From a virus, in the IMG/VR virus record IMGVR_UViG_3300045283_000039, positions 1-44,950 of that record: DNA of 44,950 nt; one strand, given 5' to 3'. The translations under genes and the position numbers were made by a program. The notes beneath the pieces were generated by a model. That model was not told the DNA's origin. It saw only the letters and a list, made by a program, of their open reading frames with translations, and searched no databases. Shown one piece after another: positions 1 through 44,950 of the stretch. The number at the start of each line of letters is the position of its first letter. Position 1 is the stretch's first letter.

Positions 1-127
1 ATCACTTGGCACAGGATTTGGTGTCGGCGGTGGACTCGTGATAGGAACTGACTGAGTTAGATCGCCTTGCTGAGCAAGCAATGCGGCTAGCCCTATTGAA
101 TTATAGCCGAACGTTCCACTCTTGCCC
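1..127. repeat. Terminal overlap, left copy (127 bp)
   Basis: This is identical to 44824-44950. A 127-bp exact end overlap equals the largest default k-mer of a common assembler, so it most likely marks a circular or permuted contig rather than a biological terminal repeat. The papain-like gene reads through it in frame. Confidence 0.97.
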
Positions 128-723
128 CATGCAGCCCCCCATGAGTTATAGAACCACCATAAGTCGTTCTCAGCATCACGAGCGAAACACACATACTCAT
201 GCCCGCCGCGAACCTGTCCGCCTGCCGGATTCTTGATGATACCGCTAGCCGGGCAGTTATCCATGTTAGTAGTCCAGTTAGTGCCAGCAATGAACGGGCC
301 GCCCTGAATAAGTGTGAGAGCCTCAGCTACAGACGTAGCGTGGACATATCCGTTTATGTAGCCAAGCTGTTGCGCGGCCTTGTTAACAGACAGCCCGTCT
401 GATCCTGTGTCATCAGGTGGATAGCTGCCTGCGTATGGATCAATCTGAGTAGCCAGTGAGTAAATCTTAACCGCTAGAGCCTCATCGATAGTAAGCTTAG
501 GTAGCGTAGAAAAGAACGGATCGCAGCCAAGTAGCCCGGCCTCAGCATTGCCCGTGCATGATCCTAGCTCTCCTTGATCGAATACCGGGATATGCCTAAT
601 CCACAAAATGCTCTGGTCAGCTTTAGTGGGCTGAACAACAAAACGCAGTGAGCGTGGATCGTGATTGATGTTACGACCCAGACGTTTATTAGGAACTCTG
701 ATTTCAGGTAGGATTATTGTCAT
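1..723 (-). CDS. C1A papain-like cysteine peptidase, 5' part (gene crosses the ends)
   Basis: The reading frame opens at ATG 723 and runs off base 1. Through the 127-bp overlap it continues to a stop at 44701, giving 281 aa. The papain triad is visible: Q50 and C56 in DQGELGSCTGNA, H175 in GGHEY, and N193 in FYNSWGAAWG. A PT-rich linker (SPPPTPNPVPSDPD) follows the catalytic domain, and there is no signal peptide. The start overlaps the holin-like gene by 20 bp. No other peptidoglycan hydrolase is recognisable in the genome, so this enzyme in the lysis position may be the endolysin, although C1 peptidases may also process virion proteins. The family assignment is firm. The lysis role is inference. 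Confidence 0.9.
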   Translation of the reverse strand, partial: MTIILPEIRVPNKRLGRNINHDPRSLRFVVQPTKADQSILWIRHIPVFDQGELGSCTGNAEAGLLGCDPFFSTLPKLTIDEALAVKIYSLATQIDPYAGSYPPDDTGSDGLSVNKAAQQLGYINGYVHATSVAEALTLIQGGPFIAGTNWTTNMDNCPASGIIKNPAGGQVRGGHEYVCFARDAENDLWWFYNSWGAAWGKSGTFGYNSIGLAALLAQQGDLTQSVPITSPPPTPNPVPSD

Positions 724-1027
724 TTTTGAAATCAAACCACTGACTTTTTGCTCCTAGTGTATCAACAACTGAGGCTGATTTACCCATTGCTACGTCACCC
801 TCTGCTGTCTGCTGCACTGTGCCGCCTGTTACTTGTTTGTCTTTTGTGTTTAGGGCGAAGTAAGCAGCGGAAATAGCCGCAATAAGACCAACAATGCCAC
901 GCACCCATGATTGGATGGCGATGGGTAGGAATGTGATAAGCGCAGGCTGAGTTGCGATGACTGTAGTTGTAACAGCGATAAGCCCCGAAAGGCTTGTTCG
1001 CCAGCTTGCGCCAAATGGTTTTAACAT
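704..1027 (-). CDS. Holin-like membrane protein
   Basis: This is a 107-aa protein with two hydrophobic stretches: about residues 14-34 (LSGLIAVTTTVIATQPALI) and 43-60 (VRGIVGLIAAISAAYFALN). A charged, polar C-terminal tail follows. Size and topology resemble two-helix phage holins. It lies directly before the papain-like peptidase and overlaps its start, which is where a holin would sit ahead of an endolysin. Gene 1724-2194 is an alternative holin candidate. The membrane topology is seen, and the function is inferred. Confidence 0.6.
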   Translation of the reverse strand: MLKPFGASWRTSLSGLIAVTTTVIATQPALITFLPIAIQSWVRGIVGLIAAISAAYFALNTKDKQVTGGTVQQTAEGDVAMGKSASVVDTLGAKSQWFDFKNDNNPT

Positions 1028-1033
1028 TGGACT

Positions 1034-1690
1034 TTAGAACGCTACATTTACGCCGACCCTACCCGTCAAAAAATTGGATTGTGGCCGCGTTACTTTGTCG
1101 AATGACGCTTCAGAGATGATGCCGATGTTGTGAGTGATGCGATACTCGATTCCTAGCGCGCCCTCGCCTATCATTTGAGCGTCGTGCTGCACAGCCGCAA
1201 AACGAATCTGTTGCCCAATCGATCCGTCAGGCGATTGTAGTTGTTTGTTGCCGCCATTAAAAATAGCCCCTGCTCCAACACGGACATAAGGCGAGAACGG
1301 AGAAGTGCCGATAGGATAACGGAGTGTGACGTTAGCTAATAGGTCGCCAACAAACCGTCGCTGGTCGTTACTTGTTGCTACTCGCGCTGGTGTTGACAGG
1401 TTGCGAACATAGTCGCCGCTGAAACTTAGCCCGACTCCGAAATACTTAGCGAAGAAATAATTTGCTGCCAGCGTTCCGCCGTAAGTGTGATCCACGCCAA
1501 AGTAACGGTCGTTTTCAAAGTTTGTTATAGTCCACGAGCCTGAGCCTAGTAACGAGATGTTAAACTCATTCGCGGCGTAAGGCGACAATGTAACAGAAGG
1601 CGTGGTAATTGTCTTGTCTGCGACTCCGGGGCCAGCGAAAGCCGGATAACTTAGTATCGCCAGCGATACGAGAAGGGTAATAAATTTCAT
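1034..1690 (-). CDS. Phage-encoded outer-membrane beta-barrel protein
   Basis: This 218-aa protein starts with a Sec signal peptide (MKFITLLVSLAILSYPAFA, cleavage near A19). Alternating amphipathic strands follow, such as GGTLAANYFFAKYFGVGLSF and SPYVRVGAGAIF, and the chain ends in GRVGVNVAF. A C-terminal Phe is typical of barrels inserted by the BAM complex. Lambda Lom and other phage OmpX/OmpA-like proteins are known analogues linked to lysogenic conversion or surface changes, so superinfection exclusion is possible here but not shown. A dispersed palindrome copy encodes the VSLAI core of the signal peptide. The gene implies a Gram-negative host. Confidence 0.8.
   Translation of the reverse strand: MKFITLLVSLAILSYPAFAGPGVADKTITTPSVTLSPYAANEFNISLLGSGSWTITNFENDRYFGVDHTYGGTLAANYFFAKYFGVGLSFSGDYVRNLSTPARVATSNDQRRFVGDLLANVTLRYPIGTSPFSPYVRVGAGAIFNGGNKQLQSPDGSIGQQIRFAAVQHDAQMIGEGALGIEYRITHNIGIISEASFDKVTRPQSNFLTGRVGVNVAF
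1654..1669. repeat. Dispersed palindrome copy 1 (in CDS)
   Basis: GTATCG-CCAG-CGATAC lies inside the signal-peptide coding part of the outer-membrane protein gene, where the minus strand reads V-S-L-A-I. Confidence 0.9.
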
Positions 1691-1715
1691 AATTGCTTAA
1701 TAACCACTCTTATTT

Positions 1716-1732
1716 GGTAGTTGTCAACTACC
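1716..1732. promoter_or_regulatory. Perfect 8-bp inverted repeat over a stop codon
   Basis: GGTAGTTG-T-CAACTACC overlaps the stop of gene 1724-2194 and precedes the outer-membrane protein gene. The minus strand carries TTGACA at the centre, which could be a -35 element, but no good -10 follows at 16-18 bp. No T-run follows, so it is more likely an operator or RNA hairpin than an intrinsic terminator. Confidence 0.5.
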
Positions 1733-2194
1733 TATCGGATTGCTAGCTTCTTTTGCAACTTGCGTCATTATGAATAGTAGTAATTCAGCACGCTTTCGTT
1801 CCTGTTCCGGGCGTGTTTCATCCTTGACTCGTTCACTCATAAGCACCCTTAACCTATTAACTTTTTCAGGTGTCATTTTATGTTCCAAGTCGTCTATTAA
1901 GTCGTCGGCTTCCTTGTCGCGTAGCTCAGGATTATGCAGTGTGTTAGCTACCTGCCTTTGAAATGAAGTCCATAGCGGAGAAACCTGTGTTTCAACTACG
2001 CTCATGCGACCCTGAATAACCCACAATGCTTTCAAGATTCCGAGTAGCACGCCTAGCATAGCCAACCCAATAGGCACGAGCGCTCCAAATATCCAAGGCT
2101 GAGTGGATGAATTGATTGCAAACAAGGCTGCGCCTACATATAGCGTAAGAGCTATTGGCAACACTTTCCAGTGAGCTAAAATGTATGCAATCAT
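1724..2194 (-). CDS. Membrane protein with two N-terminal helices and a helical tail
   Basis: In this 156-aa protein, residues about 9-27 and 34-62 are hydrophobic (LPIALTLYVGAALFAI; FGALVPIGLAMLGVLLGILKA). The remainder is charged and helical (ELRDKEADDLIDDLEHKM, KDETRPEQERKRAELL). It is placed between the spanin-like small membrane genes and the outer-membrane protein. The topology would fit a holin or an inner-membrane lysis accessory protein. I recognise no family. Confidence 0.6.
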   Translation of the reverse strand: MIAYILAHWKVLPIALTLYVGAALFAINSSTQPWIFGALVPIGLAMLGVLLGILKALWVIQGRMSVVETQVSPLWTSFQRQVANTLHNPELRDKEADDLIDDLEHKMTPEKVNRLRVLMSERVKDETRPEQERKRAELLLFIMTQVAKEASNPIGS

Positions 2195-2197
2195 GGA

Positions 2198-2512
2198 TTA
2201 AAATATCCTTCTCCACCACGGTAAGGGCTGCGTCTTGCGTGGATGCGATTTGTGTGTTCCCTGAATCGTAGATGCTGGCGTAGGTGTTGGTGATGTAGCA
2301 ACTTTCTCTTGTAACTCCCTTATGTTACTTTTGTTTTCAGATATGACACCCGCGTTCTCTGCGGCTTGATAGGCGGCATTATCAGACTTTTCCTTAACCG
2401 AAATCAGCCACTTAGCCGTGAATACAGTGCTAAAGAATATGATAATTGCGATGGACAAAACTATGAGAGTAACAGCAATCCGAATAGCCCACGCCCATAA
2501 ATAACGTTTCAT
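2198..2512 (-). CDS. Small membrane protein with periplasmic-type coiled coil and PT linker
   Basis: This 104-aa protein has a single N-terminal membrane helix at about residues 8-32 (AIRIAVTLIVLSIAIIIFF). A polar helical segment (KEKSDNAAYQAAENAG to NIRELQEKVA), a PTPTPAS linker and a basic tail ending PWWRRIF follow. The architecture resembles an inner-membrane spanin subunit (Rz-like), but no paired outer-membrane lipoprotein is evident. Its ATG overlaps the stop of the upstream 47-aa gene (ATGA). The spanin assignment is a guess from layout. Confidence 0.55.
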   Translation of the reverse strand: MKRYLWAWAIRIAVTLIVLSIAIIIFFSTVFTAKWLISVKEKSDNAAYQAAENAGVISENKSNIRELQEKVATSPTPTPASTIQGTHKSHPRKTQPLPWWRRIF

Positions 2513-2652
2513 GGAGCTATGCCAATTCCAACATACTTAACGAACAAGATGAGCGCCGTTAATGCCAAGATGAAACAGATTAGCGGATTTGCGTCCTCGG
2601 ACTTTAGCCAGCTAGAATCTTGATTGTCATTTAGCATCCGGCAAGATTTCAT
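2509..2652 (-). CDS. 47-aa single-pass membrane protein
   Basis: This small ORF is joined on both sides by ATGA overlaps: its ATG at 2652 overlaps the stop of gene 2649-3113, and its TGA overlaps the ATG at 2512. The N-terminus is polar (MKSCRMLNDNQDSSWLKSED), then one membrane helix covers about residues 23-39 (PLICFILALTALILFVK). Double translational coupling is the main evidence that it is real. Position among lysis-region membrane genes suggests a holin or antiholin-like role, which is unproven. Confidence 0.6.
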   Translation of the reverse strand: MKSCRMLNDNQDSSWLKSEDANPLICFILALTALILFVKYVGIGIAP

Positions 2653-3113
2653 GTGCCAAGATTCACTTTGGCGATAAAAGCGGTCTTAGCTTGCGCCAAA
2701 GTTCTGTCAGGAAGATTTGGCAACGCGGCCACTCTCGTTTGCAGATTAGCCAATGAACTTGCCGCTGCTACCGCTGCCTGAAAACTCACGATCCATTCCC
2801 GTAACGTGTTTATCTCATCAATTGTTAATGCGGCAATCGCACGATACGCTCTTGCACTTCCATCCGGCTGCATCATAAACAGAACTGCATCACGCTGACT
2901 TCGGTTTATGGTCGATGCCCAAGCGTCCTGAGCTGCTTGTGAACCGTCGAAGGCGTTTATGATTGACTGTGCGACAGCTTGCAAGTTCGCCGGAATCACA
3001 GTCACGACAGCAGGATTCCAGGGACTTACCACGCCATGAATACCGTCAATAGCCAGACCTGCGTTTGAAAGATCGCTAAAGAGCCGGTCAGTTAGTTCGA
3101 TGCTTGTTGGCAT
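2649..3113 (-). CDS. Fibre-associated hypothetical protein
   Basis: This 154-aa protein is soluble, alanine-rich and mostly helical (AVAQSIINAFDGSQAAQDAW; TLREWIVSFQAAVAAASSLANL), with no signal peptide. It follows the large fibre gene by 3 bp, so it may be a fibre accessory or assembly protein. I do not recognise a family. Confidence 0.6.
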   Translation of the reverse strand: MPTSIELTDRLFSDLSNAGLAIDGIHGVVSPWNPAVVTVIPANLQAVAQSIINAFDGSQAAQDAWASTINRSQRDAVLFMMQPDGSARAYRAIAALTIDEINTLREWIVSFQAAVAAASSLANLQTRVAALPNLPDRTLAQAKTAFIAKVNLGT

Positions 3114-3116
3114 AAT

Positions 3117-6065
3117 CTATTGGACGTAATATCCTGTTATAAGGTATGTCCCTGCAACTGCCCCTGACCCTGCGTGCGATGTGGAAATGACCGCTTGGAC
3201 ACTGTTTCCAGCAGCGCACGTACTTTCAACGGCGGAAGTAGGTATGAAAGTGTAAACGGACTGATTTGCTACCGGAGTTCCGCTCGTTGACGTAAACGAC
3301 GGGCTCATCTGACGAGCCGCGCTACTCTCTTTTATTTGATGAACTAACGAACCAGCTCCGCCACTGGTAACAGAAGTGACAACAACAACCCAATTTGTCA
3401 TCACAAACGTTCTACTAGCTGGCACTGTGAACAGGGTCACGGTTGCTGCATTCTTAAGATCAACTCCGGTCTTGGCTACCGTGAAAAGCCCGACATCGAC
3501 AGTGGGCGGACTTGCACTTGAATAAACGGCGTGGTTACGAGTCACATCCCCAGCCGTAAATCCGTCTGACGTTGTGATTGTTCCTCCAAGAGCTACTGAA
3601 GTGCTACCGATAGTAATGGTAGAATTGCTTAGTGATGCGTTAGCGATTGCACTTATAGTTTCAACACCCGTGCTTGCAAGTGAAATTGTAGCTCCGCTAC
3701 CAGATAGGGTTGCAGGTGCGTACGCCGTGCCGCCCGCGTTCCCGACAAGTATCTGGGCCGCCGCTGGCGCGGTGTTGGGAACGATGGCCGATTTCGTCTG
3801 AGTGTCGTCCGTCACGTTTGCAAGCCATGTTCGATCCGCGCTCAAATCTTGAGTTGTTCCACCTATGGTCAGAATTCGTGTGGTCTGAACCAGTGATGCC
3901 GGAGCAATAGAGAATTGAACATACGTTAAGGGGTCAGTTCCAACCGTAGCCACGGACGAAGTAAGAAGCCAAGAAGTGTTGGTATTTACAGTCCCGTTCA
4001 CAACTGGAATTGCGCCAGTGTTGTTGATGTCGGACGGCATGTCATAATCCAATGCACGAGTCAGGACTGGTTTTATGGCGATGCCCTGAAGTGTGGTGAC
4101 GTAGTAAACTCCGTTGAACGCTCCCGATGGACTTTGTGTGTCGTTCTTGACAAGTAGCCTCTGACCGAGAGCAGTGAATGTGTATCCATCTATCGTGACG
4201 GCAACGTTGGCGGTTGGGCCAGTTAGCGTTGCTCCAATTCCACCGACACCGTTATTGTATGTAAACCCACTCGTATCGCCCGCCGCCGTAGTAGCAGCTT
4301 GAACAGCAACGGCTGGATTAACGCCAGCTACTGCATTAGAAATTCCGGTTGTGACATAAGCCGTCGTCGCCAGTCTCGTGCTGTTGTCGCTCGTGGATTG
4401 CGTAGGAGCTGTTGGATTTCCAGTGAGTGACGGGGAAACCGCAAATACCGCTGCCCCCGAACCTGTTTCATCAGAAATCGTGGCGGCTAATTGGGCAGAT
4501 GTGGTCGAGGCGAATTGCGACAGCGGATTAGCAACCAACGCGTCCCCTACAGTCCAAGTTCGATTGGCACTTAAATCTTGAGCAACTGAATTTATCGTTA
4601 GGGTGCGAGACGTTGAGACTTTGCCGTTGAATGTGTTCCAGTCAGTAGAAGTTAAATAACCGTCGTGAGTTGTGTCGGCTGCAACCTCGACTGTTGCCGT
4701 AGGGGTCGCTGTGGCGGTAGGCGTTGCCGTGGACGAAGGGGTGGCAGTGGATGTAGCGGTAGGAGTAGCAACCGCAAACGTCATTGTGTCCGTGCTGGCA
4801 TTGGTTGTAATTATCATCTGATTTCCAGCTACAGCCGTAAACGTGTCATCAACCTGATCCGCCACAATGTCGCTTTGGCCGGCAACCGAGAATGTTCGGA
4901 AGGTCTGTAGCGGCGTAGCTGTCGCTGTTGACGTTGCGCTTGGTGTTGCGGTTGCGGTTGGTGTGAATGTCGCGGTTGCCGTCGAGGTAGGAGTTGCCGT
5001 TGGGGTGGAAAAGAACTCAAGCGCAGTCGCACTGGCATTTACTCGCACACCTCGTAAAGCCTGACCTGAATAGCTATTTGGAACGTCGCTCAGGTTTATG
5101 AACGGGATTCCAGTCAATTGAGACCCATCACCAACAAAAGAACCGCCATTAAAGAAATCGCCGGTAAATTGTTCGGCGTGAACATTAGCGTGAACCGTAG
5201 AATTGTTTAATTGAAACCCACAATAAATATCGGTAACAGATAGGTCGCCAAGTGCCATTGTATTATCAGCACCTGTTTTCGCGTTTTCTCCTAATGCTAC
5301 GGAATGAACGCCACCTGCGAAAGCAGATTTACCAATAGCTACGCCACCTGTATCCACAACCGCCGCCAACGCTCCTACAACGGTTCCATTTGAAGTATCG
5401 CCAAGCAAGTCTGCGTTAGCTCCAATAATAGTATTGTTGCTTCCGGTGTTATACGCAGACCCGGCATGTACCCCAAAGCTGGTATTATATGATCCGGTCG
5501 TGACAACGTTCATTGCATACCAACCAACAGCTGTATTATATTTCCCTGTGGTAATAGTCTCACCTGCAAGCGCTCCTAAAAAGGTATTTGCAGTATTGTT
5601 ACCGCCTGTTGAACTTGGATCACTAGCCCAAAGTCGGAACACTTCGACGTTGTTCGCGTCCGTGACGTAAATTCCTGAGTTCAAGTAGGTGTATGGATGC
5701 GTGACAGGATCGTTGCTGTCGCCAGTTGAATGAAGATGCACGGATGCCGGGGCATTGAGAATCCCTGTGATAAACTTGAAGTTTTCGCTTCCTGTTATCG
5801 TGTTCGTTCCATTTCCATACGCCACCTGCTGATCCGCTATGCTGCCGCCGATGCTGCCACCGCCGCCGCTGCCGCAGTTAGTCATAGTAGCCCCAGTGCA
5901 ATCCACTGTGTTACCTGCCCCGAACTTAACAAGCGGGTTAATTACCTTCTTTGTCTTGGTGTCAATACTGACAGCTTCAGGGCGTACGGTGGATGTTGGC
6001 GTAGGCGTAGGCACAGCTAGTGCTGGTATCGCCAACGATACGAGTAACAAAAATACTAGCCTCAT
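3117..6065 (-). CDS. YadA-like tail fibre or adhesin with a signal peptide
   Basis: This 982-aa protein begins with an apparent Sec signal (MRLVFLLLVSLAIPALA), which is odd for a virion protein. A PTPTPTST linker comes next. Residues about 155-285 hold YadA-head-type repeats (NTAVGWYAMN, NTSFGVHAGSA, NTIIGANA, GVAIGKSAF, SVALGENAKTG). A fibre segment (GDGSQLTGI, LSDVPNSYSGQAL) follows. Two long Thr/Pro/Ala-rich spacers lie at about 354-386 and 433-460, and a large beta-rich C-terminal half probably binds the host. The YadA-type trimeric fold is family knowledge, and receptor binding is inference. The ATG overlaps the previous stop. Confidence 0.8.
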   Translation of the reverse strand: MRLVFLLLVSLAIPALAVPTPTPTSTVRPEAVSIDTKTKKVINPLVKFGAGNTVDCTGATMTNCGSGGGGSIGGSIADQQVAYGNGTNTITGSENFKFITGILNAPASVHLHSTGDSNDPVTHPYTYLNSGIYVTDANNVEVFRLWASDPSSTGGNNTANTFLGALAGETITTGKYNTAVGWYAMNVVTTGSYNTSFGVHAGSAYNTGSNNTIIGANADLLGDTSNGTVVGALAAVVDTGGVAIGKSAFAGGVHSVALGENAKTGADNTMALGDLSVTDIYCGFQLNNSTVHANVHAEQFTGDFFNGGSFVGDGSQLTGIPFINLSDVPNSYSGQALRGVRVNASATALEFFSTPTATPTSTATATFTPTATATPSATSTATATPLQTFRTFSVAGQSDIVADQVDDTFTAVAGNQMIITTNASTDTMTFAVATPTATSTATPSSTATPTATATPTATVEVAADTTHDGYLTSTDWNTFNGKVSTSRTLTINSVAQDLSANRTWTVGDALVANPLSQFASTTSAQLAATISDETGSGAAVFAVSPSLTGNPTAPTQSTSDNSTRLATTAYVTTGISNAVAGVNPAVAVQAATTAAGDTSGFTYNNGVGGIGATLTGPTANVAVTIDGYTFTALGQRLLVKNDTQSPSGAFNGVYYVTTLQGIAIKPVLTRALDYDMPSDINNTGAIPVVNGTVNTNTSWLLTSSVATVGTDPLTYVQFSIAPASLVQTTRILTIGGTTQDLSADRTWLANVTDDTQTKSAIVPNTAPAAAQILVGNAGGTAYAPATLSGSGATISLASTGVETISAIANASLSNSTITIGSTSVALGGTITTSDGFTAGDVTRNHAVYSSASPPTVDVGLFTVAKTGVDLKNAATVTLFTVPASRTFVMTNWVVVVTSVTSGGAGSLVHQIKESSAARQMSPSFTSTSGTPVANQSVYTFIPTSAVESTCAAGNSVQAVISTSHAGSGAVAGTYLITGYYVQ
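4686..4769 (-). repeat. Thr/Pro/Ala-coding low-complexity tract 2
   Basis: Imperfect hexanucleotide-like repeats encode fibre residues about 433-460 (ATPTATSTATPSSTATPT...). The tract is likely an extended spacer and is prone to length change. Confidence 0.75.
4908..5006 (-). repeat. Thr/Pro/Ala-coding low-complexity tract 1
   Basis: A repetitive tract encodes fibre residues about 354-386 (TPTATPTSTATATFTPT...). It resembles tract 2, and the two could recombine. Confidence 0.75.
5211..5603 (-). repeat. YadA-head-like repeat region of the fibre
   Basis: At protein level, repeats of about 14 residues carry an N-T-x-x-G or S-V-A-L-G pattern over residues about 155-285, as in the left-handed beta-roll of trimeric autotransporter heads. 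Confidence 0.65.
6026..6041. repeat. Dispersed palindrome copy 2 (in CDS)
   Basis: GTATCG-CCAA-CGATAC lies in the signal-peptide codons of the fibre gene, where the minus strand reads V-S-L-A-I, as in copy 1. Confidence 0.9.
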
Positions 6066-6748
6066 AACCCGCCTGTCTTAGCCCAAAACCTTGAAGCTGT
6101 ATCCAGTGGTTGTACTTCTCCGTCGGGATTGTCAGGATCAGCCGTGCCTGTTACTAGCTGCCAAAATGATACTGACCCCTGAATGACGGCAATCAAGAAT
6201 GTCAACGTAGGTAATGGCGCTGGTAGCAATGTTGAGAGTGATTCAAGTGAGTTGGGATCATCGCGTAGTGACACTAGATTGTAGTACAGAACTCCACGCA
6301 CCCCCGCAGGCGGCAATGGCCCAACTGTTGTTGCTGCCGCCTGAATAACAACCGGCTCTCGAAGCAGCAAGATGTCCTGACTATCCTTAACTATTCGGAC
6401 TTCGAGAAACGCGGGTATTGTGTCATCGTTGGTTGCCGCCAGAGCCGCCACTAAAATGTCACTGTTAACAACCATCGTGAAGTTAACTTTGTTAACATCC
6501 GACACCGGCATAATGATCGAGTTGGCATACACGACCGTTTTGCCGTCTGTTAGCGCTACGCCATTTGAGCTATCAATGGCTACGTCCCTAGTCGGAGCGG
6601 TAGGATCGCCCGTTTCTTCTACTACTATGACTTCTCCTATTAGGTTGTCGTCAAACGTGAATGGCGGTACTAAAACATAATCCAACACCTGCTCGCTAAC
6701 CACCGTCGCGCGCTGCGTAAGACTAGCGATTAGCGAAAGAAAAGCCAT
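6062..6748 (-). CDS. Tail tip or baseplate hypothetical protein
   Basis: This 228-aa, beta-rich protein has no signal peptide. It contains many hydrophobic strand-like stretches (LEVRIVKDSQDILLLREPVVI; GVRGVLYYNLVSL). It lies between a 112-aa tail gene and the fibre, and its stop overlaps the fibre ATG. The position suggests a structural tail-tip protein. I recognise no family. Confidence 0.6.
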   Translation of the reverse strand: MAFLSLIASLTQRATVVSEQVLDYVLVPPFTFDDNLIGEVIVVEETGDPTAPTRDVAIDSSNGVALTDGKTVVYANSIIMPVSDVNKVNFTMVVNSDILVAALAATNDDTIPAFLEVRIVKDSQDILLLREPVVIQAAATTVGPLPPAGVRGVLYYNLVSLRDDPNSLESLSTLLPAPLPTLTFLIAVIQGSVSFWQLVTGTADPDNPDGEVQPLDTASRFWAKTGGL

Positions 6749-7086
6749 TATGGTTCAGCTATCACGCCGAATGCAGATGGATCGATCTTGAATGCAAACG
6801 TATAGGTGGCCGTGGTTACACCCGCGTTATCAGCAATAGCACGCTTGACCGTCATTTGTGCCGGTGGATTAGCAGCTTGGCTCACGTTGGCTTGGTGGAA
6901 GGCTTCGCACATAGCCAAAAAAATCTCACGAATATCGCCGGTAGTGGGATCAGCCTGAGCATCAGTAAGCTGTTTGAGTATCTTGTTAGAGCTTGCTGAA
7001 CTCGTAGTAAACTTAACTACGTGCGGGCTAGTATCAACGGTATAACCCGCCCCCAACCATGTTGACGGTACTGGTGTGAATGCCAT
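6748..7086 (-). CDS. Tail tip-associated hypothetical protein
   Basis: This 112-aa, beta-rich protein is acidic to neutral (WLGAGYTVDTSPHVVKFTTS; KRAIADNAGVTTATYTFAF). Its stop shares a base with the next ATG (TAATG). It is probably a small structural component, going by its position among tail genes. No family is recognised. Confidence 0.55.
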   Translation of the reverse strand: MAFTPVPSTWLGAGYTVDTSPHVVKFTTSSASSNKILKQLTDAQADPTTGDIREIFLAMCEAFHQANVSQAANPPAQMTVKRAIADNAGVTTATYTFAFKIDPSAFGVIAEP

Positions 7087-7120
7087 CGGCTAGCCTTATA
7101 ACACAACTTGCCTTTTTTGT

Positions 7121-7507
7121 CTATGTTACTTTTGCTTCCCCGCGCGAGACAGATTGTGCTGATTGCGGTCGAGTTGGCTGGACTGGCTGCGGACGCACTT
7201 GCACGTTGAGTGATATTGCTTCGCTCTGTCCTGCGATGTGCTTGGCGATAGCATCCCTTGTGGACTCTGCATCTTCGATTACAAACTGCTCTGTGATTAC
7301 GTATGGTTTTCCCATTGGTTTTTCTCCGTTTGATTGTTTACCGCTGAACCAGCGAGCAATGACCGCATCGGCAAAGCTCATGCCCTGATTCAAATTGTTC
7401 TGCATCTGTTTGCATCCCCCGCAATTTTGCACATCGGTTCCAAGTATCCTATCGATTCCTTTGGCAATCGGTTGCGCTGCGCTTGCGATAATATCTCCGG
7501 TTCTCAT
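7121..7507 (-). CDS. Tail protein with a CxxC motif
   Basis: This 128-aa protein starts at ATG 7507, which overlaps the stop of the cysteine-rich gene (ATGA). An upstream in-frame ATG at 7552 would force a longer overlap. The N-terminal half carries VQNCGGCKQMQNNLNQG, a small CxxC module that could bind metal or form a disulfide. The C-terminus is PQ-rich (PQPVQPTRPQSAQSVS). Function unknown. Confidence 0.6.
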   Translation of the reverse strand: MRTGDIIASAAQPIAKGIDRILGTDVQNCGGCKQMQNNLNQGMSFADAVIARWFSGKQSNGEKPMGKPYVITEQFVIEDAESTRDAIAKHIAGQSEAISLNVQVRPQPVQPTRPQSAQSVSRGEAKVT

Positions 7508-8076
7508 ATACAACCTAAGATCGGGTCGCAAGTTTGTCCTGCATGGCAGCATTGTTCAAATGGATTGCAGCAGAATTGACCCGCGCCAGTGTCGCAGCAT
7601 GTTCCATTGCAGCATTCGTGGTCGCTCGCACAACAGAAGTCTCCGAATTCGTATGGACAACATTTGGGATTTGGCGAAGCAAAAGGATCACAACACAATC
7701 CGCCGCAGCAAATGCTAAACGCGGACGACGGACAACTGCTGGCGCATTCGCTAAATGATCCCCACGAGCCACTAAGAAAATCACAGACCGTTTGAGTGGT
7801 TCCGTCAATACAGCCATTTGGACAAAAAGGCGAGCACGCAGGATCAAAAAGACAACACGCACCCAAGTCTCCGCCACCGCATGGATTAGGACTGCACGTT
7901 GGGGCTGATGGAAAACACACTCCGCCATCACTTATGCAATCATCACAGGTAGTACGAGTTTCACAGGATGTTCCAAAACAACAACCGACACCGCCGCAGC
8001 AACAGTCAGGATCAACAGCAAGTTTTCCATCAGGGCCTAGCAACAATGTTCCGCCAGCGCCAAGTTGCAGTAGCAT
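7504..8076 (-). CDS. Extremely cysteine-rich tail protein (37 Cys in 190 aa)
   Basis: After a short N-terminus (MLLQLGAGGTLLLGPDGKLA), cysteines rise to about 20% of residues, many as CC pairs: DCCCGGVGCCFG, CCGGLCCDP, KCCPYEF, DFCCASDHECC, GTCCDTG, QCCHAGQTC. The spaced CC pattern in the last 75 residues recalls granulin-type or other knottin-like disulfide stacks. No signal peptide is present, so the cysteines must either oxidise after release or bind metal. It lies between tail-tip genes and is likely surface-exposed on the virion. The open frame and position support it as real. Its function is unknown. Confidence 0.8.
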   Translation of the reverse strand: MLLQLGAGGTLLLGPDGKLAVDPDCCCGGVGCCFGTSCETRTTCDDCISDGGVCFPSAPTCSPNPCGGGDLGACCLFDPACSPFCPNGCIDGTTQTVCDFLSGSWGSFSECASSCPSSAFSICCGGLCCDPFASPNPKCCPYEFGDFCCASDHECCNGTCCDTGAGQFCCNPFEQCCHAGQTCDPILGCI

Positions 8077-8078
8077 AG

Positions 8079-8405
8079 CTATGGACAGCTTTCAGTCTGC
8101 GGCACGACATTCGCAATACCCGCTCCCCCGGATGTCACTTTTAACAGAGTGCCGTCAAAATGCAGTTTGGTTATATTAACTAGTGTGGTTGTGCCGTCTG
8201 TTACTGTGATCTTACCAAAAGCGCTGCCGCTATTGCCATCTTCCCCAAGATTAACATCATAAGTAGTGCCTTCCCCTTGACGCTCACTAAGAAGTATATC
8301 CTTACCTTGTAATCCGCGAATAGTAAGGATGAATTGGGCTTGTTGTTGTAAGAACAATTTGACTGCCTTCCAAGTAAATTTTTGTGGTAGCTCTGGAAAC
8401 TCCAT
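8079..8405 (-). CDS. Tail tip hypothetical protein
   Basis: This 108-aa protein has a helical N-terminus (FTWKAVKLFLQQQAQFILTI) and a beta-rich C-terminal half (AFGKITVTDGTTTLVNITKL, GGAGIANVV). It is 1-2 bp from its neighbours and co-directional with them. The gene order, after the tape measure and a 292-aa tail gene, suggests a minor tail structural role. No family recognised. Confidence 0.6.
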   Translation of the reverse strand: MEFPELPQKFTWKAVKLFLQQQAQFILTIRGLQGKDILLSERQGEGTTYDVNLGEDGNSGSAFGKITVTDGTTTLVNITKLHFDGTLLKVTSGGAGIANVVPQTESCP

Positions 8406-8406
8406 G

Positions 8407-9285
8407 CTATGATCCCGCGAATCGCTGAATCAGCGCTAATTGAATGCGTTGTGTGTTCCGGTAGTAACCATTGTTAGCGCCGGGCGTTGACTCTGGCACT
8501 AATTCATCTGATTCAATACTGGATTCAAACAACGGATGAAAGTATGCGAATATGAGTAGCAACCCGTATCTAGGATCGGTTGTTATTGGCAACCCTGTAA
8601 ATGGCTGCACTGAATTGATAGACAATGTTTGAACATCAATGTTTGAGATTATTATTCGTATGGCGAGCGAGAACACGATAGTCGCAAATGGATTAACTGT
8701 GTCCACTGTGTTACCGCCAGTAGATAAAAGAAGCGCCCGGTTAAAGCCGCCGATAAGAATAACACCGTCGCCAGCGCTCACCCCCGATAACCCTGTAACA
8801 ATATTGGTTCCGCCAGTGAATGTATAAGGCCCACCTGATAACACTTGATACCCGTCCAGTATACTAGGAACTGGCTGTGGACTATCTTTAGCTATGCGCG
8901 TAATCCATGTAAAAACAAATACGGGAACGCGAGCCGTGAACCATACGGCCCCACCTAATAGTGACACATCTTTAGAAATCTGCCCTGAAGTTATAGCCGT
9001 CCCGGGCCTATGTTTAACAGGTGGTAATGTGCCGCCTTTCTTACCAATATAAGTTAGTCTTACGGTTGGAAACTGCGGATGATGGTCGCTGTCCCAACTC
9101 GCCAGAAACATATTACTATCTATGTCGCTCACTGCCCATAACACCAAAGATGCAATATAAGCCGCTTCGTTTGCTACGCTGCCCCGCATTGGCACTATCA
9201 ACCGATCTAGCTCCCATCCGTTAGGATACCAAGCTACCGGGCCGGTTGGCTCAAAATCGTGATTGCCTATGTTAATGATTGCCAT
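8407..9285 (-). CDS. Minor tail protein (distal tail-like position)
   Basis: This 292-aa beta-rich protein directly follows the tape measure gene, the usual position of distal tail or tail-tip components in siphoviruses. Visible features are an aromatic N-terminal part (VAWYPNGWELDRLIVPMRGS) and glycine-rich turns (GGPYTFTGGTNIVTG). I cannot match it to a named family, and the role is inferred from synteny only. Confidence 0.65.
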   Translation of the reverse strand: MAIINIGNHDFEPTGPVAWYPNGWELDRLIVPMRGSVANEAAYIASLVLWAVSDIDSNMFLASWDSDHHPQFPTVRLTYIGKKGGTLPPVKHRPGTAITSGQISKDVSLLGGAVWFTARVPVFVFTWITRIAKDSPQPVPSILDGYQVLSGGPYTFTGGTNIVTGLSGVSAGDGVILIGGFNRALLLSTGGNTVDTVNPFATIVFSLAIRIIISNIDVQTLSINSVQPFTGLPITTDPRYGLLLIFAYFHPLFESSIESDELVPESTPGANNGYYRNTQRIQLALIQRFAGS

Positions 9286-9287
9286 TG

Positions 9288-11129
9288 TTATGCTCCAAAT
9301 ACCCTATCAAACAAGGTAGTCATACCTGACATTGTTAAAGGATCATTGGGAGTAGGAGTCGGCCCCGGAGAAGGTCTTGCACTAGGCATCGCGGGAACAG
9401 TACTCGCTCCCGCTGGCTCCGGTTGATTTTGTATTTGCTGCCAGCGCTCATCGAAATCTCGTGGATCAACCCAAGGCGCTTTGGACATTTGATGTGCTAG
9501 TCCGTAATCATGTACCTGCGCCTTAGTCGTAAACCTGCTAGTATCATAAGGCTTGCGGTCAATGAAATCGCTTATTGATCGTCCTGCTTCCAGCCCCGGC
9601 CCTTGCGATCCTTCTACTTGCCCTGTTGGATACCATGCCCCGCGCCAATCCGTGCCTGCCCTGCCGCCAGCACCCGGCGCACTCGCTCGGTCGGCTTCCA
9701 TCGCTGCTCTTTGTTTTTCTCTGCGTGCTGCGAGTTCCGAACTACTGGCTCCTACCGGCCCGGCCATTAACTCGTCGAATGGCGTAATTTGCTTATCATC
9801 CTTACTGGCGATTGCAGCCTTAATCCGCCTGAATGGATCGTACTCAGGATTGCGAAATTCCGGGGCTTCAACCATGCCGGAAGCATAACCCAACCGTGAA
9901 GCCGCTCTTTGCGCTGCTTGATATTGGGCTTGTCGTTGTCGTAATTGCTGCGCTGGATCAATTTGTTCCTCTTGAGTGTAATCCTCAAGCTGGCTACCAC
10001 GAGCCTCTGCTACGCCCGCCTGCGCCGTCGCTGCGCCTGCCTGTGCGTGAGTTAGCCTGACTTGCGCTGCTGCCTTCTGTTCTTCGCTTAAATCCTTTGT
10101 TGCCTCTACCTGATCTTGTGCGGCTAATAGTTCATTTTGTGCCGCTGCAACCCTTTCCTTTGCTAAAGCTATCGACAACTGATCGCGTGTTAGACCTTCC
10201 TTGCTAAGATTGGCGATGCGTAATTGTATTTGAGCGTTGCTTTGGTGTAGCTGTGCCTCGCGATCAACGGCATCCTGTGTCTTGGTTACTTTTTCCAGTA
10301 TGTCGCCATGCAATTTATCTTCAGCCCGTTGCCCTGCTAACACCTTGGCCTGTCCGCGCTCATCCGTCTGAGCTATTTGCTCTGACAATATAGCCGCAGT
10401 TTCTTTGTGCCTGATTTCTTCCTGATCTAATTGTGCTTGTCGTTCGCTCACATTAAATCTGTCATGCTCGATTTTAGCGGTTTCGCTTGTTTTATCGGCA
10501 ATCTTACTTATTTCTTCGCGAGCGGACTGAAGCGCTTTCTCTCTATCTTCTGTTAGTCCCGACTTGTATGCTCCGGGTGTTTGTCCATGCAATGCCGCAT
10601 CTCTTAACAAAGCCACTCCCCCGGCTACATTACCAGCTACACTACCACTTGTTGTTGAGTAACCGGCTATCTTGGCATGTAGATCATCGGCCAGCTTGAT
10701 TGATTGTTCGAAATTTGAGCGCATTTTATCTATGCCTTCAAATCCGCCTGCCTTGCTAGATTCTGTTCGCACCGCTCCGATAGCGGTTTCCAGCTTCAAC
10801 GCTTCTTCGTGGGCATCGGCAAATCTCTCTACAATCGTCGTGATCGCGCCGATAACAGCACCCCCGACTATCCCTACTGATAGCGCTCGTCCAAAGGCTG
10901 TAACGCCTTCTACAGCGCCGCGTGCGGAATCCCCTGTAGCTGTTAATCCTTCAGCCAGCGCTGTTATGGCTCTAGCGCCGCGACGTTCGCCTAGTGGCTC
11001 TAAGGCGAATAACTTGGAAAAACCTTGTGCATGTCTTTGGGCGTGCCTAGATAAATCTTCCAACCCCTCTTTAACTGGCTTGCCGTCTAAGCTGGTTGAG
11101 TAATGGATTGTGCCGCCGCGATCAGCCAT
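9288..11129 (-). CDS. Tail tape measure protein
   Basis: This 613-aa protein is largely helical. A hydrophobic segment spans about residues 85-100 (LSVGIVGGAVIGAITTIV), and long Gln/Ala/Glu-rich coiled coils run from about 205 to 410 (EREEISKIADKTSE-type, AKERVAAAQNELLAAQDQVE). A proline-rich tail (RPSPGPTPTPNDP) follows. Helical content, size and place after the frameshifted chaperone pair fit a tape measure. By the family rule of about 1.5 angstrom per residue, the tail would be roughly 90 nm. It overlaps the preceding gene by 8 bp. Confidence 0.85.
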   Translation of the reverse strand: MADRGGTIHYSTSLDGKPVKEGLEDLSRHAQRHAQGFSKLFALEPLGERRGARAITALAEGLTATGDSARGAVEGVTAFGRALSVGIVGGAVIGAITTIVERFADAHEEALKLETAIGAVRTESSKAGGFEGIDKMRSNFEQSIKLADDLHAKIAGYSTTSGSVAGNVAGGVALLRDAALHGQTPGAYKSGLTEDREKALQSAREEISKIADKTSETAKIEHDRFNVSERQAQLDQEEIRHKETAAILSEQIAQTDERGQAKVLAGQRAEDKLHGDILEKVTKTQDAVDREAQLHQSNAQIQLRIANLSKEGLTRDQLSIALAKERVAAAQNELLAAQDQVEATKDLSEEQKAAAQVRLTHAQAGAATAQAGVAEARGSQLEDYTQEEQIDPAQQLRQRQAQYQAAQRAASRLGYASGMVEAPEFRNPEYDPFRRIKAAIASKDDKQITPFDELMAGPVGASSSELAARREKQRAAMEADRASAPGAGGRAGTDWRGAWYPTGQVEGSQGPGLEAGRSISDFIDRKPYDTSRFTTKAQVHDYGLAHQMSKAPWVDPRDFDERWQQIQNQPEPAGASTVPAMPSARPSPGPTPTPNDPLTMSGMTTLFDRVFGA

Positions 11130-11817
11130 CTTGTGTTATCTCGACTCCGGGATATTTTTTGGCGATTGCCTGCAAATCCTTGAACACGCCGTGGCTCAGG
11201 TTTGTAAGATAAAATTGCACGCGCCCGTCTATGGCTCTTTGTAAAGCCTGTGCGCCGCCGATAGCGTTTACGGTTGGTTGGCTGTTATCAAACTCTATTC
11301 CTATCTTGCCGTTCTCGCGAAATGATCTTGCGGTTTCGTCATTAGGGTATGTTTTGCCAGTCCTAGCCACTGCCTTCTTGACATAACTAGGAGCATCCAC
11401 GCTTAACCCAAGCATTTGCCCGATCCTATACCAGCTTTGTTTTGCCAGCCCGCGTGCAGCGATCCTAACCGCAACGTCTCGTGCTCGTGCCGCCTGTATC
11501 GCGCTCCATAACTCATTCGGGTAATTATAGGATAAATTGTAGAGTATCCTTACGCGGCCTGAGAAATCTGCGGACTTCGATTTAATTACCCCGCGATGTT
11601 TCGGCGTGTAAAGTGTTATCGGCTGTAGTGAGAATTTGGCGTTGGCGCTATGACTGCGAATCTTGCCTACGTCCGCTGCATCCGTGTTCTCGATTGCCTT
11701 GCTGAGTATCTTGCCGGTTTCTTCACGCATAACCGTGTCATCCGGCGCGTTCAGCTTCCTAGCCAGTTCTTCGTTTACTTGAACGAAGTTTGTTACATCT
11801 ACGTCAACCCGCATCAT
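11122..11817 (-). CDS. Tail hypothetical protein between chaperone and tape measure
   Basis: This 231-aa, basic, mixed alpha/beta protein may start at 11817 or at the next codon (MM). The ATG overlaps the TGA of the -1 frame tail-chaperone extension (ATGA), so it is translationally coupled to it. A segment such as ITLYTPKHRGVIKSKSADF is beta-like, and RDVAVRIAARGLAKQSWYRI is helical. The position suggests a tail assembly or morphogenesis role. Family unrecognised. Confidence 0.65.
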   Translation of the reverse strand: MMRVDVDVTNFVQVNEELARKLNAPDDTVMREETGKILSKAIENTDAADVGKIRSHSANAKFSLQPITLYTPKHRGVIKSKSADFSGRVRILYNLSYNYPNELWSAIQAARARDVAVRIAARGLAKQSWYRIGQMLGLSVDAPSYVKKAVARTGKTYPNDETARSFRENGKIGIEFDNSQPTVNAIGGAQALQRAIDGRVQFYLTNLSHGVFKDLQAIAKKYPGVEITQDG

Positions 11818-12029
11818 AGGATCGTTTTCGATCCCTTGGATTGATTTAGCTTGAGTGTGGGAATGCGCTTATGAACAAGCAGCCACTCGTTTTGATATTG
11901 GAGCGCTCGCGCGTAAGGCATCCTTGATAGTATGTATGTTTCATCCTTGCCGCTCATTTGATGCACCTTGGCTATTAAGGAAGTCCAGTTACTCGGCCAA
12001 ACTATTTCGTTGTCGCTTTCCTCTCCGTT
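11814..12029 (-). CDS. Tail-assembly chaperone extension, -1 frame (gpT-like part of G-T)
   Basis: This is a 71-codon frame with no early start codon of its own. It is open from within the A9 run of gene 12002-12475 and stops at 11814, overlapping the next ATG. If ribosomes slip -1 on A AAA AAA (12035-12029), K149 of the upstream protein is followed by NGEESDNEIVWPSNW and so on, giving a 220-aa fusion. The extension contains plausible protein sequence (LSRMPYARALQYQNEWLL). Position directly before the tape-measure region matches lambda G/GT. The site and frame are seen; frameshifting itself is inferred. Confidence 0.75.
   Translation of the reverse strand, partial: NGEESDNEIVWPSNWTSLIAKVHQMSGKDETYILSRMPYARALQYQNEWLLVHKRIPTLKLNQSKGSKTIL
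11819..11834. promoter_or_regulatory. Hairpin GGATCG-N4-CGATCC
   Basis: This 6-bp perfect stem with a 4-nt loop lies at the end of the frameshift extension, just before the ATG at 11817. Its layout (ATCG-N4-CGAT) resembles the dispersed palindrome but with different outer bases. It might affect ribosome coupling. Weak evidence. Confidence 0.35.
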
Positions 12030-12475
12030 TTTTTTTCGGTTCCTTCAGGCTCACCGTATGCCGCGAACACTTCATCCATTATCGTGTTAAACACGCGATA
12101 GGCTTCCCGGAAGTTCTTTTGCAGCTTGCTAGCCATCTTGTGCTCTATCGCCCACTTGATAGCGGCTTTGTTAGCCTGAACCGGGTTACGCCTAGCTCCA
12201 TTCACTTCTTCTACATCCTTTAAGCTGCACAACCATACCACTATAACTGTGTCAGCTTCCATTCCGGGATACGTGTTATCCTCGCTTAACTGCTTGGCTT
12301 GTGCCTTGGTGAGCCTGCCGTAACGCAAGCCAATAGCATCAGCAGCCCACATGCGCTCAATCGTGTATGGCTCTAGCTCTAGCCCGTTGAGAGAATGAGC
12401 AGTGCTCTCGATGAATGACTTGGTTGGAGTCATCTCGCTGCCTTCGTCTGTCTCGAATCCTGTTTGTTTCTTCAT
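12002..12475 (-). CDS. Tail assembly chaperone (gpG-like), 0 frame
   Basis: This 157-aa, mostly helical protein (QANKAAIKWAIEHKMASKLQ, REAYRVFNTIMDEVFAAYG) ends in a Lys/Glu-rich tail, EGTEKKTERKATTK. The K148-K149 codons form the slippery heptamer A AAA AAA within an A9 run (12028-12036). Normal termination gives the short form, and a -1 slip gives the G-T-like long form. In lambda and many siphoviruses this pair loads the tape measure and the tail tube protein. Similarity to known chaperones is by layout, not clear sequence. The start overlaps the previous stop. Confidence 0.75.
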   Translation of the reverse strand: MKKQTGFETDEGSEMTPTKSFIESTAHSLNGLELEPYTIERMWAADAIGLRYGRLTKAQAKQLSEDNTYPGMEADTVIVVWLCSLKDVEEVNGARRNPVQANKAAIKWAIEHKMASKLQKNFREAYRVFNTIMDEVFAAYGEPEGTEKKTERKATTK

Positions 12476-13083
12476 ACGCCTAGCGCCTTCCTCGTTTCTT
12501 CGCTGGCGTTCACTGAGATGATCTTCATACCGGGACTTGTTATTGCTATGGCTTCTCGTGGCCCATCCTTTGTCTGTATTACTTCGCGCGAGCGTGTTAC
12601 GCGGCCCGGATTAGGAATGATGTAGCGTGGCACTTGATGCGTCCACAACTCCATAAAGTCCATTCGTTTTTGCAGGATCACACAATACAGCCTTACCTTG
12701 GCTATATCCGGATCAGGCCCATTTACTTTAGCCGCAAGCTCTGACACTAGCTCGTGCAGAAATCCATCCCTACTCTCAAGCTCTGCCACCTGATCGCGGT
12801 ATGCCTTAAGTAACTTACTTAGACGCGGAACACGCTCTAGGATAAATTCGACATGGCCGCGCCTGCCGGTCTTGTGGGCGTGTTTTACCGCTTCCTCAAG
12901 TTCCCAACCCTTATAGTATGGGCTACCTGAGCCATTCATAAACTTGTCCAGAATAGGCTTGGAGTAAAACACCTTGCACGGATACCTGTCATTGTGCCAA
13001 GGAACTCCGGCTAGGTGCAGGGAATACGCGAGAATTGCGTTTGATGTATTAAAGGGCGTGTCGCCCGGCTTTATGTTTTTCAT
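12472..13083 (-). CDS. Probable tail structural protein (hypothetical)
   Basis: This 203-aa protein starts at ATG 13083, which overlaps the HNH gene stop (ATGA). A longer start at 13149 would overlap the HNH C-terminus by about 70 bp. It contains VPWHNDRYPCKVFYSKPILDKF near the N-terminus and a charged helical middle (LSKLLKAYRDQVAELESRD). It lies just before the tail chaperone pair, where a tail tube or terminator gene would be expected, but I do not recognise the sequence. Confidence 0.6.
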   Translation of the reverse strand: MKNIKPGDTPFNTSNAILAYSLHLAGVPWHNDRYPCKVFYSKPILDKFMNGSGSPYYKGWELEEAVKHAHKTGRRGHVEFILERVPRLSKLLKAYRDQVAELESRDGFLHELVSELAAKVNGPDPDIAKVRLYCVILQKRMDFMELWTHQVPRYIIPNPGRVTRSREVIQTKDGPREAIAITSPGMKIISVNASEETRKALGV

Positions 13084-13619
13084 ATACGATTTCCCTTGCT
13101 TGCGTTTTCTCTTTGCCACATTGGTTGAAGATTGGAATAATGAAAGCATTTTTTCTGCTCTGTGGAGTTCCGTAAGTTAAACATGGAGCACGGTAATCGG
13201 TGATCTATTTCCCAACCACCCCTACCGTAGTTACTCCATGACATTCCGGCCTTGAATTGTCTGGATAAATGCTTCTTTAATTGATTGGCGGAACAACCAA
13301 TGAGTTTAATTGTGCTGCTAATCTTAGTGGCGCGCGCCCGCCTAACAGCATGTCTTATGCGCGACCTTAAGCTATCCAGTAATTGGTTTCGCGTGTGTTT
13401 CTTGCGAGTGTTAACCTTATGCCGATTACGCATTGTCCACCAAGCAGCCGATGCTATTTTGGCAAACGGGTAATTAAAATAATTATTCCTGCTTTTATTA
13501 TTCAGGCAAGGCTTGCATCCTGCCCTAAATCCACTCGGCTTGTTTCGATCACGTTGAAAGTGTCTAGCCGTCTCTGGCTTATAGCGCCCGCATGTCGGGC
13601 ATCGTCTTAATTTAATCAT
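13080..13619 (-). CDS. HNH endonuclease (zinc-finger type)
   Basis: Starting at ATG 13619, this 179-aa protein begins MIKLRRCPTCGRYKPETARH with CxxC pairs (C7/C10 and C35/C38). It continues with a very basic stretch (RHKVNTRKKHTRNQLLDSL) and ends in an HNH core: WEIDHRLPCSMFNL, then KCFHYSNLQPMWQRENASKG. The first histidine (DH) and the NLQPMW block are diagnostic. Such free-standing HNH genes in structural modules are often homing endonucleases. An upstream in-frame ATG at 13709 is possible but runs into the preceding membrane gene. Confidence 0.85.
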   Translation of the reverse strand: MIKLRRCPTCGRYKPETARHFQRDRNKPSGFRAGCKPCLNNKSRNNYFNYPFAKIASAAWWTMRNRHKVNTRKKHTRNQLLDSLRSRIRHAVRRARATKISSTIKLIGCSANQLKKHLSRQFKAGMSWSNYGRGGWEIDHRLPCSMFNLRNSTEQKKCFHYSNLQPMWQRENASKGNRI

Positions 13620-13674
13620 GTTAATCGGGTTTTCGGATTTACCCGTTCCGTTTACTTTTAGTTTTCTTACATTT

Positions 13675-13881
13675 TCAAAAACTGAATGTGTAGTACCCCA
13701 AAATTCCAAACAAAATGATTTGGATAATGGCTGCTCCGCGCACTACGTTGTCGTTCTCCCATTTAGGGAACGTGCCAATCGCCCACAAGATCAGTAACAG
13801 CCAGAAGATGATCTTAGGCATAATTGAGCCGCCGCCGTTATGCATCTGCGCGATTTCCTTCAGGTATAAAAACGTATTCAT
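13675..13881 (-). CDS. Small two-helix membrane protein
   Basis: This is 68 aa from ATG 13881, or 48 aa from an internal ATG at 13821. Two hydrophobic helices are clear: PKIIFWLLLILWAIGTF and GAAIIQIILFGILGYYTFSF, with a short polar connection. The start lies 7 bp downstream of a dispersed palindrome copy. A GGCGGC stretch precedes the internal ATG, so the shorter protein may be the real one. It sits in the tail region but is membrane-bound. Role unknown. Confidence 0.55.
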   Translation of the reverse strand: MNTFLYLKEIAQMHNGGGSIMPKIIFWLLLILWAIGTFPKWENDNVVRGAAIIQIILFGILGYYTFSF

Positions 13882-13887
13882 AAATTC

Positions 13888-13903
13888 GTATCGTTAGCGA
13901 TAC
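13888..13903. repeat. Dispersed palindrome copy 3 (intergenic)
   Basis: GTATCG-TTAG-CGATAC fills the 24-bp gap between two genes, two bases after the stop of gene 13906-14376 on the minus strand. Confidence 0.9.
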
Positions 13904-13905
13904 CC

Positions 13906-14376
13906 TTATACAACCAACTGTGGATCGCTGCTGAGCCTCATGTCTAGCTCGCGCCAGCCAGCGCGTGTTTGTGTTTCTGTTGCTTCATCCATTAAGACCG
14001 TGCCAGCGCCGGTGCCGAATGTATCGGTGTCATTAGCGAGCGAGCAGTCTGTGCCAATCGTAAAGTCCAGCACCCCGCCGCCGCCTATAAGCACTTCTCC
14101 CCTGAGCGAGATGTCGCGCGAGAAGTCGTCAGCCATCGCCCTCGCTCGCGGCTCACCTACGTTACTAGGGAGTTTTTCATTGACGGCCAAGTAATACCTG
14201 ACCGCAAAAGATGCGATGTTTACGCCAGTTTCGTCTGTCTCAACGCCGCGCTGTGCTTCGTCCCACGGCGGCCCGCCTACAACAATAATCGCGCCGCAAA
14301 TCCGCTGGCGGCGAATACCAGCACTGCCAAATCCGGTTGGTGATACGAATAACCATTGAAAAAGTTTAGTGAGCAA
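13906..14376 (-). CDS. Hypothetical protein of the neck/tail module
   Basis: This 156-aa protein is glycine-rich and beta-prone in the middle (GEVLIGGGGVLDFTIGTD, FGTGAGTVLMDEATETQ) and starts with a short hydrophobic stretch (MLTKLFQWLFVSPTGFG). It overlaps the preceding coiled-coil gene by 11 bp. The sequence SLANDTDTF here only resembles the repeat-encoded IANDT: the DNA is not the palindrome. Family unrecognised; structural by position. Confidence 0.6.
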   Translation of the reverse strand: MLTKLFQWLFVSPTGFGSAGIRRQRICGAIIVVGGPPWDEAQRGVETDETGVNIASFAVRYYLAVNEKLPSNVGEPRARAMADDFSRDISLRGEVLIGGGGVLDFTIGTDCSLANDTDTFGTGAGTVLMDEATETQTRAGWRELDMRLSSDPQLVV

Positions 14377-14587
14377 GTTTCTGCATTTCTTCGCGGATGT
14401 GGCTGAGTTTTTTTTCTGTTGCTGTTGTCGCCGCCTTTTGATGTTCTTTCGGCCATTTGGTAATTCGATCCAGCTTGGCTATTGCCTGCCGTTCCTTGTG
14501 TTGAAGGTTCTTTAGCTGGCGATCCTTTGGAGCTTCGACTGGCTTTACGTCAGCCTTTTTGTCAGCGGGTTTTGTAGGTTGAGGCAT
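14366..14587 (-). CDS. Lys/Pro-rich coiled-coil protein
   Basis: This 73-aa, highly charged protein has a Pro/Lys-rich N-terminus (MPQPTKPADKKADVKPVEAP) and a helical remainder with heptad-like spacing (LKNLQHKERQAIAKLDRI, TEKKLSHIREEMQKLAH). No membrane segment. It lies between the secreted-type protein and the glycine-rich gene. Function unknown; possibly an assembly protein. Confidence 0.55.
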   Translation of the reverse strand: MPQPTKPADKKADVKPVEAPKDRQLKNLQHKERQAIAKLDRITKWPKEHQKAATTATEKKLSHIREEMQKLAH

Positions 14588-14593
14588 AGGTTT

Positions 14594-15211
14594 CTAGCTA
14601 GAGTTTGGAGTAGGCGTAGGTGTTGACGTAGATACCGGAGTTGGTGTCGGAATATACACGTTTGGCTTCCAAAATGGATTAGATGCAGTTCCTACATTGA
14701 TATAGGTGATTCCTGTGTCCTGAGCAACACAGACCGATCCAACGTTACTGTTGCGTCCGTCTGCTGTTACGCCGGGAGTGAGCGTGGATATAACCAAGTT
14801 AGCGCCTGATCCAGTGAGCGAGTTAGTGGTCGTCATCTGCGCTACGTCCAGCTTGGCGTTCTTGCCTATAAACGTTACCGTGACTGTGCCTATACCAGCC
14901 GCCAATGTTCCGGCTGCTGTATGCACTCCGTCTGAGCCGATGCTAGCGAGCGCCTTTAATGCGCTGTCGATGCTACTTACAAGTGTAGCGCTAGTTGCGC
15001 TCCATGAGATAGGCCCGGTCTGACGATTGTTGAACCTTAGAATAAAACTGCCGCCTGTAATCGTTCCGCTAAACGTAAGTAACTGAACTTCATTTACCCC
15101 GTTGGTTGGCATGGTAGCCGTATTAAATATCCTAGCTGCTGGCGGATTGGGATTACCTGCGAAAGCGACTGCCGATGCCAAGAAGAAAGCAACCAAGCCG
15201 ATTCGTTTCAT
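14594..15211 (-). CDS. Virion-region protein with signal peptide and PT-rich tail
   Basis: From ATG 15211 (ATGA overlap with the previous stop; an ATG 9 bp upstream is the alternative), this is 205 aa. It begins with a clear Sec signal, MKRIGLVAFFLASAVAFAG. The body is a beta-rich domain (EVQLLTFSGTITGGSFILRF; IGTVTVTFIGKNAKLDV), and the end is a PTPTPVSTSTPTPTP tail, like the linker of the tail fibre. It is either an exported phage protein or a structural protein using a retained signal. No family recognised, but the beta domain resembles repeats in fibre or decoration proteins. Confidence 0.65.
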   Translation of the reverse strand: MKRIGLVAFFLASAVAFAGNPNPPAARIFNTATMPTNGVNEVQLLTFSGTITGGSFILRFNNRQTGPISWSATSATLVSSIDSALKALASIGSDGVHTAAGTLAAGIGTVTVTFIGKNAKLDVAQMTTTNSLTGSGANLVISTLTPGVTADGRNSNVGSVCVAQDTGITYINVGTASNPFWKPNVYIPTPTPVSTSTPTPTPNSS

Positions 15212-15768
15212 TGGGCGCATGTTATGGCAGGTTGATTTTGTTGTCTAGTTAAATTTCTATCGTTAATTTTTCGAGTTAACTGTATTAGCTCTCGCAAGTA
15301 CGATCGGCAATAGTAAAAATCGTCGCCGGGCCTCGGATTACAGAATTGTTCCCGCAGTGATTCAAGGGATTTGTCGAAGTGGAATAAACGAGTCGCCTTG
15401 TCTAGTTTTAACAAGTATTTGCCCTGAGCAACAAAACATATAGCCATGTGTAAGTTGTCTGTTGTCATTGTAGCCTCCGGTAGCTCCAAGCCTTCGTTGT
15501 GGTTTCCGTGGATCACTTGCTGCATTATCCATTGCCGCGCCTTAGCCGTCCTAGCCAGTAATGGCATGGGATCGCTTCGTTCTTCCGGCCCGCCAGTGGT
15601 ATCCGCGCCCGCTGTTAACAATTTGCGCCATTCTCCCTCATACCATGCTATTTCGGGGCGGTTATCAAATTCAAAGATAACTTCTCGTGAAGTCCAGTCC
15701 GTAGAAGGTAGAATTTCGTATCCTATCGTAACAAGCGCCGCTGCTAGCTGTGTGTTGCTAACTTTCAA
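15208..15768 (-). CDS. Hypothetical protein, neck/tail module
   Basis: This 186-aa soluble protein has an alpha/beta N-terminus (QLAAALVTIGYEILPSTDW) and a helical C-terminal half (SLREQFCNPRPGDDFYYC; YLRELIQLTRKINDRNL). Both ends overlap neighbouring genes by 4 bp. No family recognised. Synteny between capsid and tail genes suggests a structural or assembly function. Confidence 0.6.
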   Translation of the reverse strand: MKVSNTQLAAALVTIGYEILPSTDWTSREVIFEFDNRPEIAWYEGEWRKLLTAGADTTGGPEERSDPMPLLARTAKARQWIMQQVIHGNHNEGLELPEATMTTDNLHMAICFVAQGKYLLKLDKATRLFHFDKSLESLREQFCNPRPGDDFYYCRSYLRELIQLTRKINDRNLTRQQNQPAITCAQ

Positions 15769-15938
15769 TAAACTATAATCCTTAAATCTTCTTCTGTTAT
15801 TCGCTCGGAATCGCGCAATGCTTGCTGAAATGGCTCAAGCTCTTTGCTTAGTCGCTTGTATTCGCGTTCAAATTTCCCGCGCTTTTTAGGATCGTCCATA
15901 AAGCTGCGATATTTCCGGCGCTTTCTTTTGGCACTCAT
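15765..15938 (-). CDS. Small basic protein
   Basis: From ATG 15938 (ATGA overlap), this is a 57-aa Lys/Arg-rich protein (MSAKRKRRKYRSFMDDPKKR) followed by a charged helix (REYKRLSKELEPFQQALRDS). An upstream in-frame ATG at 15977 would only add overlap. It could bind nucleic acid or act in assembly; unknown. Confidence 0.55.
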   Translation of the reverse strand: MSAKRKRRKYRSFMDDPKKRGKFEREYKRLSKELEPFQQALRDSERITEEDLRIIVY

Positions 15939-16348
15939 ACCATTGGCACAATGTAAAGCGCGAACGAATACACCCATGTTCGCAGCCCTGCCACTACCCG
16001 GCGATCTTCTGCCACAACGTTTGCTTTCCCTATCACATGGATTGTGTTACCTGAAGCCACGTCCAAATCGCTCGCGTCCAGCGTTTCTAGCAATGTCTTA
16101 AACTCGTTTACTACCACTGAGAGTTTTTGTTTCTTCGGCCTGCCTTCAAATGTGAACGTTGTTTGAACCCGATGGTAAGCGGATTCTTCTGGATCGATCC
16201 GTGAAGATACACTAACTGTCCCGCGTGGTAGTTTTACTTCAATATCTGAGTCCCATCGCTGCCAGTTATATTTGTTAAGGATGTTGTTGGCATTTATTAC
16301 TTTCAGCCATGCTGTTTCGATATTAGTTAGGAAGTCTGCGGCAGGCAT
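15935..16348 (-). CDS. Probable tail completion or neck protein
   Basis: This 137-aa alpha/beta protein has an N-terminal helix (DFLTNIETAWLKVINANNIL) and paired strands (EVKLPRGTVSVSSRIDPEES; TIHVIGKANVVAEDRRVVAG). The size, the helix-then-sheet layout and the position after the capsid genes resemble gpU-like tail terminator proteins. I cannot confirm this from motifs. Confidence 0.55.
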   Translation of the reverse strand: MPAADFLTNIETAWLKVINANNILNKYNWQRWDSDIEVKLPRGTVSVSSRIDPEESAYHRVQTTFTFEGRPKKQKLSVVVNEFKTLLETLDASDLDVASGNTIHVIGKANVVAEDRRVVAGLRTWVYSFALYIVPMV

Positions 16349-16355
16349 TGCGTTC

Positions 16356-16493
16356 CTATTCGTTCATCGCGCGTTCTCGTGCTATTTCGTTTTGCTGCTC
16401 TTGAACAACGTACCGCGCATCCAAATCCCACGGAGTCATAAACTCGACTTGATTCAAAATACCGTAGAGGAACAATGCGAGCACGATTCTCAT
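16356..16493 (-). CDS. 45-aa membrane-anchored microprotein
   Basis: The ATG at 16493 shares its A with the preceding TAA (TAATG). The peptide MRIVLALFLYGILNQVEFMT is a short membrane anchor or uncleaved signal, followed by a charged helical tail (VVQEQQNEIARERAMNE). The longer frame from 16592 overlaps the previous gene and is unlikely. Role unknown. Confidence 0.5.
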   Translation of the reverse strand: MRIVLALFLYGILNQVEFMTPWDLDARYVVQEQQNEIARERAMNE

Positions 16494-16831
16494 TACTCGA
16501 TTCCTTTCTGTGGCGATTGAAGGTTGATTGTGTATCCGGGCGATAATGGATCGAAAAAGTCCGGCACGTCTCTCACCTGAAAACGTATCCACTTGTCGCT
16601 AATCAGGATGTCAAAATCATCCATAGACTTAGGCGGAATACTGCCAAAATCCGACTTGGTGCCGATAACCGTTACAGTCATGTTATCGCGTGTGCCAGCG
16701 TCAAGTGTCTGGATTAGGTCTTGAGTGGCATTGAGTTTAACATCCATCTGCCTGCTCTTGTGGCGAGCCTTAACAGGGAATTGCTGTATGCAATCAGCGA
16801 GATTTCGAGCTAGAACGGTTGTGTCGATCAT
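16493..16831 (-). CDS. Hypothetical neck/tail protein
   Basis: From ATG 16831 (ATGA overlap with the 29-aa microprotein), this is 112 aa. It has a helical start (TVLARNLADCIQQFPVKARH), central strands (NMTVTVIGTKSDFGSI; FDILISDKWIRFQV) and an aromatic/proline-rich end (DFFDPLSPGYTINL). An upstream ATG at 16888 is possible. It is co-directional with head-tail connector genes; no family assigned. Confidence 0.6.
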   Translation of the reverse strand: MIDTTVLARNLADCIQQFPVKARHKSRQMDVKLNATQDLIQTLDAGTRDNMTVTVIGTKSDFGSIPPKSMDDFDILISDKWIRFQVRDVPDFFDPLSPGYTINLQSPQKGIE

Positions 16832-16917
16832 GCTATTCCTATCCCGTAAAACCATAACCACCACACGACTGCCGCGCCGAACACCCACGCTATAGTCTTG
16901 GCTACAGTCAGGCTCAT
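16828..16917 (-). CDS. 29-aa membrane microprotein
   Basis: The mini-ORF MSLTVAKTIAWVFGAAVVWW... is one membrane helix (about residues 9-28). Its ATG overlaps the stop of gene 16914-17156 and its TGA overlaps the ATG at 16831. Double ATGA coupling in a region with no spare bases is the evidence. It is short enough that chance cannot be excluded. Confidence 0.4.
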   Translation of the reverse strand: MSLTVAKTIAWVFGAAVVWWLWFYGIGIA

Positions 16918-17156
16918 ATTGCTGGTTTAATTAGCACAGGTTTGTTAGTTCGCAAATACTCGCGTAACTCCCGGCGTGTTACGTCCTGTATTATCATGCT
17001 TATAGCCATGCCGGGAATAACTACACGGTATTGGAAAGCGTCGGCGGACGGCTTGTATAACCATTCCTTCTCGGTGCCAACCATGCGGAATGATGCTGTC
17101 GCGCGAAATAGTGCGCCGTCCCTGTTCTTCATCCGTATTTCGTCAGGCGGGATCAT
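16914..17156 (-). CDS. Hypothetical protein, head-tail module
   Basis: This 80-aa protein, MIPPDEIRMKNRDGALFRAT..., has mixed strands and an N-terminal polar segment. It ends with a basic helix (DVTRRELREYLRTNKPVLIK). It is coupled downstream to the 29-aa microprotein. Family unknown. Confidence 0.55.
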   Translation of the reverse strand: MIPPDEIRMKNRDGALFRATASFRMVGTEKEWLYKPSADAFQYRVVIPGMAISMIIQDVTRRELREYLRTNKPVLIKPAI

Positions 17157-17187
17157 GGCGCGATTGCTATTCCTGCGGCTGCCGCTG

Positions 17188-17238
17188 CTATTGCTGTGCT
17201 GATAATAGTATCGCCAACGATACGAGCGCTTCCTTCAT
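17188..17238 (-). CDS. Possible 16-aa leader-like mini-ORF containing the palindrome
   Basis: After the TAA of the glycosyltransferase, an ATG at 17238 opens MKEALVSLAILLSAQQ and stops. It looks like a truncated signal peptide and again has VSLAI from the palindrome. It may be a leader peptide, a remnant or chance. A second frame across the same bases ends in STAIAAAAAGIAIAP with its TGA overlapping the next ATG, but it has no start codon. Confidence 0.25.
   Translation of the reverse strand: MKEALVSLAILLSAQQ
17208..17223. repeat. Dispersed palindrome copy 4
   Basis: GTATCG-CCAA-CGATAC lies in the 82-bp gap between the glycosyltransferase and gene 16914-17156, inside a possible 16-codon mini-ORF in the VSLAI frame. 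Confidence 0.9.
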
Positions 17239-17895
17239 TTAATAAGTTCCCATAATTGGATACCTGATGTTGCCGTCATGGAAAGCCAAGCATCGCTTAT
17301 CGACATACACCCTACCGCCCATCTCCCGGTAGCGTGTGCAAAAATTAAAATCATCCGAGTAGCCGCCCTTGACGTTATGCCAGTAGTCATAGCAATCGCG
17401 CTGTGTTTCGATGCAATGATATTGTGTTACCTGTGGATGCTGTTTAAGAATCTCAAATACTTCGCGCCGGATACGGTAGAACCCGCGCGCAGAACACGCC
17501 ACTTCCACGAGCGGATCGCTGCCGTTGAGCTTGAATACTTTTCTAGGATCGGTGCCATCCAGTAGGATAACCGGAAATTCCAGTCCCGGCTTTTTCTTTG
17601 GATATATGCCGGTAACAAAAGGCACGTCATGTGATAACAACCACGCTATTTGTCTTGTGGTAGGTACTACGTCCAAATCAAACCACAATATCTCATCGCA
17701 ATCCGTTTCCATGAAATTCTGTGTTGCGATGTTAGCGTTGCCGTCAGGATACGGAAACGACATGGGATCAATTACTATCTCGTAGTCGCGGAGTACGCTG
17801 TGCATGGCAGCCATCATGGATACTGCCCATCCTATCCGGCCTGTGCCGCTGCCGTTGTCCAGAACTGGAAAGTATAGCTTGGGCAGCTTTGACAT
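17239..17895 (-). CDS. Glycosyltransferase-like protein (GT-A / family 2 type)
   Basis: From ATG 17895 this is a 218-aa protein. The N-terminus LPKLYFPVLDNGSGTGRIGW leads into a nucleotide-sugar fold with an acidic metal-binding site (DEILWFDLDVVPTTRQI). Later come VPFVTGIYPKKK, then YSDDFNFCTRYREMGGRVYVD, typical of GT2-like acceptor loops. The alternative ATG at 17925 lies in the loop of a strong hairpin. Its location amid capsid and neck genes suggests virion protein or DNA glycosylation, but the substrate cannot be read from sequence. The fold call is fairly safe, and the target is unknown. Confidence 0.75.
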   Translation of the reverse strand: MSKLPKLYFPVLDNGSGTGRIGWAVSMMAAMHSVLRDYEIVIDPMSFPYPDGNANIATQNFMETDCDEILWFDLDVVPTTRQIAWLLSHDVPFVTGIYPKKKPGLEFPVILLDGTDPRKVFKLNGSDPLVEVACSARGFYRIRREVFEILKQHPQVTQYHCIETQRDCYDYWHNVKGGYSDDFNFCTRYREMGGRVYVDKRCLAFHDGNIRYPIMGTY

Positions 17896-17910
17896 TCTAT
17901 ACTTTAAGAG

Positions 17911-17945
17911 CCGCGCGCCGCCCATTCCATGAAAACGGCGCGCGG
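17911..17945 (-). promoter_or_regulatory. GC-rich hairpin before the glycosyltransferase gene
   Basis: A perfect 9-bp stem (CCGCGCGCC / GGCGCGCGG) with a 17-nt loop lies between the stop of gene 17957-18277 and ATG 17895. No T-run follows, so it may be a processing site, an attenuator or a Rho-related pause rather than an intrinsic terminator. It would lower expression of the glycosyltransferase relative to capsid genes. Confidence 0.5.
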
Positions 17946-17956
17946 GGTTTCAGGCG

Positions 17957-18277
17957 TTAATTTTTCTCGAATTGATCCTTGAACTCTTTTTCGGTTCCTG
18001 CCCAAAAGTTTTCCTGATTTATCAGGTGGTGTGTTCTGCCGTAGTGCGCGGCAGCTTCAGCTTCGTCAACCACCTTGAGTTTGTAAGCCTCGGCATCCTT
18101 TGGCTCGCTAATCCTGTGATAGCTGCCGCTATAGCCCTCGGTATCGACTTCCTGTGGCCCGACTTGGCGCATCTTTGTAGGATCGTGTGGATGCTCAGGA
18201 TCGGGCGCGAACGCCTTTGGACGTGTTGATGTAAATTTTGGCTCGGCGGTTGCTGGCTGTTTCTTCTTCTTTGGCAT
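17957..18277 (-). CDS. Hypothetical protein following the major capsid gene
   Basis: This 106-aa, highly charged protein has a basic N-terminus (MPKKKKQPATAEPKFTSTRP), a Pro/His-rich part (DPEHPHDPTK) and an acidic/aromatic end (FWAGTEKEFKDQFEKN). A dispersed palindrome lies between it and the capsid stop. It may be a head completion or connector accessory protein; no family recognised. Confidence 0.55.
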   Translation of the reverse strand: MPKKKKQPATAEPKFTSTRPKAFAPDPEHPHDPTKMRQVGPQEVDTEGYSGSYHRISEPKDAEAYKLKVVDEAEAAAHYGRTHHLINQENFWAGTEKEFKDQFEKN

Positions 18278-18294
18278 AAGACCTTTCGTGGTTG

Positions 18295-18310
18295 GTATCG
18301 CTGACGATAC
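18295..18310. repeat. Dispersed palindrome copy 5 (intergenic)
   Basis: GTATCG-CTGA-CGATAC lies two bases after the stop of the major capsid gene on the minus strand. A hairpin here could protect the 3' end of capsid mRNA. Confidence 0.9.
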
Positions 18311-18312
18311 GA

Positions 18313-19395
18313 TTATGAGTACTGTGTCGCGATTAAATCTCCGCAGCGTGTGTTGCCGATGTAAGGCGTGCTGCTCAACTTGAGCCGTAGCACCTGACTG
18401 TCGATCTTGCGCTCGTAGTAGGATTCAACGTAGTTGCCACCGGCGAACGATTCGGTATCGCCTTCGTCTGAGGGTACGCCGCCACTTGCCCAATTCTCCC
18501 AATAGGCGTTTACTCCCACGCCACCAAGAATCGGCACGCCGATGCCGCCCGACACGTCTTTCTCACGGTTGGTTTCTTGATCTGTCCCGATGCCTTTTGC
18601 CATGCCGGGCCGCCCCAACCAAATGTAAGTAACACTCCAAAGCTGTGTTAGCACTGGCGTAGCGCCGTCCGCCGCGCTGTTATAGTAACCGTCACCCACG
18701 AGAATCTTGTTAATGCCGAACTCTTGCACGGCTTGTTCAATCATGTTGTGTGTGGCTTCCTGCCCGGCGCGCAGTGTGCCTACAACGTAAGCTTGCACGG
18801 TTGTAGCCCTGCGGACACGCTCGAACACAATACCGCTCATAGCGGCTACGTATGGCGGCGGCTCACCCTTGGCCTTTACGCGCCGACTGGACGCGATCAA
18901 GTCAGCGATCAGGCTGATCGTGGCGATGTTAGCCTCAGTGTAAGCAACTGTGCTATTTGTCGCTGAGCCGAAGTTGCCGGTGTTGAAGATTTGCGCGGCG
19001 GTCAAGTACTCCTTTGTTAGTCCGCTAAACTCGTTACCGAATCGGGCAGCGTAAAACGCTTCCAAGTCAGCATAGCCAGCGTAATCCAAGCTGACTTCGT
19101 TAGGCACGACAATCTCAACGCCGCGAAGCGTCACCGTAAACGTGTCGTCACCTAGCTTGGCTACGACTCGTTCAAAGTTGGTGCCGGGCGCGCGGACATA
19201 CTTAGGAGACGCGATGTGTCGCAATCCTTGAGTATCGGCCAGTGTCGCCTTGATTAAGTGCGCTGTGCGCCGGTTGATCGGGAAGTCAGGTAGAATTTGG
19301 TCGCCGATCAGACCGCCGATAGCACCCTCGCCTTCGACAACGGCAAGCGCTAATTCTGCCCTCGGCAACGTGGTTGAAATATCAAATAATGGCAT
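18313..19395 (-). CDS. Major capsid protein (gpE-like)
   Basis: This 360-aa protein begins MPLFDISTTLPRAELALAVV and shows the extended N-arm plus mixed alpha/beta body typical of lambda-type or HK97-fold capsids. Segments include FTVTLRGVEIVVPNEVSLDY, AQIFNTGNFGS and SSRRVKAKGEPPPYVAAMSG. The C-terminal part (SYYERKIDSQVLRLK, CGDLIATQYS) resembles gpE-family ends. It lies directly after a 121-aa decoration protein and a protease-scaffold gene, the expected order. The fold assignment rests on synteny and general features. Confidence 0.85.
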   Translation of the reverse strand: MPLFDISTTLPRAELALAVVEGEGAIGGLIGDQILPDFPINRRTAHLIKATLADTQGLRHIASPKYVRAPGTNFERVVAKLGDDTFTVTLRGVEIVVPNEVSLDYAGYADLEAFYAARFGNEFSGLTKEYLTAAQIFNTGNFGSATNSTVAYTEANIATISLIADLIASSRRVKAKGEPPPYVAAMSGIVFERVRRATTVQAYVVGTLRAGQEATHNMIEQAVQEFGINKILVGDGYYNSAADGATPVLTQLWSVTYIWLGRPGMAKGIGTDQETNREKDVSGGIGVPILGGVGVNAYWENWASGGVPSDEGDTESFAGGNYVESYYERKIDSQVLRLKLSSTPYIGNTRCGDLIATQYS

Positions 19396-19421
19396 AGGTT
19401 TTTATTCCGTTCGTTCTATGG

Positions 19422-19787
19422 CTATACACCCAACTCTACTTCCCCAAGCACTCCGTCGCCTGTGGCTGCCAACGTCCACTTGCCTAGCAAGGTTGCGTTG
19501 GTGCTGGTTTTTGAAAACTTGCCTGCGGCTGCTGAGTAAGCTGGATCGCCTACCGCTACCGCCTCAGATGCCAGCGCTGGCACCTTGCCGCCGCCGTGCA
19601 TGTTAACAGCCGCGCCGGTCTTAGCTGCCTCGATTGATTGAAGCGTAACGTATTCTCCCAACACTGTAGCATCGCCTGCATCACATACACCCGCTGAAGT
19701 AAGCGAGACACGAATACCGCGCGCTAGAGCGCCGTTTGCCGTAATTGTTACCGGACTGATCGCCCGGTATGTTGCCATTTCTGCCAT
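19422..19787 (-). CDS. Capsid decoration protein (DUF2190-like)
   Basis: This 121-aa, beta-rich, Ala/Gly-rich protein (AISPVTITANGALARGIRVSL; GEYVTLQSIEAAKTGAAVNM; GKWTLAATGDGVLGEVELGV) matches the look of DUF2190 capsid cement proteins that trimerise on the capsid surface. A GGAG-like site precedes the ATG by 9 bp (CGGAGTAACTAATT). The order decoration then major capsid is as in lambda D-E. Confidence 0.8.
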   Translation of the reverse strand: MAEMATYRAISPVTITANGALARGIRVSLTSAGVCDAGDATVLGEYVTLQSIEAAKTGAAVNMHGGGKVPALASEAVAVGDPAYSAAAGKFSKTSTNATLLGKWTLAATGDGVLGEVELGV

Positions 19788-19813
19788 AATTAGTTACTCC
19801 GTGTAAGGATGTG

Positions 19814-20308
19814 TTACTTCTTTACCATTTGTTGCTTGTTAGGATGCTGTTTGTCCATGAAAGCGTTGTAAGCCGCTGGATGATCTTGTCGGACGCGGTT
19901 GATTGCCGTTCCCCGGTTCTTCGCGCCGTTCTTCATCTGTGTGTCCACCAGCTTCTCGAAGTCGTCATCGCCCTTGCCTGTCTCGACATCAGCAGAAATT
20001 TTAGCGGGCTTGCCGCCGACAGCGCGGAAGAATTGCATGTTGGATTGTGCGACAAGCTGAGAGAACTCTTTGCCGCTCATCTCGCTGATCTTTTTCTCGC
20101 CCATCTCCTGCGATGCTCGATAAGTGGACATCTTTTCTTCCTTGGTTTTGTCGTCATCCTCATCGGTGATGCCTGCCGCTTTCTTCTCGTCATCCGTGGC
20201 ATCGGCAAAGCCAACTTTCTTAACAGGCGGCGCTATCATCGGCGCGAAAAACTTTTTCAGGTCAGGAAGGATTGCTTCAGCTAGTTGTTTAACATCTTCG
20301 GGTTTCAT
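19814..20308 (-). CDS. Nested scaffold protein (internal in-frame start)
   Basis: Codon 188 of the protease-scaffold gene is ATG at 20308, preceded by GGAG with a 6-nt spacer (CGGAGCTAACC-ATG), one of the best Shine-Dalgarno matches I see here. It would produce 164 aa, MKPEDVKQLAEAILPDLKKF..., rich in Lys/Asp/Glu and helical. This copies the lambda C/Nu3 arrangement, where the scaffold is translated from within the protease gene. Start and site are seen; use is inferred. Confidence 0.6.
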   Translation of the reverse strand: MKPEDVKQLAEAILPDLKKFFAPMIAPPVKKVGFADATDDEKKAAGITDEDDDKTKEEKMSTYRASQEMGEKKISEMSGKEFSQLVAQSNMQFFRAVGGKPAKISADVETGKGDDDFEKLVDTQMKNGAKNRGTAINRVRQDHPAAYNAFMDKQHPNKQQMVKK

Positions 20309-20869
20309 GGTTAGCTCCGTTGTTTCATCGCTGTCGGTTGTATGTTGGTTTTGATTAGTTGTCAAATCTTTGTTATCCCCTACCGCGAACAATCCGGTTG
20401 GGTTAGCTGCGGGTAAATCAACTATTTGCGCTAGATAAATTTCTGAGCAGCGCGCGAATTTCTGGCCTTTGATTTCTTCGTCGTCGCCGGTGAACTCGAT
20501 ACTCAGCCCGATGTTACCCGGAGTTTCTTCAGCCATCTCGTATAGATATTCTTTGATGTTTTCCGGGTAAGACCTGTAGAGATGTAAGTCGCCAACGGTC
20601 TTATCATCCTCGATGCGAATTGTGTTAGCAGGTATCCTACCTGCCATACCTGCCGGGCCATGAGTGAATGTCTCAGGATTGAATTTAACCCGCAAGCCGT
20701 CTTTGTAAGTCTTGGCGCAATCCCTAACGCTTTCCAGCGTCTTTTGGTCACATAGCTTGTTATGACCCTTCGCTTCGCCTAGCGCGATGAGAGAGACACC
20801 CTTAATGATTCCTTTGGCGCGATCTACGCGGCTGCCATTCAGGTTAAGGCGAGAAACAAACTTAATCAC
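19814..20869 (-). CDS. Capsid maturation protease fused to scaffold domain
   Basis: In this 351-aa protein, residues about 15-165 form a compact alpha/beta domain (GIIKGVSLIALGEAKGHNK; TFTHGPAGMAGRIP; GNIGLSIEF) with candidate catalytic H70 and S123. This pattern is seen in phage head maturation proteases. After a polar linker (TTNQNQHTTDSDETTE), the C-terminal part is charged and helical, as in scaffolds. An internal ATG with a strong ribosome site may make the scaffold alone. The ATG overlaps the previous stop. The catalytic residues are inferred. Confidence 0.7.
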   Translation of the reverse strand: MIKFVSRLNLNGSRVDRAKGIIKGVSLIALGEAKGHNKLCDQKTLESVRDCAKTYKDGLRVKFNPETFTHGPAGMAGRIPANTIRIEDDKTVGDLHLYRSYPENIKEYLYEMAEETPGNIGLSIEFTGDDEEIKGQKFARCSEIYLAQIVDLPAANPTGLFAVGDNKDLTTNQNQHTTDSDETTELTMKPEDVKQLAEAILPDLKKFFAPMIAPPVKKVGFADATDDEKKAAGITDEDDDKTKEEKMSTYRASQEMGEKKISEMSGKEFSQLVAQSNMQFFRAVGGKPAKISADVETGKGDDDFEKLVDTQMKNGAKNRGTAINRVRQDHPAAYNAFMDKQHPNKQQMVKK

Positions 20870-21072
20870 TTCATGTTATCTTTTTTGGTGATCTTGTTTT
20901 TCAAGTTATTCGTTTTTACGACCTTTTGATTTTGTTGTCCAGATTTATTTTTGCCATTCGTATCGCCAGCGATACCTTTGGATTTAGTTAAGCAATCTTT
21001 GAGCGCTTGGTTGCCGGTGTCGGCTATACCATCTTCCATTGAACCATATAGTTTTTCTAGGTCGGCACTCAT
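20866..21072 (-). CDS. Small hydrophilic protein carrying the palindrome peptide
   Basis: In this 68-aa protein, the N-terminal half is acidic (MSADLEKLYGSMEDGIADTG) and the C-terminal half is Lys/Asn-rich (NGKNKSGQQNQKVVKTNNLK). Residues 33-37 (IAGDT) come from palindrome copy 6. It overlaps both neighbours by 4 bp, between portal and protease. Possibly an assembly cofactor; unrecognised. Confidence 0.55.
   Translation of the reverse strand: MSADLEKLYGSMEDGIADTGNQALKDCLTKSKGIAGDTNGKNKSGQQNQKVVKTNNLKNKITKKDNMK
20960..20975. repeat. Dispersed palindrome copy 6 (in CDS)
   Basis: GTATCG-CCAG-CGATAC lies inside gene 20866-21072. The minus strand encodes G-I-A-G-D-T. Confidence 0.9.
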
Positions 21073-24000
21073 TTGTTTCTATTTGTTATCTTCACAGCGC
21101 TCTTAACATTTGGATTTCTGCTTAACTCATTGTAAGTCGCTTCGGGCTTACCGTCAACGCCGTTGAGTTGGAATCCGGGATCGACAAAGCGATGAACGAT
21201 TTTCCCGTTAGATGCTTCGCCCTTCAGGTAGCGCTCCCACGTACGGTGTATTGCCTCGTGCTGTGGAGCGTCCACGTAAACAACATGAACGTCATAACCA
21301 TTCTTGGTTAATAACTCAGCGCGAGCCGACATCTTATCTTTGTTGCTTCCGGTTTCATCCATTAAAATGTTGTGATGATTTGATACCGCCTTGCTAATCG
21401 CTTCGTAGTATATCTCCTTTGATTCAGCTTGTGTAGCTGGCGCATTCCATCCCTCGTTCTCTGGCAACTCCGCTCGTATGTCGTCAGGATTTAATTTAGT
21501 AAATTCGCCAAGTTGTTTAACTCGCTCGCCGCCAGCCGTAGTCTTGCCAGCGCCCGGCCTACCCATGAGTAACACGGCTTTTGGGCGTTCGCCCTCCGGC
21601 GTGACCGCATTTGGATTCATTAACCCACTAATAATCTTCTCATGTAACTCCTGACGCTCCGGTGTTAATTGTCCAGTAGCTAATGCGTTTTTAGCAAGCG
21701 ACCAATCCTCAAGCGATGTAGCCCTGCCTATAGCTTTTGAGTAATCCTTGAGAACAGGATCGCTAGCTAGCTTGTCAGTCCTGTCCTGTAATGATTTATA
21801 TTCCGGGGTTTGCTTAAGATCGGCAACGTAGCGTGATGTGTCGCTGTCATCCTTGGGTGGGTCTATCTTATTCCTGTTATCGTGAACGCCTTGCCATTGA
21901 ATTTGTCGGTAATGTCCACGATTTGGATATTGCTTTTCGTAGCCTTGGATGATCGAGTCGTAGTTTTTGGCTGCGCCTTCTCTTGTGTCGCTTTCTCCGA
22001 CGAACTCGCCTGTTCCCCGGACGCTACTGACATTGATGCCTTCCCATTTGTCTTTGATGTCGCCATATTGTTTTGCTACAAGAGCTAAGTTGTTACTAAG
22101 CTTGTTATCTTGATCGTAAATAATTATATGCGTAACTGAGCCATCTGGCAACAAGGTTCTGTGAGTAATTCCAGCCGTGTCCAGCCTGTCTCTAATATCT
22201 TTTAAGTTACTCGATGGTAAGGTAACAGCATGAATTGCATCCTTGCCCTTGTCATCAGCTTTGAAGGCTAGCACCGCTTTTTGATTGAGCGCCTTACCCT
22301 TTATCGCGGCTGAATAGCGTAACTCATCCCAATCATTCACATTAGACATTTCGTGAACTACGCTGTTTTCAGCGCCGTCGCTCCAATCGCCAATACCGTC
22401 GTATGATGCGCCTTTGATACCTAGCTGCTTGTCTATATCGTCGGTGATAGACCTTGCTTGGTGCTGCCCATCGCCGTGCATTGCTTTGATGGCACCAGCG
22501 AAGTCCATTTCGGCAGTGTTAGGAGAATACATCTCAGCGCTCGGAGATGGTGGCTCATGCGCCTTTTTAATTAACTGTCCGTTTCCGCCCTCGCTCGGAT
22601 GCACATAACCCGGCTCTAATGATCCTTTGCCTTCGTCCGTCCATTTGCCCGTTTGATCGCGTTGCTGAGACTTGCCTGATTCAGCGTCGAACTGTTGGGA
22701 TAGCTTTGTTTCTTTGTCCGGCATTTCCAATACATGGGCTTCAATTTCCTTATCTCCGCGTTTAGCCGCTGCCGCTAGCGCGTGGTGGCCGTCCATAACA
22801 AAATACTTGTCGCCGTAATGCACGACATAAATCTTTTTGATATTATCTTCTTTAATGTTGCGCTTAACTTTGGTTTTATTTACCACCGGCTGAGTAGCTA
22901 TTAAGCCCTTGATTGGTAAAGTTCCGACCGGCTGATCTTTGAATAATTTATGTCGAGCGTCAGTGTATTCCTTAATGCCTATTATCTCTGGATCGGGAGT
23001 GCCCTGTAGTTTGTTAAGCTGATCGAAGAACGGTGTTTTGGAATACATGACGTAATGTATTCCCGGTATGTGTTTGCGGACACTAACAACATCTTTAGCT
23101 TCGCGTGATAGCGGCCTGTGGTGCGGATGAACGTCAACAAGACGCTTATCTAACCCCTTTAAGCCTACTACGTCTGGATGTTCGTAGCCCGGCTCGCCAG
23201 CGCCCTTACCTTCGTCAGCGAATTTACCACCCTGATCCCGTAGTTGATCAGGATTGTAAAAGATTTCTATGTCGCCCTGATCCGTTGAGATGGATAGAGA
23301 TTGATGGTCGTTTTTTTTTGAGCCGTTAGTTAGTGCGAAGTTATTACCCTCGCCATTACCATTCCCGCCTTCATCGTTCAAATCAACGCCTTCGTCTGTA
23401 GCGCCAGCCTGATCCCGGTTGGTGTTATCTTTGACTTGTTGCCCGGCATTCAGTGCGGCCTGCATGGTGCTGCCGCGTCCGCGCGGCGGCGGATTCATAA
23501 ACGCATACACTTGCTCCCACGGCACGTTAAGGCGCTTGCCTACTTCCATTGCGGCCTCGATCATTTCCTCTGTCTCGTGCGCCCCTTGGGTAATAACGTC
23601 CGTAACATCCCCTAGCCCTGCGTCAGCTACTACTTTGGCCCTTGTGTTCATCGTAGCACCGACTTCCTCAATGTTAGCCTCTGACTCGCGGCCCACGTCG
23701 ATTGTGGGTTTAGCAGGAAAGAACCAATCCCATTGCTGCCATTTGGGATGATAAGGCAACTCTCCCTTGGCGATGGCGTTACCAAGTATAACCATGATAA
23801 CCTGATCCAGTTTCTGTTCGCGTAGCATCTCCTGCCAAATCTGAATCGCTCGCGCATCCTGAGCCGATGCCATTCTCACGCCCGGCCCGGTAAGCCCTGT
23901 CATGTTGTAGCCAAATTGCAGGGTAATTCCCGCTCCGTTACAGATGTCTAACACTGTGTTTTCGTACATCCCAATCACGTTAGGACTTGGCCGGTCGTGT

Positions 24001-25037
24001 TGAAACATCTCTACCTTCTCGCCTTCAGATGACAGCCCTATTAGTGTGTTAGGGCGAGTCTCGTATGTGTCGATGTAATTACCATCTCTGTCTTGTAACC
24101 TGTTTCGGTTAAAAGGCAGTGATTCAGGCAGCCCGCCTGACTTCGTATAATATACTCCGCTCTGTGATGCCGCCCACAGTAATGCTTGTAGCTCGTATTC
24201 TCGCATCCGGCTGATGTATGTATCGTTGTCGATTGCGGTCTTGAATAAACTCACACCCCTGTAATCATCATAGCTAATCGGGTTAGCGAAGAATAGAAAC
24301 TTTGGCAGACCTGTTTCTGGATCGCGCATTGGATATTCGTCATCGAATCTGTAAAACCCGCTGCTTTTATCCTGATAGTAAACCATAGCGGATATGATGC
24401 GGCCCGTTTTAGGATCAAGCCTGAGTCCGCGCACATACCGCGAATTAGTAAGATACTTGTAAGGATCGCCGATCCTGTTAGCCTCGATACCCTGAAGATA
24501 GATGTCGTCATCCTCGGTTACAATGTTCGTGCCAACATCGCCTTTAAGCGCGATGCTTTTTATGTCCAACATGCACTGTTGACGTAACGAGAACCTGCCG
24601 CCGATGTCGATGTTACCCGGCTTGGTTGTCTTTTCCCGAATGTATTGCTGGTATTGTTGGTTGACGTTCTTGTTGCCGGTCTTAGCCTGCCAAGTCAGTG
24701 TGCCGCAGACGTATGTAGGAAACTTGATAAGGATACCTGAGCACAGCCCGGAGTTGTCAACCATGTCGATTGCATTCCACATCACCTGTAACTTCTCGCG
24801 TTGGATACGTAGCCATTCACCAGCCGTGGTAGGGCTTGAGTTAGTCCGGGCGCTAGTTGGTTGCGCTGCGAGATACCGAAAGTAGTTAGCCTTCTCGCGG
24901 TTAACCATCCGGTTGAGCGCTAGCTTGGTTGAGGCCAATCCTAGCGCACTATCGATCCGGCTCTCCCACTTTGTAGGCTTGTAAGGCTGATATTCCTTAC
25001 CGCGAGTGTCATCAGAGACTTCTATGCGCGCTGGCAT
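21069..25037 (-). CDS. Portal protein fused to ParB-like and zeta-kinase-like domains (polyvalent)
   Basis: This protein is 1322 aa, where a lambda-type portal is usually about 500-550. Residues 1-520 are portal (KWESRIDSALGLASTKLALN; GVRMASAQDARAIQIWQEML). Three linker repeats follow: RDQAGATDEG at 541, and RDQxGKxxDEGKGxxEPGYxHP at 600 and 793. Residues about 705-770 look ParB/sulfiredoxin-like (IYVVHYGDKYFVMDGHHALA). Residues about 860-1040 are an unassigned domain. Residues about 1150-1285 are zeta-toxin-like, with Walker A GRPGAGKTT at 1159-1167 and LNPDDIRAE after it. Polyvalent phage proteins of this kind are described. Injection with DNA is inference. Confidence 0.85.
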   Translation of the reverse strand: MPARIEVSDDTRGKEYQPYKPTKWESRIDSALGLASTKLALNRMVNREKANYFRYLAAQPTSARTNSSPTTAGEWLRIQREKLQVMWNAIDMVDNSGLCSGILIKFPTYVCGTLTWQAKTGNKNVNQQYQQYIREKTTKPGNIDIGGRFSLRQQCMLDIKSIALKGDVGTNIVTEDDDIYLQGIEANRIGDPYKYLTNSRYVRGLRLDPKTGRIISAMVYYQDKSSGFYRFDDEYPMRDPETGLPKFLFFANPISYDDYRGVSLFKTAIDNDTYISRMREYELQALLWAASQSGVYYTKSGGLPESLPFNRNRLQDRDGNYIDTYETRPNTLIGLSSEGEKVEMFQHDRPSPNVIGMYENTVLDICNGAGITLQFGYNMTGLTGPGVRMASAQDARAIQIWQEMLREQKLDQVIMVILGNAIAKGELPYHPKWQQWDWFFPAKPTIDVGRESEANIEEVGATMNTRAKVVADAGLGDVTDVITQGAHETEEMIEAAMEVGKRLNVPWEQVYAFMNPPPRGRGSTMQAALNAGQQVKDNTNRDQAGATDEGVDLNDEGGNGNGEGNNFALTNGSKKNDHQSLSISTDQGDIEIFYNPDQLRDQGGKFADEGKGAGEPGYEHPDVVGLKGLDKRLVDVHPHHRPLSREAKDVVSVRKHIPGIHYVMYSKTPFFDQLNKLQGTPDPEIIGIKEYTDARHKLFKDQPVGTLPIKGLIATQPVVNKTKVKRNIKEDNIKKIYVVHYGDKYFVMDGHHALAAAAKRGDKEIEAHVLEMPDKETKLSQQFDAESGKSQQRDQTGKWTDEGKGSLEPGYVHPSEGGNGQLIKKAHEPPSPSAEMYSPNTAEMDFAGAIKAMHGDGQHQARSITDDIDKQLGIKGASYDGIGDWSDGAENSVVHEMSNVNDWDELRYSAAIKGKALNQKAVLAFKADDKGKDAIHAVTLPSSNLKDIRDRLDTAGITHRTLLPDGSVTHIIIYDQDNKLSNNLALVAKQYGDIKDKWEGINVSSVRGTGEFVGESDTREGAAKNYDSIIQGYEKQYPNRGHYRQIQWQGVHDNRNKIDPPKDDSDTSRYVADLKQTPEYKSLQDRTDKLASDPVLKDYSKAIGRATSLEDWSLAKNALATGQLTPERQELHEKIISGLMNPNAVTPEGERPKAVLLMGRPGAGKTTAGGERVKQLGEFTKLNPDDIRAELPENEGWNAPATQAESKEIYYEAISKAVSNHHNILMDETGSNKDKMSARAELLTKNGYDVHVVYVDAPQHEAIHRTWERYLKGEASNGKIVHRFVDPGFQLNGVDGKPEATYNELSRNPNVKSAVKITNRNK
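23311..23319 (-). promoter_or_regulatory. In-frame A9 slippery run inside the portal fusion
   Basis: On the minus strand, A AAA AAA is in frame at S573-K574-K575, just after the portal domain. A -1 slip would add 21 residues (KRPSISIHLNGSGRH...) and stop, yielding an approximately 596-aa portal without the ParB and kinase parts. No downstream stimulator was identified. Confidence 0.35.
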
Positions 25038-25038
25038 G

Positions 25039-25308
25039 TTAAGCTACCCTGCCACTGAATTGTCGATCAGTCCTGACAATAACCTGAGCGCTCTGTTTGA
25101 TGGTGCCATTAGTGAAGCCAATAGCGATGCGTAACAAGCTTAGCATGTTACGAATCTCAGCTAACTCGGCGCGTGTGATTGACCAGCCGGGGAAGGCGTT
25201 GCTCTTGCCTGTCTTTAACACGTCATCTTCGGCCTGTAAACAAAGCGCACGCTTTGCTAGTAACTCATCCATAGACAAGCCGATATAAGGATTATCGCTA
25301 AGTGCCAT
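25039..25308 (-). CDS. Head-tail joining protein (gpW-like position)
   Basis: This 89-aa protein (GLSMDELLAKRALCLQAEDD; ITRAELAEIRNMLSLLRIAI) is mostly helical with a terminal strand, RTDRQFSGRVA. It lies one base from the portal start and after the packaging genes, the gpW place in lambda order A-W-B. The fold is inferred from size, helices and synteny. A terminator and a leader sequence shared with gene 25658-25891 lie upstream. Confidence 0.6.
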   Translation of the reverse strand: MALSDNPYIGLSMDELLAKRALCLQAEDDVLKTGKSNAFPGWSITRAELAEIRNMLSLLRIAIGFTNGTIKQSAQVIVRTDRQFSGRVA

Positions 25309-25353
25309 GACTGGACAACCAATATCTCCTAGCGGTTGAGTTGTCTAGGTAAA
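25309..25353 (-). promoter_or_regulatory. Leader similar to that of gene 25658-25891
   Basis: On the minus strand, CCTAGACAAC is followed by an AGG-GATATTG block and then CCAGTCATG. The leader before ATG 25891 has CCTAGACAAC, then AAGGCGATATTG and CCAATCATG. The two leaders look duplicated. AGGAGA or AAGGCG could be the ribosome site despite long spacing. Confidence 0.4.
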
Positions 25354-25381
25354 AAGAAAAAGCACGCCGTTTCTGACGTGC
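25351..25381 (-). terminator. Intrinsic terminator before the portal operon
   Basis: The stem GCACGTC/GGCGTGC (one G-T pair; 25362-25381) with a 6-nt loop is followed on the minus strand by TTTTTCTTTTT. It lies in the gap between genes 25402-25656 and 25039-25308 and should end the short transcript from 26.07 kb. Confidence 0.8.
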
Positions 25382-25401
25382 CTTTCTTTATTTGATTTTG
25401 G

Positions 25402-25656
25402 TTAGCTCTTGGCTGAAGCCGGGCCGGGCGGCTGTGGGATACGTGCCTTGGCTGCGACAACCGCATCCTTTGCGGTGCCGATATTTGCCAATGCTTTCCC
25501 TACAATGTCATCCTCGGCAGCCAAATCGATCACTGGCTGTAACGCGATAAAAGCGTCAACTGCCGCGATGTAATCTGTGTCTGCCGCGATGTAATCTGCT
25601 TGTGCAGCCTGCTCTGTAGCCAAGTCTGCATCGAACTTTTCTCTTGATACTCCCAT
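25402..25656 (-). CDS. Ala-rich helical small protein
   Basis: This 84-aa protein (DADLATEQAAQADYIAADTD; IGTAKDAVVAAKARIPQPPG) is alanine-rich, amphipathic and acidic. It is separated from the next gene upstream by one base and followed by a terminator. Function unknown. Confidence 0.55.
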   Translation of the reverse strand: MGVSREKFDADLATEQAAQADYIAADTDYIAAVDAFIALQPVIDLAAEDDIVGKALANIGTAKDAVVAAKARIPQPPGPASAKS

Positions 25657-25657
25657 G

Positions 25658-25891
25658 TTATTTTTCCTTTCCTTGGTTTACTGCTGAATGTGGAATGCGA
25701 ATCTTTGCCGACTTAACTGCCTTGGTAGCAGCCTTAGCTTCTCTAGTTTCTCTCCGCACACTGGCATCCTCTTTAGCGAAATCGTCAGACCTGCCTAACA
25801 GGATGTCTAACTTGTGATCCATTGACTTGAGTATATCTATTACCTTGCGGCGAAAGGTAGATGGTGCGCCTGTAGCTGGCATGATTGGCAA
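25658..25891 (-). CDS. Small charged protein with coiled-coil character
   Basis: This 77-aa protein has a Pro/Ala N-terminus (MPIMPATGAPSTFRRKVIDI), a helical middle (LKSMDHKLDILLGRSDDFAK) and a Lys/Ala-rich end (KAATKAVKSAKIRIPHS). Its ATG follows a leader shared with the gpW-like gene. Unknown function; same transcript as the Ala-rich gene. Confidence 0.5.
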   Translation of the reverse strand: MPIMPATGAPSTFRRKVIDILKSMDHKLDILLGRSDDFAKEDASVRRETREAKAATKAVKSAKIRIPHSAVNQGKEK

Positions 25892-25927
25892 TATCGCCTT
25901 GGCCGTGAAGGTTGTCTAGGATTGAAT

Positions 25928-26074
25928 CTAACCCCGTAAAAATTCTCGGCGCGCTAGTCGGGCTATTCTCATTTTTTTAGCCCATTGCTTTTTCTGTTTA
26001 GCGACACGCCTAAATGCTGCCTTAGCTGATTTTGTTTTCCACCACTTTGATAGCATGATTTCTGTATTGTTCAT
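25928..26074 (-). CDS. 48-aa highly basic protein
   Basis: MNNTEIMLSKWWKTKSAKAA continues in a run of Lys, Arg and Gln (FRRVAKQKKQWAKKMRIARL). About a third of residues are K or R. It could bind DNA or RNA. The start follows an AT-rich stretch with a TATATT box 10 bp upstream. No family. Coding is likely because the frame is clean and fills the gap. Confidence 0.55.
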   Translation of the reverse strand: MNNTEIMLSKWWKTKSAKAAFRRVAKQKKQWAKKMRIARLARREFLRG

Positions 26075-26207
26075 ACAGTAATATACCAAATTCGATTTGT
26101 GGTTTCTGCCAAAACCATTGAATTTGACGCTTATCGGGAGAAAACTACCTAGCTAAAATCTTTTTGGAAAAAATCGTTTGACGCGATTTTAGGAATTTCC
26201 AGAAAGC
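26075..26207 (-). promoter_or_regulatory. AT-rich promoter/terminator region
   Basis: This region lies between gene 26223-26744 and the 48-aa gene. Minus-strand features are a palindrome copy just upstream, a stem AAAATCG/CGATTTT (26170-26190) followed by T residues, and TATATT near the ATG at 26074. A transcript probably ends and another starts here. No strong -35 is found at 16-18 bp. Confidence 0.4.
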
Positions 26208-26223
26208 GTATCGTTGGCGATAC
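26208..26223. repeat. Dispersed palindrome copy 7 (at a stop codon)
   Basis: GTATCG-TTGG-CGATAC begins directly at the stop codon of gene 26223-26744, sharing its last base. Confidence 0.9.
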
Positions 26224-26744
26224 TATTTGAGTTTAGCTAATTCCGCCGCGAGCATAAACACTGTGCCTGACTGATGGGCCGTCATTCTCGCGCACTCACG
26301 TAATGTCAGGCGTTTAGCTCGACTGTCGGGAATAGCTCTCGTGACAACCCTAGGATATGGTATGCCACGATACGTGCGGCCATTATCGGGAATACTAAGC
26401 AGTCCGTCACCGTTTTTTAACAATGGCATTACTTTATTTACTAGTCCTGATGGCACAAAGAAATAAAACAGCTTCGGGCAATTCAACGTGCTTAACCAAT
26501 TTGTGTGCGAAAACATTGTGTATCTCCGCTCGAATGCTTCCATTTTTTTCGTGTTAGCCTTGAAGTCTGACAATGAACGCTTGATTTCAACTTCGATAGC
26601 CCATCGATCCTTAGTTACTCCCATTACATCCGGCGACCCGCCGCGACAAATACCGCGCTCAACCGCCACGATTGGACACTGGCGCTCGTACCTAAGCCAT
26701 TGCAATGCCGCCGCGCGGTAAAACCAAATGCTATTCGTTTCCAT
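26223..26744 (-). CDS. PD-(D/E)XK-type nuclease (MmcB-like)
   Basis: This 173-aa protein contains SPDVMGVTKDRWAIEVEIKR, where an acidic D is followed by E-x-K (EIK) as in PD-(D/E)XK nucleases, with preceding CRGG. The region KANTKKMEAFERRYTMF is basic. It overlaps the end of TerL by 14 bp and so belongs to the packaging operon. It could act in DNA repair, resolution of branched DNA before packaging, or processing. The motif is seen; the substrate is unknown. Confidence 0.7.
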   Translation of the reverse strand: METNSIWFYRAAALQWLRYERQCPIVAVERGICRGGSPDVMGVTKDRWAIEVEIKRSLSDFKANTKKMEAFERRYTMFSHTNWLSTLNCPKLFYFFVPSGLVNKVMPLLKNGDGLLSIPDNGRTYRGIPYPRVVTRAIPDSRAKRLTLRECARMTAHQSGTVFMLAAELAKLK

Positions 26745-28683
26745 TAGTGCTTTCCGGCTGCCAGTCGGATAGATCGATGAGACGTTGTAGCGCCATCGCT
26801 ACCAAGATCATGCACTCAATATCCCATGCGTGGTTAGGACGCTTAGTACCGGTGCCCTTGGCGTTGGTATTGCTCCACCAATCAGTGCGTCGTCCGCGAG
26901 CACTGATAATTGTATGACGTGTTTCTGAATTGAGTTGTCGAATATACTCCGCGCCAGCGTCAGAAGGAATGCCCCAATAAATCGCTGTGCCTTGCTTGAA
27001 AGCGCTGAGTAGGTTCTTGATATGTAAATTGATCCAATCGAATCTACGGGCCAACCTGATCGCAGGGCCACGCCTTCCCATGCGTCTGTTGATCTGTTGT
27101 TGCTCCGTTCCTGTGAATGGATCAGCCCATTGCTCTGCTGAGTATGGCAACTCGATTGCTATGCGCTTAATCATCTGCGTCCGTGGATCGACAATCTCCT
27201 GCATGTGCTTGAATGGCTCGCGATCCACGCCGCGCATACACGTCCAGCCGCGTTTTGCCGCTTGCGCGTAAACTTCTCTCGTTTCAAATGAACTATCGAT
27301 TAACACTGAATCTTCAGCTACGCCGAACTCTTTAGCCTTGGCCTCAATCTCATCGTAACTAGACAAGCAATCACTCTCGCTGACTCCGCGATCTATCAGC
27401 CTGCTTTCGCCGTTAGCCCGGCACGCGCGAACAACAAAGGGATAGCCCCATTCCTGTTTGTCGTTGCCCATGAATCGGATCGTCTCGTTTTCCCACTGGC
27501 TCTTGATATAGATATTTGGTGAACCAATAGCGTAATCAGAAGCGATTGTGCGTTGCCGGGATACAATGTGTCTGGACTCATCCCATGCTTCAGTTTGTCG
27601 GCGTGTCCAGAACTGGCGCAATGGCTCAACGTTGCCGTAGCGCCTGAACTGTTGCACAGACTGAAGAAACTCTGTCACCCATTGCCCCCATGTTATGCCC
27701 GGCCAGTTCACGCTTAACACATTAAATCTGTAACTGTCGTGCCAGTCCGGTGCATCGAAATTTGTTTGAACATAAAGCGCGGATTGGTTTAGGTCGCGCC
27801 GCGATCTGGCGGTATCTGGATAATCAGTGTTACAATGAGCGCAGGTGTATCTCACCGTCTTGATTACTTCTTTTAAGTCCCACTCTTTGTTACCCGGCTT
27901 AGTTTTACTGTCGCGCTCCCATGTCAAGCCGCCGCGCTGCTTAGGTTTGCCCCATGCCGGGATTTGTTTACGCCCACACTTCAAGCATCGCCAACTCCAT
28001 TCGTGTTGTGATCCTGATTTCCAGAGTAAATCAAAGTCATCTCCGTCAACGCCCGGTATGCTGCCATTCCAGACCTTGTAATTCCACGCATACGATACAT
28101 TGCAACGCTTGTGGGCCACGGCTAAGCGACCTACCGGCCATTGCCAGCACTCATCATTGAACTGAGTTTGTATGGATTTTTCTTCGAGATTACTCTCCGC
28201 GCATCCCTGAATCTTGAACGGCATACCATCCGAGAAGATCACGCTTTGAATACGCGACTTGTGATGATCTGCCGGAAGTTTGTCAACAACCGCATCGCAG
28301 CTACGAGCGGCAGACCACCAACGTTGCTCGGCAAATTCTCGCGCGGCCTCATCCTTGTAGGTATTCCATTGCATAGGGCCGGGCCTATTAACGATTGCCC
28401 ATAGACTACCGCCTTCCATTGCTTTAGTTCGCCCACCTTGAGTTGGGCCGACTGTTGTAACCATCCGTTTTTCTTCGTTCTGCCATGATTCCAGTGGAGC
28501 ACGAAGTTGCGGAGTGTTATCAACATCGTATGGGCCTTGGATCGGCGAAGTCGTATCGAGACTTACATTATCAAACAACCAATCGGTTATCGGTTGCTCG
28601 CTTGGTTTGCGGATCGCTTCAGCGCACTTGCGATCCAACCAACTCCAATCGGTATCGTTGGCGATACGCTTAGTTGCTGGCAT
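26731..28683 (-). CDS. terL: Terminase large subunit (gpA-like)
   Basis: This 650-aa protein carries a variant Walker A (GPTQGGRTK at 79-87) and a zinc-finger-like pair (CLKCGRK; CAHCNTD). The nuclease half has SVLIDSSFETREVYAQ and a later PNHAWDIECMILVAMAL. Layout and length match the lambda gpA family, the packaging motor that also cuts DNA. The N-terminal RIANDT comes from a palindrome copy, so it is probably a tolerated insertion. It overlaps the upstream DUF4031 gene by 14 bp. Confidence 0.9.
   Translation of the reverse strand: MPATKRIANDTDWSWLDRKCAEAIRKPSEQPITDWLFDNVSLDTTSPIQGPYDVDNTPQLRAPLESWQNEEKRMVTTVGPTQGGRTKAMEGGSLWAIVNRPGPMQWNTYKDEAAREFAEQRWWSAARSCDAVVDKLPADHHKSRIQSVIFSDGMPFKIQGCAESNLEEKSIQTQFNDECWQWPVGRLAVAHKRCNVSYAWNYKVWNGSIPGVDGDDFDLLWKSGSQHEWSWRCLKCGRKQIPAWGKPKQRGGLTWERDSKTKPGNKEWDLKEVIKTVRYTCAHCNTDYPDTARSRRDLNQSALYVQTNFDAPDWHDSYRFNVLSVNWPGITWGQWVTEFLQSVQQFRRYGNVEPLRQFWTRRQTEAWDESRHIVSRQRTIASDYAIGSPNIYIKSQWENETIRFMGNDKQEWGYPFVVRACRANGESRLIDRGVSESDCLSSYDEIEAKAKEFGVAEDSVLIDSSFETREVYAQAAKRGWTCMRGVDREPFKHMQEIVDPRTQMIKRIAIELPYSAEQWADPFTGTEQQQINRRMGRRGPAIRLARRFDWINLHIKNLLSAFKQGTAIYWGIPSDAGAEYIRQLNSETRHTIISARGRRTDWWSNTNAKGTGTKRPNHAWDIECMILVAMALQRLIDLSDWQPESTNGNE
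28652..28667. repeat. Dispersed palindrome copy 8 (in terL)
   Basis: GTATCG-TTGG-CGATAC lies at codons 6-11 of terL. The minus strand encodes R-I-A-N-D-T. Confidence 0.9.
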
Positions 28684-28930
28684 CTAGTTTCCTTCGCATT
28701 AAGCCAATCGTTTCTCCCCATGTAATTTCCTTGGCCCCGGCAGCTACGGCAAGGGCTCGCTTGGTTAAGCAAATGTCGAAATGCTCTTTACCTGTGCCAG
28801 CCTTTTGTATCCATCGGCGAGCTACTCCGATTTTATCTGCCATTGCTAGCAGTTCTTCAGTCGTGTCGGCTGTCATGTGGCACATAACCATGCGCCGATA
28901 TGGAGCTTCCATGTCGTCAACGTATGTCAT
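28670..28930 (-). CDS. DUF4031 domain protein
   Basis: From ATG 28930 this is 86 aa: MTYVDDMEAPYRRMVMCHMT, then ADKIGVARRWIQKAGTGKEH and FDICLTKRALAVAAGAKEIT. These are typical blocks of DUF4031 proteins, common in phages and bacteria, with no assigned role. The frame is open upstream to a TTG at 29023 that overlaps the zinc-ribbon stop, giving a 117-aa version, but the family normally starts at MTYVDDM. It sits between terminase genes. Confidence 0.75.
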   Translation of the reverse strand: MTYVDDMEAPYRRMVMCHMTADTTEELLAMADKIGVARRWIQKAGTGKEHFDICLTKRALAVAAGAKEITWGETIGLMRRKLDASN

Positions 28931-29019
28931 TGGTGGCAGCACGAGTCCAAAATAACTTAGTAAAATAATTCTTTCTCTCTCGCCAAATCGCTTTGCAGGT
29001 TTTCTTAAACAGTAGTTTC

Positions 29020-29166
29020 TCAACGTTTCTGAAACGGGTTTTTAGGTTGAAACACTTGCGACACACGATGAAAATCTGCGTGAGACGGAAACGTTGTAGC
29101 CCCGCACCAAGCACAGGTCGTTGCAGCAATTCGTTCATTCTGCCCCTTAGTGTCCGTTTGGGCCAT
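29020..29166 (-). CDS. 48-aa zinc-ribbon protein
   Basis: MAQTDTKGQNERIAATTCAW then CGATTFPSHADFHRVSQVFQ. One CxxC pair plus histidines (C18/C21, H29, H33) suggests a small metal-bound module. It starts at 29166 within the end of the small terminase gene and stops at 29020. The longer frame 28917-29138 on the same strand lacks such features. The protein is likely a conserved packaging-region accessory; unknown function. Confidence 0.55.
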   Translation of the reverse strand: MAQTDTKGQNERIAATTCAWCGATTFPSHADFHRVSQVFQPKNPFQKR

Positions 29167-29668
29167 TGCCGCCATCTAACTCTTTCGCTACCCTGTCACG
29201 AATTTCATCCCATCTTCGGCCTAACACCTTGGCGATCTGTCCGGCAGACAATCCTTCAAGTCTTGGCGGTAGCTCGTGCCTAAATGCCTTGTCGCCTTCC
29301 CTGACCAACAAGTTGAAGTTCCGCATCACTCGTTCGTTAGTCTCAGTTCTAGGTGAATACTTACCACGCTTAACATCCAAATCGAATTGCGCTCGCTGTG
29401 CCTCGATGTTCTGCCGCGCAATCTTAGCTTCCTCTAATTCTATAACGGATGAACGTGGTTGATGCCCATTACCACTGGATTTCTCGCGTCGATTCCATGT
29501 CGCAATGTTTTCACGGCTGTATCGCTTCCATTGCTCAATGTTCCAACCCTGCCCCGGCACTTGAGGCGGATAATCGCCGCGCTTAAATAATCGCTCTAGC
29601 GCTGGCCGCGATATTCCGATCAGCCGGTGTAATTCAGTCTTGTTCTTAGCATACAGGCGCTTTGGCAC
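29147..29668 (-). CDS. terS: Terminase small subunit (Nu1-like)
   Basis: This 173-aa protein has a GTG start. An N-terminal helix-turn-helix domain (ELHRLIGISRPALERLFKRG; GWNIEQWKRYSREN) is as in Nu1-type small terminases. A charged helical middle follows (ELEEAKIARQNIEAQRAQFD; KRGKYSPRTETNERVMRNFN). The C-terminus is rich in Asp/Gly/Asn. It should recognise the packaging site and recruit TerL. Placed before the terL block, as expected. Confidence 0.85.
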   Translation of the reverse strand: MPKRLYAKNKTELHRLIGISRPALERLFKRGDYPPQVPGQGWNIEQWKRYSRENIATWNRREKSSGNGHQPRSSVIELEEAKIARQNIEAQRAQFDLDVKRGKYSPRTETNERVMRNFNLLVREGDKAFRHELPPRLEGLSAGQIAKVLGRRWDEIRDRVAKELDGGNGPNGH

Positions 29669-29712
29669 GATATACAGCTACCAGCTATAACGCGAATTTG
29701 CAAATGCCACAC

Positions 29713-29734
29713 GTAAAATCCGACTGAGTGTCGG
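29713..29734 (-). terminator. Weak intrinsic terminator before terS
   Basis: The 5-bp stem CCGAC/GTCGG with a 5-nt loop is followed by ATTTTA on the minus strand. It is short, so read-through is likely. It separates the P2 operon from the packaging genes. Confidence 0.45.
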
Positions 29735-29778
29735 CAGACCTGTGTTCCGTGGCATCGCCAATAAAAGATTCCTTGAAT

Positions 29779-29922
29779 TTATTCTGTAGCGCAGAGCCAG
29801 TACGTTATGCCTACCATGATGGGATAGCCAATGAGTAGCCCGGCCAGCGCTATGTAGTCACGATCATATACACACTCAATGATACATGTGTTGACTAATG
29901 CTATTGCCTTATTGATGTGCAT
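29779..29922 (-). CDS. 47-aa membrane protein
   Basis: The ORF MHINKAIALVNTCIIECVYD... starts at 29922 inside the end of gene 29901-30128. It carries one membrane helix (about residues 22-44, RDYIALAGLLIGYPIMVGIT) and ends LCATE. It has a short overlap with its neighbour and nothing else between it and the terminator. Role unknown. Confidence 0.5.
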   Translation of the reverse strand: MHINKAIALVNTCIIECVYDRDYIALAGLLIGYPIMVGITYWLCATE

Positions 29923-30128
29923 GGCTTGTTGCTATCATGCTCGCCTACCTTATACGCCACGCTGCCTGTGTTGAGTGATGATGTAATAACTCCTATATGA
30001 TCGCCTTGTGTTGGATGGTAGCGCACTAGTAAGTTCTTGCCCTGATGTGTTACTACGTCAGGTAGGTTGATACCGCAGTCCATGCACTTGCCCTTACCAT
30101 CTGCTATATGTGTGAGGCAGGTAATCAC
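29901..30128 (-). CDS. Small CxxC protein
   Basis: This 75-aa protein, MITCLTHIADGKGKCMDCGI, has a CxxC pair plus C4 and beta-rich remainder (KNLLVRYHPTQGDHIGVITS). It may bind zinc. ATGA overlap with the upstream gene stop. Unknown function; same operon as 30125-30322. Confidence 0.55.
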   Translation of the reverse strand: MITCLTHIADGKGKCMDCGINLPDVVTHQGKNLLVRYHPTQGDHIGVITSSLNTGSVAYKVGEHDSNKPCTSIRQ

Positions 30129-30322
30129 GGCTCGAACCTGCTAATGCGATTAAGTAGCACTAATGAGTATAGGTTCATCACCTGATACTGGATTGTTAGC
30201 GCTAGCTGTTCGATAGGTGGCACTGAATCAAATTGGATCGATGAAATAAATGCGTTGAGTCGCTCGGCCTTTTTATCTAACTCTTTCTTCTCTTTAATTA
30301 CTCTGCGTTGATATGCTTTCAT
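30125..30322 (-). CDS. Small helical phage protein
   Basis: This 65-aa protein, MKAYQRRVIKEKKELDKKAE, is followed by RLNAFISSIQFDSVPPIEQL. The pattern of a basic N-terminal helix then a hydrophobic helix (LALTIQYQVMNLYSLVLL) is shared by small conserved phage proteins of unknown role that contact other proteins. Overlaps neighbours by 4 bp on one side. Confidence 0.6.
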   Translation of the reverse strand: MKAYQRRVIKEKKELDKKAERLNAFISSIQFDSVPPIEQLALTIQYQVMNLYSLVLLNRISRFEP

Positions 30323-30456
30323 TGTTTGAATTTCTCTTGTGCTGCTTTTACTGCAATGTTAATAACCATCATTGCTATTGAGTGGTCAAGGTCGCTCTTG
30401 CTCTGATGCCAAGCTCAACGCAATAACATTGCCACGTCTACCCGAACGACTTTCAT
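30319..30456 (-). pseudogene. 45-codon ORF interrupted by an in-frame TGA
   Basis: From ATG 30456 (overlapping the methyltransferase stop) the frame reads MKVVRVDVAMLLR, then TGA (30417-30415), then AWHQSKSDLDHSIAMMVINI AVKAAQEKFKQ and TGA, which overlaps the next ATG. Both flanking ATGA joins are kept, so a 45-codon gene seems broken by one stop. It could be a real mutation, a sequencing error, or recoding. Internal starts (ATG ATG before VINIAV) might make a shorter peptide. Confidence 0.5.
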
Positions 30457-31013
30457 AACCTACTTATCCAACACCGGCCAACGCCTACAGTCTCGTAACT
30501 TCCGAGTGTGTCCATTATGGCTCGATGCACGCTGCCGTAATCAATGTCATGCCCGGCCATTAGTCCACCGGGCTTGATTTTGGATCGCCACGCCTTGATG
30601 TCAGCCGTCAGCGCTGGCTGTGTGTGGTTGCCGTCAAAGAAGATGGCATCTAGCGAGTGATCCGGCCACGTTTTAGCTAGTGACACGCTATCGCTAATGA
30701 ATGTGCTGAGTTGCGGATAATTAAATTGCGACACATTGTGAATGAATGTTCCGTAAATACTGCCGCCATGCTCGGCTACGATCTTGAGTTGGTTGCCGTC
30801 ATTGTCACTAGAGCCGTGAAATGTATCGATGGCAATTATCTCAGGATGTCTTTTGTAAATTCTGATCTGCTCAATTAGCGCTCCAATACTCCTGCCTTGC
30901 CACACACCAATCTCGGCAATTTTACCGCCTAACATTGGCAATGACTCAACGATGATGCGGTATGCTTCAGCGTCCGCGTCGGTAAACCAGCCGTCAATCT
31001 TTCGCCAGTCCAT
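30453..31013 (-). CDS. Class I SAM-dependent methyltransferase (Methyltransf_24-like)
   Basis: From ATG 31013 this is 186 aa. The SAM-binding motif I is KIAEIGVWQGRSIGAL, with an acidic AIDTFHG after it. The catalytic region is DAIFFDGNHTQPALTADIKA followed by LKPGG-like KIKPGGLMAGHDID. Such enzymes may modify sugars or small molecules. An upstream ATG at 31082 would overlap the previous gene by 89 bp. The substrate is unknown. Confidence 0.75.
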   Translation of the reverse strand: MDWRKIDGWFTDADAEAYRIIVESLPMLGGKIAEIGVWQGRSIGALIEQIRIYKRHPEIIAIDTFHGSSDNDGNQLKIVAEHGGSIYGTFIHNVSQFNYPQLSTFISDSVSLAKTWPDHSLDAIFFDGNHTQPALTADIKAWRSKIKPGGLMAGHDIDYGSVHRAIMDTLGSYETVGVGRCWISRL

Positions 31014-31665
31014 CTCTAAGTAGTAAAGTTTGGCCGTCGCCGCCGTGTAACAACTGCTCGATGCCTTGGCGTGTGCCGACAAGCCGCTCTAAACGCTTGC
31101 GTAATTCTCTTATGCCGCGCTGCACGCCAATAAGTCCTTCCCATAACTGCTCGTTGTAATCAATTAGCCAGCCGCCGTCATGTGTTTTCATTGGTGCCCT
31201 TAGCGGTAATCCTGTTAGCCTGATCTTACTGCCTATTCCACGATTCCATCTGTAGCCGTCGCCAAAATGATCCATTGATGCCTTGCGATGCTCTGGATCA
31301 ACGTCCCAATCCACTTTGTATAACTCGCCGGTAGGGCTTCGTGATAACAAGTAGCGCTCTAGTTGCAATTCGATACCCTGTGATTCTGGCTCATCGGCAC
31401 TCGGCTCTTTTATCGCTACTTCGATCATTGGATGCCATTGCATTGTAATCCAATGCTCTGCTTTATCTGACATTTTTTTTCGCAGCATGGACACATCGGG
31501 CGCTTCAAATTGTTCTTCAAGAAATAAAGCTACAAACTTTGTGCCTCGCAAATAAATGTCCGCGCTTAATCCTGAGCGCTCATGCCGCCAAGTCTGAACC
31601 TTGCGGTCGCCCTTCATCTTGGTTATGGCGAAATGCCTGCTCCAATCTGTGTCTGTGTTGTTCAT
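30994..31665 (-). CDS. Hypothetical protein with A8 run
   Basis: This 223-aa protein is beta-rich in the N-terminal part (TWRHERSGLSADIYLRGTKF; ALFLEEQFEAPDVSMLRKKM) with an Arg/Glu-rich C-terminal helix (GIRELRKRLERLVGTRQGIE). It overlaps the methyltransferase start. A strong hairpin lies upstream of its ATG. No family recognised. Confidence 0.6.
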   Translation of the reverse strand: MNNTDTDWSRHFAITKMKGDRKVQTWRHERSGLSADIYLRGTKFVALFLEEQFEAPDVSMLRKKMSDKAEHWITMQWHPMIEVAIKEPSADEPESQGIELQLERYLLSRSPTGELYKVDWDVDPEHRKASMDHFGDGYRWNRGIGSKIRLTGLPLRAPMKTHDGGWLIDYNEQLWEGLIGVQRGIRELRKRLERLVGTRQGIEQLLHGGDGQTLLLRDGLAKD

Positions 31666-31679
31666 GTCTAGTCTCTATA

Positions 31680-31705
31680 CACTGCCGTCGCTTTCGTCGG
31701 CAGTG
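31680..31705 (-). promoter_or_regulatory. Strong hairpin between ParB-like gene and gene 30994-31665
   Basis: On the minus strand, CACTGCCG A CG AAAG CG A CGGCAGTG forms an 8-bp stem, an A-A mismatch, 2 more pairs and a 4-nt loop. No T-run follows. It sits 15 bp before the next ATG, so it may be an RNA-processing site or translational switch, or a protein-binding palindrome. Confidence 0.55.
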
Positions 31706-31714
31706 GGTTAGGGA

Positions 31715-32536
31715 TTAGTACCCGGTGATGCGATCCAAGTTATTGTAGAGCGTAACGAATGGCTCTAGCATTTTGACCCATCGTTGTTTCTCCTTGTTGT
31801 CGCACTTCGCGACAATCTTGAATACACCCCCGGACTTAACAGACTCATTAGCCGCCTCGATTGCTTCTTCGGCAGCGTCCATGTGTGCCTGTTCGTCAGC
31901 ATCCGGCTGATACGGCGGTGGCTCAGGCTTGGATTTCTTTTTGCTCTTGCCACTCGTGGCCTTCTTAGGTGCCTTCCTTTTCTTGGGAGTGAGTTTCTGA
32001 ACCTTCAAGCGTAGCACCTTTGTTGTCGGCGCTTCGCCTTTCTCGGCTTGTTTGCCGACTTCCTTCAGAACTACATCCATCTTATCATCAGGCAACCGCA
32101 GGATTTCTCTGTGCGCCGTGAATGACAGTGCGGCTTGCCGCTTAGCTGCGGGTATCCGTCGCGACGCTTCAGCGTAGCCCTTGAGTGTGCTGAGCGCGCG
32201 ATGCGTCTGATTGAGCGCCACTGTGTATTTGTCGCCCCACTTCGTTTGACTGAAGTTGAGAACATCACCGATCATAAATCCAACGTGATCGGACATCTGA
32301 GTCGTGTAGTCCAATACCGCTAGCGATTCCTCGATGGTTGTGTCTTGCGACAATTCCAATCCAAGATTTCCTTCGAGAATCGTGACGCGATCCGTCAAGA
32401 TTTCTTGGATTGAGCGAGTCAATGGTTCGAGAACCACCGGCTCAGGTTTTACTTTCTTTAGCTCGTCTTGCGCCTTTTTGATTTCGTCAGCGCCAGCCGA
32501 TAGCTTGTCTTTGTTGTTTTTCTTTTTCTTAGCCAT
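31715..32536 (-). CDS. ParB/HTH-like DNA-binding protein
   Basis: This 273-aa protein is very basic at both ends: MAKKKKNNKDKL at the start, then KLTPKKRKAPKKATSGKSKK near 190. The middle, TLKGYAEASRRIPAAKRQAA followed by LSFTAHREILRLPDDKMDVV, matches the look of helix-turn-helix modules (LS-x-x-H-x-E-V-x-x-L-P type) seen in plasmid and phage ParB-like or regulator proteins. It is a candidate reader of the 16-bp palindromes. Function inferred. Confidence 0.55.
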   Translation of the reverse strand: MAKKKKNNKDKLSAGADEIKKAQDELKKVKPEPVVLEPLTRSIQEILTDRVTILEGNLGLELSQDTTIEESLAVLDYTTQMSDHVGFMIGDVLNFSQTKWGDKYTVALNQTHRALSTLKGYAEASRRIPAAKRQAALSFTAHREILRLPDDKMDVVLKEVGKQAEKGEAPTTKVLRLKVQKLTPKKRKAPKKATSGKSKKKSKPEPPPYQPDADEQAHMDAAEEAIEAANESVKSGGVFKIVAKCDNKEKQRWVKMLEPFVTLYNNLDRITGY

Positions 32537-32551
32537 ATAGCTTTCTGTGTT

Positions 32552-32908
32552 TTAACTTCTCTGCGCCGTTGCGATCCGTCGCGGTTGGCGCTTATCCGCG
32601 CACGGTGAAATGTGTTTGTCTCGCCAGCCTTGTAACAAGAGCAGCCCCGATGCTTGCGGGTTAAATTGTCTGCGGACAACCCAATCGTAAACTTGGTTGT
32701 AATTACGGCCTATGTCGCTAGCCAAGTCTGCGACTGTTTTACCGTCGCGCTTTAGAATTGCAAGAATCTCGTTGAGTAACTTGGTTACTTGGTTCTTGAG
32801 ATGCCCTTTCATAGTGGTTGTATTATCGTGCGGTGTTGGTAGTAATGCAAATAGTTTTCTACGCTCATCTTCGGCGCTCATTAGTAGTGACGGGAAGGAT
32901 TCGCTCAT
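32552..32908 (-). CDS. HTH DNA-binding protein
   Basis: In this 118-aa protein, residues about 45-95 form an XRE-like helix-turn-helix: LNEILAILKRDGKTVADLAS then DIGRNYNQVYDWVVRRQFNP. Polar ends include TPHDNTTTMKG and KRQPRRIATAQRS. It may repress or activate early operons. A second candidate binder for the palindromes. Overlaps the next upstream gene by 4 bp. Confidence 0.6.
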   Translation of the reverse strand: MSESFPSLLMSAEDERRKLFALLPTPHDNTTTMKGHLKNQVTKLLNEILAILKRDGKTVADLASDIGRNYNQVYDWVVRRQFNPQASGLLLLQGWRDKHISPCADKRQPRRIATAQRS

Positions 32909-33777
32909 GTTATTGGATCGCCCGGCTGCCAGTTACTCGGCTCAAGTATCCGATAAATTTGTTTGCCACCTTCGTCTCGCCATTCCTTCGGCCCCACCCA
33001 TGTTGCCTTAACAAAGATTCGTTTGCCGCGAGCGAATTTGTATCGCTCATGTTTTAATGTCTTATAGTGCGCCCGGCGATTGTGAGCCATGCGAACTAAC
33101 TCAGCGCTGGTATCGTTGGCGATACGCGCGCCATGTCCAACCGTCGCCTTGTTCGCTGGATGGCCGTGACTGATTAGAGTGTAGTGTGTTCTAGCCTTGC
33201 GCCATTGAACGCTTCGGCCCGGCTCATCAGGCGCTACGGTCGCCATGTGGATGTTTGGCGACATTGAATCAACACTAAAGGCCACGACGCTTCCAACTAA
33301 CTGTCGATATATTTCAAAGTAAGCATCATCCAGTTGAGAATCTTTAACGTTCGCTCGTATTTTGATATTCCATCGTTTGTCACGGTCGCTCCATAGCGCT
33401 ATGTCAAAGTCACCCGACTTTCGGCCAAATTCAAAATAGAACAATACATTCTTTCCGACTCGATGCTTGGTATCCAGTACCCTGAAGTAGATTCTACCTG
33501 AAGAAGTGAACGCCATTAACTGATAACGGATTCCAACCGGGATTTCGCTACTCTTATTTCGCAAAATGATTTCCATTCGCAAGATTGGAAACGGCAGCTT
33601 GAAATCGGAGTATTCTCCGTCGGGATCGGATTTAGCAAGTGACTGGATGTTATCGTAGACGTGGTCGTGAACCGCCGTATATTCAAACAATGGCGCAACA
33701 CAAGCCTTCTCGTAGTCAGCCCTGCCTTCAGCCGTAGCGACTACCGCGAAGTGTTCATTAAATGTAATCAGGTTCAT
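32905..33777 (-). CDS. Conserved-type phage hypothetical protein
   Basis: This 290-aa protein has a mixed fold N-terminus with beta strands (LPFPILRMEIILRNKSSEIP; GKNVLFYFEFGRKSGDFDIA) and a C-terminal basic region (MAHNRRAHYKTLKHERYKFA; KRIFVKATWVGPKEWRDEGG). The C-terminal basic block recurs in phage and plasmid proteins of unknown function. Palindrome copy 9 encodes RIANDT near residue 220. ATGA overlap at both ends. Confidence 0.6.
   Translation of the reverse strand: MNLITFNEHFAVVATAEGRADYEKACVAPLFEYTAVHDHVYDNIQSLAKSDPDGEYSDFKLPFPILRMEIILRNKSSEIPVGIRYQLMAFTSSGRIYFRVLDTKHRVGKNVLFYFEFGRKSGDFDIALWSDRDKRWNIKIRANVKDSQLDDAYFEIYRQLVGSVVAFSVDSMSPNIHMATVAPDEPGRSVQWRKARTHYTLISHGHPANKATVGHGARIANDTSAELVRMAHNRRAHYKTLKHERYKFARGKRIFVKATWVGPKEWRDEGGKQIYRILEPSNWQPGDPIT
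33110..33125. repeat. Dispersed palindrome copy 9 (in CDS)
   Basis: GTATCG-TTGG-CGATAC lies in gene 32905-33777. The minus strand encodes R-I-A-N-D-T. Confidence 0.9.
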
Positions 33778-34169
33778 GGCGTGAACTTGGTTAGCATTAG
33801 CCTCATTCGGATTAACTCGATAAGGTCTGCATCCCTGAATGCGTAGCCGTCATCTATACCTAAACAATAGATCGGCTTGTCTGTCATTGTGCGAAGTGCC
33901 TCGCAATGCCACGGCTCGAAGCAGACAATTTCATCCGCCCATTCTACTAGCCGTCGCGAGATAGGCACGAGCGATAGATCGCCGCGTATCCCACAGGCCC
34001 GCGTGTTGCAATTGTATGAATGGCTCAGCACTTCGGCTGCCGTCGCGCTGCGTAGGATGCCGCCAGTGCAGACGCAGAGCACCCGCTTGTATTTGCCTTG
34101 ATAAGCGTTGTGGAGATTACCCGGCAATCCGTTCTCCATGAGTTGTGTTTGTGTCATTTTGGTGTTCAT
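33774..34169 (-). CDS. Low-molecular-weight protein-tyrosine-phosphatase-like protein
   Basis: In this 131-aa protein the P-loop motif C-x5-R is present: C34-TGGIL-R40 in RVLCVCTGGILRSATAAEVL. A possible acid is in LGIDDGYAFRD. It lacks the usual DP-Y tail, so activity or substrate may differ. Position next to a small basic protein and IrrE-like peptidase suggests host signalling or takeover. Overlaps its neighbours by 4 bp at both ends. Confidence 0.65.
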   Translation of the reverse strand: MNTKMTQTQLMENGLPGNLHNAYQGKYKRVLCVCTGGILRSATAAEVLSHSYNCNTRACGIRGDLSLVPISRRLVEWADEIVCFEPWHCEALRTMTDKPIYCLGIDDGYAFRDADLIELIRMRLMLTKFTP

Positions 34170-34333
34170 AGTTTTCCGTCTGAGATTTTACGTTGTAGTT
34201 TCTTGCGCCAGCGATTAACGACTTCGTACGATCGGCCACTAATTACGCGGGAATGATTCATCCAGACTATCCTAAAGTAATATCCGCCGTCGCGCTTAAA
34301 TAAGCCTAACACTCTCAGTGCTTTTTCTCTCAT
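34166..34333 (-). CDS. 55-aa basic protein (missed small ORF)
   Basis: MREKALRVLGLFKRDGGYYF continues with RIVWMNHSRVISGRSYEVVN and a basic end, RWRKKLQRKI. Start 34333, TGA overlapping the next ATG at 34169. The ORF fills an otherwise empty 165-bp gap. It looks like a small winged-helix or RNA-binding module, uncertain. Confidence 0.6.
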   Translation of the reverse strand: MREKALRVLGLFKRDGGYYFRIVWMNHSRVISGRSYEVVNRWRKKLQRKISDGKL

Positions 34334-34340
34334 AAGATTT

Positions 34341-34367
34341 CTGCGGCCTGCTCATAACAAGCCGCAG
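34341..34367 (-). promoter_or_regulatory. Hairpin around the stop of gene 34352-34558
   Basis: A 7-bp stem CTGCGGC/GCCGCAG with a 13-nt loop encloses the stop codon and lies 8 bp before ATG 34333. No T-run. It may modulate coupling between the two genes. Confidence 0.4.
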
Positions 34368-34558
34368 TGTACCTTACGCGGCCTTAGTTGATCCCGCTTC
34401 CATGTTTGGCAGCGTCCATTTGGACGCACGACCACCACTTTGTCTGTAATTCCGCCGCGCGGCCCTTCAATGCGTTTACAGTCACGCACTACTTCACAAT
34501 GTATTTCTTCGCGAAGTGAGCCGTCGCCCAATTTAACTGCTTGTTCTTTTGTTATCAT
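34352..34558 (-). CDS. Small basic protein
   Basis: This 68-aa protein, DGSLREEIHCEVVRDCKRIE, is followed by KVVVVRPNGRCQTWKRDQLR. The strands and the TWKRDQLRPRK end recall small SH3-like phage proteins with unknown role. Its ATG abuts the IrrE-like gene stop. No catalytic motif. Confidence 0.55.
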   Translation of the reverse strand: MITKEQAVKLGDGSLREEIHCEVVRDCKRIEGPRGGITDKVVVVRPNGRCQTWKRDQLRPRKVHCGLL

Positions 34559-34978
34559 TTAGTATTTCCCCTCTTGTTTGTCTGTGTAGGTTGAAAGTGC
34601 GTCAATTATCATCAGGTAAACTTCGTCTGTTGGCTCTTGCATGGAATGCTCAAGCGCCCATTCCCATGCCGCGATTTCGTTCTCGACTACCGTCGCTAAA
34701 TCCTCTATTGCGTTCCTGTGGCCTAGCGCTTGGTGTCCTATTTCGTGTAGTCCGACAAAATATAGAATCAGTGGATCATCGCTTTCGTCTGTATCGATCC
34801 ACATAACGCGCTCGCCCGTTTTTGCATTCTCCGCAGAAAACGAATTGCAGACCATTAGCCGTACTGGATTATTGGTTGCCAGCGCTTCCATGAGAGTGTG
34901 CCACTGTGCTTCCGGCTCATCGAGTATCCGAATGCCGTTTGCTTTAGCCAAGTATTCTATGTGTGCTTGTGTGTTCAT
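34559..34978 (-). CDS. IrrE-like zinc metallopeptidase
   Basis: This 139-aa protein has the zinc site HEIGH at 78-82 (FVGLHEIGHQALGH) and a downstream glutamate in VENEIAAWEWALEH that fits the third ligand of ImmA/IrrE proteases. These often cleave repressors. In a phage early operon it could target a host or competing-phage regulator. The motif is clear; the target is unknown. Confidence 0.75.
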   Translation of the reverse strand: MNTQAHIEYLAKANGIRILDEPEAQWHTLMEALATNNPVRLMVCNSFSAENAKTGERVMWIDTDESDDPLILYFVGLHEIGHQALGHRNAIEDLATVVENEIAAWEWALEHSMQEPTDEVYLMIIDALSTYTDKQEGKY

Positions 34979-35239
34979 TTAAACGCTTTCCAGCTTGCTC
35001 CACGTCGCGTCAAGCTCGGCTTTGGCGGACTCGTGCGCTAAAACGATAGCCGCTCTTGCGTCGCGAATATGCTCGGTGACAACGTTAATGGCATTGTTTT
35101 TCTTCGCGTACCAAAGAGCCGAATTGATCCGCGATCTTTCTTCGTTAAGCATTGCGATCACGCGCGAATGCTCTGAGATTCTATTGCGAACTTCTGCCGT
35201 CGCACTATCGGCCTTGATTGCTTTGTCTATGTTGTTCAT
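34979..35239 (-). CDS. Small coiled-coil protein
   Basis: This 86-aa, charged, helical protein (ATAEVRNRISEHSRVIAMLN; IRDARAAIVLAHESAKAELD) has an Ala/Glu/Arg-rich heptad pattern. No other motif. It sits between the conserved 242-aa gene and the IrrE-like gene; function unknown. Confidence 0.55.
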   Translation of the reverse strand: MNNIDKAIKADSATAEVRNRISEHSRVIAMLNEERSRINSALWYAKKNNAINVVTEHIRDARAAIVLAHESAKAELDATWSKLESV

Positions 35240-35276
35240 TCGATCCTGCCGATCACCCTTAATCGGCAGACCCGAA

Positions 35277-36005
35277 TTAACTCGCCAGTCCTAACCGTCG
35301 CCGCATATATCGGCGCACCCATCGCACGATTTCTTTACGTGCTGAGTCCATCATCCAATTCTGCTGACCTTTAAGTGGATCAGTTACGCTATCGGTCTTG
35401 AACACCGACCAATACCATGCCGGGCCAGCCCCGCGTTCTCTCATCGCCGCGTATGCGAGACTTGGCACGACGTAACCCTCATCCATGTGGCCGATTAAGT
35501 GATCGGTTCCCATTACTTCGTTCCCTTTGTCGTCTCGAAACTGGCATCCGAAACAATCACCCGCGCCCGGCTTGTCCAGTGGTAGCGCCTTGCCGTATAG
35601 CTTCGCGTATTTGTCGATCCGCTTCAGCATGGCCCGGTCTTTTTCTTCAGTGTTCATCGGCGCTTGTGTCACCAATGCGCCCAATGAGTTGATTGTGTCG
35701 CCGTCGCTGAAGTGGACTTTGTTGGCCCATCCGCTGCCGTTGACCCAATACCACATGCTCCGGTTTTGAATGAGCCTGTAGCCATTTGGCAAGTACTCGT
35801 TCAATCGCGCCTTGGTTGTGACTGTGCGCCAGCCCCCGGTATTCACGCTGATCGATCCATCCGCACGATATGTGAGGATGTCCGTCGCGTGCAACCGAAT
35901 CGCGATCACGCCTTCGCCACGTCGCTCTGCGTACGTGTTGTTGGCGAGTTTCCGCCGCTCGCGATTGCGGCCCTGTAGTTGTTCGTCTAGTTGAGTGTAG
36001 TTCAT
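35277..36005 (-). CDS. Conserved phage protein of unknown function
   Basis: This 242-aa protein (RRKLANNTYAERRGEGVIAI; GSISVNTGGWRTVTTKARLN) has an N-terminal beta-rich domain of a kind often seen next to phage early genes. Later CFGCQFRDDKG carries a CxxC, and DSARKEIVRWVRRYMRRRLG is a basic tail. The start overlaps the previous stop. Unknown role; the domain type is recognised only by its general look. Confidence 0.6.
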   Translation of the reverse strand: MNYTQLDEQLQGRNRERRKLANNTYAERRGEGVIAIRLHATDILTYRADGSISVNTGGWRTVTTKARLNEYLPNGYRLIQNRSMWYWVNGSGWANKVHFSDGDTINSLGALVTQAPMNTEEKDRAMLKRIDKYAKLYGKALPLDKPGAGDCFGCQFRDDKGNEVMGTDHLIGHMDEGYVVPSLAYAAMRERGAGPAWYWSVFKTDSVTDPLKGQQNWMMDSARKEIVRWVRRYMRRRLGLAS

Positions 36006-36181
36006 AAAATTAGTTGCCCTTGTAGATTGAATGGCCCCACGAAATGATACGGGATCACTAGCCCGGAGCGCTTGTCCTGCTCCGGTGTCCGCTCATTGCG
36101 CGGCTCAGGCGTGGTTGATGTGTCACCGTTCTTGCGGGTATATTCGGAGATTGATCCGATTCCCATTCCTGAAGGTGGCAT
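36002..36181 (-). CDS. First gene of the P2 operon, small hydrophilic protein
   Basis: From ATG 36181 this is 59 aa, MPPSGMGIGSISEYTRKNGD, with an AAAGAG ribosome-site candidate. The ATG at 36199 would place the start 5 bp after the -10 box, making the message leaderless. The protein is polar with a KRSGLVIPYHFVG segment and no motif. Function unknown. Confidence 0.5.
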   Translation of the reverse strand: MPPSGMGIGSISEYTRKNGDTSTTPEPRNERTPEQDKRSGLVIPYHFVGPFNLQGQLIL

Positions 36182-36204
36182 CTCTTTCGTTATTATCATA
36201 CCCT

Positions 36205-36232
36205 AACTTAGCACTACTACCAAGGCTGTCAA
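36205..36232 (-). promoter_or_regulatory. Promoter P2
   Basis: On the minus strand TTGACA (36232-36227), 16-bp spacer, then TAAGTT (36210-36205), with TGC before the -10 box. The whole 29-bp block TTGACAGC...TTGGTAGT...TGC...TAAGTTA closely matches promoter P1 at 43862-43889. It starts the operon 36.2 to 29.8 kb. Confidence 0.75.
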
Positions 36233-36294
36233 CGACTCGCCTAAAGATTTCTTGCATCGCATCAGGTTGAATATCAGCCAGTTACAAACTATCG

Positions 36295-36318
36295 TAAAAA
36301 TAGTATCGTTGGCGATAC
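36295..36318 (-). terminator. Palindrome copy 10 acting as terminator
   Basis: GTATCG-TTGG-CGATAC hairpin (36303-36318) is followed on the minus strand by TATTTTTA. It is the only copy with a clear T-run and lies past the methyltransferase stop and a second hairpin, so it likely ends the P1 transcript. Confidence 0.55.
36303..36318. repeat. Dispersed palindrome copy 10 (intergenic)
   Basis: Same 16-bp element in the 210-bp gap between the methyltransferase and promoter P2. Confidence 0.9.
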
Positions 36319-36329
36319 GTGTGGGAATA

Positions 36330-36365
36330 GGTAGCCTACACGCACCGCAAGGTGCGCCACCTACC
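36330..36365 (-). promoter_or_regulatory. Two-part hairpin after the methyltransferase gene
   Basis: The + strand has GGTAG, an internal loop, then CGCACC-GCAA-GGTGCG, then CTACC. Inner 6-bp and outer 5-bp stems are plausible in RNA. It lies 45 bp past the gene end, directly before palindrome copy 10, so the two may act as a tandem stop or processing site. Confidence 0.5.
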
Positions 36366-36409
36366 GCCATGTGCCGCCGCCACAAGATAGCTTTCGCCGG
36401 GAGCGCTGC

Positions 36410-43861: not shown

Positions 43862-43889
43862 AACTTACGCATAACTACCAAGCTGTCAA
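43862..43889 (-). promoter_or_regulatory. Promoter P1
   Basis: On the minus strand TTGACA (43889-43884), 16-bp spacer, TAAGTT (43867-43862), TGC near the -10 box. It leads to ATG 43829 with about 25 nt of leader. It follows a terminator and shares a 29-bp block with P2. Confidence 0.8.
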
Positions 43890-43891
43890 GT

Positions 43892-43927
43892 AAAAGAAAA
43901 CGGGCGCTAGTTTATAGCCCAGCGCCC
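43892..43927 (-). terminator. Intrinsic terminator after the HNH gene
   Basis: The stem GGGCGCT/AGCGCCC (43902-43927, 12-nt loop) is followed by GTTTTCTTTT on the minus strand. It should end the late transcript that runs across the linear ends. Confidence 0.85.
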
Positions 43928-44004
43928 GCCCCCTTGAACAACACAGAGAAGTCAGCCGGTCTAGCGGCCCATGTCTCTTTAGACCTAAACTATCATGCGT
44001 GTTA

Positions 44005-44310
44005 CTACGGTTGGCAAATTCTTTTCGCGATTATCCGTCGCACTTCCCGGTTCATCTTGGACCGCTTCATTGTATCTAGTTTTTGATGACAAGGGCTACA
44101 GGCTAGCGCTGCTTCCCGTAGTTGTTCTTGGCTAAGGAACCGCCGCTTATCAGCATGAGCAAAGCCAAGCATAATACCGCCCACGCAGCCGTCATAATGA
44201 AACTCGCATCGAGTTATACCCGCTCGTTCAAATAGCGGCTTTAGCTCGGCTCGTACCCGATCCCATTCTAATGTGCGTTTTCCTGCCCGCCTTAATGGAG
44301 CGCGTCTCAC
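44005..44310 (-). CDS. HNH endonuclease
   Basis: This 101-aa protein has a GTG start. The zinc pair CEFHYDGC (35-42) and ACSPCHQKL (70-78) surround GFAHADKRR, whose H52 is a likely catalytic residue. Short HNH proteins near terminases are often packaging cofactors; here it is near the lysis genes. A 17-codon mini-ORF joins it to the thermonuclease (GTGA), of uncertain value. Confidence 0.8.
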   Translation of the reverse strand: MRRAPLRRAGKRTLEWDRVRAELKPLFERAGITRCEFHYDGCVGGIMLGFAHADKRRFLSQEQLREAALACSPCHQKLDTMKRSKMNREVRRIIAKRICQP

Positions 44311-44356
44311 TCACGCAGTAATGTGGAGCAGCGCCTTAACCTTTTTGGTTTGGTTT

Positions 44357-44704
44357 TCATTGTGGTAAAGGTTTTAAGCCATAAAACGGTACGGCCATCC
44401 CTGCGTTTATCATCACGTCGCTAAAGTTCCTGCCATCACCCATGATAACAGCCCCATCGAATCGGCCACCGAACTTATCCCATCCGTGAGATATTATCTT
44501 GATTTGTGCGCCTATTGCCAATAGTTGCTGCGCGAATGCTAGCGATGTCTTTCCTTCAGGTGTGATTAACTCCGGTGCGTTGATGCCATATACTCGGCAG
44601 TGGATGTCAACGCTGTGTATGCCAAAGCCTAGGTCTAAATCAACGATAATAGTATCACCATCATGCAGTTTGATAACCGTCGCGGGATACGGGCCGAACG
44701 TCAT
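44357..44704 (-). CDS. Thermonuclease (staphylococcal nuclease family)
   Basis: In this 115-aa protein the SNase motifs are visible: DGDTI at 15-19, CRVYGINAPE with R37 and E45, and DKFGGRFDG with R81. Residue 42 is Asn where Asp is common. There is no signal peptide. It could degrade host DNA or act in recombination. It overlaps the papain-like gene stop by 4 bp. Confidence 0.85.
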   Translation of the reverse strand: MTFGPYPATVIKLHDGDTIIVDLDLGFGIHSVDIHCRVYGINAPELITPEGKTSLAFAQQLLAIGAQIKIISHGWDKFGGRFDGAVIMGDGRNFSDVMINAGMAVPFYGLKPLPQ

Positions 44705-44950
44705 AGAGCCTTCTTGTTGGCAAGATCAACTGAAGCATGAGCCGCTTTCCCGGCAACTGTGTGCGCGGAGTGTGGCTGCGTAGCCCACGGCTTTGTTAGT
44801 GTCCACCATGCAGTAAGATCAGGATCACTTGGCACAGGATTTGGTGTCGGCGGTGGACTCGTGATAGGAACTGACTGAGTTAGATCGCCTTGCTGAGCAA
44901 GCAATGCGGCTAGCCCTATTGAATTATAGCCGAACGTTCCACTCTTGCCC
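44701..44950 (-). CDS. C1A papain-like cysteine peptidase, 3' part (overlap copy)
   Basis: This is the end of the peptidase gene that begins at 723. The part after the overlap carries the linker and a tail, DLTAWWTLTKPWATQPHSAH, then VAGKAAHASVDLANKKAL. It stops at TGA 44701-44703, joined to the thermonuclease by ATGA. The overlap repeats bases 1-127. Confidence 0.85.
   Translation of the reverse strand, partial: GKSGTFGYNSIGLAALLAQQGDLTQSVPITSPPPTPNPVPSDPDLTAWWTLTKPWATQPHSAHTVAGKAAHASVDLANKKAL
44824..44950. repeat. Terminal overlap, right copy (127 bp)
   Basis: Identical to 1-127. See the left copy. Joining the two gives one continuous peptidase gene and a 44,823-bp unit. Confidence 0.97.

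Follow-up and report, generated by a model that had tools for sequence, protein, structure and literature searches.

The window analysed here is the whole 44,950-nucleotide stretch of IMG/VR virus record IMGVR_UViG_3300045283_000039, and all of its features described below lie on the minus strand. At 21069..25037, a single open reading frame of 1322 aa, without an internal stop, begins with a portal domain and continues into a string of C-terminal effector modules: a tag, a ParB/sulfiredoxin-fold module, a second tag, a module that we call SAM-lyase-like, and a zeta-family kinase. A sequence-only reading had given the correct coordinates for this gene, and its calls of a portal, a ParB-like domain, a zeta-like kinase, repeat linkers, and an unknown domain all stand. 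The gene belongs to a head-gene block that runs from the terminase large subunit (26731..28683; PHROG 15, 4.2e-41) through the portal, a 351-aa head protein (19814..20869), and a head decoration/scaffold-type protein (19422..19787; PHROG 673/122) to the major capsid protein (18313..19395; PHROG 1005, 3.8e-15), the usual order, which is common to the viral contigs L002, L003, L007, and L014. The 351-aa protein, conserved 3' of the portal and with an invariant His and Ser, is a candidate prohead protease or scaffold; family searches for a prohead protease gave no match, and its position matches that of the Clp-protease-like gp10 in phage P8625. Upstream of the portal, some 1.1 kb (25039-26089) leading to a 173-aa ORF holds small ORFs of 89, 84, 77, and 53 aa. 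A search of the C-terminal part of the portal gene for an in-frame internal start with a ribosome-binding site, from which free effectors could be made, turned up none that was convincing. Among isolated phages, Verrucomicrobia phage P8625 stands nearest, with 22% identity in the terminase large subunit, a likeness that gives a hint only of the host. The genome contigs searched for a host contained no relatives of either the portal or the capsid.

The first 545 residues (23403..25037) constitute a lambda-type portal domain, assigned from Pfam, PHROG, and its relatives. Pfam Phage_portal_2 (PF05136) matches aa 89-402 (E 1.6e-12; 47.7 bits against a curated cut-off of 32.9) and PHROG 21, a portal family, matches the protein at 8.9e-25, so that two profile matches and the gene position bear out the initial call. 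Scans with the whole protein, a portal alignment, and a terminase large subunit alignment identified five related phages that share these head genes. The portal domain is 70-75% identical to those of L002 and L003 and ends at a conserved GATDEG motif; the portals of the related phages agree up to GATD(D/E)G, or a close variant of it, and then diverge. On L015 the portal is bare, a protein of 555 aa that stops at the same motif and carries no tail. On L014 (portal ORF 10892-13579) the motif is followed by the tag RDDHGRWTEGG and a type IB topoisomerase (Pfam Topoisom_I, 6e-24), and on L003/L004 by one tag, a ParB module, and a zeta kinase. The L002 portal ORF (1493 aa, 3905-8386) has two tags, a ParB module, an unassigned stretch, and a PI3/4-kinase-like domain (1.2e-7), whereas that of L007 has two tags and a ParB module and terminates after a degenerate third tag, a separate 142-aa ORF on the same contig being homologous to the L002 tail. 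Homologues of the L002 kinase region share an ORF with a SAM-lyase-like module on L044 and L081 and lie in a different ORF from it on L038. With the tail of the 1322-aa protein included, one portal family in six phages is associated with six alternative tails.

This exchange of modules settles whether the fusion is genuine. The join between portal and ParB module lies in one open frame on separate contigs (L002, L003/L004, and L007), identical joins that rule out the accidental merging of separate genes, and an assembly error cannot account for six tails behind one portal. The same comparison makes a structural necessity for the tails unlikely. The suggestion that the portal carries its modules as effectors is well supported by it, given that the portal is constant, the modules vary, and the same modules occur in polyvalent virion-type proteins.

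The modules are introduced by a short peptide. In the 1322-aa protein, tag 1 is RDQGGKFADEGKG (aa 600-612; 23202..23240) and tag 2 is RDQTGKWTDEGKG (aa 793-805; 22623..22661), recognised by motif; they precede the ParB and SAM-lyase-like modules, respectively, while the kinase has no tag directly ahead of it. The repeat linker RDQxGKxxDEGKG that was noticed in the sequence is therefore genuine but present in two copies only, at aa 600 and aa 793. Across the ORFs of the collected loci, the pattern RD..G[KRQ][FW] occurs 110 times, a count somewhat inflated because part of the loci overlap, against 1.2 in residue-shuffled ORFs, and its consensus is R-D-(E/Q/D/P)-x-G-(K/R)-(W/F)-(T/S)-x-(G/E)-G. 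Of 33 cases with a tag upstream of a SAM-lyase-like module, 27 have it 15-28 residues ahead of the first conserved residue; in 63 ORFs the module has no upstream tag. Judged by its recurrence, RDxxG(K/R)(W/F) is a general tag ahead of such modules. The two linker copies are identical at 52 of 90 bases and differ at synonymous sites, with the peptide kept, which rules out a DNA-level recombination repeat and indicates that selection acts on the peptide. The tag may act as a protease site, as a packaging signal, or as a hinge, and it may show at which points polyvalent proteins have their effectors packaged or released.

The ParB/sulfiredoxin-fold module (aa 624-773; 22719..23168), also present on L002, L003, and L007, is recognised by fold. 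Its sequence match is weak, with Pfam ParBc_2 falling under the cut-off at aa 735-771 (E 0.035), a PDB sequence search giving no match, and a search for further relatives yielding none beyond the same four contigs. An AlphaFold model of the module, built from four sequences, reached a pLDDT of 82, and its best Foldseek and VIA matches (sulfiredoxin, Noc, ParB, SerK, and SbnI) all belong to the ParB/sulfiredoxin superfamily, with sulfiredoxin at E 4e-4 and a VIA Z of 7.8 over 72 residues at 1.6 A. The ParB-like reading is upheld on these grounds. The superfamily also includes kinases, for example, SerK. The motif reads DGHHA at aa 749-753 and DGHHA, DGHHS, or NGHHR in the relatives; since three of the four copies have DGHHA or DGHHS in place of DGHHR, with a variable last position, the module may be inactive.

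The SAM-lyase-like module (aa 834-1040; 21918..22538), between the second tag and the kinase, is defined by more than 100 viral homologues, an AlphaFold model, fold matches, and a residue register. Aa 860-1040 had been flagged as not recognised, and this is correct as far as Pfam and PHROGs are concerned: peptide patterns, tblastn searches in phages and plasmids, and PHROG and Pfam comparisons with aa 815-1060 gave nothing convincing. The region is no orphan, however, an idea that was rejected once a degenerate DNA pattern for G-x-W-x-D-G-A-E-N-S/T found 112 stretches of viral contigs, with about four expected by chance on our own arithmetic; by phmmer, 106 viral ORFs resemble the module, most at E < 1e-16. 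The G-x-W-x-DGAEN-S/T domain of these loci (L017-L128) is without a Pfam model. In 97 aligned copies, G883, W885, D887, G888, A889, E890, N891, and Q919 are invariant and the position of S892 is mostly S or T. The invariance of G-x-W-x-DGAEN follows in part from collecting the copies with a pattern that contained it, so that independent conservation comes only from Q919, S838, A849, K920, F925, and R1019.

A Pfam scan of 35 module-bearing ORFs found zeta toxin in six, ART-PolyVal in five, and portal families in six (Phage_portal_3 in four, Phage_portal_2 and Phage_portal in one each), together with single cases of InPase, a 2'-5' ligase, a nucleotidyltransferase, and Acb1, a counter-defence (anti-CBASS) enzyme. 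The combinations include Phage_portal_3 with the module (L118, L090, and L054), a portal followed by InPase, a tag, and the module (L041), and ART, the module, and zeta in one protein (L050). These partners are those typical of virion-packaged polyvalent proteins (PMC5512222).

An AlphaFold2 model of the module from 67 sequences is of high confidence (pLDDT 92.5, pTM 0.89) and is of a tandem ferredoxin/PII-like fold. A Foldseek search of the PDB returned no full-length match that was convincing. VIA-align ranked the tandem ferredoxin domains of RND pumps first (Z 9.5), above the phage SAM lyases 6znb (Z 8.3; 107 residues aligned of a chain of 125, at 3.3 A) and 6zm9 (Z 8.2; 102 aligned), and the SAM-AMP lyase 9gad was matched at Z 7.0. 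In the viral library, BFVD, large proteins of phages take the first sixteen places, several of them annotated as polyvalent; small proteins the size of T3 SAMase rank after these, and two are named SAM hydrolase. Sequence homology to SAM lyases fell short of significance: hhalign of the module against an alignment of T3 SAMase with six of its relatives, taken from phage records, gave P 0.09 and a probability of 0.6%, and the score is reached in 8 of 200 column shuffles, although no shuffle aligns 100 columns. For this reason, we name the module SAM-lyase-like and do not count it among the members of the family.

The residues that this alignment brings together are nonetheless suggestive. The best hhalign alignment, its register computed without knowledge of the active site, pairs G883, W885, E890, S892, and Q919 with G55, Y57, E68, T70, and Q94 of T3 SAMase, which by pattern and spacing correspond to G56, Y58, E69, S71, and Q104 of Svi3-3, the residues that contact SAM (PMC7877911). 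Glu and Gln are the sole structurally conserved pair shared with SAM-AMP lyase, in which E71Q and Q108A reduce activity (PMC12255297). The SAM-binding pattern of G-x-Y, E-x-S, and Q is present in the module, with Trp for Tyr. Taking residue register and modelled fold together, we consider it about as likely as not that the module acts in the manner of a SAM lyase. An unrecognised domain is in this way turned into an enzyme hypothesis with named residues (E890, Q919, and W885) that covers more than 100 phage proteins.

The folds also allow another reading, in which the tail modules are structural or serve assembly only, for example, by sensing DNA or nucleotides during packaging, and stay in the particle. 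They belong to a protein of the packaging ring, and PII/ferredoxin and ParB/sulfiredoxin folds also serve as ligand sensors, PII proteins being among the VIA-align matches of the SAM-lyase-like module. We nevertheless regard this as improbable: L015 and P8625 have the same portal and head genes without the modules, relatives bear unrelated enzymes instead, and the same modules are found in large proteins with no recognised portal.

The last module, a zeta-toxin-family P-loop kinase (aa 1110-1322; 21072..21710), was assigned from Pfam and from an alignment with PezT, and here the earlier proposal of a zeta-toxin-like kinase found direct confirmation. Pfam Zeta_toxin (PF06414) matches aa 1146-1300 far above its curated cut-off (E 2e-21; 76.8 bits against 22.3). 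In the PezT alignment, the Walker A motif is GRPGAGKT (aa 1159; 21540-21563), and NPDDIR (aa 1183; 21474-21491) aligns with DGDSFR, the D-x-x-R motif, with its Asp kept. In the same alignment, IEGTLR of PezT is paired with MDETGS, which retains an acidic residue and the Thr and has Ser for the Arg of the presumed sugar site, so that the kinase may not act on UDP-GlcNAc.

With all modules described, the least probable of the alternatives can be weighed, namely, that the gene is degenerate and that unused modules have piled up by recombination at a permissive C-terminus. The low-complexity linker would fit, as would the L007 tail, which has become a short ORF of its own, and the ParB-like motif that differs among the four copies. 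Decay of this sort is very hard to reconcile with long open frames, an intact Walker A motif, invariant ligand residues in the SAM-lyase-like module, and tag peptides that are conserved despite synonymous DNA changes, and we give it hardly any weight.

A 68-aa ORF (20866..21072) overlaps the stop codon of the portal gene (ATGA) and has a homologue on L003; it is a candidate immunity or antitoxin partner. Such homologous ORFs, of 68 aa behind the 1322-aa gene and of 58 aa on L003 (6746-6922), overlap the portal stop in the zeta-type portals. ORFs of 106 and 111 aa lie behind the portals of L002 (8383-8703) and L007 (8984-9319), respectively, and are unrelated to the former, and the bare portal of L015 has no small ORF behind it. 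These candidates, changing along with the portal modules, resemble by analogy the immunity genes of polymorphic toxins. The protein might accordingly be read as a portal-based polymorphic toxin aimed at rival bacteria or phages, in the way suggested for MuF toxins, with the small ORF encoding the immunity protein. C-termini swapped behind a constant N-terminus are what such a toxin would have, small ORFs covarying with the modules and missing after a bare portal agree with it, and MuF toxins mostly have small ORFs 3' of them (PMC5576092). On the other side, Pfam shows no MuF domain, the N-terminus being a portal; topoisomerase IB and SAM-lyase-like modules are atypical as antibacterial toxins; and no antitoxin family was identified for the small ORFs, which are short and weakly related. 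We consider a toxin of this type unlikely, if somewhat less so than a role in assembly only.

The explanation that we favour, and think probable, is that the portal has a second role, anchoring a polyvalent effector string that is carried inside the virion. The first 545 residues would form the dodecameric DNA channel, and after GATDEG the RDxxG(K/R)(W/F) tags would introduce the ParB/sulfiredoxin-fold, SAM-lyase-like, and zeta-family modules. In known portals, the C-terminal crown is directed into the capsid, and the effector string should therefore sit with the DNA in the head. On infection, the string, or pieces of it cut at the tags, would reach the host cytoplasm and act before phage gene expression. 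There, the SAM-lyase-like module may destroy the SAM, or a conjugate of SAM, that restriction, BREX, or type III CRISPR signalling draws on; the kinase may phosphorylate a sugar nucleotide or another small host target; and the ParB-like module may perform NTP-dependent DNA or nucleotide chemistry. The location in the virion, delivery, cleavage, and catalysis of the tail modules are what we infer from the fusion, the confidently modelled folds, the conserved ligand residues, and the exchange of modules. Against a string in the head stands its bulk: twelve copies of an effector part of about 85 kDa amount to close to 1 MDa, which is perhaps too much for the head unless the string is cut or full-length subunits make up only part of the ring. 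A bolder form of this explanation, which we offer tentatively and believe less than the anchor itself, is that the portal is a cassette carrier: within one lineage, phages would swap virion-borne effectors behind a constant portal at RDxxG tags, which would serve as release or packaging signals. One cassette family, found in more than 100 phage proteins and on several portal types, would then be a SAM or SAM-AMP lyase made in advance and turned against restriction, BREX, or type III CRISPR signalling as soon as infection begins. Either way, six tails on one portal family are a natural experiment on the loading and changing of virion-borne effectors.

The general principle of a portal with effectors is less new than it was taken to be when the sequence was first read; it has been published. 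Polyvalent proteins were described by Iyer et al. (2017; PMC5512222), who also reported portals fused to PBECR, 2H, or InPase and fusions of zeta kinases with MuF; Nudix-portal fusions followed (Iyer et al. 2022; PMC9503650). Like the polyvalent proteins, among which ParB-like (DdrB) domains are a recurrent module, the 1322-aa protein combines several effector-type enzymatic domains in a single chain whose gene lies among those of the head. Unlike them, it belongs to one portal family with alternative tails (zeta, PI3/4-kinase-like, topoisomerase IB, and SAM-lyase-like) that share the RDxxG tag, and neither such a series of tails nor a common tag was found in the accessible text of their description. 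The open-access literature yielded no paper on the SAM-lyase-like module, which the supplement of Iyer et al. may list under another name.

Three further systems are close to ours. MuF toxins likewise have a constant virion-associated N-terminus, an exchangeable C-terminal enzyme, and often a small ORF behind (PMC5576092); here, the anchor is the portal itself, several modules stand in tandem, and toxicity and immunity are hypothetical. SAM lyases (T3 SAMase and Svi3-3; PMC7877911) and SAM-AMP lyase (PMC12255297) have a ferredoxin/PII-like fold that the modelled fold of the module may match, and their SAM-binding G-x-aromatic, E-x-S/T, and Q have conserved counterparts there in the same order. 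The module differs from them in a much shorter loop between the aromatic residue and Glu, in a second ferredoxin-like unit in the chain, and in its place in large virion-type proteins rather than in an early expressed gene. Finally, gp114 of Halovirus HCTV-5 (L016 5647-9528), with relatives in haloarchaeal tailed viruses, is a 1293-aa protein with an annotated zeta toxin and ParB nuclease, its gene lying between those of a Mu gpF-like protein and of the major capsid protein. Unlike the 1322-aa protein, it has no portal fusion, and its archaeal host is without peptidoglycan, which cannot, therefore, be the zeta target there. Set beside these systems, a protein of this general kind was known; what appears to be new is the series of tails exchanged on a single portal, the tag that they share, and the SAM-lyase-like module.
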